From: Spirogloea muscicola
Lineage: Eukaryota; Streptophyta; Zygnematophyceae; Spirogloeales; Spirogloeaceae
Assembly (NCBI GenBank): GCA_009602725.1
Contig: WELB01000018.1
Span: forward strand, 240,434 to 304,433
Reading direction: 5' to 3'
DNA length: 64,000 nt
The stretch's first letter is position 1. Each line of letters opens with the position of its first letter. The notes beneath the pieces are model-generated. The model did not search any database, was not told the origin of the DNA, and saw nothing but the letters and a program-made list of their open reading frames with translations. This document shows positions 1-64,000 of the stretch, in pieces. The position numbers and the translations under genes are program-made.

Positions 1-82
1 AAGAACATCTCGTTCTTCTTTCCATGGCTGCAAGTCAGCTACGCTTCTCCATTCTCGATTGAATGCCTGCTCGACTGCGCAG

Positions 83-1767
83 GCAAGCCAACTGTATGAG
101 CTGCACGTGTACACAATGGGCAATCGTGCATATGCAACGGAGATGGCGAGGCTCTTGGACCCGACGGGGGAGCTCTTTGCCGGGCGAATCATCTCCAAAG
201 GCGACAGCATTGAGGGCGACACGGTCCAAGACAATGTCAACGACGAGGGCGAGATGGAGCTGGAGAGTCGGCCCAGCCAGCAGAAGAGCAAGGACCTGGA
301 TGGTGTCCTGGGTATGGAGTCCACAGTTCTTATTGTGGACGACTCAGCGCGCATGTGGCCGCACCACGCTCTCAATCTGATTGCTGTTGAAAGGTGGGTG
401 CAGAGCAGCTTCAAGCCAAAGCTGTGGACCCATTCTGCAGAGATTTACCACAGACGCCATGACCTGGGCAGACCACATGTGAATGATCATTATAGCAGTC
501 GTTTGGCAGTGAATCTGCATGCATCTCATTGGTGTGGAAATCTGGGTCTTGCTTTTGAAGTTTTGGAGTTTTGGAGTTTCGGAGTTTCCAGGCAGCCACA
601 TGAAAGGCTGATGCTTGTAGTGGATAGCAGGTACATTTTCTTCCCATCTAGCCGGCGGCAGTTTGGACTGTGGGGCCCCTCCCTCCTGGAGCTGGGCCAC
701 GACGAGCGCGAGGCTGACAGCTGCCTCGCCATCACCCTCTCTGTACTCACCTTCATCCCTCAATTTACAAGGCGTTAATGGCAGAAATATCACCGATCCT
801 ACAAAGAGCAACATGTGCAACATCAATATATGTTGGGTTATGTTCACTGGGCCATGCATAGTGACTGGACATCTTCTGTATGGTGCAGGTGCTGGAGCAG
901 ATCCATCGGTCCTTCTTTGCTGACCCCTCCCGCGTCAACGATGCCGATGTCCGCAGCCTCCTGGCTCTGGTGCAGCGGGCGGTGCTGGGCGGCACCCGTC
1001 TTCTCTTCTCTCGCGTGTTCCCCGTCAGTACCGTGAGCTAAGAGCACATTGGAGCAGCCGGCTTAGCTGTGGAATATGCCGATCGCTACAAACCTTGCTT
1101 GCAGATTGTGGCTGAGGCAGACTGCCTGACTCAAGCCATGCTTGCCTGCTTGCCTGGTCTTTGCCTGAGTTTATGAGTGATTGAGTGGCTTAACGGGTTC
1201 CAGGTTGGCGATGCAAGTCCCCACATGCATGCAGTCTGGCGCATTGCCGAACAATTCGGGGCAGTGTGCACCACTGAGCAGGACGACAGGGTCACGCACG
1301 TGGTGGCCAACTCGCTTGGCACGGAGAAGGTACTCAGGGTTAAATATTTGCATATTGCTGATCCTAAGCAATATGCATCTCAGTGCTGGAACACACATCT
1401 AACTGGCTTATCTGGCCCCTTTGAAGAGGCCACATGTATGCACATATGATTTTCTAACTCGAGTTTGTGGCAGGTGCGCTGGGCCCTAGCCACTGGCAAG
1501 TTCGTTGTCCGGCCAGCCTGGTGATCTTCCCTTCCCCAAGCTCATATTGAATAAGTTGCGAATAGTATGTGTATGATTACATTCATTTAAGTTTGCCATT
1601 AGCTTGCTAAGGTACTCGATGGGCATTTTTGTCCATTTGATGGGCAGCAGCACAAGCCATCAAAGCACGCGCGCACGTGTGACATGTTTGGTTGTTGTTT
1701 CAGGATAGAGGCCTCTGCCATTCTCTACCGCAGAGCAGATGAAAGAGAGTTCCCAGTGCCACCTTGA
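83..1767 (+). CDS. RNA polymerase II CTD phosphatase, CPL3/CPL4-like (5' part outside window)
   Basis: 3' part of a plant FCP1-type phosphatase that removes phosphate from the Ser repeats of the RNA polymerase II C-terminal domain in the nucleus. Exons read 83-393, 631-742, 889-1023, 1204-1329, 1474-1520 and 1704-1767; all join in phase. The first exon begins after a cag acceptor and carries the end of the FCPH domain (YELHVYTMGNRAYATEMA, then LIVDDSARMWP). The following exons give FFPSSRRQFGL and VLEQIHRSFF. A C-terminal BRCT domain follows (FSRVFPVGDASPHMHAVW, QFGAVCTTEQDDRVTHVV, RWALATGKFVV, IEASAILYRRADEREFPVPP then TGA). The catalytic DxDxT motif lies upstream of the window. Domain order matches CPL3/CPL4; which of the two cannot be decided without the N-terminus. 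Confidence 0.88.
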
Positions 1768-2689
1768 CGGCCTAAAATACACTTCCGGTCTTTTCGCTGA
1801 GGGGTAAGTCTCTCTCATCAGCAGAAGTTTTGATATTTCAATGGGTGCAGCGGGACGTCCAATACCGTCTGGACAGAGAATCTGGTCATGAGTGTCCCAC
1901 TACATCTACATTCATACCTGGAACCTCACATTACACTCTCCTGCAAAGTCCTTGACAGATCCGCAGCAACCAGGTATGTGTAAACCATTTCCAACTTGCC
2001 AGGTACATACATGACGGTTCACTCCAAGCCCAATGTTGACTGAAACCCTAATCCCAACAATAGCATACTCTCTTTGAGGTTGTCAAAATTTGAGAAGCTA
2101 AACAAGTGACGAAGATAAATGGACTAATAAGCCATCGGCAGCCACTACCTGACATCCCAAAGTTGACAAGGTAACGAACAAACTACTTGCATTTTGCCCC
2201 TAACAAAGCTCAAAGCTCAAAGCCAAAAGAGGGTGCATACATATTGACATTGGGCATACAAAAATCAGGGGGAGCATGTAGACATACTTTTCACTTAGAC
2301 ATACTTTTGACTTATACATACTCTTAACTTAGACATACTCTTAACTTATATAACTCATAGTGGCAAAGCTACTTCGTGCACTCACAAGAAAGAGGTGGGA
2401 GTGGCTTATTCACGGGGACAGTGGAAAGAGCCAGCTTTGATTAGGTATTGAACGAGGGCTAGGACATCCAGCCCAGAAGTCAAACAACTTGATTTGTGAA
2501 AGGTGATAAAAGAGACTTTTTTGGTGAGAGACCACACAGGACAACATGCCCAGACTCGAAACTGGCTGTCCTTGCTTCACAAAGAGAAGCAAAGAATAAT
2601 GAAAGGCAATCCCCAATGGGACAACCAGCTCTGTCAGGGAGGACGGAGCTTCTCTTAGTATGACTTCTCAACTTGAAAGTAACAAGGTG
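1768..2689. other. intergenic region, no gene seen
   Basis: AT-rich 3' flank of the phosphatase gene. No exon-like reading frame was found. The only structure noticed is the short tandem repeat at 2278-2350. Confidence 0.5.
2278..2350. repeat. short minisatellite, about 17-bp unit
   Basis: Four imperfect head-to-tail copies of a unit like TAGACATACTTTTCACT / TAGACATACTCTTAACT. Confidence 0.7.
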
Positions 2690-3065
2690 AGTATCGAAGG
2701 GAGAGGAAGACTCTTCCTGAAGAGGGCGACGGCTGGGGTTGGCCAGCCCAGGAAATGAATGAACGGAGTTCGAAAAGGGACCAGAAAAGCGTTTTAAGAA
2801 CACAGCGCCTCAAGTGGCCACTGGGTGCTCATTATCCTCTATTGAGCAGCCTCAGGTCAGGGGCACTAGTCACCGTGTAGCGGGTGCCCTGGCCAGAGCC
2901 AGAGGAGCCAGAGGCTGCAGCCAACGAGCAACCAGCGCGCAGACGCAATGCGCGTGCTATGATCCATTGCAAAGAAGTGGCACTCCAAATGGGTGCAAGG
3001 GCTGTGATAAGCCAGCCCAAAAAGAATTGACAAGGGTTCGGAAGGGCCGACAAGCGTTTAGCAGA
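2690..3065 (-). mobile_element. LINE 3'-end fragment(s), minus orientation
   Basis: Reading on the minus strand, the end of a LINE frame finishes PDLRLLNRG then stop near 2840. Below it is a 3' UTR that contains the hairpin GGCTGG-GTTGGC-CAGCC near 2732-2752. A second tail of the 'GTGGCACTCCAAATGGG...GGGCTGTGATAAGCCAGCCC' type lies at about 2975-3060 in the same orientation. Both match parts of other copies in this window (for example 46799-47000 and 49555-49820). These are 5'-truncated retrotransposition products. Confidence 0.65.
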
Positions 3066-3788
3066 GAAAGTGGTCAATGGCTTAGCGCTAGGGTTTAGGT
3101 TCAGGCGGCGCAGCACTGCCAGGTTTGAGACTCGCGGGCATGCTGGCAAGCCGAGGCAGCAGCGCGGCGCCCCCGGCGCAAGATTCTGGCGGGAAGCGGA
3201 AGCGAAGGTTTGCCGAAGTTTGCCAAGCAGGCGGTCTCCCAGTGGGACGACCCTGCGTTGACCCGACGGGGACAATTTGTCGGCCGGCAACCGCCACGTC
3301 GGCGCTGGGAGATTCCCTTCCCTAGCCTGGCGGGGGCAGAATGGAAGTGCGTCATGGGGGGTAACTGCCCATTAGACTGCGGGCCACCCGACGGGCCGCA
3401 TCCCGGCCGTTCTTATTAGTGGGGCTTGGCAACGTCTGACGTGGTGGTAGCAGCGGCGCCGCTAACCGACTCCCATGAGCGGGGGCGGGCTGCCGGTTAA
3501 GGGGCGGCGGCGGTTATCGGTCTCTTAAACCGCCCCGGCGGGGAGGAAACTGCGCGGAAGCTGCCGCGACCTCTCCCCCTCGGAGCTCCGTTCTTCCCGT
3601 CTTCCCATCTCACGGCGCGCTCGCCGCCCCGAGCTCGAGTCCGCCATCGCTGGCTCGGGCCGCCGCCGCGCCGCGGCAAGGCGCGCGCCGCGAGGCGCGC
3701 GCCGCGGCGCCGGCTCTCGCGCCGTCTCGGCTAACGGCGGCCGCAGTCGCGAGCTGCGAGTTACCTTTCCGGGCCATCGTCCTGAGCG
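3066..3788. other. GC-rich upstream region of the first U-box gene
   Basis: Very GC-rich sequence with CpG-rich palindromic segments around 3660-3720, ending at the ATG of the USP-kinase-U-box gene. Probably promoter and 5' UTR. No TATA box or discrete regulatory site was recognised. Confidence 0.4.
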
Positions 3789-6700
3789 ATGGTGCAGCCG
3801 CGCGAGGTGATCGCGGTGGCCGTCGGCAGCGACCGCGCGTCGTCCCGGGAGGCCGCGCAGTGGCTCCAGCGCGCGGGGCTCTACCGCCGCGACCGCGGCG
3901 ACAAGGTCTTCCTCGTGCACGCCGTCACCAAGATCAACATCTGTGAGAGGCCCCGCGCCTCTCCCGCACTCTTGCCGCCTCTCTGCAGCCTCCCTGACTG
4001 GCGGCTGCCGTCTATCACCGATGTGATTTACCTCGTCACATAGCCATCTGCCGATGGCCCACATTTGCGTCATGACACTCGCAAGCTCGTTCAGAGGTCC
4101 CTAGCAAGGCCCCTGAACATCTGCAGCTGCTGACTCGCCCCCCGCTGCTCACAGTGGGAGCCAACTGCCCCGTGGCTAGCGCCAACAAGATGCAGCTTGC
4201 TGGGTACCTCACCACCTTCGTCGCGCCAATGCTGCACAAGTACCGTGCCGACTTTGCGGCCGTGCAAGTGCGCACACCACCAGTGCCGCCCCCTCTCCTA
4301 GCGCTGGAGGGATGTGCGGTGCGCAATGCAGCCACTGACAGTGGCCTCGCGTGCAAAGACGACCTGGCCGCATCTCTCCCATGGCGCTTCTGAGGCGCCC
4401 GTCCAGTGTCTCCCGTGCTCGTCTACAGATCCCTGTGGAGCCGAGGCCAGTGTGCACCGAGAATCGCGCCAAGGGCATCGTGGCGGAGGCCAAGCAGCTG
4501 GGTGCCACGCGCCTCGTCATGGTTGCTAAGCAGTCCACGTTTTTGAAAAGGTCAGACCCCAAACTGACCATCTTAAGTACGCGTGGCCAATTCCAGAGCC
4601 AGTGCAGATACCCAATGTGCCTGCACTCTTGTGATCCTGCACATGGTCCTGATAAGCAGCTCTGTTGGCACTTCCGTTGACAAAGTAGCCTTGTTTGCAC
4701 ATTCTACTCAATGGTGGCTTGGGTTTGCACACATGGCAGGCATGGAGCAACAGTGATGTACTGTGGGCTGCACCGGCCAGAAACCTGCTGCTTGTACGCC
4801 ATCCAGGGCGGGCGTGCTGTGCAGGAACTGCCAGCGCTCGCCGACTCTGCTTCAATTTTGGCGGAGCTAGAAGACGCGTCCACAGCCAGCAGCCCAGCAC
4901 CATCCAATAGCAACACTGTGGGCAGCCCAACAATATCACGGACGTCCTCTGTCATGTCTGAGGTGTCCCTGCCAGGTGCGGCATTTAGCTGGTTCTAGCG
5001 CCAGCACGCGGCAAGAACAGCTCAGCGCTTCTTATGTGATGGAAGCACAGTGCTATGCATGGAGCGTTCCTTGACTTTTTTCCTGAATCGATGGTGAAAT
5101 GCTGGTGCTCTGTATGTTCTGTGCTGCGTCTGTACAGGTTCATTTGTTGGCGAATTTGGGTCCTCCTTGGACTTCAATATGTCACCTGCCAGGGGTCCTC
5201 CTGTAACCCCTGGAGCGTTGCCTAGATGCAGCGCTCCCCCGCTGGCAAACTCGCCAGCGGGGAGCTTGTACCCTGTCATCAACACCCTGCACTACGGGCA
5301 GGACCTGCCGGCGGCGAAGCCTGACGCAGGGCTGCTCAACAGCAGCAGCTCGTCGCTTGGGTCCACGGCGGAGCTTTCAGACTGCCAGCCCACCGCTCCG
5401 CCAGTGTATCAAGGCTTTTCCACGGAGATTGAAAGACTGCAGCAGCTGCGAATGCAAGCTCCCTCTGAGCCCCCATCGCTTATGGGTCTGTACAGCCCTC
5501 TGCCAAGCCTCCATGATCTGACAGCCAGCTCAACAGCAAGCTCAACACCACCCAGTGCATTTCCGGCGCACGTCACTCCGGAGCCCGCCCTGTCGCCGTT
5601 GCGCATGTTGCCTCCGACCTCAACACCCCCGTTGAGCCAACCCCCGTTGAGCCACCTAGATGCGGGGCTGGGCTCAGAAGACTCGCTCTGGGCACAAGTC
5701 CAATCCTACTACTCTCAGCAGGTATGCCTTCAATCCAACAAAGGTCCTCAACAGATCGTTTAATGTGTTAATAGACTCAATGATATTCTTTCTCACAGCA
5801 ATTTGTGTGCCGCCGCTGAATGGCACCAATCCTTTCTCATGGCTTCATCAGAAGCAGGAGATGGAGAGGGCGCTCGCCCGTGCAGCGCAGGCAGAGCTGG
5901 AAGCCAACAAGCTCCGTCGGGAGGCTCTTGAGCAAATGGAGCACAGGCGGCGTGCAGAGGAGGCGGCTGAGTGCGCGCAAGTGCTGGTACAGCAGCTCAA
6001 TATCTCCTCCACCATCCTCTCAGTGATGTGACTTTTAACCAACGTGCCGCACTAGGATGATACATATGATGAAATATTTGGACCAAGCATGAGGGATGCA
6101 CTCCTACATCCATTCAAGAGAGTCGGTCATTTTTCAACGACATTAGAGCCCTTTAGGACAGCTCAGAGTACTCGGCATTCCTGGCCTCATTGTGCAGGCC
6201 AAGACCCAGGAAGACCAGATTGCAGCAGCCATGGAGCGTTCCAAGGAGGCGACGCAGGCTGCAGAGGAAGCGCGGCGGCTGGCCGAGGAGGAGAGCCGAA
6301 TGCGCATGGAGGCCATGGCGGCTGCGCGGGCCGCACAGACGCTGGCTGAGAGCCAGGCGAAGCTGCGGGAGGAAGCTGAAGCGCTCGCGCAGAACACCCG
6401 GCAGGAGCTCCTCAACTCCCAGCAAAGACACTACCGCACGTACACGTGGGAGGAGCTCCAGGTGCTTGACATGTCAGCCTGATGATATGAAGCTTGGGTT
6501 GACCAGGGTGATCCAAGCACTTCCCTATCTAGTTTTCCAATATGCATAAGCAACGAGCACTTTGACTTCTCCAGTAGGGAGGCCTGAGCTCCAAGTGCCT
6601 GAATCTTTCCAGGCTGCTACGGACAAGTTCAGCGAGAAGCACAAGGTTGGGGAGGGCGGGTATGGCTGGGTGTTCCGAGACAGGCTGCACCATACAGACG

Positions 6701-8688
6701 TTGCCATCAAGGTCCTCAAGAGCACAGACGCTATTGAGGGAAGGTCTGAGTTTCAACATGAGGTACTTCTGAACATCATGTGGCCTTTGGTAGTGACTCT
6801 TACAGCTTTTCACTTCCGGCATTAGTTTGTATCAGACAGTGGAGCGTCTCAATTAATATGTCAAAGCTGACTGACGGTCACTGTCGAGACTGTCAGGTGG
6901 AGCTGTTGGGCCGCATTCAGCACCCCCATCTGGTCATGCTTCTGGGCTGCTGCGTCGAAGTCACAGACGATGGCTCGTGCCATTTCGCAATAGTCTATGA
7001 CTATTGCGCCAATGGAAATCTGGAAGAGCACCTGACTGGTCAGGCAGCCCTGCCATGGTACACCAGGATACGTGTTGCAGCAGAGGTATGGGAACACATG
7101 CCTTCGATCACTTACTTTCTCTTTCGTCCTGTAATTACAGATCGTGACAACTATGGCTTCCGTAAAGCCCTGGGTGTATAAGCATGTCTGGTGGTCATAT
7201 ATACCTGGCATTGCAAAAGCTGGCCGGTCACTGATTCTAGCTCCAGCATGTAGGCATGTCAAGATGACCTTGCAGAAGTAACCTCAAAGTGCTTTGCTGA
7301 CGCGATTGCTCACAAGACTTTGGCGTGGGTGCACATGCCGCCAGGTCACGTCAGCGCTTGTCTTCCTTCACAGCAACAATCCGCCCATCGTTCACAGAGA
7401 CCTGAAGGCAGCAAACATTTTGCTGGATCAAAACTTTGTGGGGAAGCTTGCGGTGAGCTGTCTTTGGAGAAACTGCTGACATTATATTTATGCCCTGGTT
7501 GGTCAAGCCCATGTGGATGTCTGATGTCTTCAGTATTGATGCTGATGGAGGCCCTGGTTTCGGTTGCAGGATGTGGGCATGGCGGAGCTCATGCCGGGCA
7601 TCGCTGGCCAGCTGACGATGCGGACGCACGTGACACAGACCCATGCGGTCGGCACACTTGCATACGTGGACCCCGAGTTCTATATGACGGGCCGGTGGGG
7701 CACCAAGTCTGATGTCTACAGCCTCGGGGTTGTGCTTCTCCAGCTGCTGACCGGGAAAGTCCAGGTTGTATATCGAGACCTTTGTTCCTTCTAAGATCGT
7801 TCCACATTTTGAGTCCCTTCGATGTAGTCTGGAAAAGTTAGTCTGTCTCTATATGTGCCCCAGATCGAGAATAGGGTCATTGTGATTTTCCCTTGCCCAA
7901 GAGATGACAGCTGCTGCTGCACGTGCGGGTCAGGTCATGGACAAGGTGGAAGACCCCGTAAAGAGGGACAATCTGGAGAGCGTCCTGGACCCGGCGAGCG
8001 GCACGTGGCCCCGCAGTCTTGCGCTGGAGCTTGCTCTTCTTGCGCTTGAGTGTGTGACGATGCAGCGCAAGGACCGTCCAGAGCTTGCAAGCGTCATGGC
8101 TCGCCTCGACGCCCTCCGCACGACTGCCAAGGAAGCCGCTGATAAGGAGGCGCCTGCACAGCGCACTTTCCCGCTTGCCAGCAGTTTCAATGCGTACTTC
8201 TTGTGCCCTATAATGCAGGTAAGGAGCAACATCTCGAGACTTCCTCAGGCTTGACCTCTGGAAGTTGCTGCGTAGGTACTTGAATAATGACTGGTAACTT
8301 GCATCGTCTCATTATGAGTGACGAGATGTTGATCTGGCATGACTGGTACATCACTAGCGACAGCTTGTGAACAAAATTTGTGGGACCTTGGCATTAGGCT
8401 CAAAACAAATACTGCAAACAAATTGGTGAATTTAACGGAGAATTGTGCCCGTGCTCTCAGGACGTAATGCGAGATCCTGTGCTCGCGGCTGATGGCCACA
8501 CGTACGAGCGCGTGGCCATTGCCTCGTGGCTGACCAGCAATGATACGTCGCCCATGACGAATTGTGAGCTGCCGCACAAAACGCTTATGCCCAACTATGC
8601 GCTGCGGAGCATGATACAGGACTGGAAGCTCCGGAGAGGGCAGGAGAGCAGCAGCCGCCAGCCTCCATTGGCCAATGGTCGCCAATAG
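3789..8688 (+). CDS. USP domain - kinase - U-box E3 ligase (plant PUB class), intact
   Basis: A U-box E3 ubiquitin ligase fused to a universal-stress-protein-like domain and a receptor-like cytoplasmic kinase. Exons 3789-3942, 4155-4267, 4429-4550, 4740-4975, 5138-5721, 5852-5986, 6198-6461, 6613-6762, 6897-7085, 7345-7452, 7570-7764, 7934-8218 and 8461-8688 join in phase to about 920 aa (acceptor 7904 would add 10 aa). Order: USP fold (VIAVAVGSDRASSREAAQWL), Ser/Pro-rich linker, coiled coil rich in Ala/Glu/Arg, and kinase with glycine loop GEGGYGWV, VAIK lysine, HRDLKAANILL catalytic loop and DVG in place of DFG (usual in this family), then GTKSDVYSLGV. The C-terminal U-box reads FLCPIMQ-DVMRDPVLAADGHTYER...SPMTN. 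A degenerate paralogue lies at 23329-27186. Substrate unknown. Confidence 0.88.
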
Positions 8689-9559
8689 CAGCCCGAGATC
8701 CGCAAACAATTTAGGTCAGACTTTAAGTTACTTCTGTGGGTGGTAATCCAGCCTTCTCCCGCATGCTCACAAGCTCCCATGCCAACTGCTCTTAGTGAGC
8801 GCTGATTGCCTTGAGCCTCTTTGGCATCGCCGTTGCTCATGAGCGTGCCGCGCTTCCTTTAGAAGCCCGTACATACAACCTTGTCATCGATATACCTGAT
8901 TAGTAGACCAGTCTGACATTTTAGTATCACATCGTTCACTGCGGCTGGTGAGGAATAACCTCGCCTCGTGGGCTTCACCGCGCTGACCATCACAAACAAA
9001 GACTGTCCATTATGCCATATTGACATACTGAGATCGCCTGTCTGCCCACAACATTCACACAGTGCTTGTTGCCAGCTTGTTCTACTTGTGGACATTGACT
9101 CGCGGATCATCTTCTCAGCCCGTCAGATTCGCCCAACTGCAGAGTCATTGACCGGATGCATATACGCCACTTACATTTGAAGCTCTTGACTGTAGTTTCT
9201 AAGCCCTTGCCTGGTGTACCGCTCTGTGGCTTGGAGCATAAAAGATGGTCTGTCAATAAGATTGAGTCCTTGAGGATTGAGTTTATGGAATGCTTTTAGG
9301 ATTAGAAAGAAGAGATTGTCCCACTATATCTGCAGATACTATTCACACGTCCTCTCAACTGCAGGCTTGTGCCCTTTCTGCTATTAATATACATCGAATT
9401 GTTATGACCCTCAGCTGTGCTCTGTGTATGTCCAGCATCCATACTGGAGAGGCAAAGGCCTCCCTCTTCACCAACGTCCACATCACCTTGTTCCTTCTTC
9501 AACGCCCCTCTTGCCTGTTGCACTCAGCTTGCTGCTCTCCTATCGCCCTCTGTGATGCT
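8689..9559. other. intergenic region, no gene seen
   Basis: 3' flank of the U-box gene. Only short unsupported reading frames; no homology, RNA gene or repeat was recognised. Confidence 0.45.
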
Positions 9560-9564
9560 GCTCG

Positions 9565-9650
9565 CCTTACTGTCCATTCCTTTGGGCTGGCCTTTCCCAG
9601 CCACCAGTCAATCTGGCCGCGCTCTTCTCTGGGAAGAAAGCGGCTGCTGA
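9565..9650 (+). mobile_element. LINE/SINE-like tail, 'family B' hairpin
   Basis: The stretch from GTCCATTCCTTTGGGCTGG through CAGCCACCAGTCAATC to GGCCGCGC recurs at 10800-10860 and inverted at 54165-54225. It holds the GGGCTGG...CCAGCC hairpin common to the other tails in this window. Confidence 0.5.
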
Positions 9651-9669
9651 AATGAAAGAATCGGCGGGG

Positions 9670-10530
9670 AAGAGAGCAAGCGCTGGCCTCTGACAAAAGA
9701 GAGAAGGCGCGCGGTGCGCATGAAGTTGAAAGGGAGGCTTGTTCAAGCCAATTGATTGTTCAAGCAGAGGCTAGTGCAAACTAAACAAGGCTACATGATG
9801 CGGAGACCTAAAGTAAGGTGCCTAAGGTGACACTAGTATCCACGGGAGAGCACAAACAAATCTGACAAGCTAACTTGGGGAGCTGGAGCGCCACCACGAG
9901 AGCCGGAGGCCTGACTTAGAGCACGCCTTGCACGTTGATGAATAGCCAATGCTTGCGAGCGCTGCAAACTAAGCGAGAGCCGCATTCTATAATATGCAAC
10001 TAAGGCCTGCGGAATGCTGGAGTGGCCCAAGCTGCCCCCCCGACTTCGACGACGCGCATCAACCAGCCGGGCCAGATGCTTGAGCAGGGAGGACCATTTT
10101 GCGCTGTAGCCTCCGAAGATATCCATGGCACACGGATAAAGATGGTCCCCTCGAGGATGGTCCTGGTAGTGCCGCTCCTTCTTGCGCTCTGCGCTGGACG
10201 TGGCCCAACCAGACACGGTTGACGTGGGTGCGCCAGCCTTGTATGCGTCAATCAGGACCACGTCCAGGAGCAAACGAGGCCCACCGCCCCGGGGGGTGGC
10301 GACCACGTCCAGGCGCCGCACGTAGGGCTTGCCGCGCCTTGAGGAGATGGGCATGATACCAGACACTTCCAGCGCCGGGTGGTACCCCGCTTCGCGCACA
10401 ATTCCAAACATAGCATCCCTCGTGCGCGGCGATGCGCTCACCCCCCTCACCACACCTCAGCATGTGCGCAGTGAGGGCGAGCTTGTTGTCGGCAGTGTGG
10501 CCACACTCGCACTGACAAAAGAAAGAAAGG
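9670..10530 (-). mobile_element. LINE 3' end with restriction-like endonuclease domain ('family D')
   Basis: Minus-strand frame ending at 9833 with LSDLFVLSRGY. Upstream of the end are a PD-(D/E)XK-like block (RRLDVVATPRGGGPRLLLDV), a downstream block 'LYPCAMDIFGG', and a helix QRSQALAIHQRARRAL. Farther 5', after a frame change near 10450, is a C-x-C-x(n)-H-x(3)-RC zinc-binding motif (CQCECG...HMLRCGEGGE). This arrangement is that of the C-terminus of non-LTR elements with a restriction-like endonuclease. The reverse transcriptase is missing, so the copy is 5'-truncated. The UTR below 9833 (GAGAAGGCGCGCGGTGCGCATGAA...) is shared with 22400-22565 and 55275-55330. Confidence 0.7.
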
Positions 10531-11131
10531 GCTCGCCCATTGAGGATAGGGGCTGGACAAGCCAGCCCTAAAAAGAATGAACAAAGAACGAGAAGGTGGC
10601 CAGAGGAAGCCAGAGGAAGCGCTAAGAAACCAAAGCACACAAAGAAAGCCTCCCCGTGCCTTCAGAGAGGAGGTGCTCTGCTACAGAAAAGCATGGCCAA
10701 GGTCCACCACGGACGCTTGGGCCTTGTCCATGGACCAAAGAAGGTGCTCGCCCATTGAGAAGAGGGGCTGGCAAAGGCCCAAGCGGAAGGAATGGACCTT
10801 GTCCATTCCTTTTGGGCTGGCTTCTCCCAGCCACCAGTCAATTCGGCCGCGCTTATCTTGGGCCCGGAGCTCGAGGGGGCGCCCGCCGTCGAATGGCGAT
10901 CCGATCTTCATCGGGCCGGGCGGGCGGAGGTCAGCCGGCGAGAAGAAGTGGCACTCCCAATGGGGGCAAGGGCTGCGAAAAGCCAGCCCAAAAAGAATTC
11001 ACAAAGGTTCAGAGGGGCCTAAGAGCGGTGAGCAGCTACAAAGGGGCCTGAGGATGCAATGGTAAAACAGGGGGAGGATGGATCACTCAATAAGTACGAG
11101 TGAGGAGCCTCAGATCCGACAGACTAGCTGC
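10505..11131 (-). mobile_element. cluster of nested LINE 3' tails, broken by assembly gap
   Basis: Minus-oriented 'family A' tail at 10508-10640 (GGGCTCGCCCATTGAGGATA, then hairpin GGGGCTGGACAAGCCAGCCC, then the UTR with AGCGCTAAGAAACC). At 10735-10865 two tails meet head to head, giving an AAGGAATGGACCTTGTCCATTCCTT palindrome. A GTGGCACTCCCAATGGGGGCAAGGGCTG type tail lies at 10948-11060. At 11087-11120 the next LINE frame starts (minus strand SDLRLLTRTY then stop) and runs into the gap. Confidence 0.65.
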
Positions 11132-12065
11132 NNNNNNNNNNNNNNNNNNNNNNNNNNNNNNNNNNNNNNNNNNNNNNNNNNNNNNNNNNNNNNNNNNNNN
11201 NNNNNNNNNNNNNNNNNNNNNNNNNNNNNNNNNNNNNNNNNNNNNNNNNNNNNNNNNNNNNNNNNNNNNNNNNNNNNNNNNNNNNNNNNNNNNNNNNNNN
11301 NNNNNNNNNNNNNNNNNNNNNNNNNNNNNNNNNNNNNNNNNNNNNNNNNNNNNNNNNNNNNNNNNNNNNNNNNNNNNNNNNNNNNNNNNNNNNNNNNNNN
11401 NNNNNNNNNNNNNNNNNNNNNNNNNNNNNNNNNNNNNNNNNNNNNNNNNNNNNNNNNNNNNNNNNNNNNNNNNNNNNNNNNNNNNNNNNNNNNNNNNNNN
11501 NNNNNNNNNNNNNNNNNNNNNNNNNNNNNNNNNNNNNNNNNNNNNNNNNNNNNNNNNNNNNNNNNNNNNNNNNNNNNNNNNNNNNNNNNNNNNNNNNNNN
11601 NNNNNNNNNNNNNNNNNNNNNNNNNNNNNNNNNNNNNNNNNNNNNNNNNNNNNNNNNNNNNNNNNNNNNNNNNNNNNNNNNNNNNNNNNNNNNNNNNNNN
11701 NNNNNNNNNNNNNNNNNNNNNNNNNNNNNNNNNNNNNNNNNNNNNNNNNNNNNNNNNNNNNNNNNNNNNNNNNNNNNNNNNNNNNNNNNNNNNNNNNNNN
11801 NNNNNNNNNNNNNNNNNNNNNNNNNNNNNNNNNNNNNNNNNNNNNNNNNNNNNNNNNNNNNNNNNNNNNNNNNNNNNNNNNNNNNNNNNNNNNNNNNNNN
11901 NNNNNNNNNNNNNNNNNNNNNNNNNNNNNNNNNNNNNNNNNNNNNNNNNNNNNNNNNNNNNNNNNNNNNNNNNNNNNNNNNNNNNNNNNNNNNNNNNNNN
12001 NNNNNNNNNNNNNNNNNNNNNNNNNNNNNNNNNNNNNNNNNNNNNNNNNNNNNNNNNNNNNNNNN
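11132..12065. other. assembly gap (934 N)
   Basis: Run of N. Any apparent reading frame across it is meaningless. Confidence 1.
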
Positions 12066-12573
12066 GTGCGGAGATTCGGCGGAAACGTGCGACAGCGGAG
12101 CGCCAGCTCGGCGCTCCGCCTGCCGCAAGGCGGGAGCAGGTGCGCGCCGCGGTGGTGGACGAGAAGAGAAGCAAGGCAACTGCTCCCACTCCCACTGCTT
12201 GCGACTGGCTTACCGAGCGCAGGCGGCCCGGGCAGGGCGGGCGCGCCCGCTCTGGCGCCGCCGCCGGCGGTGGCACGCGGACGCGCAAGCGCAAGGCCAC
12301 TGCGAGTGTGCTGCACGAGCACTGCCGGCTGCAGAGATTCCGCAGCCACTTGCGACCTGCCTTCTTCGACGCAACCTCCAACCTGCAAGCTCGCGCTGCG
12401 AGGAGAACAACAGCGGCAGTGCGTCAACGCTGGCGCTCGCATGGGGGTGCAATCAGCAACTGCGGGTGGCTGCCACAAGCGCTGCACCGCGTACGCCGAG
12501 GGCATAGCGGGCACGCCGCCAAACAAGCCCGCCATGAGTTGCTGACTCATCCTGTGCCTGCAGGGACTTTGCA
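12066..12573 (+). other. GC-rich possible exon sequence, unidentified
   Basis: Plus-strand frame open from the gap edge (AEIRRKRATAERQLGAPP, later TRTRKRKATASVLHEHCRLQ). It is rich in Arg, Ala and Lys and runs into the triplicated unit that follows. No family was recognised. It may be the 5' part of the plus-strand trihelix gene copy whose body begins at 13083, but no ATG is visible because of the gap. Confidence 0.3.
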
Positions 12574-13082
12574 GGCGGCTGGACCGGCATTCAGTTGCAC
12601 CGCCGATTCCTGAACTCAAGCAAAGAGCACTGCCGCTCTCCCAGGTATGTTTGCACGCGTTGTGTCGACAGTGTGCAAGCTTTGCGAGCGTGCCAAGTCA
12701 TGCCCGCCCGTCCGTTGCTGAGCCAACTTGTGGCTGGATGGATTTTGCAGCTGGACCGGCCTTCAGTTGCACCGCCGATTCCTGAACTCACGCAAAGAGC
12801 GCTGTCGCTCTCCCAGGTATGTTTGCACGCGTTGTGTCGACAGTGTGCAAGCTTTGCGGGCGTGCCGAGTCATGCCCGCCCGTCCGTTGCAGCCAACTTG
12901 TGGCTGGATGGATTTTGCAGGCGGCTGGACCGGCGTTCAACTGCACCGCCGATTCCTGAACTCAAGCAAAGAGCACTGCCAATCTCCCAGGTACTATTGC
13001 ACGCATTGTGTCGACAATTTGCATGCCAAGTCATGCCCGCCGTCCGTTGCTGAGCCAACTTGTGGCTGGATGGATTTTGCAG
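12574..13082 (+). repeat. tandem triplication of a small exon plus intron (about 155-175 bp unit)
   Basis: Three head-to-tail copies begin at about 12574, 12751 and 12921. Each carries a 66-71 nt block from GCTGGACCGGC to a TCTCCCAG|GTA donor-like end. A segment of about 85-107 nt follows (gtatgtttgcacgcgttgtg in the first two copies, gtactattgcacg in the third) that ends in ATGGATTTTGCAG, an acceptor-like end. The pattern is that of a duplicated exon-intron unit; whether it is translated is unknown. Confidence 0.7.
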
Positions 13083-14904
13083 GTACTGTGTTTCAGCCTC
13101 AACTGGCGACTCCTACCTTGGCAACAAGTCCGTGGCTTGCCCTGGGTCCTCCTTCATCAACGAACTCAACGCCCTCATGCCCGCCCAAGAAGTCAGCATC
13201 TCGTTGTGGCAATTCAATCAAAGCCAAGCGGATCAACCTTGGGACCTTCGACGAGGTTGTAGAGGAAGTCAAGGCGCCGTGGAGCAAGGACTGGACTGTC
13301 ACGCTCATTCTGGCGAAGCAAAGCCACGATCGTAATCATGACAACAAGGCACATGTCCAAGGTATGTAGTGTCTATGCGCTAATGCAATGCTCTTGAAAG
13401 TCCGAGTGTGATCTTAGAAGCTTCCCATGCCGAGCTTATGCTATGGAGGATCTGTCTCTTTAAAGGGGGTGCTTGTATCACCTTGACTTATCTTGTGTTG
13501 TGTGCTCAGTGTGTACTGTGTCTTGCCGATGTTGTCATCTACTTTGCACCATGTTATGTACTGTGTGGCTCTTGAGTGTGCTCTTGGTCTGTGTATCCTA
13601 TGTATTGTGGATTGTGATGCAGAGATCTGTCAATTGGTGACAGGGTCTCAAGACAAAATGTAGGTCTCCATCGCCAATCACATCACCGCCGCGCACCCCA
13701 CTTTCCTCAAGGATCCACAGGCATGCAGGCAAAAGCGGAAGCGACTACTTGCCCAATACAAGACCGAGTTCGCACTGAAGAATACATCCGGTGAAGGTAC
13801 AAGAGAGGAGTGGGAGTACTTTAATCTCATCCATGAAGATATGGGACGCCGTCCTGTGATGGAATGCAAGTATCATGCAGATGCATCGGGCAGCCAAGAG
13901 CTACCCAGTGTCACATTCGAGAGTGGCCAGACAAAGAGCAGGAGTCCCAAGCACAACGACCAGCCAACCAACCCAGAAGCTCCGTCGGCTCAGGAGAAGG
14001 ATCTTCTGGGTTGGTTGGCTGGTCGTTGTGCTTGGGACTCCTGCTCTTTGTCTGGCCACTCTCGAATGTGACACTGGGTAGCTCTTGGCTGCCCGATGCA
14101 TCTGGATAATACTTGCATTCCATCACAGGACGGCGTCCCATATCTTCATGGATGAGATTGAAGCACTCCCACTCCTCTCTTGCACCTTCACCGGATGTAT
14201 TCTTCAGTGCGAACTCGGTCTTGTATTGGGCAAGTAGTCGCTTCCATTTTTGCCTGCATGCCTGTGGATCCTTGAGGAAAGTGGGGTGCTCGGCGGTGAT
14301 GTGATTGGCGATGGAGACCCACATTTTGTCTTGAGACCCTGTCACCAATTGACAGATCTCTGCATCACAATCCACAATACATAGGATACACAGACCAAGA
14401 GCACACTCAAGAGCCACACAGTACATAACATGGTGCAAAGTAGATGACAACATCGGCAAGACACAGTACACACTGAGCACATAACACAAGATAAGTCAAG
14501 GTGATACAAGGACCCCCTTCAAAGAGACAGATCCTCCATAGCATAAGCTCGGCATGGGAAGCTTCTAAGATCACACTTGGACTTTCAAGAGCATTGCATT
14601 AGCGCATAGACACTACATACCTTGGACATGTGCCTTGTTGTCATGATTACGATCGTGGCTTTGCTTCGCCAGAATGAGCGGGACAGTCCAGTCCTTGCTC
14701 CACGGCGCCTTGACTTCCTCTACAACCTCGTCGAAGGTCCCAAGGTTGATCCGCTTGGCTTTGATTGCATTGCCACAACGAGAAGCTGACTTCTTGGGCG
14801 GGCATGAGGGCGTTGAGATCGTTGATGAAGGAGGACCCAGGGCAAGCCACGGACTTGTTGCCAAGGTAGGAGTCGCTAGTTGAGGCTGAGACACAGTACC
14901 TGCG
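13079..14904. repeat. foldback: about 900-bp inverted repeat with 25-nt spacer
   Basis: Left arm 13079-13978 and right arm 14004-14904 are reverse complements with only scattered differences. The centre reads GACCAGCCAACCAACCCAGAA - 25 nt - TTCTGGGTTGGTTGGCTGGTC. Both arms carry the same two exons and intron of a trihelix-type gene. A transcript through it would form a hairpin of about 900 bp. Confidence 0.92.
13083..13978 (+). pseudogene. trihelix-type DNA-binding gene fragment, left arm (nonsense mutation)
   Basis: Exon 13083-13361 (FQPQLATPTLATSPWLAL...FDEVVEEVKAPWSKDWTVTL) is followed by a GT-AG intron (13362-13643) and an exon from 13644. The second exon carries the helix CRQKRKRLLAQYKTEFAL. 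In this arm the Trp codon in the QDKMWVSIANH block is TAG, so the frame stops; the right arm has TGG. The W...W, CRxKW and YK pattern suggests a trihelix or SANT/Myb-like DNA-binding domain (Myb_DNA-bind_4 type). The 3' end is lost at the foldback centre. Confidence 0.6.
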
Positions 14905-15254
14905 GGCCATGGCGGCAAAGTCAGGGCTGATTGTGCACCTTGAAGAGGGAGCTTTGTGGAATCGTTGCAATGGCTGATGGCCCCTTGTGTACAAGCTTGG
15001 ATGGGGGGGATGTGAACGACACACAATTGGTGCTGGAGGAAGCCAAAAGACACACATGTCGGTTGTTGCAGATTCACAAGCGGAGATGGTGCCGAAGAGA
15101 TTACCAGAGCGCGTGCAGGACCTTGCGCAATGATGGTCGCCGGCAGAGGCAGCGCAACGCCTTTCTCGGGCGAGGGTTGAGGAGATGACCCCGAGCTGAC
15201 CAGGTCGTCGTCCCCGCCTGCACCCGAGCACCAAGGCAGGCGCATCGCCATGGC
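13911..15254 (-). pseudogene. trihelix-type DNA-binding gene, right arm copy (truncated at foldback centre)
   Basis: Minus-strand gene. A possible N-terminal exon starts at an ATG near 15254 (MAMRLPWCSGAGGDDDLVSS), with Ser/Pro-rich sequence down to 14905. Then come the arm exons: APWSKDWTVPLILAKQ before the intron, and GSQDKMWVSIANHI, FLKDPQACRQKWKRLLAQYK and EEWECFNLIHEDMG after it. The three helices with Trp anchors fit a trihelix/SANT DNA-binding domain; PIF/Harbinger transposons also encode a protein of this type. The frame crosses the foldback centre and ends at 13911 inside the other arm, so the natural C-terminus is missing. The copia element sits just upstream (15368-15372 target site). 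Confidence 0.5.
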
Positions 15255-15372
15255 TTCCCCGCCTCCTGCTGCGCGGGGGAGCTCGGCCCGGGGAGGGTGG
15301 CCAGGCGGGGGATGCCAGGCGGGGGAGCGCACAGGCGGGGGAGCGCAGAGAGGGCAGGCGGGCGAGGAGCCC

Positions 15373-15650
15373 TCTTGACTGACGACATCTTGGCCTCGGC
15401 TGGCCATGTGGATCGCGAGGAAGGCTGTGCGACAAGAGCGACGGGGAGACCAGCCTCAGCGCTCGACAGCGGCGGCAGCGGTGGCGGCGGCGCGTTGCAG
15501 CGGCAGGATGGCGTGCAATCTCAGATTGGGATCCCAGCCGGTCGATACAAAGGGTCGCGGCCGGCCCAGATAGGCCAGTGTGACCGCTAGGTACCGCTAG
15601 GCCAAATGTGACCATGCAAGAATCTGACGTTTTGGCATCTCCTTTCAACA
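15373..15650 (-). repeat. copia 3' LTR
   Basis: 278 bp. On the minus strand it begins TGTTGAAAGGAG and ends GTCAGTCAAGA. Same-orientation copy of 20610-20888. Confidence 0.92.
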
Positions 15651-17759
15651 CTCTCACCTGCCAAATGTCAGATTCTGCAGCGATATGACTACTCTAAGCC
15701 AGCTCTGATGTTTTGAGTACTGAAGCATGCAAGCTCATCCACACACATGCGAACCCACAAGAGAGACATGGCCATGAGAGGGGGATTCTTACCCTCCATC
15801 TCAGGCACTTCACATACACTGTGTTCACCCCTTTTGGGTATTTGAGGACTGAACTAGCCCCATGCCTCTGACACAGAACATGTGCTTGTCACGCGACACT
15901 GCCTTCGTCAAGCAGTCTGCTACCATTTCTGGGTCGGCGCAGAGCTTGAACTGCACCACACCATCATCTACTAGCTCACGCACCTTGTGCAATTTGATAT
16001 CAAAGTGTTTTGTGCGGGCATGATGGACTGGATTGCGAATGAGCGCCAGACTGCTAGTGCTGTCAGTGTAGATTGTGGTAGGATTGACCTGTGCTTGCAG
16101 AAGCTCTGCTAGCAGTCTTCTCACCCACACGGCTTCACAGGCTGCGCTGAAAGCGGCAGTGTACTCCGCTTCGCAGGTAGATGTCGCTACTGCTGGTTGC
16201 AATTTTGACATCCATGAGATGGCTCCTCCTGCCAGAACGAACACGTATCCCGACGTCGATCGACACTTCTCCTCTCCTGCAAGATCGGCATCCACAAATG
16301 CATACGTGCTGAATGTTTGTTCGATATGCAATTTGCTACCCTCCAGGGACGCAGCAGAGCATGATCCAGAGAACGAAGACGACCTGCGCAAGCCCTTATC
16401 AACAGTTGCCTGAGACTGTGACAGAGGGGCCTGGTTGTTGGCGGCCACGATGGAGGCAAGAACGACGGCCTCCTGCGCCGAGTACTCCAAGCACCAGTCC
16501 AATGAATGCTGGACATAGCGCAGAAGGCGTTTGACTGCCTCCCAGTGCTTTGGGCCAGCATTCTGCTGATGCTGAGCTAGCTTGTGGACGGCCAGCGCCA
16601 AGTCAGGCCTGGTGCCCATGGCTGCATACATGATGCAGCCTACTGCTTCTCTGTACGGCACTCCCTGCATGAGGTTCTTCTCTCGCTGACTCTGGGGGTT
16701 GTCTTCTTCGGTGAATTTGAACTTTACTTCCAGAGGCGTAGAGACCGGCCTGCAGTCCTCCATGTGGAATCTTTGGAGCACTCCCTTGAGGTACTGCTGC
16801 TGCCCCAATCACAACTTCCTCTGCTGCCTGTCCCTGGTCACCTGAAACCCCAACAGGTAAGCAACCTCCCCCATGTCCTTCATCTCAAACTCTCTTGACA
16901 GCATTTCCTTCACCTCCTGCAGCCTTGTCATGGACTTGCTGAGCAGCAGAAGGTCGTCCACATACACCGACACAATGACCTCTTGCCCCTGACCACCGGG
17001 TAGCATGTACAGGCTTTCATTGTTGTTGCTTCTCTTGAATCCCGCTTCCTGCAATGCTGCATCGAGTCGCGTGTTCCAAGCTCTCGGCGCTTGTTTCAAT
17101 CCATACAAACTCTTCTTCAGCTTGCACACGTGATTGGGAAACTCTGTCGATCTGTACCCCTCGGGTTGTTCCATGTACACTTCTTCCTGCAAGCTGCCAT
17201 TGAGAAATGCTGTCTTTACGTCCATCTGGTGTATATGGTAGTCTTCCGCTGCTCCTATGGCCAACAGAGTTCTGATTGTTGCAAACTTGGCTACTGGGGC
17301 AAAAGTCTCGTCATAGTCCAGACCCGCTATCTGGCTGTACCCTTTCGCCACTAGTCTTGCCTTGTATTTTCAACATTCCCTTGCGCGTCACGCTTAACCT
17401 TCAGCACCCACTTACAGCCCACCACCTTTCTTCCCTTCGGTAACTGAATTAACTCCCATGTCTCATTTTTCTCTATCGACTGTATTTCATCACTAGCAGC
17501 CTTCTCCCATTGTGCCGCTTCAGAACTTGCCCTTGCCTCCGCAAGCGTGCGGGGCTCCTGAGGCTCGTCTACCGCTGCATACAGACTCTGAAAGACTGCA
17601 GCCTTTCCACCTATCCTAGCTGATCTCCTGGGTCCTTCCATCGTCTGTGACTCTTCTTCCAAGAGTTCTGGCTGCTGAGGCTCCGTCACCGGACTCTGCA
17701 TTTCTCCTACCGTCTCTTGCACCTCGTCCACCACTTCTTGGTCCTCTGGCACCTCTATC

Positions 17760-17985
17760 ACTTCTTGCTGCTGGACTGGCTCCTGAACTCCCACCGTGGC
17801 TGGCACATCCATCACTTCTTGCTGCTGGACTGGCTGCTGAACTCCGACTGGCTGCTGAACTCCCACCGTTACTGGCACCTCCATCACCTCTTGCTGCTGG
17901 ACTGGCTCCTGAACTCCCACCGTTGCTGGCACCTCCATCACCTCTTGCTGCTGGACTGGCTGCTGAACTCCCATCGTCGCGTTAG
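17760..17985 (-). repeat. tandem repeats in copia integrase C-terminal region
   Basis: Repeats encoding variants of VGVQEPVQQQEVMEVPAT lie between the integrase core and the reverse transcriptase; at least four imperfect units. Confidence 0.8.
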
Positions 17986-19024
17986 AGAACATTGGCTGCA
18001 CAATTGCAGGCCAACCAGCCACCCACATCTGCTGCTGGTCTGGATCGTTGACTCGAGCAGGTCTCCCCTTCTCCTGCTCAACAGATATTACATCTCGGCT
18101 GACAATCACCTTTTGTAGGATAGGGTTCCAAAGCTTATACCCCTTTTGCTGACGCCCCCAGCCAAGGAAGGTACACTTGACACTCTTCGCCTCGAGCTTG
18201 TTGCGCAGCTCCGCGGGGATGTGGGCATAGGCAACACAGCCAAATTCTCTCATCTCACTGACGTCCGGCTTCACCCCCGACCAAGCCTCCTCTGCCGTCA
18301 CCCCAGCGACACCTGTCGTGGTACAGCGGTTGTGCATGTACACTGCCGCCTCCAGAGCGTACGGCCACCACTACTCTGGCACCTCCATGGTCAGACACAT
18401 TGTACGCACCTTCTCCAAGAGCGTTCTGTTGAGACGCTCGGCAACTCCATTTTGCTCGGGAGTGTACGGCGTTGTTAGCTGATGTACAATACCCCTGCCC
18501 TCCAACTCTTGCATGAAGCGCCGCGAAAGGTGCTCTCCGCCATTGTCACTTCGAAGCACGCCAACTCTGCTCTCTGCTTCTCGTTCTACCATTGGGCGGA
18601 ACCGTTGAAATGCGTCCAGGACCGCCGCCTTGGTGTGCAGCAGGTACACCCACACCTTCTTTGTAAAGTCGTCGGTGAAGCTGACGAAGTACCTCTCCCC
18701 ATTTACCCCCTCCACTGGCGCAGGCCCCCACACATCACTGTGGATGACATGAAGTTTGTGTTTAGCCCTATTGTCAGACTGGGGAAAAGGCAAGCAGTGT
18801 TGCTTCCCTAGCAGACACCCATGACAGACGCCCAGTTTCTCGCCATCCTGAAAGTTCATTCCTGTCACAGTCCCTTCCCTTTCAACTTCTTCAGGCCTTG
18901 TTCATGGAGATGTCCCAGCCTCCTGTGCCATCTCATCAGGCTATTCTCCCTGTGCTCCTCTACCACTGTTGGAGATGTATCGCGAACAGTGAATGCAGAT
19001 ATATTCACCGGATGCATGCCCCTT

Positions 19025-19348
19025 CGGGATTTGTGGAGCGTGGTCACCTGGGGGGTCCCCTCGCATCTCAGGGGTAGAGTCGATAGCGCTTGTGCCCGAC
19101 TCGTCTCTCGGGCGGGAGGCGATAGGTCCTCATGTTGAAGGACGCGCTCCCCGACAAGTTGAATCTGAGAATCAAGAAGGCTGAGATGCGACTTAGGCGC
19201 AGCAGAACCAATCATAGACCCATCCCTTGGTTTGTGGAACGTGGTCACCTCAGTTGTCCCCTCGCATCTCAGGGGTGAAGGCGATAACGCTTGTGCCCAA
19301 CTCGTCTCTTGGGCGGGAGGCGATAGGTCCTCATGTTGAAGGATCCAC
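19025..19348 (-). repeat. internal duplication in copia pre-integrase region
   Basis: About 121 bp at 19025-19147 is repeated at 19227-19348 in the same orientation (both encode LQHEDLSPPA.ETS.AQALS), separated by about 80 bp. The frame stays open across both. Confidence 0.8.
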
Positions 19349-19913
19349 AGATCGTCTTCTTCCACGCCAATCGCCCCAATTTCGCCTGTCATGCGGTCTT
19401 TGACAAATAGAATTTCATCAAAAACTTCCACCATGTTGCCTAGCCTTGTCACCCGCTTCAGCGAGAAGAGATTGACAGCCATGTCTGGCACAAAGAGCAC
19501 CTCTTGTAGCCGCCCGCTCTACCTTCTTGTTCCCAACCAGCATTACAAGGTCTACACTTCCCTTGCCTTGTACAGGGAGGGTGTACCCATCGCCAAAACG
19601 GATGTGGCCTCCTGCTGCAACGAGATCACTCACCCACGCCTTATTGTGAGTAATATGCATGGTTGCGCCACTGTCCATTACCCACCGCCGCGACTCTCTC
19701 CTATCCATGGTCACCTGTGTGGTCACACAGTACGTCTGAGACCCTGGAGGTGTGTTTCTACTTCTCCTGCTGTGTACGCAGTCCCTCGCCCAATGCCCTT
19801 GCTTGCCGCAGTAGTTACAGACGTCCTGCCTTCTTTGGACTCTCTGTGTACTTGGCTGCTGCTGCCACTGCTGCTGCTGTTGCTGCCAGGGCTGCTGCTG
19901 CTGCTGCTGCCAG

Positions 19914-19972
<59 letters not shown>

Positions 19973-20597
19973 GCGCACATAGAGAGCATTATCTTCTACC
20001 AAGGACTCTCTACGGTCCCACTGTCTCTGGAGGTCCTCAACACCCTGCAGCCGCTCTACGCAATCATCAAAGGACAGAGGTGGTCTGTAGGTTTGTAGCG
20101 TCTCCATTGTCTGGTGGAATCTCGCCGGAATATTGTGGAACAGGTGGGCCAGCAGCATGTCTGGAAAGATGACCTGCCCTGCGTCAGTCAACTCCTGCGC
20201 CTTGCTACGCATTCTTTGGGCATATGAGGTCACCGACTCTGTGGGTCCCATCGTCATGTTGGCAAAGCTTCTCAGAAGAATGCTGATGCTTGTCTGTGGA
20301 GTCTTCCCGTACTCCTTGCAAATAACATCCCAAGTCTCTGCAGCCGTCTTCTTCCCCACCACCAGCTTCAGCTGCGCGGAGTTGAGGCTGCATTTTAGAA
20401 GGTAATGGCAGTGCGTCTGCCTCCGCCTGTACTTCTCCAGCGCTTCCGAGGCAGCCGCATCGTCGTCCTGCGGCTGCGGCTCTGTTTCTGTTCCCCGTAG
20501 GATGGCCAGCAAACCAAGGTGGTCCATGGCCAGCTCCACCATGTCCTTCCAGATGAGCCAATTTGTACCGTCGAACTGTCGCAGGCCCTCGAGGCCT

Positions 20598-20609
20598 CCT
20601 CTGATACCA
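20598..20609 (-). other. primer-binding site (initiator Met tRNA)
   Basis: Minus strand TGGTATCAGAGG directly follows the 5' LTR. It matches the complement of the 3' end of initiator tRNA-Met, the usual copia primer. Confidence 0.88.
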
Positions 20610-20888
20610 TCTTGACTGACGACATCTTGGCCTCGGCTGGCCATGTGGATCGCGAGGAAGGCTGTGCGACAAGAGCGACGGGGAGACCAGCCTCAGCGCT
20701 CGACAGCGGCGGCAGCGGTGGCGGCGGCGCGTTGCAGCGGCAGGATGGCGTGCAATCTCAGATTGGGATTCCAGCGGGTCGATACAAAAGGGTCGCGGCC
20801 GGCCCAGATAGGCCAGTGTGACCGCTAGGTACCGCTAGGCCAAATGTGGCCATGCAAGAATCTGACGTTTTGGCATCTCCTTTCAACA
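20610..20888 (-). repeat. copia 5' LTR
   Basis: 279 bp, about 98% identical to 15373-15650. Minus strand begins TGTTGAAAGG; the inner end AAGA abuts the primer-binding site. Confidence 0.92.
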
Positions 20889-20984
20889 AGCCCCTCCTCC
20901 CTCCTCCCTCCTCCCTCCTCATCGAGTTGAATCGACACATTTTGGCGCGCGGGGGCGCGCGCGTGTGCGTGGCATGCGTCGATT

Positions 20985-21500
20985 GGCTCCGCCGCCATCT
21001 CCGAAAACAGCGTCGCGTACCGGGGTCTACCCGACCATCCGGCGGAAGACGAGTTCTTCCCGTTGGCAATTGACATCCATGGGGCTCTGGCGCTCGGTGG
21101 CTTGAGCTACTTAACCAGCTCGCCCGCCACGCAATCGCCCGTCGCTTCCATGGTGAACCGGTAGACTTTCCTGCAGCCAGGTCGCTGGCGCAAGTGTATC
21201 GCATGCGCTTGGCCGTCTCGCTGCAGAGGTCCATGGCCCGTGCGCTGCACCTTCGTGCCGGGAGAGCCCTCGCTGCTGCCTCTGGCTCTGTCCAGGGGAC
21301 CCACTTCCAGACCCTAGCCTCTCTGATTTGCGGCTGCTTAGCAGGGGTTACTGAGTAATTTGTAGCTGCTTTCTTTCTTTGTGTGCTTTGGTTTCTTAGC
21401 GCTTCCTCTGGCTTCCTCTGGCCCCCTTCTCGTTCTTTGTTCATTCTTTTTTGGGCTGGCTTGTCCAGCCCCTATCCTCAATGGGCGAGCCCTTTCAATT
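20985..21500 (+). mobile_element. LINE 3'-end fragment, 'family A', plus orientation
   Basis: Plus strand holds DEFFPLAIDIHGALA (part of the endonuclease-proximal region) and, after a frame change, YRMRLAVSLQRSMARALHLR. The terminal block gatttgcggctgcttagcag (DLRLLSRGY then TGA in frame) ends at 21352. The UTR has AGCGCTTCCTCTGGCTTCC, then hairpin GGGCTGGCTTGTCCAGCCCC at about 21453-21472, then TATCCTCAATGGGCGAGCCC. It lies next to the copia target site. Confidence 0.75.
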
Positions 21501-22029
21501 CAAGTACGAAATCCGCGCCCACCGCACGCAAACGGCGAGTCACGGTGTCAAACGGGGGGCCAGAGTGGCAAACGGTGGGCCGCGTCATCGCTTCACGTGC
21601 GCTGGCGTGGAGGGGTGGGTGACCGGCGCGCGACCTCCAGTGAAACGGGTCTTTTCCACTCAGCGCGCGACACCTCAGCTCGACCTCGACCTCGACCTCG
21701 TCCCCGACCGCCGTGGGAACACTACGTTATTCTGACTTGCACTTGGTGAACACCAACTTGCTGACGTCTTGGAGACTAGTAGCCTGCTTTTGGCGCATCC
21801 GGCCCCTTCAGGCCTTGCAAATTCCTGTGAGTTGGCCTCTCCCTGCCATTGCCATTAGATGGAAGAGCGCTTTCCTTGTTGCTGTAGCCCTTTCATGTAG
21901 CCGTACTTTTTGCACTAGTTTCTGCTTGAACAATGTTTTTGGCTTGAATTGGCCTACTTATGTTCCATGCTCACCGCGCATCCTCCTACTTGCTGACACG
22001 AGGCAAAAGAAGTGTGTATCGGGGGACGG

Positions 22030-22740
22030 AGGGCCTGAGTGGCCAAGTACAAAGAGGGCTTTAGGGTCTACGACGGGCTCACTCTGTAGGCACTTGGTGT
22101 TGGCATTACACCCGCCCTTGAATAGCGGCAGACTTCCTGCCCCGAGCGGGCTTCAGCGGGGTTGCTCTTCTGCCCTTCAAATTCTTTGTCAACTATTTTC
22201 GGGCTGGCTTTCCACAGCCCTTGCCCCCATTGGAAGAGCCACTTCTTCTTCCCCCTCAGCTCGTCTGACTTCCTACTGCTGATCTCTGTTCATCCATTTT
22301 CTTGGGCTTGGCCTCCCAGCCACCGCCCTATCCTGGAAGCGTCTTCCCCTCTGTTGCTGACGAGGATATGACCAAGAGCGCCCTGTCTGCCTAGCCCGTG
22401 GCTCCGCTACGTAGTCGAAGAAAGGGCTCGCCCATAGAGAGAAGGCGCGCGGGGCGCATGAATTGAAAGGGAGGCCAATTCAAGCCAATACATTGTTCAG
22501 GCAGAGTCGAGTGCAGACTAAACAATGCTACATAATACGGAGACCTAATCTAAGGTACCTAAGATGACATTAGTACCCACGGGTGAGCACAAACAAATCT
22601 GACAAGCTAACTTGGGGAGCTGGAGCGCCGCCACGAAAGCCGGAGGCCTGACTTAGAGCGCGCCCTGCACGTTGATGAAGAGCCCATAGAGAAGAGGGGC
22701 TGGCAAAGCCAGCCCAAAAAGAATGGACAATGTCCAGCGT
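22030..22740. mobile_element. several LINE tails of both orientations
   Basis: Plus-oriented tail at about 22165-22250 (TTCGGGCTGGCTTTCCACAGCCCTTGCCCCC). Another plus-type fragment at 22290-22345 (GGGCTTGGCCTCCCAGCCACCGCCC). A minus-oriented family D end at 22395-22680: frame finishing LSDLFVLTRGY with its stop at 22570, and a UTR starting GAGAAGGCGCGCGGGGCGCA. A minus family A tail at 22680-22735 (AGAAGAGGGGCTGGCAAAGC). Confidence 0.65.
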
Positions 22741-23328
22741 AGTCATGCACGTAGTCACCGCATACACAGTCTGTATGCACGGGCTGGTTTTACAGCCGCT
22801 CTTCAAACTATCGGCAGCCCCAGTCTCCGTGAGAGAGCGGACTCTGCGGGGCCGGTGGGGGGATTGGCCAGCTCCGACGGCGCCATGGCGGCGACGCCCC
22901 GTCACCCCGCCTGACGGGGACATGGCGGCGTCGGCCCGCCACCCCACCTGACGGGGAACGGCAGTGGCTGTGAGGCCAGCCCGAAGGAGTGTACAATGCC
23001 TGAAAAGGGCTGGAGGGATACCAGTCTCCAAGACGTCAGCAAGAGGCGCTCAATCACGTCGAGTCAGCAAGTGCAAGTCAGTATAAGTAGAGGGCGGAAA
23101 GGCGTCGGAAAGACATCGGAACCAGGAGGCAGCAGCCAAGGCGCGGCCTGCACGCAAGTGGGACGGCAAATGCTCAGGACCGCTGCAGGAGAGACATGGC
23201 AAGGCGCATCCTGTGATGGGCTGCTCGCTCTGCTGGCCTTGGCGTCGGGACGCAGCACGCGGTGCAGCAAGAGAAAGTCAGATGAGCTGAGGGGAGGCCC
23301 TCTGGCGTGGGGCTCCGCCCCGCCGGCG
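22741..23328. other. upstream region of the second U-box copy
   Basis: GC-rich stretch with a short repeated GACGGGGACATGGCGGCG / CTGACGGGGAA motif near 22910-22960 and a GGCCAGCCCGAAGGAGTGTA tail remnant at about 22975. No gene recognised. Confidence 0.4.
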
Positions 23329-26300
23329 ATGGCGCCGCACTGCGAGGTCATCGTGGTCGCCGTCGGCAGCAACCCCTCGTCGTCGCGCACCGCCGCGCAC
23401 TGGCTCCAGCTCAAGGGGCTCTACCGGCGCGGCGACAAGGTTGTCCTCGTCCACGTTATCACCCAGATCCCCAACGGTGAGAGCAGCCCGCCTCCTCCAC
23501 CAGTAGGACCTCCCTGCCTTCCAGCTGCCATGGTCACTAACATCGACATTACTGCCACCAACCCACTGAGTGCCTTCATCTTGAGGCACTTAATAAGTAG
23601 ACAGCGTTGTGAGCGTTCCACGCGCTGGTGCCTGCCTGCAGGCAACTGCCCCGTGGCCACCGCCACCGACGAGCAGTTTGATGAGCACGTCAGTAACGTC
23701 GTCATGCCGATGCTTGGCACCTACCGCGACGACTTTGCTGCCAGGAAGGTGCGCGCACCCCACCTTTTCGTTACTCTTTTATCGGCTGCATGGCGACACC
23801 AGAATGCGTTGACAGTAGATTGCACTTAAAATTACGAGGCAAGTACACAATGCTATGGAAACCTGGCCGCATTGCATACCGTGTTCCCACTGAGGCGAGC
23901 TCCAGCCACTTTTCCATGCATGCAGATATGTGTGGAGCTGCGGCCAGTGCGCAGCGAGAACCGCGGCAAAGCCATATGAAGGAGGCCAAGCAGCTGGGCG
24001 CCACGCGACTTGTCATGTTTGCCAAGCCCTCCATATCTAAGAAGTCAGTCGTTGTTCGAGCATTGAACCACTGCACCTCATGTCTTGCTCCGCACGCTTC
24101 TGGAAGCATCTCTGTCAACGTTGCCGCCTGGGCAGTGGCCGTAGCTCAGAAGCAAGCCTTCTTGTTGACAATTCCCGCTCCATGTCGCAGAATATGTGCA
24201 ACGGTGGAGTACTGTGGAATGCATCGGCCATACAACTGCTGGTTCTACGCCATCCGAGACAAAATTTCTGCAGTGCAGGAGCTGTGCCCACGTGCTCGAC
24301 CTGGACAATCGTGCGCCAGGGACACCTCATTCTACAGGCAGGACCGAGCGGCTGTAAACCATGGCACAGGGTCGCAACCAAGAAGCAGCAGGTTGCCGGA
24401 GTCCGCAGGAGAGCTCCCAGATTGGAATCCCACTGCTCCACCACCGTACCAGACGTTCTCTGACGAGGTGCACGGCAGCAGCAGCTAGGATGACGAGCAC
24501 CCTCCGCAGCCCCAACGATGTGATGTACTTGTACTTGCTCCTTCTAAGCGTCCATGCGTTCTGGCGAGCTCGATCCTGCCCAGTCTGCTCTGGTCTACTC
24601 ACTTCCTCACCCCAATCTGCAGCCCTCTCCTCTGCGTTGTCTCCTCCATGACCCAGGCAGACCAACTCGCAGCGGCCTTCGAACGTTTCAGTGAGGCGAT
24701 GGAGGCTGCCAAGAAGGCCTGGTGGCTGGCTGAGGAGGAGAGCCGGCTGCGCATGGAGGCCACTGCGGTTGCCCATGTGGCGCAGGCGCTGGCAAAGAGC
24801 CAGGCGAGGCTGCAGGAGGCTGCGGAAGCGCTCGCGCAGAACGCTCGGCAGGAGCGTCTCAACTTGCACCAGAGGCGGTATCGGACATACGCTTGGGAGG
24901 AGCTCCAGGTGCTTGCACTAAGCCAGCCAACAGGACGTGAACCTAGAGAGGGGCCGGAGCAAGTGTACAGAGGCATACAAAAGCATTGCTACAGCTTCTC
25001 TCCACCGTAAGTAAGCAAGTTGACTTCCCGTCGGCAGAGAGGTCTGAGCGTCGACTGCCTGATCCTTTCAGGCTGCTACGGAGGACTTCCGCGACAAACT
25101 TGGCAAAGGTGGGCACGGCTCTGTGTACCGCGGAAGGCTGCACCACATCGAAGTCGCCGTCAAGGTCTTCAAGAGCATGGACAGCCTCGAGGGCGAGACG
25201 CAATTCCACCACAAGGTACTTGCCAGAGGCACCAATGTGAACCTCCACTTGCATAGCTACAGGACACCTTGCACCTTGTCGATGCTGGCAAGTGCACTTA
25301 GCCTGCGACACTGGCGTAACCGTTGCATCCACGCAATGTCAGGTGGGCCTGCTGGGGCGCATCCAGCACCCCCACCTCGTTATGCTCCTGGGCTGCTGCA
25401 CCAAAGTCACAGCCAGTGGGCCATGCCGCTTTGTCATAGTCTACGACTTCTGCGCCCATGGGAACCTGAAGAAGCACCTGTCGGGACCAGCGGCCCTGCC
25501 ATGGTACACCCGAGTGCGCATTGCAGCAGAGGTGTGAAGCAGACCTGCTGCCAACTTCAGAAGTCCTCTCTCTTGTCCTGCTGCCTGTGCGGCGGCGTGT
25601 GGTAACGAAGTCACTCATGGCCTCTTATTGACCTGAAAGTCGGCGTCCTCCTGCTGCTGTGTTGCCAATGTCACTGTGTTTGGCAATATGTTCTGGTGAT
25701 GTGATATATTGGCTTGCGGCCACTGACATATACTTTGTAGGGGAGGCTTCTCAAGTACACCAAGCAGCAATTGCATTCAGCGCTCTCGCATGGACTTCCA
25801 CCCGTAATTTCTCGGACTGTGTGTACTTGCTGCAGGTCACATCGGCGCTTGTTTTCCTTCATAAGAACAACCCGCCCATCGTCCACTGAAACGTTAATTC
25901 AGCCAACATCCTGCTCGACCATAACCTCGTCGCGAAGCTTGCTGTGAGATGCACGTGCCAGATGCTCATTGACGCCGCCAATTGCATGCAAGTTTCATTC
26001 TCAACAGTCTAATGACTAGTAGTTATTATTACTGAAGTCAGGCAAATGCATATAACAAAGAGCTTGTGCAGTACAAAAGATTGTTGAGGTGGTGAGTCTT
26101 GGTGGAGGCCCTGGTTCCATCTGTTACAGGACGTGGGCATAGCAACGCTTATGCCAGAAAGGACCAGCGAGCTGACAAGGCAAACACATGTAGTGGAGGA
26201 CCACGGGGCCGTCGGCACGCTTCCATACGTGGACCCCGAGTTCTACTCGACGGGCCAGTGGGGCACCAAGTCCGATGTCTACAGCCTCGGCATTGTGCTC

Positions 26301-27186
26301 CTCCAGCTGCTCACTGGCAAAGTCCAGGTTGCGCATCACAGCTTTCTTGATAGATTCCAGCGACATAGAAAATCCACTTGACCTATTTGGGCACAGTGTC
26401 GGGTGGATACCAGAGTTCAGTTGGCGTACATGCCCAGAACTTTACCTTCGCTTTTAAGCACACAAGCCTCAACAATATACACACGTGGGCGATGTTGTCT
26501 CGTGGCTCAGATCTCAAAGCTGGTGCAGGGGGTGCTGCGCAGATCAGGGACAGGGTTGAGCGAGCAGTGCAGCAGGAAAACCTGGAGAGCGTCCTGGACC
26601 CGGCTGGTGGCGAGTGGCCTTGCGATGTCGCGCTGGAGATGGCGCTGCTAGCGCTGGGGTGCGCTGCGATGCGGCGCAGGGAGCGGCCAGAGCTCATCAG
26701 CGTCATGGGTCGTCTCGATGTCCTCCGCGCGACTGCCAAGGAAGTTGCCGAGAGGGAGGCGCCTGCCGAGCGCGGGCCGCACCTCGCCACCGACATGATC
26801 AGCGCTTGCTTTTTGTGCCCAATCACGAAGGTTCCACCCAAAAACTGAGACAATAAACTCGCCAGAAATCTTAGTAAGAGGCTGGAAGTTGCTGATGGGT
26901 TGTCAGGATCACTTACCAGATGTGGAAAGTACCATACCATGGAGCTGGCAGTCGGCCCTAGGCAATTACCCACTTACGCTCCTGATTGCGCGCATGCTGT
27001 CAGGAAGTGATGAAGGAGCCGGTGGTCACGGCCGATGGGCACACGTATGAGCGCGATGCCATCGCCAGGTGGCTGAGCGAACGCGACGTGTCGCCCATGA
27101 CGAACTGCACGCTGCTGCACAAGGCACTCACGCCCAACCACGCGCTGCAGAGCATGATCAAAGAATGGCAGCGCCGCAGTGGGTGA
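23329..27186 (+). pseudogene. second USP-kinase-U-box gene, decayed kinase
   Basis: Paralogue of 3789-8688 with the same exon order: 23329-23476 (USP start MAPHCEVIVVAVGSNPSSSR), 23642-23748, 23926-24043, 24191-24467, coiled coil ending 24908, 25072-25215 (LGKGGHGSVYRG, VAVKVF), 25343-25531, 25836-25943, 26130-26327, 26543-26830 and 27004-27186 (U-box EVMKEPVVTADGHTYERDA). Two lesions are seen. A 1-nt frameshift lies near 23976 in the USP exon (GCCATATGAAGGAGGCC against GGCATCGTGGCGGAGGCC in the intact copy). At 25887 the catalytic loop HRDLK has become H-stop-N-V-N, so Asp and Lys are also lost. The linker is shorter and the linker exons corresponding to 5138-5721 and 5852-5986 were not found. 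Splice sites and U-box look preserved, so decay may be recent, or a truncated product may persist. Confidence 0.8.
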
Positions 27187-27230
27187 GGGTGGCGGTGGCC
27201 GCTTATCCATCCCATCACCACCAGTGATGG

Positions 27231-27388
27231 GCCCCTTATAACATGTATATGCAGCCCCTGACCCCAGCCTGTACATAGTTTCCCGCTGTTTTGTCTACGC
27301 AGATACCTTGGCCCCTTATAACATGTACATGCAGCCCCTGACCCCAGCCTGTACATAGTTTCCCGTCGTTTTTGTCTACGCAGAGTCC
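27231..27388. repeat. 80-bp tandem duplication in 3' flank
   Basis: GCCCCTTATAACATGTATAT... at 27231-27310 is repeated almost exactly at 27311-27388. Confidence 0.85.
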
Positions 27389-28515
27389 TCAAGCGCATGA
27401 AGGCATATCAAGCGTATCAAGCTCGACATTGATCGCTCCGCCACCGTGTGCCTGCAAAGGCGGCTTGCTGGTAGAAGGCATAGTGAGTGAGCGGACGAAT
27501 GTAATTACACTCTCACATTTTAGCACCTTGGTAACAGCTTCTGTGTAATGTGCCAAAACTACAGAATAAGAGGAATCAGTAGGACGTTGCCTGCGCACTA
27601 ACAGCTATGTTGAAGCCCGGGAGCAACATCATAATCTCGTCAAGGTTACTGCCTCGACTGAAAAGCTCAGCCTGCCCTGGCCATTAAGTGCTGGATGATT
27701 CAGGCACCTCGGTGTTGTCCACCCATCCGAAATGAGTGCAAGCGCCCCCCCCCCTCCTATTCACAAGCTCATGCGTGCATGGCAGCCAGCACCTGACAGG
27801 CCACCTTGCAAATGTATATGGAGAAGCACTGCAGCTCCTGGCTTCAGTGATTCCTATGAAACTCCTATGACATATAAATGGCAACGGACCAATAGTGTTT
27901 GCATGTGGCACCTGATACGGTGTGGCTGTGCTTGAGAAATATGAGTAGCTGCATGCCTTGCGCATGCTGAGACCTGGCTTCTACTTTGGAGGGCCTCTGT
28001 GTGCAGCACAAAGAGCTGCAGCTCTTTGAGCTGTGTGTGCATATGAGCAAGCTCAAGAAGCAGAGGAACAAGGATGGTCAATTAGGACTCCAAGCAAACA
28101 AGGACTACGCAGAGGTCCAAGTATGTCTATGGCAAGGCCACCAGAGCGTCACAGGGACGGTTTGCAATTGTGCTGGAGGAAGAGCATAAGTGACAAAGTG
28201 GGGGCCATCAGGCAGTAATGTGGTGTGCTCGGGGTGCACCCGCAGGTGGTTGACTGGAGGAGCAGCTGCCCCTTGAGCTAAAGGGGGGGTGCGCTGCGCA
28301 CAACGAGCGGCTGCCGTGCACACCACGACAGCAGGCGCCTGAATCTGACGCGTGAGGCAGATGACAAGCGCTGCCTGCAGTGGGGCCAATAGCCAGGGTG
28401 CTTGACAGACAGCCAGCTTCAGTTCATGGTGGTGTATAGGCATTCTAACTCAAACCGAGACTCGGCGCCTAGCGCTTCGAGGCACAACGGCCGCACGGCC
28501 GTGGGTAGAGCTCGT
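27389..28515. other. intergenic region between U-box pseudogene and E2 gene
   Basis: No exon was recognised. A perfect palindrome AAAGAGCTGCAGCTCTTT is present at about 28010-28027. Confidence 0.45.
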
Positions 28516-30128
28516 TCAATCTGCCGTCCAGCTCTGCTCGACCACATCCCGCACCCGCCGGTTGTACTCTCGGCGGTTCTCGCTGTACATTCGGGCGGCC
28601 TCCGAGTTGGCAGGGGAGTTTGGGTTGGGGTCGCAGAGGAGCGACTGGCAGACATCGCCAATGTGCAGAAAACATTGGGGTGAGGTCAGCATGGCATGAA
28701 CTCCCGTGCAATCACCTCAACTTCGTCGCGACGCAGGTTGCAAAGTACGGGGCTGTGTTACATCACACTTGGCTTAAGCTTCACAGCGTGCACTCTCGCA
28801 AGCATCTCACACGAAACTCTGTGCTGAATTTGACAGCCGAGGCTCTGCTGCCTCTCTTTGGATTTGCCTCGCCAACAAAGCAAAGAGGGCATGTTAAGCA
28901 TTCGAATTTCGAGAGGTCATGCAAGGTGCCATCCTGAGCACCTGTATGGAGGTGAGGATGGCAGCGACATCGTAGATGGGGCTCCACTGGTTCTGGAGAA
29001 TGTCTAGACAGATGCTCCCATCCGCGTAGACTGCGACGACACAAAAGAGCAGTCATCAAGCCCAGCTCTGGCACCAATTGGCTGCAACCAAGACACCCCC
29101 TGCCCCTTTGCTTCCACCTCCACAACCGCTGTCAACAGCTAAGATTAAAGATTTGTCAAGAAGTCAGCCTTGCGATAGAAGTGCAAAGTCTTGCGACAAG
29201 CCGACAGCAGGGGAAAGCCCATGCAAGCAAGGACACTCCCGGACTGAAGACTCGGGCTTCTAAGGGGGCAAGCGGGGCCCAGACTTTGGCATAGTGCACG
29301 GTGCAGCACAAGCAGCAAGTGTGGCACTGTGAGGGAGCTGGGCGCGGCGGGCCAGACGCCCGAGCGGCGCTCACTGTTGGGGTGGAACATCTTGGAGACG
29401 AAGCGGACCGTCGGCGGCTTGTTCGGGTAGTCCTCCGTGAACTGGAGCGTCAGCTTGAAAGTGCCTGCTCGCGGCGGCCAACGTGGGCGTGAGGACCGCG
29501 CTCGAGGGAAACCAGCGACCCCATCATGTACAGGTTCTCACGAGCGTGTCGGCATGGCAGAACTGCTGAAAGCATCTAAGCGGGAAACCGTTTTAGAGCC
29601 CAATTCTTAGCGAGAGCTCGTCTCACAGCGGCGGCCCGCTGCACGGTGGGCGGCGAGCGGCTGCAACTATGGTCTTGCTGCGGCAGCAGCGCGTTGCTGG
29701 AGGCGCGGGAGGCAAAGAGTCTAAGGGGCGGCACACAGCCTAAGGGGTTGGGGGTTCGAATCCTCTCTCCATCCTTTTCAATTTCTTTCCGTCTGGACCG
29801 TCGGCAGCCGGCGGCAAGAGAGATAGGACGGGGGCGCTCACCCCCGTCCCAGGGCGTGTCGTCCGGCCTGGCAGCGGCGGCGGCGGCGGAGCGGCGGCGG
29901 AGGCAAGAGGTCAGCAGGAGGCAGCGGAGGCGGCAGCGCAGGGCGCGGCGGAGAGCGCGGCGCAGGGCGCGGCGGAGGACGCGGGGGCGCGGCGGCGGCG
30001 CACCCGAAGATGACGGCGTTCCAGGTCATGATGTTGTTCTCCAGCGGCGCGCCGCTGATGCCCGCCGGCGGGTCGTTCTGCAGCCGCTTGAAGTCGCGCA
30101 TCAGCCGCTTCCGCGACGGCGTCGACAT
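28516..30128 (-). CDS. RAD6: ubiquitin-conjugating enzyme E2, RAD6/UBC2 type
   Basis: Complete 152-aa E2 in five exons: 30004-30128, 29842-29867 (26 nt, PDDTPWDG), 29375-29464, 28942-29030 and 28516-28644. All junctions are GT-AG and in phase, and the total of 459 nt with stop equals the length of plant UBC1/UBC2. The N-terminus [20 protein letters not shown], the HPN motif (FHPNIYADG), active-site Cys in [12 protein letters not shown], and the C-terminus VVEQSWTAD are those of RAD6. Known role of the family: mono-ubiquitination of histone H2B and of PCNA in DNA-damage tolerance, with RING partners (BRE1/HUB, RAD18). Intron 1 is very GC-rich. Confidence 0.95.
29735..29775 (+). other. tRNA-like B-box sequence
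   Basis: GGGGGTTCGAATCCTCTCTCC resembles a tRNA T-arm / Pol III B box. No full cloverleaf could be drawn. It lies in E2 intron 2, on the opposite strand, as a possible SINE or tRNA relic. Confidence 0.3.
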
Positions 30129-30384
30129 GGCCGCCGCCGCCGCCGCCGCCGTCGCCGCCGCCGCAGCTTGCGCCGGGGAACGCGGCGCGCTGTGCGGGCG
30201 GGGGAGGGGGGAGGGAAAAGTGGAGGGGGACGGGGTGACTGCCAGCCGTCAAGCAAACGGGGGGCCCCTGTAGGCGCCGTCTTCTCGACGGGGCGGCCGG
30301 CCGTGAAAGAATCTGCCGACCGGGCAATGCACCCCCGCGACCCACACCTCCCACCAGCCCCCAGCCTTGCAAAACGGCTGCCAT

Positions 30385-31560
30385 CAGAGGAAAGTGCTCG
30401 CCCATTGAGAAGAGGGGCTGGAAAAGCCAGCCCACAAAAGAATGAACGAAGCACGAGAAGGGGCCAGGGGAAGCGCCAAGGAAAACAAGCACATCAGAGC
30501 GCCTCCATTGGGAGAGCCACTTAGTTTGGAACAGCTTCTTCCACCTGAAGGCAACGGTGGCTGTGACTACAGACAGACTCGAAGAAGAAAGGGCTCGCCC
30601 ATTGAGGATAGGGGCCAGCCCAAAAAAGAATGAACAAAGAACGAGAAGGGGGCCAGAAGAAGCCAGAGGAAGCGCTAAGAAACCAAAGCACACAAAGAAA
30701 GAAAGCAGCTACAAATCACTCAGTAACCCCTGCTAAGCAGCCGCAAATCAGAGAGGCTAGGGTCCTGGAAGTGGGTCCCCTGGACAGAGCCAGAGGCAGC
30801 AGCGAGGGCTCTCCCGGCACGAAGGTGCAGCGCACGGGCCATGGACCTCTGCAGCGAGACGGCCAAGCGCATGCGATACACTTGCGCCAGCGACCCGGCT
30901 GCAGGAAAGTCTACCGGTTCACCATGGAAGCGACGGGCGATTGCGTGGCGTTGCGTGACAGACTCGCTACCCGGATATTACTTTCCCTGACCTGCGGCTC
31001 GGCTGCTCAACAGAGAGAAGGGCTCGCCAGGGGTCATTGAGCACCCGGCGGCCACTTGAGTCGCTGTGTGCTTGAGCGCTTTTCTGGCCCCTTTTGACTT
31101 TGTTCATTCTTTTTGTGGGCTGGCCAATTTCCAGCCATCGCCCTCTACTGGAAGAGTCTTTTCTCTCCTTCCAGGAACATAGCCTCTCTGACCTGCGACT
31201 GCTTAGCTGGGGTTACTGAGTAGTTAGTAGCTGCTTTGTTTCTTCTTGTGTGCTTCTTTCTTAGTGCTTCGCCTTAGTGCTTCGCCTGGCCCCCTTCTTC
31301 TTGGGCTTCCTGTACTCTGCTCATCCTTTTTTGGGCTGGCTGTTCCAGCCCCTATCCTCAATGGGCGAGCTCTTTCTTTCTCTCCCTTTGAACTTCGTTC
31401 ATCCGCTTTACTGACCGTCCGAGGGAGGACGAGTTCTTCCCCATTGCCATCAACGTCCACGGGGCGTTCGGCGCTTGGTGGCTCGAGCTCCTGCACCGGC
31501 TCTCGCGCAGCACTGTGTCGCGATGTTAGCACAGGAAGCAGGCTGACTTCAACGCGGCAG
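30385..31560. mobile_element. LINE 3'-end fragments upstream of the E2 gene
   Basis: Minus-oriented family A tail at 30388-30480 (GCTCGCCCATTGAGAAGAGG, hairpin GGGGCTGGAAAAGCCAGCCC). A second minus copy at 30588-30960 keeps the UTR, the DLRLLSRGY-stop block (stop near 30725) and frame remnants. A plus-oriented end at 31085-31385 has the stop at 31218, UTR and hairpin GGGCTGGCTGTTCCAGCCCC. A plus-strand internal fragment DEFFPIAINVHGAFGAWWLE lies at 31430-31490. Confidence 0.7.
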
Positions 31561-32219
31561 GCTCTCTCCTCTTCAGGCGTGACCTCGCCCCTCCTCAGGC
31601 AGCACGAATTGCCGCATACAGTCTGGTGCCACGCCACGATCACTGCAGATTGGCATTGGTTTAAGCCTTATGGATGTTTGTCAAGTGTATATGTGTCTAA
31701 CAAGAAGGGCGACATCAGCACTTTCCAGCCGGGCAAGCAGGATAGACCACAACAATCTCTGTGGCACGGCGTTATTGCATACAGACACTCAAAATAAACG
31801 CTTGCCTAGCTTTAGGATGGCATTTGTGACCAGCTTGCAGCTCCTTAAGGTGGCCATACTTCACATTCACAAAAGCAGCTCCAACTTGTACACAATAATA
31901 ATGTCTACTAAGCTCCAGATTTCACAGAGTGCACAAAAAGTCCTTGGTAAGTAGCACTTATTATACTCTGAATGTTTCTTGCCGACCAAAGCAGAACACA
32001 ACTCCACACACCCCAGAGATGACCTTGAGTTCTAACCCTCAGTGTAAGAGCAACGACTCCTCCACGCTGTAACAGCCGATGGTGGAACAGCCCTTATTGT
32101 ACAGAGAGTTCGCAAGTAGGTAGGAGACAGCTCCTCCTACAACGAGCTTAACATGGAACACGCCAAATTGGACGAGCATCCACTTCAGATACAGCTGCCT
32201 GCCGGTTCAGCTTTATGTC
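31561..32219. other. intergenic region downstream of phosphofructokinase gene
   Basis: No gene or recognised repeat. Confidence 0.45.
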
Positions 32220-35200
32220 TCAGGCGGTGGCCTCGGCCTCAGATGCTGACTTGCTGCTGCCAACATCAGCTTGCTCCTGAACCTCCGGAGTGACCTGCAG
32301 GACACTTGTCTCCTTGGGCTGCTGGCTGCCGAACATTGACCCATTGCCAATCACATGCGATGATCCATTGACGTTCGACTTGAGTGCAAGTCGAACGTCA
32401 GCCTTTTCTTGCATGACCTGTCGGGTACAAGCAGCAGCCACACATAAGGCTGAAGGACTTCGACAAAGCCAAATATCTCGTGAGGAGGATGACCAAATAG
32501 AGATCGAGCCTTGTGGTTTATCTGGACACCAAGTCTTTGATGGATACATAAGGAGCACATCCCAAATGACTGCAACGACAACTGCAACGGCTTTCAAGAT
32601 GACTGTTACAAGATGCACAACAGTTCCTGCCGCAAGAGACAAACCCTGGGCGCACTGGTAAGCCCTCTAAACCCACCTGATCATACTTCTCAAAGCTGGG
32701 CTGATTTGTGGATGACATGAGTCGCGCCCACATACGGTCCCTTATGTTCACCTGGTTCTGCGTCTCTGTGACGCGCTGTCATGATCACCATTGAGAGTGT
32801 GCTTGAGTTGGGGCTTGCATGCTTAAAGTGGCCTGCAACTGACTATGCCCCGTCTTCATACACATGCAGACGCGATGTATTCCAGCATGCAAGATAGTGC
32901 AACACGTGTTATTTTAAACATGCTGATAGTCTGACAGCCACTTAAGCTTAAGCTTAAGCTTAAGCTAACAGCAAAATGTGCATGGTCATTGAAGTGCAAT
33001 CAGATCAGAGCAGATTAACTCACTGCAATGGGTATATAGGCATGGCGCCCGTTCACGGGTCCCACAGTGAAACCTGTGTAGCCAGCCATTGCACCATGTA
33101 TGGCACTGTGCCCCAGCAATGTGCAGTAGACATTGTCCGATGCATTGCTGGGAATTGCTCGGATCATGTAAGTTGGATCTGATAACACAGGGATGTGGTC
33201 AGTGGTGTTAACTTTGGCAACAACATAGCATAGGTGAGGCATGACAAAGCAACCACATGGACCTACTTGCCCCCAGCAAAGATTGTCATGAGGACACAAT
33301 CGCCGTAAAAATGCAAGGAATGCATCTCACCTATATATTTGAGATTGATGGTCTCTCCACAACTCTTGCAGTAATTCTGCCAGTTGCACAGCAGAGGACA
33401 AAATCAGCTGGCCCGCAAACGCTTGAAAGTAGTTGCAGGGAAGGTCAGCTAGAAGCAGTGGTAACATACTAAGGTGCAGCTACGAGGATCATGGGCCAAC
33501 GGCGTATCCTGCTGGCATGAGCCACCTAGAAAAAGTCTGGCGTAAATGAGCATGTGTAGTTGCTCACCTTCAACTGTGTGGATAACCAAAGGCCAACATC
33601 AAGCAACAGGAGGTTGCCTGACGCGTCCAACAACTGATTTTCAGGTACTGATGATTTCACAAGCTCTTGGCCTGCTCCTTCAGCTACCACAATAACCATG
33701 TGCTGGTTCTCGTGTAACCTGTCCCGGACAAACTCGCAGAGGCCCCCTGGACCATCCATGTAGAAGGGGACCTCAGGGATGAGGCAGATGTCCTGTTCAC
33801 AAAAAGCTGGAGCAAGTCAACTTGCCATTGTTGGATGCCAATCCAGAAGTACTCGTGAGAGGAATTGCCATTGATACATTGCCAGGATTGCAAGCTTCCT
33901 TCCTCATCCTAAAAGTACTGCCAATCAGTCAGTACTGTCAATCAGTATATGGACCACGAGACGTTCAGACCATGACATTGTACTGCTTAATTGACTGCTC
34001 ATTTGTGCCTGACGTGGTATTGCATTCAGTATGACGGTGTCTCACTCCAAGCTTACCACATCACGACTAGCCAGCGTGGCGTGCATTGCTATGTAGCCTG
34101 CAAAGCACGACTTGGTCAGGATCAGGTGACTGTAAGGAATCAACGCCAGAAAAGGGCCTGCTAGCAAAATACTCATGCAAGATATGCTGGTAAACGATTT
34201 GCAACAAAATTGCTTGCTTATCCTTCTGCAAGAACATAACAGATAACAGAAGGGAAGTCAACAGCATGCAACTTTTCAAAGAAGGAGAAGCCCATACCAC
34301 TGTGACGACCCATAAGCTTGACAAGGCCTACGCCATTAGCCACACTTTCAGCCTCAACATGAGCTGCATTGATTGCCCGCTGTGCTTCCTCAACTGCCGT
34401 GTCAAATCCAAATGATCTATCTATGACCTGTCAGACAGGAAAAGTCCACAAGGAATGAGTGGAAAACTACGTGCAGGCCCTCTCTGTTCCAATGACTTGT
34501 TTGATAGGGCCTAGGGCTTTGGGTTCATGGTACAGGGTAACAAGCACTCCTGTCAGTCGTAGGAACTACAACAACGATTGTCCTTCTTGAGCAACACTGC
34601 ACATCAATCAGTCTTGCAAGTTCTCCACAGAACTAACCGCTATGTCATTGTCAATGGTCTTTGGGATGCCAGCCACAACAACTTTCAAACCTCTCTTGAC
34701 TATCTCCTGTACAGCAGGCAATCAGGTCAATCCAAGTCAGGTTCAGATTTGCCAGCTACTGAGACGGCACAGAAGTCTATGTACAGGTAGCCTGCACAGA
34801 TAGCGATCAGTGACAAAACTGTAAACCAGATCGACAAGATCTACATACCTTGTGAATAGCTGCAGCCCCTCTTTGAGTTCCATCGCCGCCAATAATGTAG
34901 ACCTTTACAAGGGACACACATGCCTTGCTCAAAAGTGTACTTTCATGGATGTGTAAAAACTATATCTCAAGCAGGCTAGATCGCGCCTGCAGAAAGCAAG
35001 AGATATGCCTACGAAGGTGACTAGTTGACATGCACTGAAAGGATAAATGCTGCACACGCTGCCTCAAGGACAGATTGACCTGATTGATGCCTCGATCGTG
35101 GATGCTGTTGACAATCTTATGAAGGTCATGTCCACCTCGAGAGGTTCCCAGCAGCGTGCCGCCCCGCTTGTGGATGTCACTGACTGTCTTTGGAGTCAGT

Positions 35201-37075
35201 TGGATGGTATTCCTTGCATAGAAGCCTCGGTATCCACCCTACAGCAGTTGGTAAGAGTGATCAGATCCAACAGTGTGCTGAGCGACCATGTAGCAACCTG
35301 CGGACCTAATCGCAGCACAGGGTGGTATGCTAACTTGCATGGGTAGGACCTCGAATGCAGAGGACTGTGAATACTGGTGAGGCATCCTAGTGGTCCAAGT
35401 ACCCTTGAATGCACCTCTCTCACAGGCCTGCTCAACAAGTGAGACGACAGCTGCACATTTGGGTCGGGGATTGACCCTGTCGTTGGCCCAGTTAAAAGTG
35501 CGACACATAGGGATAAGGGCTGGCTGTCACCACTGAATCAAAGTATAATAATTGCTCAAGCTGACTGCTTACATCAATGCCCAGTATGTCACGAACACCA
35601 TACTGAGTCCACAACCCACAAACAATCTCCCTGATGACAGTATTGAGGCCAGGACATAGACCCCCGCAAGTCACAATGGCAGCTTTCACCTCCTCGCCCT
35701 TGAACACTATCTGCAGCATGGAGAGTTGAGCAGGAACGGCCATGCCAGGGCGGCAGTGAGCAGTTGGGGCCAGAGTGCTGCACAGCGTCTGCCTTCGATT
35801 CATGAGCCTCTGCTGCACCTATTCTACTGATAAGCTGCAGCTAGGAGGCAAAACTCACTCATCAATACAAGATGGGACCAAATGAGAGACCTCATGAGTG
35901 TACGCAATGCTGCTTGTGTTGCAGTTGTAAGCTCCAAATGCAGCTACTGTTATGCTTCTTCTAATGATGTGGTGCAATGTATACCAAGTGTGCAACTAGC
36001 AGTGCAAGTGCGCAAGCAGGCACACACCTCCTCCCGAGGTCCTGCTCTACGAAAGTGCACACCTTCCCACGGACTATCGATTTTCACAACCACCTGCATT
36101 GGTGAAGCAATGAGGATCATGAAGGGCTGATGGGCTTTGTGCAGACGTGTTTACATAATCACCACACTGTCTGTGGCGAAGCTCATAATTCTTGATTCAA
36201 CTGCAAAGCCTCTTTTAGGCACGCCAACGTAAGCCAGTATATTTGCTAGTGTTCTCAGAGACTTTGCACAAGGTTCTCTGTCAGCAGGTCTTGCGGGGGT
36301 TCCAGAAGGAAGCTTACTTTCTCTGCTACGACATCGTCTTCCTCCACAAACCACTGCCTGTGACAACACATCAAGAGCAAAAACACCTGAGCGATCACAA
36401 CTTATTTTGTGACAGAGGAACAGGTCCAGGCGTGATGGAAGAGTTGCTGTGTCAGAATGCCAAGCGGAGCTCATCTAGGAGCCAATTCGGGAATTGAATT
36501 GAGGGAGTCTTTCTAAAAAGGGACAGTGGCTGCAGCTGACCAGCCCCAGTCCCAGCATGTACAGGTTACACATGCTACACTCCTTTTCAGAAGATGTCAC
36601 AAGCCAGCTTGTCATTCAGGGTGCCTGCAGGCCCCACTGTCGGGACAAGAGGTGTAGCTGTAGCTGTAGCTGTAGTGTCATTGCTTTATGTACTCCATAG
36701 CAAGCTCACGTCAGCACTGGGAGATACTTTCCCAGCTGCACTAGCACAGCATCTAGCAACACAAGCACAAGCTTGTCAATGAAAGAAAGAGAAGACACAC
36801 CTCACTGCTGCATAAGCCGGATTGTCGTGCAGCGGATTGCTGTATCTCTGCCAAGTGCGCTTACTACAGCAGTGAGAATGTGTATCTCTACGCACCAAGA
36901 TGTAATAATAATATGAACAATTCAAAGAAACTGTAGCCGCTGTCTATCAGATTTGATTGTGCTAAGGCGAAATTTTGTGTCGCTATCGCACCGGCAAGTC
37001 CGGGAGCCAGTCGGAAAGGTGGGGAACGTCGTCCAAGGTGGCCACACAGTGGCCTTCAATCGTCCTGCACTCCAT
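32220..37075 (-). CDS. PFK: ATP-dependent 6-phosphofructokinase, plant type
   Basis: Fifteen exons on the minus strand join in phase to about 516 aa: 36992-37075, 36801-36847, 36318-36357, 36028-36093, 35573-35710, 35080-35238, 34849-34902, 34638-34706, 34298-34427, 34057-34097, 33568-33792, 33331-33376, 33024-33178, 32677-32775 and 32220-32417. N-terminal block [15 protein letters not shown], then [19 protein letters not shown], substrate/nucleotide core [37 protein letters not shown] (the GGDGT form expected of ATP users), catalytic [16 protein letters not shown] and [16 protein letters not shown]. It phosphorylates fructose 6-phosphate in glycolysis; plastid or cytosol cannot be told. The ATG at 37075 is the first plausible one, but the frame is open upstream into the poly(T) and gap. 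An exact hairpin lies in the last exon. It is divergent from PnsB1. Confidence 0.92.
32942..32968. repeat. short AAGCTT repeat
   Basis: Four successive CTTAAG/AAGCTT units in a phosphofructokinase intron. Confidence 0.8.
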
Positions 37076-37261
37076 CACGGTGGCGGAGCGCCTCCGACGA
37101 GCCGCCAGACGTGCCCGCGAGCGAGGATCGGACTGGCAGCCGCGGAAGAGCCGGCTCCATCTCGCGCAGGACCCGTCCAGCACCACACGGCGGTCGCCGA
37201 GGCCCCGCTCTCCGCCGCAGGCCGCCGCCGGCCGCAGCCGCCTCGCCGGCGGCGCCGGCGA

Positions 37262-37386
<125 letters not shown>

Positions 37387-38160
37387 NNNNNNNNNNNNNN
37401 NNNNNNNNNNNNNNNNNNNNNNNNNNNNNNNNNNNNNNNNNNNNNNNNNNNNNNNNNNNNNNNNNNNNNNNNNNNNNNNNNNNNNNNNNNNNNNNNNNNN
37501 NNNNNNNNNNNNNNNNNNNNNNNNNNNNNNNNNNNNNNNNNNNNNNNNNNNNNNNNNNNNNNNNNNNNNNNNNNNNNNNNNNNNNNNNNNNNNNNNNNNN
37601 NNNNNNNNNNNNNNNNNNNNNNNNNNNNNNNNNNNNNNNNNNNNNNNNNNNNNNNNNNNNNNNNNNNNNNNNNNNNNNNNNNNNNNNNNNNNNNNNNNNN
37701 NNNNNNNNNNNNNNNNNNNNNNNNNNNNNNNNNNNNNNNNNNNNNNNNNNNNNNNNNNNNNNNNNNNNNNNNNNNNNNNNNNNNNNNNNNNNNNNNNNNN
37801 NNNNNNNNNNNNNNNNNNNNNNNNNNNNNNNNNNNNNNNNNNNNNNNNNNNNNNNNNNNNNNNNNNNNNNNNNNNNNNNNNNNNNNNNNNNNNNNNNNNN
37901 NNNNNNNNNNNNNNNNNNNNNNNNNNNNNNNNNNNNNNNNNNNNNNNNNNNNNNNNNNNNNNNNNNNNNNNNNNNNNNNNNNNNNNNNNNNNNNNNNNNN
38001 NNNNNNNNNNNNNNNNNNNNNNNNNNNNNNNNNNNNNNNNNNNNNNNNNNNNNNNNNNNNNNNNNNNNNNNNNNNNNNNNNNNNNNNNNNNNNNNNNNNN
38101 NNNNNNNNNNNNNNNNNNNNNNNNNNNNNNNNNNNNNNNNNNNNNNNNNNNNNNNNNNNN
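37387..38160. other. assembly gap (774 N)
   Basis: Run of N between the divergent phosphofructokinase and PnsB1 genes. It hides the shared promoter and the first PnsB1 codons. Confidence 1.
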
Positions 38161-40965
38161 GCGCGCGGCCGATCGCAGCTGGCGGGGCCGGAGCCGCAGC
38201 ACTGGCGAGGCTGCTGCCGCGGCGTGGCTGCGGCGGCGCGGCGGCGCATGTTCGACGACCCGTTCGACTACGGCGAGGACGAGGACCTGGCGTACGGCGA
38301 CCTGCTGGCCGACGGGCAGCAGGGCGCGCAGGAGCCGCGGCCGCCCAACGACCCCGACTCCGCCTTCGGCTCCCTCCTCTTCCCCAAGATGTACCAGCCC
38401 GAGATCGCGTCGCTAGGTGCGCCACCTGCCTCACCAGCGGCGCGGAGTCGAGTCCCGAGCTGCGCACACAGCTGCGCTTTTGGATGTCTCTGCTGCGCTC
38501 GCAGCACTGCCGGCTCTGCCGGCTGCGTGTCAGTGTCTCACACGTCGGGAAATGGCGGGGTCTGCGGATCCGCGGACCTTCGGTCGATGCCCACGACGTC
38601 CTCTGCCGCCTGGTCCTGGAACACACAGTGACCCGCCAGGAGTTCTGACGTGGGTTTGGTCTGGGGCGGCCGCGGGCCAGGCCTCTACATCCGCGGCGAC
38701 GTGCGGCGCTGCGTCTGCCTGGTCGCCGGCGGGGTGTACGAGAACCTCCTCTTCTTCCCCATCGTCCAGCTCCTCAAGAACAAGTACCCCGGCGTGCGCA
38801 TCGATGTCGTGGCCAACGCCCGCGCCAAGCAGACGCACGAGCTCAACAAGAACGTCCGCCGGGCGTGGACGTACGAGCTGGAGGACCCCTTTGTCGTGCC
38901 CGTCGACTACATGGAGTTCCTCGGCAAGCTCAAGGTCGGTGTCCATTGCGCTCACTGCTGACCTTGACGGCGCCTGCGGGATCTACTGTAAGGTTTGCTA
39001 TCGCTGCTGTCATGCTGATCAAGGTACAGGTCTCAGCAGTGAGACACCTGCCTCGCCCACGAATCGGGTTACTGCCAGCCAGCCGACTGCTCTTCCATTA
39101 CTTCCTCCGAGAGCTGCCGTCCTTCCCTAGCTGGACACACTTCTGTCACAGATTGCAAGCTTGAGCCTGCGCGCCAGCTAAGCCCCTTCGGAGCTGCAAC
39201 ACAGCCCCTAAGGCGGCGTGCCGCCTGTATCGGCGGCTTGCTGGCTGTGCGCAGAATGAGTGCTACGATCTGGTACTGTCCACGAAGCAGGCGGGAATGG
39301 GTCATGCGGTGTTCCTGTGGATGACAGACGCGCGGCAGCGTGTGAGCTATGTCATCCCCAACGTCAACGGCGCCGGCGCCGGAGCCTTCCTGTCGGCGGC
39401 CATCCGCGCGCCACATGTGAACCTCGCCGAGGGCGGCTACCACATGTTAGTGTCACACCGGCGCCGCTGCTCCTCACAACTCTTGCTGGTGCTTCATGGC
39501 ATTCAGAAGCCATCTACTGCTCATGTCCTGGCGCGGCGCGACAGCTGGCTGACGAGTCTCATCTGTCAGTGGAGATGACCAGGCTGTCCTGCTCGGCGAT
39601 GTCACCACGATTCGTCTCTCGAGCTCTCTACGGGGCCCGTCGCTGCTTTGTACAAGGTCCACGTCGGCACTGAGAGGGCGAGGCCCGTCCCTGTGTGCTT
39701 GTTGGTGGGCAGGTACGCAGACCTGGAGGAGTTCCTGTGCAAGCCACAGCGAGACGTGCCGCAGCTGGACGTGCCGCCGCTGCAGGTCGGCATCTCCCGG
39801 AAGGTACGGCAGGTGGCGCGCGAGAAGCGGGAGGCTGCTGGCCTGGAGCCTGGCGTGCCGTATGTGCTCTTCCATGGCATCCAGTCGACGTCGGCCGCAT
39901 CCATGCAGTCCGCCGGAGACCCCGACAGCCTGCTGCCGCTGAGCGTCTGGGCAGAGCTCGCAAGGGTCCCGAGGTAAAGCTCCACGGTGATTGTAAGGCT
40001 CTGTACGGGTTGCAGCTTCTAAGGATTTTCTGGTAGATCAAGAAATAGCTTCTCTGCTCCCTCCATGAACATAGCAAAAGCAAGGCGAGGTCAGACCTGA
40101 CCAAGAAGAATGTGAAATTCGTCTTAGCTGCTGTGGATGTCTTCCCTGGGCGTGCATTCTTTGAGGTTCATGACGCAGCCTTTGCTGCATTTGCCGGCAC
40201 CGTACTGCAGCGCGAAGGTCCTTGTGGTAGTTCCCAATGACAAGGAGACGCCCAAGGTCCTCGATGCGCTTGGGCAGGGGGTTCACCCGGTGAAGATCAC
40301 CACGCCTGGGCAGGTGAGGACCTTTGTGGGGCCATTGCAACTGAGCCTGCTGGGATGTGCAGCAGCAATATGATATAGTACTTTCTCCTGCATCGAGTGG
40401 TCCATGGCTGCCGCATGCTTGCATGCAAATCCTTCGCTGATGTGTGCAACTGACTGACTTGCTGTTGCGGTCGGCTGCATGATACTCTCCAGCTCGCAGC
40501 AGCGATCGATGACTCCATTGGGGTGGCAACTACGAACACGGCAGCTGTACAGCTGGCCATGGCCCTCAATAAGCCAGGGTATGCACATTCTCTCCTCCCG
40601 GCCAGAGATACTCGGCCTGGACTCACATGAACGTGCCCCCTTGCTCCCTAGTCATCAGGCTAGTGATAGCATCCATGGCAGAAGCCAAGCATTATGTTGA
40701 GCGCACATATGTGTCCTGCAGTGTCGCGTTCTTCAGCTCCGCGGAGAAGGCAGCAGTCTTTGCGCCGCACGCAAAGGCGAAGGGCCTAGCAATCTTGGCA
40801 TCGCCCGCCGGGGGCCTGGCTGGCCTGGACGTCCAGGCCGCCACTGCGGCGCTGGCGGAGGCCTTCCCCTCCTCCGCCCCGCCACTGCCACCGCCACCGC
40901 CACCGCCGCCACCCTCCGAGCACAAGGAGGACGATGTGCAGGCCGAATCGCCAGTCTACGTCTGA
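38161..40965 (+). CDS. PNSB1: photosynthetic NDH subunit of subcomplex B 1 (PnsB1/NDF1/NDH48), 5' end in gap
   Basis: Nuclear-encoded subunit of the chloroplast NDH complex, which carries out cyclic electron flow around photosystem I. Exons: up to 38416, 38681-38934, 39255-39445, 39713-39973, 40211-40313, 40493-40578 and 40722-40965, all in phase. Family blocks in order: DPFDYGEDEDLAYGDLLADG, RPPNDPDSAFGSLLFPKMY, IRGDVRRCVCLVAGGVYENL, YDLVLSTKQAGMGHAVF, SYVIPNVNGAGAG, VSISRKV-like GISRKVRQVAREK, VLFHGIQSTSAASMQSAGD, ITTPGQ, IGVATTNTAAVQLA. The fold is related to GT-B glycosyltransferases without evidence of activity. The C-terminus carries an added Pro-rich tail (PPLPPPPPPPPP) and an acidic end. 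The transit peptide would be in or near the gap. Confidence 0.85.
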
Positions 40966-41518
40966 CGGGCTCTCCTAGTGCACCAAACCATTCCTTAACA
41001 TTTGACTTTCGGCCCTCCGCCGTGATCTGCCAAGCATGTAGGCGCTGATTTAAAGCAAAGCAGCGCAAGCTAAGTCGTGCTGCCCAGCTGGAAGATTGTG
41101 AATTCTGGGCGTCCTCGGCTGTCGTACCTCCGCTTCACAGCGCTGCTACCACCGCTGTTGCCAATCACTCGGCCGCAATGAGCTTTGCCTGGCAACTCTT
41201 AGTCCTGCGGTCAACACCTCTGCCATGACCCGACAGCCCTGCAGTGGTGTTGTGAGCGTTTGAGCTGCATATGAAATCAGAGTCTGCTTCATGTACTGAA
41301 GCAGGCCTTGGCTCCAGGAGAGCAGTGGCAGGCAGAAGTGTGCGGCTGTGAGCCGCTTTGGGTACCGGCCTTGTGCATCTCTTACTCGTGCCCAGGGCCA
41401 TGACAGCCGCATAGCATTGGGCAAACACTGACTGCTTTCCATTCCCGGCTTCTTGTTTAGCAAGCAGACCACCATCGTTTCTCTTTCTACAGCTTACACG
41501 CTTGTTGTAGCACCACCA
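40966..41518. other. convergent intergenic region
   Basis: Lies between the 3' ends of PnsB1 (+) and the PPR gene (-). No gene seen. Confidence 0.5.
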
Positions 41519-44500
41519 TCACTGCACAGGTGCCTCACAAATGTTCGCGTCCCTTTGCGACTGGTCGACTCGCCTCAGCATGACTTCTCGGAAGGCCACC
41601 CAGCGGTCATACTGCAACCGCAGGTGCGCAGCCCAAGCGGCTTCCTCCTCTGGAGACACTGTCTCGCCAGACAGCATCACGAGATCAGGGGCCAGAAGCT
41701 CCACGTCATTCGCAAATGCTGCCTCCTCTGCCTCCTCTGGCGTCACTGAGGGCGCTGCTTCACCTTCGCCGCGAGTGCTGCTACCGCCCGCTTCTTCAAG
41801 GCCTTCAACGGCGTTGTCTCGACAGCTATCAGCCACCAATTGCGCATCCTTGTCCACAAGTGAAGTCGAGGAATCCAAGTCCACCGCTGCTGTGGCTACG
41901 GTGCTCCAGGCGCCAAGAGCCTGCAGGCTCACAACAGCATCGTGCAGCTGATTGGCTTGCACATACGCCATCGTGACCGCAGCGCAAGCCTGGCTGGTCA
42001 TGGGGAGCCCAGTCCGCCTCATTCGCTCCAGCACGAGCTCGGTGATGTCCAGCCGTTTCTGCATTCCACCGCGACCAGACCGCAGATGTGAACATTAAAG
42101 GCAGGCTGAGGCAATTAAGGCAAGCTACATCTGCTCGTTAACACTAAAACCAGCATCAGAGAGCAGGAAGATGCCTACTCCAAGGCGGCAAAGTTAAGTA
42201 GAAGCGACAGGTCTTTGCTTGAGCAGCAGCTTGTACTGGCTTCGTGGGCACCAGTCTTCAGAGGAGGTGGCGAGCTAAGCGCCTGATATTGCTCACATGG
42301 TACATGGCCGAGCTCAGAAGAGTCTGGAAGGTGGCGGCGTCCGGCGGAACACCGCTCGACTCCATCGTGTCGAGCATCTCCAAGGCGACATCGAGCTCAC
42401 TGCTGTGGCATGTCACCTGCCTCAGTGGTCACATTGATGCAATCACCGTGTAGCCTAAGGAGGGGTCAGTGCAGTCAAAAGTATAGCTATATGTAAAAAG
42501 TGGTGTTAGTTGAGGGGAACGTGACGCAGCACTCAGAACAAAGTCAAAATGGACTAAAGCGTGCCTCTGAGAACCTAGGCTCTCATGTCTAAGAGCCATT
42601 CCAACAGCCTCCCTGACCGAAGTTGTGAATCACACAGCTGTGTCTTACTAAGGAGGAAATGTGCAAGTACCTTGACCAGTGCATTGTACGTGATGAGGTC
42701 GTGCTGCAGGCCCTGCTGCCGCATCCTATCTGCGAGGTCGAAGGCGAGCGCAAGCTTCCGGGACGCAGCACAGCCGTTAATCAACGTGTTGTAAGTCACA
42801 ACATCTGCCGTGTAGCCCTCCTGCTGCATGTCCTCAAAGAGCTGCAGCGCCATGTCGAGCTGCAGAGTCCAGCATACCAGTTGGAGGGGGGGGGGGGAAG
42901 AAGTGGGGTATCAGAGCTGCGAAATGTCAGAGCTTCTTGTGTCATGTGGGCATGTATCAAGGGCTGGCAAAAATGTCGATCTAAAGTCCAGGCTATGTGC
43001 ACGCTGCTATATACCAATGTCTTGAGAGCTCACAAGCTGAGGCTCAAAAAGATGTTGAGATGAGAGAAAATCAAATGCTATAAGATTCCAGGGGTCTGTG
43101 ACACATGCATGAAGAGAGGGCAAGACACACCTGGGCGGCCTGCACGCAAGCGTGCATGGCAGCATTGTACACAGCGGTGTCAAGGACGGGAATAGCCAGC
43201 CGCGCCTGAGCTTGCCGGGCAGCCCGCACGCGCTGCACAACAGCCTCCACCATGCCCTCCTTTCCCAGCACATGCAGCTGCATTCGGCAATCATAGCTTG
43301 CTCGCAAGCGCTGAGCCCATCTACACATCAGTGCGCATTGCCTCAAGGAGCACTCGAAGAAGCAGTGGAAGCACTCAAAGATGCAGTGGAAAATAAGTAG
43401 CGCTCAGCAACTGAGGCATGGTCGATAACTCAGCATGGTCGTGCTTACCACTGTGGCAAGCGTCTTGCACGTGTGAGTGACACCACTCGCCTCCATGTCC
43501 TTTTCGATTGCCAGGACACGGGCTGCCACCTCCTCACGCGACCAGCCCTCACCAGCTGCGAGAAGCCCCACACTGCCTGGCCCAGCAAGCGCCTCGAGCA
43601 GCGCCAGGTACGTGCACACGTCTGGCTGCACCCGCTTCGCCTTCATGGCCGCAAACATGCGCAACGCGCACGCCGGCTCGCCCTGCCCAGCAGCACACAC
43701 CAACAAGGACCACATCAGAACAACTGCTATGCAAATTTCACAACACAGGACTCTATCGTCGTAGAAGCTTGAACCACGCTAAACATCACACAAGCTGTGA
43801 GCTTCAACTTGCTCAAGGTGGAAGCGGCGCAGCCTCTGGCTTGCAAAGCCGCACCCTTTTGGCAAAGGCCTGCAGCAAGATGTTGAAGCCATGGCACGTG
43901 CTGCCAAGCAGGGCCTCAGCATCGTCCATCCGGCCTTCGAACACGCTCGCCTGCAGCAGCGCTACCCGGCTGTGCTCATCGGGCTTCAGGCCCGCTGCCT
44001 TCATGCTGCCCACCTGGCGCAGCAATGACGGCCACAAGGGGAACTCAGAGGCTGCTGACAAAGGCGGCAAAGGCAGCTCGCCTGCACGTGGCAACAGCTC
44101 AATGGCAGCGAAGCTCACCACACGCAGGGCCTGTGCGATGCCATGCACATTGGCGACGGCACGTAGCACGCCATTGTAGGTGTACACTGTTGCCGGGAGA
44201 CCCGCAACCTGCATCTGCAATGCAGCAGTCGCTGGTGAATGTCAAATGCTTGATCTTTGGCGCATACTTACTGACATCAAGAGTGTAGGTTATTAGGGTC
44301 CATGGCTGGGAAGCAGTAGGTCCAGGGGCGTGCTCGCTACCTCGGCAAAGAGGGCCTGGGCCAGGTCGCTGTCTCGCATGCGGCCAGCATTGTTGATCAC
44401 CGAGTTGTACGCCGAGGCGATCTCGGCGCGAGCCCGCAGTCCAACATGGGCTGGCAGCGGCCCGCCTGGCCAGGAGGGCCGCTGCAAGCTGGCGGCGACT

Positions 44501-45944
44501 GCCAAAGTCGCATGGTCTTTGCCGACATTGCCACCACCCTGACCAGCACAATCTCTTGTGATATCGGCCTCGCAGACCGGCAACAGAGAAGGGTCCTGCG
44601 AACGCTCTTGGACAGCTGGGAAGAAAGCACGCGGCTGGAAGCGGCTGCCTTCGGCTGGGAGCTCCATCACGCCAGATGCTGCGGCGGCGCAGAGCTCCTG
44701 CAGCGCAGCCCGGGCTTCCGCAAGGTCCCCAAGCCGTGCAAGCGCGATGATATGCGCAGAATGTGCAAAGAAGTCGCCACGCGGAAGTGCAGCCCGCAGC
44801 TCCGTCCACCATCGCAGCTCCGCTGCGCGGTCACCCACGAGGCCCGCCAGCTGCCGCCGGCACTCATTGCCGTAGCCGCAAGATGGTCAGCTGTGGCGGT
44901 AAGCAAATGGCGCAATTAAGACCAGAGAGACTCAGCATACATATGTTGCAATCAGGACGTACATTCCACTAAGGTGACAATCTAGACCTCTGCACGTAGA
45001 GAAGATTCTCAACGAGGCTCAGTTGTAACTTCGCCAGCAAAGAGACCGAATGAGTGACAGGGAACGACGGCAGTGGCGGCAGCGGCGGCAGCAGAGGCGG
45101 CGGGCAGACGGACCTTGATAAGCTCCATGTAGGAGCATCCATTCTTGGGCACGCCGCGGGCGTCCATGGCTGCGACAGTGCGTGCAGCGAGCGGCGCGCT
45201 CCGCGCGGCGGAGCAGCCGTTGAGGGCCACGTTGAAGACGTGCGTGTTGAGGGAGCGCCACCAGGGTTCCCATGCGGCGCCGCCCTCTAGCTCCCCGACG
45301 GCCTGGCAGAGCTTGCGCTGGCAGTGAGCTAGTCTCCTAAACCAAAGGTCAGGGGTTCGAATCCCTTTCCTCGTGACTCAGCACTTCTTCTTACAGAATG
45401 GAAGGGCTTTTTGCCAGGGCCAGCCAACTGGAGGAGCGCAGGCAAGGCACGGCTATGACTGATAATGGAATATTCCATTGTTATTATGTAACAATGTAAG
45501 CAATAACAATGTAATGATGATGATTATCGATGTCATTATCAGCATCGTGGTTTTGGCGCTTGCACCTCCTCGAGGCGGCCGCCGCGGCACAGCGCCCGGA
45601 GGTACAGGCTGAGGGTGCGGCCATCCGGCGGGCGGCCGAGGCGCCGGAGCTGCGCCATGGCCTCCTGGGCCGCCTGCACGACGCGGGAAAATGGCAAAGC
45701 CATTGTCGGGGCATAAGCTGCTGGCTGCCGCCTTCGTCCCGCTTTCTCCTACCACTGGCCGTGACTGGCGGCGGCGGCGGCGGCGGCAAGGCGCAACCTC
45801 GGCGTCGCCGGCGGCTGCAGCAGCGCGGATCATCGTCCTGGCTTCCTCGGAGCTCTGGAGAGCCAGCGCCGAGGCCGGGAGGAGGTCCCGGCGCCGGCCG
45901 CCGCCGCCGCCGCNCTGTCGACTGCGCGGGACGCCGGCCGCCAT
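41519..45944 (-). CDS. pentatricopeptide repeat (PPR) protein
   Basis: Ten minus-strand exons: 45798-45944 (start ATG tentative), 45566-45673, 45114-45317, 44341-44862, 43855-44214, 43449-43682, 43131-43310, 42671-42859, 42297-42395 and 41519-42058; about 860 aa, in phase. Clear PPR helices occur: AQEAMAQLRRLGRPPDGRTL, TVYTYNGVLRAVANVHG, CALRMFAAMKAKRVQPDVCT, LDMALQLFEDMQQEGYTADV with VVTYNTLINGCAASRKLAL, and LDVALEMLDTMESSGVPPDA. PPR proteins bind organelle RNA one base per repeat and act in RNA processing, stability or translation. The last exon is an acidic tail rich in Glu, ending EEEAAWAAHLRLQYDRWVAF...; no SMR, DYW or E domain seen. One ambiguous base lies at 45914. Target and organelle unknown. 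Confidence 0.82.
45328..45372 (+). other. tRNA-Arg(CCT)-like 3' half
   Basis: GAGCTAGTCTCCTAAACCAA followed by AGGTCAGGGGTTCGAATCCC gives an anticodon loop CTCCTAA and a sound T-arm. The D-arm and acceptor stem are absent and the anticodon stem has mismatches. Probably a tRNA-derived relic (SINE or pseudogene) in a PPR intron, on the opposite strand. Confidence 0.45.
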
Positions 45945-46059
45945 GGCCGCGGCGTGCGGCGCGATGCCGCCGCGCGGAGAAGGCGCAGCATTGCCGCGCC
46001 GACGTCGATGCCGGAATGGCTGCCGTCTCGCCGCCACTGCCGCTCATGCCGCCGGAAGG

Positions 46060-46290
46060 CCTCGATGGGGAGGCACTTTCCCAGACCCTGGCCCTATCCC
46101 TGTTACATCTGGCTGGCTTTTAACTGATCTGCGGCTGCTTAGCAGGGGTTACTGAGTGTCTCGTAGCAGCTTTGTTTCTGTTACTTAGCGCTTCCCCTGG
46201 CCCCCTTCTCGTACTCTGTTCATTCTTTTTCGGGCTGGTTGTTCCAGCCCCTTTTCTCAATGGGCGAGCACTTTCTTCTTTTAACAGCCG
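46060..46290 (+). mobile_element. LINE 3'-end tail, plus orientation
   Basis: Plus frame ends LLTDLRLLSRGY then TGA at 46155. UTR with AGCGCTTCCCCTGGCCCCCT, then hairpin GGGCTGGTTGTTCCAGCCCC, then TTTTCTCAATGGGCGAGCAC. Confidence 0.75.
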
Positions 46291-46798
46291 CTCCTTCAAC
46301 ATGAGCAGCCGCATTTGATTTCCTCTTATCCCACAAGAATCAAAAAGTGAGCTCTTCCAAAACAAGGCAGTGGCTATGGAATGCCAGCGCCAAGGATCAC
46401 ACCAAGAATCACACTCCGTAGCTCCCACTTTGCGGGCTCCTCACAAGAGGTCACTAAGTGATTGTCCTCCCGGGAAACCGCTTTGGGAAAGCGCTTCTTG
46501 GCCCCTTCGGACCTTGCCAATGTTATTCGGGCTGGCTGTTCACACCGTAAGTGGTGTGAATGAGTATTATTCACTGTCGGTTGCTTTCTAACAATCTCGT
46601 TTAGATGCCATTTAATGAGAGCTCAAAGGCTTCGAGCTGCTGACGGAAGTACTTGTCGATACGATGAAGAGCTTACCAGTGAATGCTTCACATCCTGTTG
46701 CATGTGCACTTTAGTTTGGCCTGCTTTTGTCTAGGTGGCTTCCAAACATATGCTCAACTATGGAAGCTCACCACATGCACCACATACATGTATTGAAG
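46291..46798. other. intergenic region, possible tail relic
   Basis: One degenerate GGGCTGGCTGTTCACACCGT motif near 46528; otherwise nothing recognised. Confidence 0.4.
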
Positions 46799-48640
46799 AA
46801 GAAGGGCTCGCCCATTGAGGATAGGGGCTGGAAAAGCCAGCCCAAAAAAGAATGAACAAAGTACGAGAAGCGGGCCAGAGGAAGCGCTAAGAAAACAAAG
46901 CACACAAAGAAAGAAAGCAGCTACAAATCACTCAGTAACCCCTGCTAAGCAGCCGCAAATCAGAGAGGCTAGGGTCCTGAAAGTGGATCCCCTGGCCAGA
47001 GCCAGAGGCAGCAGCAAGAGCCCGGCCGGCACGAAGGTGCAGCGCACGGGCCATCGACCGCTGCAGCGAGACGGCCAGGCGCATGCGATACCATTGCGCC
47101 AGCGACCCTGCTGCAGGGAAGTCTACAGGCTCCCCATGGAAGCGACGGGCGATGGTGTGGCGGGCGAGCTGGGTGAGCAGCTCGAGCCACCGAGCGCCCA
47201 GCGCCCCATGGGTGTCTATGGCCAACGGGAAGAACTTGTCTGCCGTCGGATGGTCAGCGTACTTGAGCTCCTTAGCGCGAGCGGCGCCGGCGACCGCATA
47301 CACAGCCTTGGTGGCTCACTGGGCTGGGTGGGAGCGGTCGAAGGCGTCGGTGGTCACCACGTCCAGGAGAAGACGTGGCCCGCCGGCCTGTGGGGTGGCC
47401 ACCAGGTCTACGCGCCGGGCGTGGAGACCGTCGGCCCTGTCCTGGAGCGGCATTACGCCGGAGTGCTCCGCAGCCACCGAGAAGCCCGCCTCCGCCAGGA
47501 TGCCATGCATCGCATCGCGGAGGCGGTCGTGGGCCGCCGTCTGCTCGCCGCCGTGGGCGCAGCGCAAGACGTGGGCGGCCAGCTCCCCAGACTCGGCCCC
47601 TCGCTCGCCGCATTCGCACTGTCGCACGCCCTGGAGACAAGGAGGCGGCAGTCCCAGGAGCCGGTGGACTGCAGTGCGAAATACCTCATCGGGAAGCGTG
47701 AGGGTGTCGTTGATGGGGAGGGCCTGAAGCCACGCCGCTGCCCCACGGGACGAGGCAGATTGAAGTCTCGCGCGCCCGCGCAGGTCGGCCTCAGGGAGCT
47801 GCAGCACGGCGGTGGTGTAGGCGGCCTTGTCGACGACGGCCGCGAAGCGCGCTTGGACGCGCAGGTCAGCAGTGTGCGCGAGGTGCGCAAATGAGACCGC
47901 CTGGCCTGCCATGTCGGGGTGCGCCGCGAGCAGCTCCTGGTGGGCGGGTGCGAAGCGCCACCTGGAACGGCAGCGCGCCCTTGTCCACCTCCACCACCGC
48001 CTGCTCCAGTGCACGCCGGCCATGGACCATGAAGCGCTGAGCCACGGAGGCGGCAGTCTGCGCCCAGCTGCCGAGGTATGCAGCCCGGCATGAGCGGACG
48101 AGCGGGCGCAGGCCGAGACCACCGTGGCTGATGGGTAGCGCCGCCTGGTGGATAGCGGCTGGCGACTGGGGGAAGCCCTGGTGGCGGACCAGGGCCGCCA
48201 AGCTCGCCACCATGCCCGCGTCGAAAGCCTCGTACGCCGCCAATGCCTCTGGGGACGGCGGAGCGGCCCGCGTCAAGTACTGGGGCCGCTGCCCGATGGC
48301 CTTGGTCAGCATGGCCAACGACAGCTGCATATCCTCCAGCTCGGGGAGCCGGGCCGCGGGCTGAAGGTGCTCCGCGAGGCGGGCTCGCAGCTGCCCCTCC
48401 ACGAAGGCCGGCGTGCCGATGGGGACTCCCAGGAGGGTGAAGCCGTCTGCCGGAGTCCGGCAGCCGGGGGGCAGCGCCAGGGTGGGTGGGTAATCGCCAG
48501 GGGACCAAGCCGCGCACTTCGCCGGCCGGATGGACAGGCCGAGGGTGGCCAGCTGCTGCTTGAAGGTGACGAAGGCCGCCGCCACGTCTTCTGGAGGGCC
48601 GACTATGGTGGTGTCGTCCGCGAAGGTAGGGAGAAAGACT
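46799..48640 (-). mobile_element. best-preserved LINE: reverse transcriptase end, zinc motif, restriction-like endonuclease, 3' UTR hairpin
   Basis: Minus orientation, 5'-truncated. Starting near 48630 the frame reads TFADDTTIVGPPEDV (the RT catalytic F/YxDD box), then FTLLGVPIGTPAFVEG, ISHGGLGLRPLVRSC, a zinc motif CECGERGAESGELAAHVLRC with downstream His/Asp, and a PD-(D/E)XK-like nuclease core RRVDLVATPQAGGPRLLLDVVTTDAF. Further along are FFPLAIDTHGALGARWLELL and YRMRLAVSLQRSMARALHLR, ending SLSDLRLLSRGY with the stop near 46937. Several frame changes break the frame (for example around 47320, 47870 and 48640). The UTR carries the family A hairpin (46820-46845). Order RT then zinc finger then nuclease fits a non-LTR element of the restriction-like-endonuclease kind. 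Confidence 0.8.
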
Positions 48641-49930
48641 CCTGGGTATTGGGGTCTTCGTCAAAGCATAGAACAGGTGGCTGCAGACAAACAGCCCAGG
48701 TGTTAAAGATATGGAACTTGTACTGGGGGGGGCTAGCGTAGCTGCTGAGAGTGAAGCTACAGGTCCTATTGCAGGCTAGAGTACCGCAGGAGGAGCAGCA
48801 ACGAGGAACAGGACGAGTGGCTTTGTCAATGTAGGTGGTGGCCATAAGTGACACAGCCTAACAGATTGCAGCTGCGACGGCCAGGCGTCGACGAGGCTCT
48901 TGGTGAGGGAGGGGGGTGAAGGGTGAAGAGAAAAATGTGTTCGCCCATAGAGGATAGGGGCTGGAAAAGGCCAGCCCAGAAAAGAAGGGTGAAAGAATGA
49001 TCGGGGGCTTATGAAGGCGTCGATGGCTGTTTGTGAAAGGCCAGCCCAGACTTTTCCAGGGGGTCTGTAGTAGAGGCAGTCACAGAAGGGGCTATGACTT
49101 CGAAAGGCCAGCTCAGTAGAAGAGGCTCCAAAGGGCAATTGTTGTGAACTCCCAATTAGACAAGGTCGTAGCAGGGCAGCGCATTCATCAGACAAAGCAG
49201 AAAGACGCTTCCAGGAGAGGGCGGTGGCTGTGAGACGCCAGCCCAGAAAAAGGAATAACAAAGTTCGAAGGGGCCAGGGAAAGCGCTAAAGCACTCAGAG
49301 AATCAAGTAGCTACGAAACACTCAGTCACCTCTGCTGAGCAGCCGCAAGTCTTAGAAACTGGTCTCCTGGTAGCGGGTCCCCTGGCCAGGGCCAGAGGCT
49401 GCAGCTAATGCACGACCGGCTCGCAGTTGCAGCGCGCAAGGCATGGACCTCTGCAGCAAGACGGACAGGCGCATAAGATAGCCTGCTATGGGAGAGGCAA
49501 TAGCTCCTCCTAAGGTGGCTAGGGCTGCAGAGGGCCAGCCCAAAAGAACGACACGGTCCACCACAAGCGACGGATACGAGAAGGATATGAAGTGGCACTC
49601 CCAATGGGGGCAAGGGCTGTGAAAAGCCAGCCCGAAAAGAATCGACAAAGGTGCGAAGGGGCCAAAAACGCTTAGCAGCTACGAAGGGGCCTGAAGAAGC
49701 TATGTCAGGACGGGGGGAGGATAGGGATGCCGATGCAGGTCTCGGGATCCACTAGAGAGGAAGTGGCACTCCAAATGGGGGCAAGGGCTGTGATAAGTCA
49801 GCCCAAAAAGAATGGACAAGGGTTCGGAGGGGCCGACAAGCGTTTAGCAGCTACAGGGGCCTGAAGATGTCAGGTCAGCACAGGGGGAGGATGGATCACT
49901 CAGTAGTTACGAGTGAGGAGCCGCAGATTC
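48641..49930 (-). mobile_element. serial LINE 3' tails, minus orientation
   Basis: Tail hairpins or UTR pieces at 48940-48990 (GGGGCTGGAAAAGGCCAGCCC), 49020-49060, 49215-49270 and 49585-49700. A minus frame end DLRLLSRGD then stop lies near 49325-49355. Another GTGGCACTCCAAATGGGGGC tail lies at 49755-49830. A further frame start with minus-strand NLRLLTRNY then stop is at 49895-49925. Successive insertions appear to have accumulated in the same orientation. Confidence 0.6.
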
Positions 49931-51193
49931 GAGGGTTCGGGGGGCGGGTCTCGGTCAGCGTCAGCGTCAGCACACCGGTCTCTCCCTTCCCGCGCACGTC
50001 GGGGCCGTCCCGGCATGGTCCTGGGGGAACGCAACCGGCATTCTAAAGCGAGGGGCCCAAATCGTGGCCAGGAGGGGACTGCGGCGAGAGGCCAGCGCCC
50101 CGGAGGGGAGAGAGGTTGGGGAGCCCCCCCCCTCCTCCTTGCCCCGGCTACGTCGGGCCCCCGATCACGTCGCCGCCGACGCCGCCGCCGCGGCGGCCGC
50201 CGCCATGCCCTCGCCGCTGCGCCGCCACCGCCGCCGCCGCCTTATAGGCCGCAGCTGCCTCACATCCTCCTCCTCCCGTCTCCGTCGCCGCCGCCACTGC
50301 CGCCGCCGCCGCCGCAGCTGCTGCTGCAGGCCGCGGGCTCCCCGCCGTCCGAGGCGTCGCGGCTGCGCTGCTCACTCGCTGCACTTTGCCGCCGTCGCTC
50401 CCCGTTCGCTGGTGCTGCGCCGCTCCCCGAGCCTCTCGAGCTGCCTGCTCCCGCATCGCTGCTGCCGCTTGCCACTGCGATCATGCCCGGCTGCAGCTGC
50501 CTGCTGCAGCAGGCCTCCGCAGCGTGACGCGGACTTGGCGCCCTGCTACTTGATCAGCTTGCATGCTCGACCGCGCTTTGGCGCACTATGCCGCTCGCCG
50601 CTGCATCGCTGACGACAGCTTCTATATTCGGTCTTGAACAGAGACCTTGAGGATCTTGTGCAGCTCGTGTTCGACCCTGCACGCGTTCCCCTTCACAAAG
50701 GGCGGGGCCTTCCTGTAGTCTCTGCGTAGAAGACATCTGCACCACCAGCAGCAGCTACCACCAGCTCACCGAAGATTCAAGCGCGCTGTGGCGCGCTTGC
50801 ATTATTGATCAGCTGCATGCTCCTGCCAAAGATGAGGACGAGCAGCCCGAAGTTGAGACCAACCTCCATGCTGATGGGCAATGTTGCCCTGCTAGCACAA
50901 ATCATGACTTCCTTGCTGGCGCTCCATCATTACTTGCCGATGGCAGGTATATCTCAAGCTTTGATGTGATTGCCTGCTTGCCTGACGGCTACCCTGCATA
51001 GTGTATCATCGGCATCAATCTGGCAATGCTCAAGCCCTGTCACCGGCACGCCCTGTCACCGGCACGTCAATTGCCATCAATTACTGTCGAAGTGCTGGAG
51101 CCGAAAATGATCACTGTTGCCTTGAAGCTCCACAGAAGACGTTTGACAATGCACTCGGCTCACAAGTTCTCGTGTGCTCTTCTGCATGTGAAA
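49931..51193. other. GC-rich upstream region of the pectinesterase gene
   Basis: Contains GCC-rich simple sequence at about 50170-50330 and then less GC-rich sequence. A plus-strand ATG at about 50818 opens a short frame with a hydrophobic stretch (MGNVALLAQIMTSLLALHHY) that ends at a possible donor (GGCAG|GTATAT, 50945). This could be a 5' exon giving the pectinesterase a signal peptide; unproven. Confidence 0.3.
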
Positions 51194-54109
51194 ATGGCCA
51201 TGGCAGCTGGTAGCCGCCCCTTTGCTGATGCCAGCGGAGCTCCATATCCAGCGCCAGAGCTAGTCAGAAGCCATGAGAACGTAGCGCCTGCTTTGGCAGC
51301 CGGTGGAGCCTCCAACAGCATAGAGCTTGTAAAAGACATACCCCCTGGATGGGGGAATTTCTTCCCGCCCACATACACAGTCGCCAAGGACGGCTCTGGC
51401 AACTTCAAGACCGTGCAGGAGGCAATTAATCAGGTCCCTGACGGCAACGAGCACCGAGTTGTAATCCTCATCATGCCTGGGACGTATGCGTAAGCCCTGA
51501 CCTCCCAGAACATATCTTGCATTGACCTTAAGGTCGTGATTGCAGACCTGATTGTAAACGGGGAAGAATGTCATATTCATGTGCTAAAAGTTACCTACTA
51601 ACCCTGCAATTTGATTGCATATTGACTATGTCTTATTGCACGTGCTATGGTAGATGCTGTCTTGACTTCAAGTCCTCACCCTTTTGTCACTAAATGTGTT
51701 GGATTGGCGGCAGCGAGAAGATTGTGATACCCAAGGAGAAGCCATTCATCACGCTGCAAGGCCTGGATGCTGCTTCAACTGTGCTTACGTGGGCAGACTG
51801 GGCCGGCGAGCTAGTGTCTCAAAATAACCAGAAAGTATCAGAGCCACTCGGCACCTTCAAGACGTGCTCCACTTGTATCTTTGCCTCGCACTTCATCGCC
51901 GGCAACATCACCTTCTCGGTCAGAAGCTTGCAGCCTTCAAAGCCAAACGTGCATGCTAATGCCAGGCTTGGCACTGAGCAGTTAGCTCATTGCTGCCACT
52001 GTAGGTTGCAGGGCATGCATGTACAGGTATACGACCTTCGTCAGAGCGCTGCTGATGAATTTTGCTGTTTTGCGCAGAATACGGCACCTGAGCCAAAGCC
52101 CAGCATGAGTGGCATGGCGGTCGCACTGCGTATTGCAGGAGATGCGTCGGCCTTCTTCAAATGCTGGTTTTTGGGATGGCAAGACACATTGTTTGACAAT
52201 GAGGTGAGCTTTGGCGAGTCATCGTTGTCTACATTGAGGTCTCTCTGCAAGCTACAATGCTTGCAGCCACAAATCACATCGCTATCCTCCTCGGAACCTG
52301 CTTACTACCGTTGAGAATACGTGAAAACTAGCATGCGTACGTGCAGGGACGTCATTATTTTAGGAATTGCTACATTGAGGGCTCCATCGACTTTGTATTT
52401 GGAGATGGGCAGTCAATATATGAGGTGAATGCTGGTTGATGGCTCCTCAATAAGCGATGTATCAGTGCTTACCATCACCCTCTACTTGAATAGTGTTTCT
52501 TCTTTACCACCACGAAAGCACCAAATGTCTTCTTTGTAGTTCACTCACTGCAAGTGTTGGCCCTTGGTACGACTGGCAATCTGTGACCGCAGTACACGGA
52601 AATGTGCAAACAAGCAGATGTGCACCAGAGCTTCTCCGTGCTATCTTTGCGGCTGGAAGGCATCCAAGGTTTGGCGTTTGATCAATTTTATGGCTGATGT
52701 TGTCTTGTTTGGCCAGGAGTGTGTCTTGTATGCGAAGAAACGTTCTAGCGGGGCGGCTGGAGCCTTGACAGCACAGAATAGTCACAGCAGGGAGGAAGCA
52801 ACAGGCTACGTCTTCATCCGCTGCAATGTTACAGGACTTCATGAGGTTCGTTAGCATGGAGCTTGCCACTGACAGCAATTTCGAATCCAGCTCTGTGCAA
52901 GTACTTAGTGTGCTGATGAGCAGAGAGCACAGTGGCTCATCAACTGCGAGCAGAGGTTTAAGCCCAACTACCTCAGAGCAGATTCTGGCTGACATTCTGG
53001 CCACCAGCTGAGCTTGAACGGGTACATCTGAGCTTAAGCTTGAGAGGATAGATCATCCAGAATGTGCTTCTCAAGGACAGACATGTTTTGTATGTGTGCA
53101 GGAATATCTAGGCAGAACGTGGGGCCCTGCCTCAAGAGTAATTTTTGCCTACACTTACTTGGACAACGTCATTACTCCGCAGGGGTGGACGCACATGGGC
53201 AAGGGCAACACGCAGTTAGCATCAGAGAAGACTGCTTTCTATGCAGAGGTAGGGCAGTATGGCTTGCTCTTGAGCCCGCTGGTAGTCACAGTTATCAGAA
53301 CATCGTCGGCCACAAACTACTTAATTTGGACAGTAATCTAGACATTTGGCTTGATCGGCTTAAGCAATGCGTGGATGTCTTGGAGGGCAAATGGCGGTCA
53401 GATAATTGTTCTCATGCATTTGGGCCACATTAGTGGTCTGCGTAGTCACTCTGCCAGCACAGATCAACTCTGACTCCTCAGGCGAGTGGTGGGGTGGCCA
53501 TGGCAGTACAAGTGCTGGGGCCCCGGTGCAAACAGGAACAGAAGGGTGAGCTGGAGCTTAGAGCTGACGGACGCGCAGGCGGCGCCATTCATGTCCTATG
53601 ACTTCATCGGCGCCTCCGAGTGGCTTGGGCCGCCGCCCGATGGTAGTCCGCAGGTCTCGCAGCCGCTGCCTGGTTACTCACCCAGCCCCTGGAGCGTCCC
53701 GGAGGCACCCGTGCTACCTGTCACGACCCCTGTTGCAGCGCCTCCACTGCCGCCAGCATCGAGCCCAGAGCCGCGTGCCCCGGAGCCGTCATCCTCAGCC
53801 AGAGCTGAGGGACCTCCGACGGCCACTGTGTTGCCCCCTTCCGCACCTCCTCCAGCTTCCCCGCGTGAATTGTCACCAAGCCCAGCAATGCTGCCGCAGA
53901 CCTCTTTGCAGCCTCCGCAGCCAGCTCCAGCTGCCTCACCTACTGCCTCGATTGGTGCGCCAGCAGCTTCATCTCAAGACGAGCCTAGCCCTCCCACCAC
54001 GCCGGCTGCTCAAGGATCTGGGTATGATGCACACATTGCTAACATTGCTCACATGCACCACATTGCCAGCCAGCGCAAGCGGCCGCCCACTGCAACAGCA
54101 CGTCCATGA
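51194..54109 (+). CDS. pectin methylesterase (pectinesterase family)
   Basis: Cell-wall enzyme class that removes methyl esters from homogalacturonan. Exons 51194-51489, 51714-51918, 52078-52203, 52347-52424, 52717-52845, 53102-53248 and 53507-54109 join in phase to about 527 aa; an in-frame ATG at 51026 is an alternative start. Motifs: [45 protein letters not shown] (acid/base Asp and a Gln), IDFVFGDGQ (nucleophile Asp), [12 protein letters not shown] (Arg and Trp of LGRPW), [15 protein letters not shown]. No inhibitor (PRO) domain. Closest by eye to the type II plant group with 'RHYF..CYIEGS.DF'. Oddities: the usual Gln of the QAVALR motif is Met (SGMAVALR), and the last exon adds about 170 residues rich in Pro/Ala/Ser. 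No signal peptide within the modelled protein. Confidence 0.87.
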
Positions 54110-55500
54110 GCGACGGTAGATTCAATTATATACAGCATTTGCCAGCTTGCCTGTTTAGGCGCAAGCGCGGCCAGATCAAGTGGTGGCTGGGAGAGGCCAG
54201 CCCAAAGGAATGGACAAGACTTGCCTGGCAGGTAGTGTAGATATTGGCTTTGATGCTCGACTAGTCCGCCTATGAGCTACTTATGCAGCAATAACTTGCA
54301 TTCAACTACTTAATCGTACTATTATCTATCTTGACCCAAGGGCCGTAGTCTCGTGATGCACTGTCTTCAGAAGGTGACGAATCTTGCTCCTCTACTTCAA
54401 CACCACAGGTTGCCTAGGTCAAGTCTACGGACGCTATAGAAGTAGTGTGCTTTGACAAGCATCAAACTATGTGCTTGAGCTTAAACGATCCGGTCCCAAC
54501 ACTCGAGAAATTGCACTGCAATCTTGTGCGTGTGTCGTGCTCGTTCCTGCTGCTGCACATGGAAATAGCTTGGCGGAGCTCCCGGCAGGCATGCTTGGGA
54601 CGACCTGCCGGGACTTGGTGCTGCAGTGGCATCCGACGAGGGGCAACAGAACTGCAGGGTCTGCAGCTGCAGCTGCAGACTATTTATACACGGGTGCGCT
54701 CCCTGCGGCGTGTGAAGTCGGCTGAAGGGTTGCCGAGGAGCGCATCTGCAGCTCGGAGGAGGGGAAGGGTCAAGTAAGAGCATACCGAGACGCCGTAACA
54801 TAAAGTTCGTGCCTCTAATTTGCCTTCCTAAGCCTCGACCAGCGAACCTTTCAGAGGCTGGCACCTACACGCTTCCAAGACTTTGTCTGACCTCTCGCAT
54901 TTTCCCCAGCTCATCTGACTTCTGCAGCTGACACGTGACGCTGGCAGTGGTTGCTTGCCTAGCCTGTGGGTCCGCTAGTGTGATTATGAACACAATCCGC
55001 ATGCACCTGGCTGGCTATTACAGCCGCTCTTGCAGCCACATTGTTCTTTCCCCCAGCGGCTGCGCCTGCTGTCTCCAACAAGGACTCAGTAGATATCCAG
55101 ATTCTCTGTGAATCTGATGTTGTGGACCAATGGCTACTCTCTCCGCCATTCCTTCTTCTGGGCTCGCCAATCACAGCCATCGCCCTCTAGCTTTGTCTTA
55201 ACTTAACCTCTGTGAGTTCTTTTCGGGCTGGCTTTTCACAGCCCTTGCCCACATTGGGAGTGCCACTTCTTCTAACTGGAAGGAGAAGGCGCGCGGTGCG
55301 CATGAAATTGAAAGGGAGGCCAACTCTAGCCTTACAAATGTCCTCTTAACTGGGCAATGAGCTGGCTAAAACAACAAAGTGCTCGCCCATAGAGAAGAGT
55401 GGCTGGCAAAGCCAGCCCGAAAAGGATGGACAATGAGCTGGCTAAGAAGAAAGGGCTCGCCCACGGAGAAGAGGGGCTGGCAAAGCCAGCTTAAACTCTC
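54110..55500. mobile_element. intergenic region with scattered LINE tails
   Basis: Inverted family B tail at 54165-54225 (GGTGGCTGGGAGAGGCCAGCCC). Plus tail at 55155-55275 (CGGGCTGGCTTTTCACAGCCC, TTGGGAGTGCCACTTCTTC). Family D UTR piece at 55275-55330. Minus family A tails at 55378-55425 and 55455-55490. No gene in 54230-55150. Confidence 0.55.
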
Positions 55501-55660
55501 GTGTAGTTGAAACAAACGAAGGCCAAATGGCCAAGTACAATGGCAAGCACATCTTAAGACCTACATAAACTACAGCAGATTGACCGGCTCAGTAACCGCG
55601 GGTCAAAACATGAAGGTCGCTAATCGATGTCTGAATACTAGATGTCGGATAAGAAGCCCT
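55500..55660 (-). mobile_element. LINE 'family D' C-terminal end
   Basis: Minus frame ends SISDLHVLTRGY with stop at 55589, the same terminal peptide as at 9833 and 22570. Confidence 0.55.
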
Positions 55661-55927
55661 TCTGCCACCAACAGCTAAGGGGACACTAACTGGAAGAGTC
55701 TTCCTTCCCCGCCAATGTGCTTGCCTTGGTACGCAGCCATTCAGGCCTTCCACAACTCCGATTGCCCCGCCTCCTTCAGCAGCGGCGGCGGCGGCGGCGG
55801 CGGCGGTCTCCCGCGGCGGCGGTGGCTGTGGCGGTGGCTGCGGCGCCCGCCAGCAGCCGGCGAAGCACACCTGCTGGCTCGCACTGCGCTCAAGCTCGGC
55901 TGCCGCGAGTCCGCCACCGCCGCCGCC

Positions 55928-58900
55928 ATGAGCGGCCTCCCGCCAGCGAGCGAGCGCGCCATCGGCGTCGTGGACCTGGCCGAGAGCGACGACGCCGTCG
56001 CCGCGGCCGTCCGCAAGGTGCGCCGTGAGGTTCAGGGCTTAGCTGCACGGCAGGAGCTGCGGAGGTCATTGCCGCGAGGCTGACCCTGTCGCCGCCGCCG
56101 GCGCAGCGTGCGTGGAGGCGGGCTTCTTCTACGTCGTGAACCACGGCGTGGACGCGGCGCTAGCGGCCGCGGCGCTGGCGGGCGCCCGCGCCTTCTTCGC
56201 GCTGCCGCTGGGCGCCAAGATGGCGGTGGCGCAGGACGCCAACAACCGCGGCTACACGGCCTTCCGGGAGGAGGTCCTCGACCCCGCCCGCCAGACCATC
56301 GGTACAGCCCTCCCACTCCACACTTGTATCCAAGGACCTCCCGGGCCTGCGAATGTCACAAAGTCCTAGGGTTTCAGGTTCGGGGTGTCGGGTTTTGGGG
56401 TTTAGCGCAAGGGTATCAAGTGTCCCCACACTTGTCCTCGAGGATCTGCCTGACCAGTGCCACAAAGGGATGGGGTTTGGGATTTCCAGTCAGAAGAGTT
56501 AAGGTTTAGTTATAGGTTTAGGGATTCGAGTTAGCCTGTGTCAACCCGCGCTCCTATCCTCCTCTGCAGCCCCTCAGGTCGTTTGTAGGACAAATGTTAT
56601 AGGACAAAGTCTGGAGGACTAGGACAACCCTATCAAGAAATATACGCTTGTCATCCACGGAGATTGTGTTGTGCGCTAGCTGCTGGCAGCCCCGTAATAC
56701 ACCAAGCTGTCAGTTGTGGGCTCCATGGAGCCAGGGAAGCAAGCAGGCAGTCATGGGCCGTGTATTCCCTGCACCATCTCCGAGCTCTGGTGCTCGACTT
56801 GCTGACCAATCGTGTCAGAGCGGCGGTCTTCGGGTGTCGGCTCCGGGTGGCTGGCCTGTTATGGGCTCCATGCTCCACCAATGGAGACAAGACCAGTGAG
56901 CCTCCGAGCAGTCGCCGCGCCAGGCGACCGCACGCGCGGGTATGCTGTGGGGTGCCTCAGCCGGCTCTCGTCGTGGAGATGCCTTGCGCAGGGGACACCA
57001 AGGAGGGCTTCTACATTGGCAAGGAGGTCCCGGCTGGCGATGCACGCTCCGCCAAGCCGCTTAACGGGCCGAACCAGTGGCCCGCCGCCCGTGAGCCGCC
57101 TGGAAATCTCTGCCCTGACTGTCATGAAATCCTGCAAGGTTGACAATTGAATTCTCTATGCTCAGTGCGGAGCACAAAATTGGCGGTGCTGGGGTAATCT
57201 GCAGTTAATCCTTTCCCTTTGACCTTGACTCTGTGAATGCTCCTGAGGGCAGAGCTGCTGCCAGGGTGGCGGGAGACCATGGAGGCCTACTTTGAGCAAG
57301 CCAAGTAAGAAGTCTATAGCTAGGGTTTAGGATCCATGGCATAGGTCCATTGGCTCCTTGGCCAGCACCATCAGCACAATCATCACCACCGTGATTGTGT
57401 TAATTGTGACCTGAGCTCAGGCTCAGAACTTAGGACGCACCTGGCTCAGCTGGACCATACGCATCTTCACTGCCTGCCTGCAGGCGCCTGGGTCTGCACC
57501 TGTTGAAGCACTCGCGCGCGCCCTGGACCTGGACATGGGCCACTTCCTCCAGCCGGGCATGTTCGACGACCCCATGCTCTTCCTGCGCCTCCTCCATTAC
57601 AGTGGTGAGCCCCTCCGATCCTCGAGCTTCGACAACTCCCTGAGACCTTGACCACAAACGTCACTCCCCGTGCTCTTCGTCCTGACACCTATGGCTTGTT
57701 CCCAAGCCTAGCTTAACCTTGTGCCCCAACTCTGATTGCTCGTCACCGTCACAGACTTGTGATGGTTGCAGTCATAGGAAGCCGACACACAAGCAAGGCA
57801 CGCTTGCGCCTAAACGGACCTAGCTGCCGCGTATCTCCCAGAGGAGCAATCAAGGCCCGAGGAAGGCGTCTTTGGTGCTGGCGCACATACGGATTACGGC
57901 ATGCTCACTCTGCTGCTCACCGATGACGTCTCCGGCCTCCAGGTAGCTGAACCGCTGCCTGGGTCACTGTTGCTGCTTGACTGCTTCACATGTTCCCATG
58001 TGTTGGGTCTGGACCTCCTTGAGAGCTTCCTCAAGTGTATGTATTATAGACCAGATGTGTGCCTGGAGCCTTGCATCATGCCTAAGGTAGCTGAGCTCTC
58101 ACGCTCTCAGTATGTGTTGCAGATCTGTAAGGAGAAAGCCGAGGTGCCGCAGCTGTGGGAGGACGTGAAGCCGCTGCCGGGGTGAGGGATGCCGCCTGCT
58201 TTAAGTGCTGCCGCCACATGCACTCAATTGACTTGCTTTCTTATCACTAAAGCACAGCAATGAATGGATGTTGACCTTCTGCACTATAGGGCCCTCATTG
58301 TGAACCTTGGCGACATGCTAGAGCGGTGGACCAACAATCGTTTCAGGTCAGCAGTTGCTCATCTCAGTTGATGTACTTGACCTTGTGTGATTTGCTTAAA
58401 CGTAGCCGGTGTTGCGAATTCATGTGATCACTGGGCAGCGGCTGCCACTATATTTATTTGGATGTGCAGCTACCTGCGGACGGGGGTACTGGCCCTCGTG
58501 AGCGGCACTCCCTTGCAAATCTGATACAGCAGAGCTACTGTTGCTGCAGGTCCACATTGCATCGGGTGGTAAATCCAGGGAAAGAGCGCTATTCTGTAAG
58601 CCTATAATTCAGGGTCATAAAGTAGTACCGAAAAAGGATATCTCATATAGTAGTACTGGCAAAGGATGTCTCACATCATCGTTGCCTAAGAAAATTGTTG
58701 CCTATGACTCTGCCACTTAAATGTCGGAAGCCATGGAGCCCGTGGCCAAGTGCGACTATAGTATTACGCTTTGAGTGGCCCAGACTGACTTGCACACGAT
58801 TGATTTTTGCAGATTCCCTTCTTCTTTGAGCCCAATTTTGACTGCTTGGTGGAGTGCCTCCCATCGTGCTGCAACCCTAGCAACCCCCCCAGGTGCACAA

Positions 58901-59273
58901 CATCTCCGCATAGACTTTGCTGCTGACTCCTCATTAGACTGAGTCAAGCTTCAGCAGCAAGCTGCTGGTAAACAAGGCAATGTGGCAGTCAGTGCTTGGC
59001 GGCCCTGGTCACATCATCGTCAGCAGGGATTTAGGGCTGCTTTCCAGTATTTTTCTGGCCCACTCTATATTGGTGGTCATATGCTCAGGCTGAGTACTAA
59101 AATCCTTGCAGTTTCTTGCAACTTGATTCTAATTTCTGCATTGATATGACGGGTAAGTTCTACACTTAGGGGCAGCTTTCACTCCCTGTTCCAGATATCC
59201 ACCAATTCGGAGCGGACAGTACCTGCTCGACCGCTACAAAGCCACACACACGGGCTATGATGCGCCAGTCTGA
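55928..59273 (+). CDS. 2-oxoglutarate/Fe(II)-dependent dioxygenase, one frameshift
   Basis: Plant-type soluble dioxygenase. Exons 55928-56024, 56107-56301, 56992-57090, 57253-57304, 57484-57604, 57842-57942, 58123-58181, 58290-58346, 58550-58595, 58813-58892 and 59195-59273. N-terminal CVEAGFFYVVNHGVD, then NRGYTAFREE, KEGFYIGKEVP, LLPGWRETMEAYF. Iron ligands His and Asp are in GAGAHTDYGML and the distal His in STLHRVVNPG; the 2-oxoglutarate Arg-x-Ser is ERYS. C-terminal FFFEPNFDCLVECLP and GQYLLDRYKATH. In exon 57484-57604 the frame must change near 57505 (RLGLHLL then ALARALDLDMGHFL), a one-base loss that is either a sequencing error or an inactivating mutation. Substrate unknown; intron 2 (about 690 nt) is the longest. 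Confidence 0.82.
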
Positions 59274-59744
59274 GAACTCCATAAGAAGTGCAGGCATCCG
59301 TCACCCTGCTGCATTGCCCTGGTCGTTAAGATATTGTACATAGGAGTCTAAGGGGTGTGCACATAGCTTGTCTAGCTCAATATGCAAGCCTATTCTGCAT
59401 AGAGCATTTACAAGTTGCTTGCAACGTGAGTGGTTGATACATGTGAGAGTGCAACAATGATGCTTAAGTTGCACCCTGGATCATTGCCACAAAGCGAAAG
59501 CACATACCTGCAAAAGTGGACGCCAACCTAAGTAACCTGCATTCTCTAATACCGACCACTGAACAGCCACTGCTGCACATTGCTAGAATGTTGCTTCTGC
59601 AGATTCTACAGTGAGGGCTAAGAGATTCTAAGGAACAAGCCAACGGCAGAGTGTCTGAGTAGTTGGTCGAAGCCCACCGAAGTCTGTGTAGGGGCCACTT
59701 CAAGCGCACTCTGTACCTCACGGACCTGCTGCCAGCGCTCCACC
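59274..59744. other. convergent intergenic region
   Basis: Between the 3' ends of the dioxygenase (+) and PRL1 (-). No gene seen. Confidence 0.5.
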
Positions 59745-62700
59745 TCAGAAGCGCCGGATGTCCTTGGGTGGCCGGAAATGTACAGGGTGCGTCTCGGGTG
59801 TGGCCGTCATGTCCTCCTTCCACATCTTGATCGTCTTGTCCGCCTCGCACGTCACCAGCCGCGTGCCTGTCATGTCAAACGAAAGCGCGTAGATGCCTGC
59901 CTCGCTGTCCAGCGAGCCTGCACATACCACCGCAATATGACGGCATTAGTAAAATGACAACTTTGAGGATTAAAGGCTCACACTTGAGGTTCTGCAGATT
60001 TGAGTGCACTGATCTAACAGCTGTCCTAAAGGGGTTTGCCTCATGCACCCATCAAGTAGCGAGGTGTTCATTTTCTCGCATAGTCAATTTACACCTGGCT
60101 GCACGACCGTCTGCGCCTGCTGGTAGTTGTGGCCGCTCTTCCAGTCCCAGCACCACACACTACCATTATCACCTGCCATTATGAGAAATTCATTGTCAGC
60201 TACTTGCAACTCCATCATGCTGAAGTGCCTAACACAGCTTGTTTCAATTCCTTGGGGCATGAGCACCATGCAGCACCTACCTCCGGACACCATGACGTTG
60301 TCCTCGTTGATGGCCATGCAGTTGACAATGGTCCTCTGCTGGGACCTGTGCCGCTTAGTAGAGTCCAGTCAGGTGCATCCCAAGGCTAGTCTAGCTAATA
60401 CCATATCATTCTTCAGAGTCTGCCCGTGCTTGCTAAGAACAAATCGTACGAGTCATATCACATGATTTTTCAGAAAGAGACACATGATTGTGTTGATCAA
60501 ACTCACAGCATGTTGTGCAGGAACTCCCCTTTCGGTAGGCGGAATTTCTTCACATTGTCTGCCGACGCCGATGCGAATGTATGTCTGCACGACTCTTATG
60601 ACGTTTTTGAGCAGCCAGCACAAAGTAGACCTGCTCAAGCAATCAGTACTTTGTGCTGAGTGAAAGTTGTGGTCATTGCGCCATTATGTAGGTAGAGCAT
60701 TGTTAAAGTTTGGCCACCGAATAAGTGGCATAGGTAATCGCTTACTCGAAGGGATGCATCGCTAATGCTCGGACGGACTTCTTATGGAAGGTCAGGGTTG
60801 ACATTGTTTTGCCTGCAAATCACAGCAGCAAATTATGACACCAAGATGGCAATGGCATAAGACTGAGAATGCAGTAGCCATGCATGCCATGCAAGGATGA
60901 CAGGAAAGCCTTTGCTGTCACACTATCTCCCCCCAAAGACCAAACACAGAGCAGCAGTAGTCCTCAAAGCTGTGGCGAGGACCTGCAGCAAGATCCCAGA
61001 GCTTTATGGTTGTGTCATGGGATCCCGTGACCACCTGAGGGTCCTGCATCAGACAAAAGACATTGAGAGTAAGCAGAGGGCATCCAGAACTACGAGGACC
61101 GATGTAAGTAACAGGTCGTGTGCAACCTTCCATATAAACGAGAGCAGAACCAGAGTCGTGGACTTACTGCACCCTGTGTGATGACTGCGCAGACTGTGCT
61201 CTCATGGCCAGACAGGGCGAACACCTGCGCCTTGGTCCGCATGTCCCAGACCTGCCGGCAGATTCAGCAGCGCCTGTCAGTCACCTCTCTTGCACTTAAT
61301 ATTGCAGCCTTGGCTACATCCATACTGTCATCATGAATAAGGGGAGGTCTGACCCGGCAGACGGAGTCGCGCCCGCCAGTCATGAGGACATCGAGCATAG
61401 GGTGCAGCGCCAGGCAGTAGACGCCGCTGAGGTGCCCGTGGTATGACCTGATTACCTGCCGCCCTTGCCAGACGCGTGCGTCAGTGCGATTGCAGCAACA
61501 ACGTGACCAAGATTTGCCAACATAATGAAAGACTGGAGTATGCCAAAGTTGCTTGCGAGCCCACCATGCTTCAGCACAATCCTCCATGCAAGGAGTGCAC
61601 TGATGGACTCGGAGTATAAGAGACACCAATTTGAGGATGAAAGGAAGTCAGTAAGCACCTTGTTGTACTCAAGGTCCCAGCACTTGACCATCTTATCATC
61701 ACCCGCTGAGAACATGTATGGGTGCCTGGGGCTCACTGCAAGGCCTGCACCAGTGCAACTTGGCCTTCAGCACAAGGACTACTAGTCATGCCGATGCTGT
61801 ACAAGTCCCTACACTTTAAGTAACCACGGCCACAGGGAACCCCTATCAGCACAGTGTGACGCCGATGCTGTACTAAGCCTTCACTTTCAGTCACTAGACC
61901 AGCATTTATGTCCTTAGGACCTCTAATCTGCTCGATGTGCCCCGTGAGCGTGAGCTTCAACTTCCCCGTCGCAGTCTCCCAGATCTGCATGCAACATGTC
62001 ACGGGGGTACAAGCTGGTCAGTTGAGCTCCATGGCTGCGTCACATCAGCGGACCTGTCAGCATGGAAGCTGCTTACTTTGAGAGCATCGTTTCAAAGGCA
62101 AATCTCGAGAGCCTGTCTAAGACATTCTGTCCCCTTTGAGATTGTTGGCAATTCGACAAGCACCTTGATTGTCCGGTCTGCCGACCCCGTGCAGAACCAC
62201 TCGTTGGCAGGCTCAAAGGCCACAGACCGCACCCAGCCCAGGTGGCCACTGATGACCTGGCGCAGGAGGAGCTCCATATGAACATGAGTGTCCGCGTCCA
62301 CGCCAACGTTAGTAAGAGTGAGAGAGAGAGATATATATATATATATATGCTGTGGCTGTACAAAGGGGCCCATGTGAGCAGAGAGATAGGATAATTCCTA
62401 CGCTGCAAGCAACAAGCCCTACTTGGAACCTGAACAAAGGCACAATTGCGGTATCTATCTCCAGCGTCCTCCTCAGGAGAAACAAGCTCCACCAGTGGTC
62501 CACCTTCCTAGCCTCTATCCTTGGGGTGATTTCTAAGTACAGCTTGAAGTTGTCAGCATGATAGTAAGGCTCAGGAAAGTCATGCTAAGGGAGACCGCGT
62601 GCACGAGCTAGTGAGGCTGCTTACCCGGTAGTTTTTCCAAGGTGGGTGCCACACGGGCTTTGGCCACTTACTCGGCAGCCGCTTCATCACTTGTGCGCTC

Positions 62701-63836
62701 GGCATGTACCTGCATGTCGCCAATGGGTGGGAGGGAGGACGATCTTGCTGACCAGATATCCTAGCCTTGCTTGACTGAGACGTTCAATTGGAGCGTAGGC
62801 TCAACGTCCAAGCATCTCTGATACTAAGCATGCTGTCAACTTCCAATAAATTGCTTTGTTTATAGATTGTTGCAGTACACTGTTGCGCCATCTGTCAGTG
62901 CACGCAGAGCTGTGAGGGCACTGGCAGCTGCGACTCAAGCGCGCACCTCTCAGCAACGGTGGTCGAGGGCTTGGCCTGGGCGAGGGCCTTGGTCTCGGGC
63001 GCGGCGCCAATCTGCGAGCTGTGGAAGTGGCAGAGATGCCGTGTGCGATTGGCAGGCTGCCTCCTCTCCAGCAATCCAGCACCAACACCAATCAAAACCA
63101 AGGTCCAACACTTGCAAGACGGAACCTCGCGGCACTAAGTAGTGGGGACTAACAGCAACTTGCCGCATGAGGAGGAAGGAGGCAACCGACTTGGCCGACG
63201 GTTGGGGAGCGATGGCGACCATCTGCATGCCCTTGCCGTCAGGAGTGGCGCTGAGAGCTCCGTCAAGCCCCACTTCACAACAACACAAGCGCGACGTGGT
63301 CAGCTGTCGTGCCACGGTAGGTATTGTCTCTAATGAATTTCAATTCACTGTAGCAGCTGCAGAGTCTGCTACTGGACTAGCTAGTGCCAGTCTCAAGGTC
63401 AAGCCTCGGCGAGCTTTGCATATCGCAGCTTGCTGTGACGAAGTCTAGCAGCCCATCGCCTTTGACCACGAGTGCTGTGCCTCAAGAGGAGCACGCAGCA
63501 CTCTGCGATGAGCCATACCTTTGGCGCTCGGCAGGGTTGAGCTCGGAGCGGACCCATTGTCAGCGCCACCCAGCGGCACGGCGTCCTTCACCAGGAGCGC
63601 CGGCGGCGGCATGTCCTTCACCGCGGCATACTCGAGGCGCACCTGCACCGGCTTCCCAGAGCCTCGTTAGCCCGGAGCACCATTGCGCTATCGTCACGGG
63701 GATGAAGGCCAGGACGACGTCGGCAGGGCGGACGGCGGCGAGCGAGCTTGGCGAGCACACCTTGCATGCCTGCCGCTCCTCCAAGCTGCTCGGGGACGCC
63801 GACATGGTGCCGCAGGCAGCACCGCCGCCAAGGCAA
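59745..63836 (-). CDS. PRL1: PRL1/PLRG1 WD40 protein (MAC/NineTeen complex)
   Basis: WD40 core component of the NineTeen/MOS4-associated spliceosome-activating complex, nuclear. Clear exons: 62625-62709 ([18 protein letters not shown]), 62164-62256 ([16 protein letters not shown]), 61921-61984, 61659-61744, 61354-61455 ([19 protein letters not shown]), 61168-61251, 60983-61043, 60746-60812, 60507-60584, 60281-60345, 60095-60172 and 59745-59917, ending KDIRRF then stop. These give the WD repeats with [20 protein letters not shown] and LWDLAA dipeptide ends, and the invariant C-terminus [14 protein letters not shown]-terminal exons are tentative: 63529 to about 63836 ([20 protein letters not shown]), with further pieces in 62880-63310. 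A one-base shift near 63665 is needed to join the first frame. Confidence 0.9.
62332..62348. repeat. TA microsatellite
   Basis: (TA)n after a GA run, in a PRL1 intron. Confidence 0.85.
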
Positions 63837-63849
63837 TGGCCGCCATCAG

Positions 63850-64000
63850 AGCTGGTAGTGTAGTGTCGAGCCCGGATGGTCGGACACCGGGGCGGCGCCC
63901 GCCGGCGGCCGCCATTGGCAGTCGAGCGAGCGAGCTGGCGCTGGCGCAGAGGGCGGAGGCGGCGCCGCACCTGCGGGGGTCGGGCGCCGGCCGGGCGCCG
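63850..64000. other. GC-rich presumed PRL1 upstream region
   Basis: CpG-rich sequence at the window edge, upstream of the minus-strand PRL1 gene. No discrete element recognised. Confidence 0.35.

Follow-up and report, generated by a model that had tools for sequence, protein, structure and literature searches.

Structure of the locus

The window, by which we mean the whole 64-kb stretch of Spirogloea muscicola DNA that was analysed, contains a large palindrome lying within a transposon copy that has itself received two later insertions. Along the forward strand, the features are as follows (strand in brackets; a point where none applies).

11132..12065 (.): assembly gap (Ns), in which the element's left end should lie
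12066..13082 (+): Harbinger element, left part; at least 22 matching stretches genome-wide; tandem units at its end
13079..13979 (+): left arm, the inverted one; + sense copy of the 5' half of ORF1 (Myb/SANT)
13362..13622 (+): ORF1 intron, left-arm copy, 261 bp, GT..AG
13911..14495 (-): open frame with ORF1 exon 2; Myb_DNA-bind_4 (PF13837)
13980..14002 (.): spacer (loop), 23 nt; extends ORF1 from the left arm, in the orientation opposite to the loop of sister copy C57
14003..14903 (-): right arm, in the original position; - sense 5' half of ORF1, running on into its own 5' flank
14360..14620 (-): ORF1 intron, right arm, 261 bp, GT..AG
14904..15372 (-): ORF1 5' flank and right part of the element, common to sister copies; at least 19 matching stretches
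15373..20888 (-): Copia element, an insertion within the Harbinger copy; matches to RVT_2 and to integrase core
20889..21036 (+): Harbinger element, right part, resumed after Copia; found in sister copies
about 21037..21503 (.): second insertion, a dispersed repeat, interrupting the Harbinger element's right part; borders approximate
21504..21726 (+): Harbinger element, right terminal part; ends ...CCGTGGGAACACTACG, then target TTA (21727-21729)

The foldback of about 900 bp claimed in the preliminary description is present at 13079-14903, with arms of 901 bp each (13079-13979 and 14003-14903). Used alone, the repeat finder reported arms of 908 bp (13079-13986 and 13996-14903, 98% complementary, with 9 nt between them); we trimmed these to 901 bp because comparison with C57, a related copy on another contig, places the innermost bases of that alignment in the loop. 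By the same comparison, the spacer (13980-14002) measures 23 nt rather than the 25 nt given at first. The arms mismatch at 19 of 901 positions, which are evenly spread (KS test, P = 0.91); perfect arm-to-arm runs extend to 161 bp, and 12 of them are at least 21 bp long. For a 1825-nt transcript of the foldback, the computed fold has 893 pairs and an energy of -1876.2 kcal/mol. This is the sole near-adjacent inverted repeat of at least 60 bp that a blastn self-search revealed in the window.

Each arm carries a 261-bp GT..AG intron, and the locus does consist, as had been proposed, of two inverted copies of a two-exon, one-intron fragment. Because the intron is kept in both arms, the duplication took place at the DNA level and not by way of an mRNA, which also agrees with the earlier interpretation. 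The left arm meets the tandem units at a 4-nt sequence common to both, GCAG (13079-13082).

The Copia element is bounded by a 5-bp target duplication, AGCCC (15368-15372 and 20889-20893, read by eye), and its 3' LTR (15373-15650) faces into the palindrome. It also contains tandem repeats near 17692-17971 and, judged by eye, a gag-like frame rich in Gln. The dispersed repeat occurs in both orientations in the window, at 21033-21496 (in the Harbinger copy), 30581-30950 and 46795-47255. Elsewhere in the window, 6199-8640 and 24646-27183 are colinear, diverged direct duplicates (about 70-78% identical) and probably represent a duplicated gene; the pair appears kinase-like by eye, and the single frame tried gave no Pfam match. 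An open frame at 51694-52311 matches pectinesterase (PF01095, E = 8.7e-09).

The host element

No host element was named in the preliminary description. We found that the foldback sits in a DNA transposon whose family makes 3-bp target duplications, and that remnants of the inversion occur elsewhere; very likely, it represents a rearrangement within a PIF/Harbinger-type transposon, the window copy being non-autonomous. DNA searches of the genome from which the window comes (471 contigs, 153 Mb) returned at least 10 matching stretches for the arm, at least 22 for the left flank and at least 19 for the right flank; the genome holds about 20 related copies of the element. The outer ends of the family are fixed (CCCCCCCTTCTCACGAAAAGG on the left, CCGTGGGAACACTACG or CCGTGGGAACAGGGCG on the right), and its terminal inverted repeats are poor: CCCCCCCTTCTCACG against CG...GTTCCCACG, the right-end complement, plus a GGTCGAGG repeat (by eye). 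In six + strand sister copies, the left terminus (CCCCCCCTTCTCACGAAAAGG...) lies ~90 bp to the left of the base matching 12066; in the window copy, the left end and left target duplication should fall within the gap of Ns. The tandem units at the end of the left part (about 12553-13082) are ~172 bp long, each with an exon-like block and splice-site-like borders, and C72 has more such units than the window.

Ten copies have both ends in hand, and in eight of these the flanking triplets, read by eye, are identical (C112b TCA, C130a AGA, C1 AAA, C19 ATG, C8 TCT, C130b TGG, C5 AAA and C47 TAA); the triplets of the remaining two do not match (C18b TTG / CAA, C204 TAT / TGA). The right end of C57 was looked for and not found. 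The target of the window copy is also present without the element, with TTA occurring once (...CTCTAC-TTA-TTCTGA), on C26 and C11; in this empty-site search, 40 of 586 candidates were scored, and the flanks are 86% (C26) and 91% (C11) identical. Since C11 also matches the window at 8938-9586, on the other side of the element (81%), this locus represents a related region rather than a stray repeat. The long right-flank matches at C26:752600-754600 (L073) and C11:628400-630400 (L074) lie among many short repeat matches, and the two are consistent with a triplicated genome. Two element copies, at C88:560860 (L018) and C5:1485329 (L019), have an identical left flank, so that one insertion seems to have been duplicated together with its surroundings.

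The window copy has neither a transposase nor the 3' half of ORF1. Sister copies C72 and C112a each combine the left part, a transposase piece, an ORF1 piece and the right part in one copy, the right part of C112a amounting to 147 bp only. A 621-bp transposase piece, as in C5, is present whole or partially at eight loci. Compared with loci of this genome that bear DDE_Tnp_4 (six loci searched), the C5 transposase fragment gave a match of 51% over 79 aa (E = 1e-23); with Pfam alone, the C5 transposase fragments fell below the cut-off or had no match. Searches of the species' own genome recovered no whole parent element.

Palindrome remnants in sister copies and authenticity of the inversion

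Remnants of the palindrome are found at three places: in the window, C57 and C19. In C57 the inverted copy resumes at the same base as in the window (CTTCTGG, opposite the upstream CCAGAAG). The loop of C57 is 51 nt long and extends ORF1 from the right arm, whereas the 23-nt loop of the window extends it from the left arm. The inverted arm of C57 extends for ~180 bp; the next 872 bp partly match (75-83%) the surroundings of the DDE_Tnp_4 loci on C198, C138 and C161 (L064, L066 and L061), so that C57 is a mosaic that includes sequence of a related element. In C19, 190 bp of the inverted arm remain; the centre has been replaced by 232 bp, and the turning point is absent. As C57 and C19 both retain inverted-arm remnants, C57 with the same turning point, the palindrome is probably common to the three copies by descent. 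The argument for a single origin draws mainly on the junction shared by the window and C57, as C19 lacks the turning point and C57 is a short-armed mosaic; the loop, moreover, is inverted between the window and C57, so that an exchange between arms is needed. A phylogeny of the arms across loci, based on 21 variable rows that begin at position 707 and in part belong to the loop, is too weakly informative to prove a single origin; position 707 groups both window arms with the left arm of C19, weakly. As to the parent gene envisaged in the preliminary description, when up to three mismatches were allowed, one match in the genome ran past the turning point, but this is C57 itself, and no straight-running parent, that is, no other ORF1 continuing beyond that point, was found.

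Palindromes are a classic artefact, and the gap of Ns ends 1 kb to the left of the foldback, which would suit an assembly or library artefact such as a hairpin chimera or a misjoined inversion. We nevertheless consider such an artefact very improbable. Relative to the right arms of C57 and C19, 13 of the 19 arm differences fall in the right arm of the window and six in the left (at one of the 13, ORF1 position 744, the right arm shares its base with the short arm of C57). Both arms have thus changed independently, which disfavours recent homogenisation as well as an artefact. In addition, parts of the inverted arm survive on other contigs, in C57 (with an identical turning point) and in C19. 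The collapsed or artefactual inversion that the preliminary description had allowed for is made unlikely by these observations. The two LTRs of the Copia element differ by three bases and one gap over about 280 (98-99% identical), against 19 of 901 for the arms; the palindrome probably predates the Copia insertion, on these small numbers.

The duplicated gene

The open frame containing exon 2 matches PF13837 with E = 5.3e-07, above the gathering score; when the intron is removed, the exons join in frame and the match improves to E = 1e-07, above the family cut-off. Myb_DNA-bind_4 is a Myb/SANT-like domain of the trihelix type. According to PMC9921582, PIF/Harbinger elements need two proteins, ORF1 and a transposase, one of them with a GT1/Myb-like/SANT domain, which accounts for the 'trihelix' label used in the preliminary description: the domain is indeed of trihelix/Myb-SANT type (PF13837), but the gene is that of a transposon (a PIF/Harbinger-type ORF1) and not a host locus. 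In a PDB search with exon 2, gastric intrinsic factor was matched twice, weakly (E = 0.0099 and 0.01); both matches lie outside the Myb domain and were attributed to chance.

Genome-wide, we found 24 matches to the ORF1 protein, nine of them in the window, C57 and C19 copies and 15 elsewhere. Eight of the 15 distant matches (C249, C84, C51, C49, C48, C209, C184 and C116) have a DDE_Tnp_4 match within 1.2 kb, there being 51 DDE_Tnp_4 matches in the whole genome; in all of these loci other than C116, ORF1 and DDE_Tnp_4 are arranged convergently, as in the window's Harbinger family. Matches outside the family are 30-50% identical.

The Myb_DNA-bind_4 domain would also suit a host trihelix transcription-factor gene, of which the palindrome would be an inverted duplicate and so an incipient microRNA or silencing locus directed against that host gene. 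We rejected this reading, to which we give hardly any credence, as the gene belongs to a transposon family: the element around it has 3-bp target duplications, and both the DDE_Tnp_4 matches adjoining its distant relatives and the low identity outside the family weigh against a host gene. Least probable of all, and likewise rejected, is a Foldback-type transposon in which the arms would be the terminal inverted repeats, a structure that the long inverted arms and short loop recall, since beyond each arm the element continues to different ends, with their 3-bp duplications, and C112a, C112b, C130a and C72 carry ORF1 pieces without an inverted arm.

Proposed origin of the palindrome

For a palindrome formed by rearrangement inside a PIF/Harbinger-type element, mosaics among the sister copies suggest a parent in which a rightward transposase gene followed the left end and a leftward Myb/SANT ORF1 came next, before the right end. 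In the ancestor of the palindromic copies, the transposase portion of the element and the 3' half of ORF1 would have been lost, an inverted copy of the 5' half of ORF1 taking their place. Judging by the junctions, the likeliest route is interrupted repair synthesis. The new strand would have run from the right end through ORF1 and snapped back at the inverted CCAGAAG/CTTCTGG; ORF1 would then have been copied again and joined to the left part at the 4-nt GCAG. In the genome search, sequence past the turning point was found in C57 alone, and for this reason we can only infer the snap-back step. In the lineage of the window, the loop may afterwards have flipped through exchange between the arms and lost 28 nt. 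The presence of palindrome remnants at three places is consistent with mobilisation by the transposase of another copy.

Silencing potential

If the foldback is transcribed, the likely product would be a hairpin RNA directed against ORF1 of its own family, and transcription could start in the ORF1 5' flank, in the Copia LTR or from the left. Silencing of ORF1 by hairpin RNA, in the manner proposed for Mu killer, is a plausible hypothesis. That the foldback gives rise to small RNAs is a real possibility, though one that we would place somewhat below an even expectation, and it is doubtful that such small RNAs, if made, matter. An active locus of this kind, in which hairpin RNA is cut by Dicer-like enzymes into small RNAs that silence the family's ORF1 and so immobilise the family, appears unlikely, although several observations would suit it.

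The 901-bp duplex contains 12 perfect runs of at least 21 bp, and exact 21-mers of the arms recur in six other ORF1 fragments, where they make up between 43% (C112b) and 90% (C72) of the total (C57 556/910, C19 422/802, C112a 311/379, C112b 117/270, C130a 100/121 and C72 74/82). Two candidate promoters, the ORF1 5' flank and the Copia 3' LTR, face the palindrome from the right. PMC9921582 states that mobility of PIF/Harbinger elements requires both ORF1 and transposase. In a six-frame search across introns, which matched individual stretches rather than whole genes and in some cases stretches interrupted by stops, we found Piwi-domain matches at four loci (three similar and one other) and paired RNase III domains at three loci, which represent three Dicer-like loci. 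For the same species, PMC7994812 lists three DCL2/3/4 copies and three AGO1/5/10 genes, with which the counts found here agree. No RdRP match was obtained in the genome; control genomes likewise gave none, so this null result is uninformative.

Against an active locus, ORF1 may have been separated from its promoter by the Copia element, which inserted 469 bp upstream, and the differences between the arms bear no sign of the arms being held together. Searches with the arm, both flanks, the sequence past the turning point and the transposase piece returned no intact element that could serve as a target. The hairpin model of Mu killer has itself been questioned, according to PMC3440606.

A further reading is that the palindromic derivative was spread by the family's transposase while making hairpin RNA against the ORF1 which that family needs. 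This presupposes that both element ends were kept, as the pattern of the family suggests, and we regard it as unlikely; if true, it would represent a self-limiting 'travelling Mu killer' in a green alga.

Relation to known systems

The textbook example of transposon silencing started by a rearranged copy is Mu killer, and the comparison drawn with it in the preliminary description is apt, both loci being deleted transposons with an inverted duplicate of part of their own gene. Mu killer is a MuDR derivative of maize which, like the element described here, is internally deleted and carries a partial inverted gene duplication; a hairpin RNA has been proposed for it, and its centre could not be sequenced (PMC3440606). 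In contrast, the window element is Harbinger-type and not Mutator, the duplicated gene is ORF1 and not the transposase, two different ends are kept (the left one inferred), inversion remnants exist at three loci, and silencing is here a prediction.

Target duplications of 3 bp are typical of PIF/Harbinger elements. Ping/Pong and their relatives, as described in PMC9921582, share with the present family a DDE_Tnp_4-type transposase and a GT1/Myb-like/SANT ORF1; the window copy differs in lacking the transposase and half of ORF1, and its family differs in having ends that are weakly inverted repeats and targets that are mostly not TTA or TAA. Plant microRNA genes are proposed to originate by inverted duplication of a gene fragment, giving a sequence that forms a hairpin. 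The foldback resembles this model as an inverted gene-fragment duplicate able to fold as a hairpin, and departs from it in that the source is a transposon gene and the long arms both contain the intron. In the literature searched, no paper joins Harbinger with Spirogloea and no title concerns the window locus.

How transposon silencing first begins is an open question. If no small RNAs arise from the foldback, it would be an ordinary transposon rearrangement. A second, independent example, from a different superfamily of transposons and from an alga, whose junctions can be read, would allow the model to be tested with one small-RNA library.
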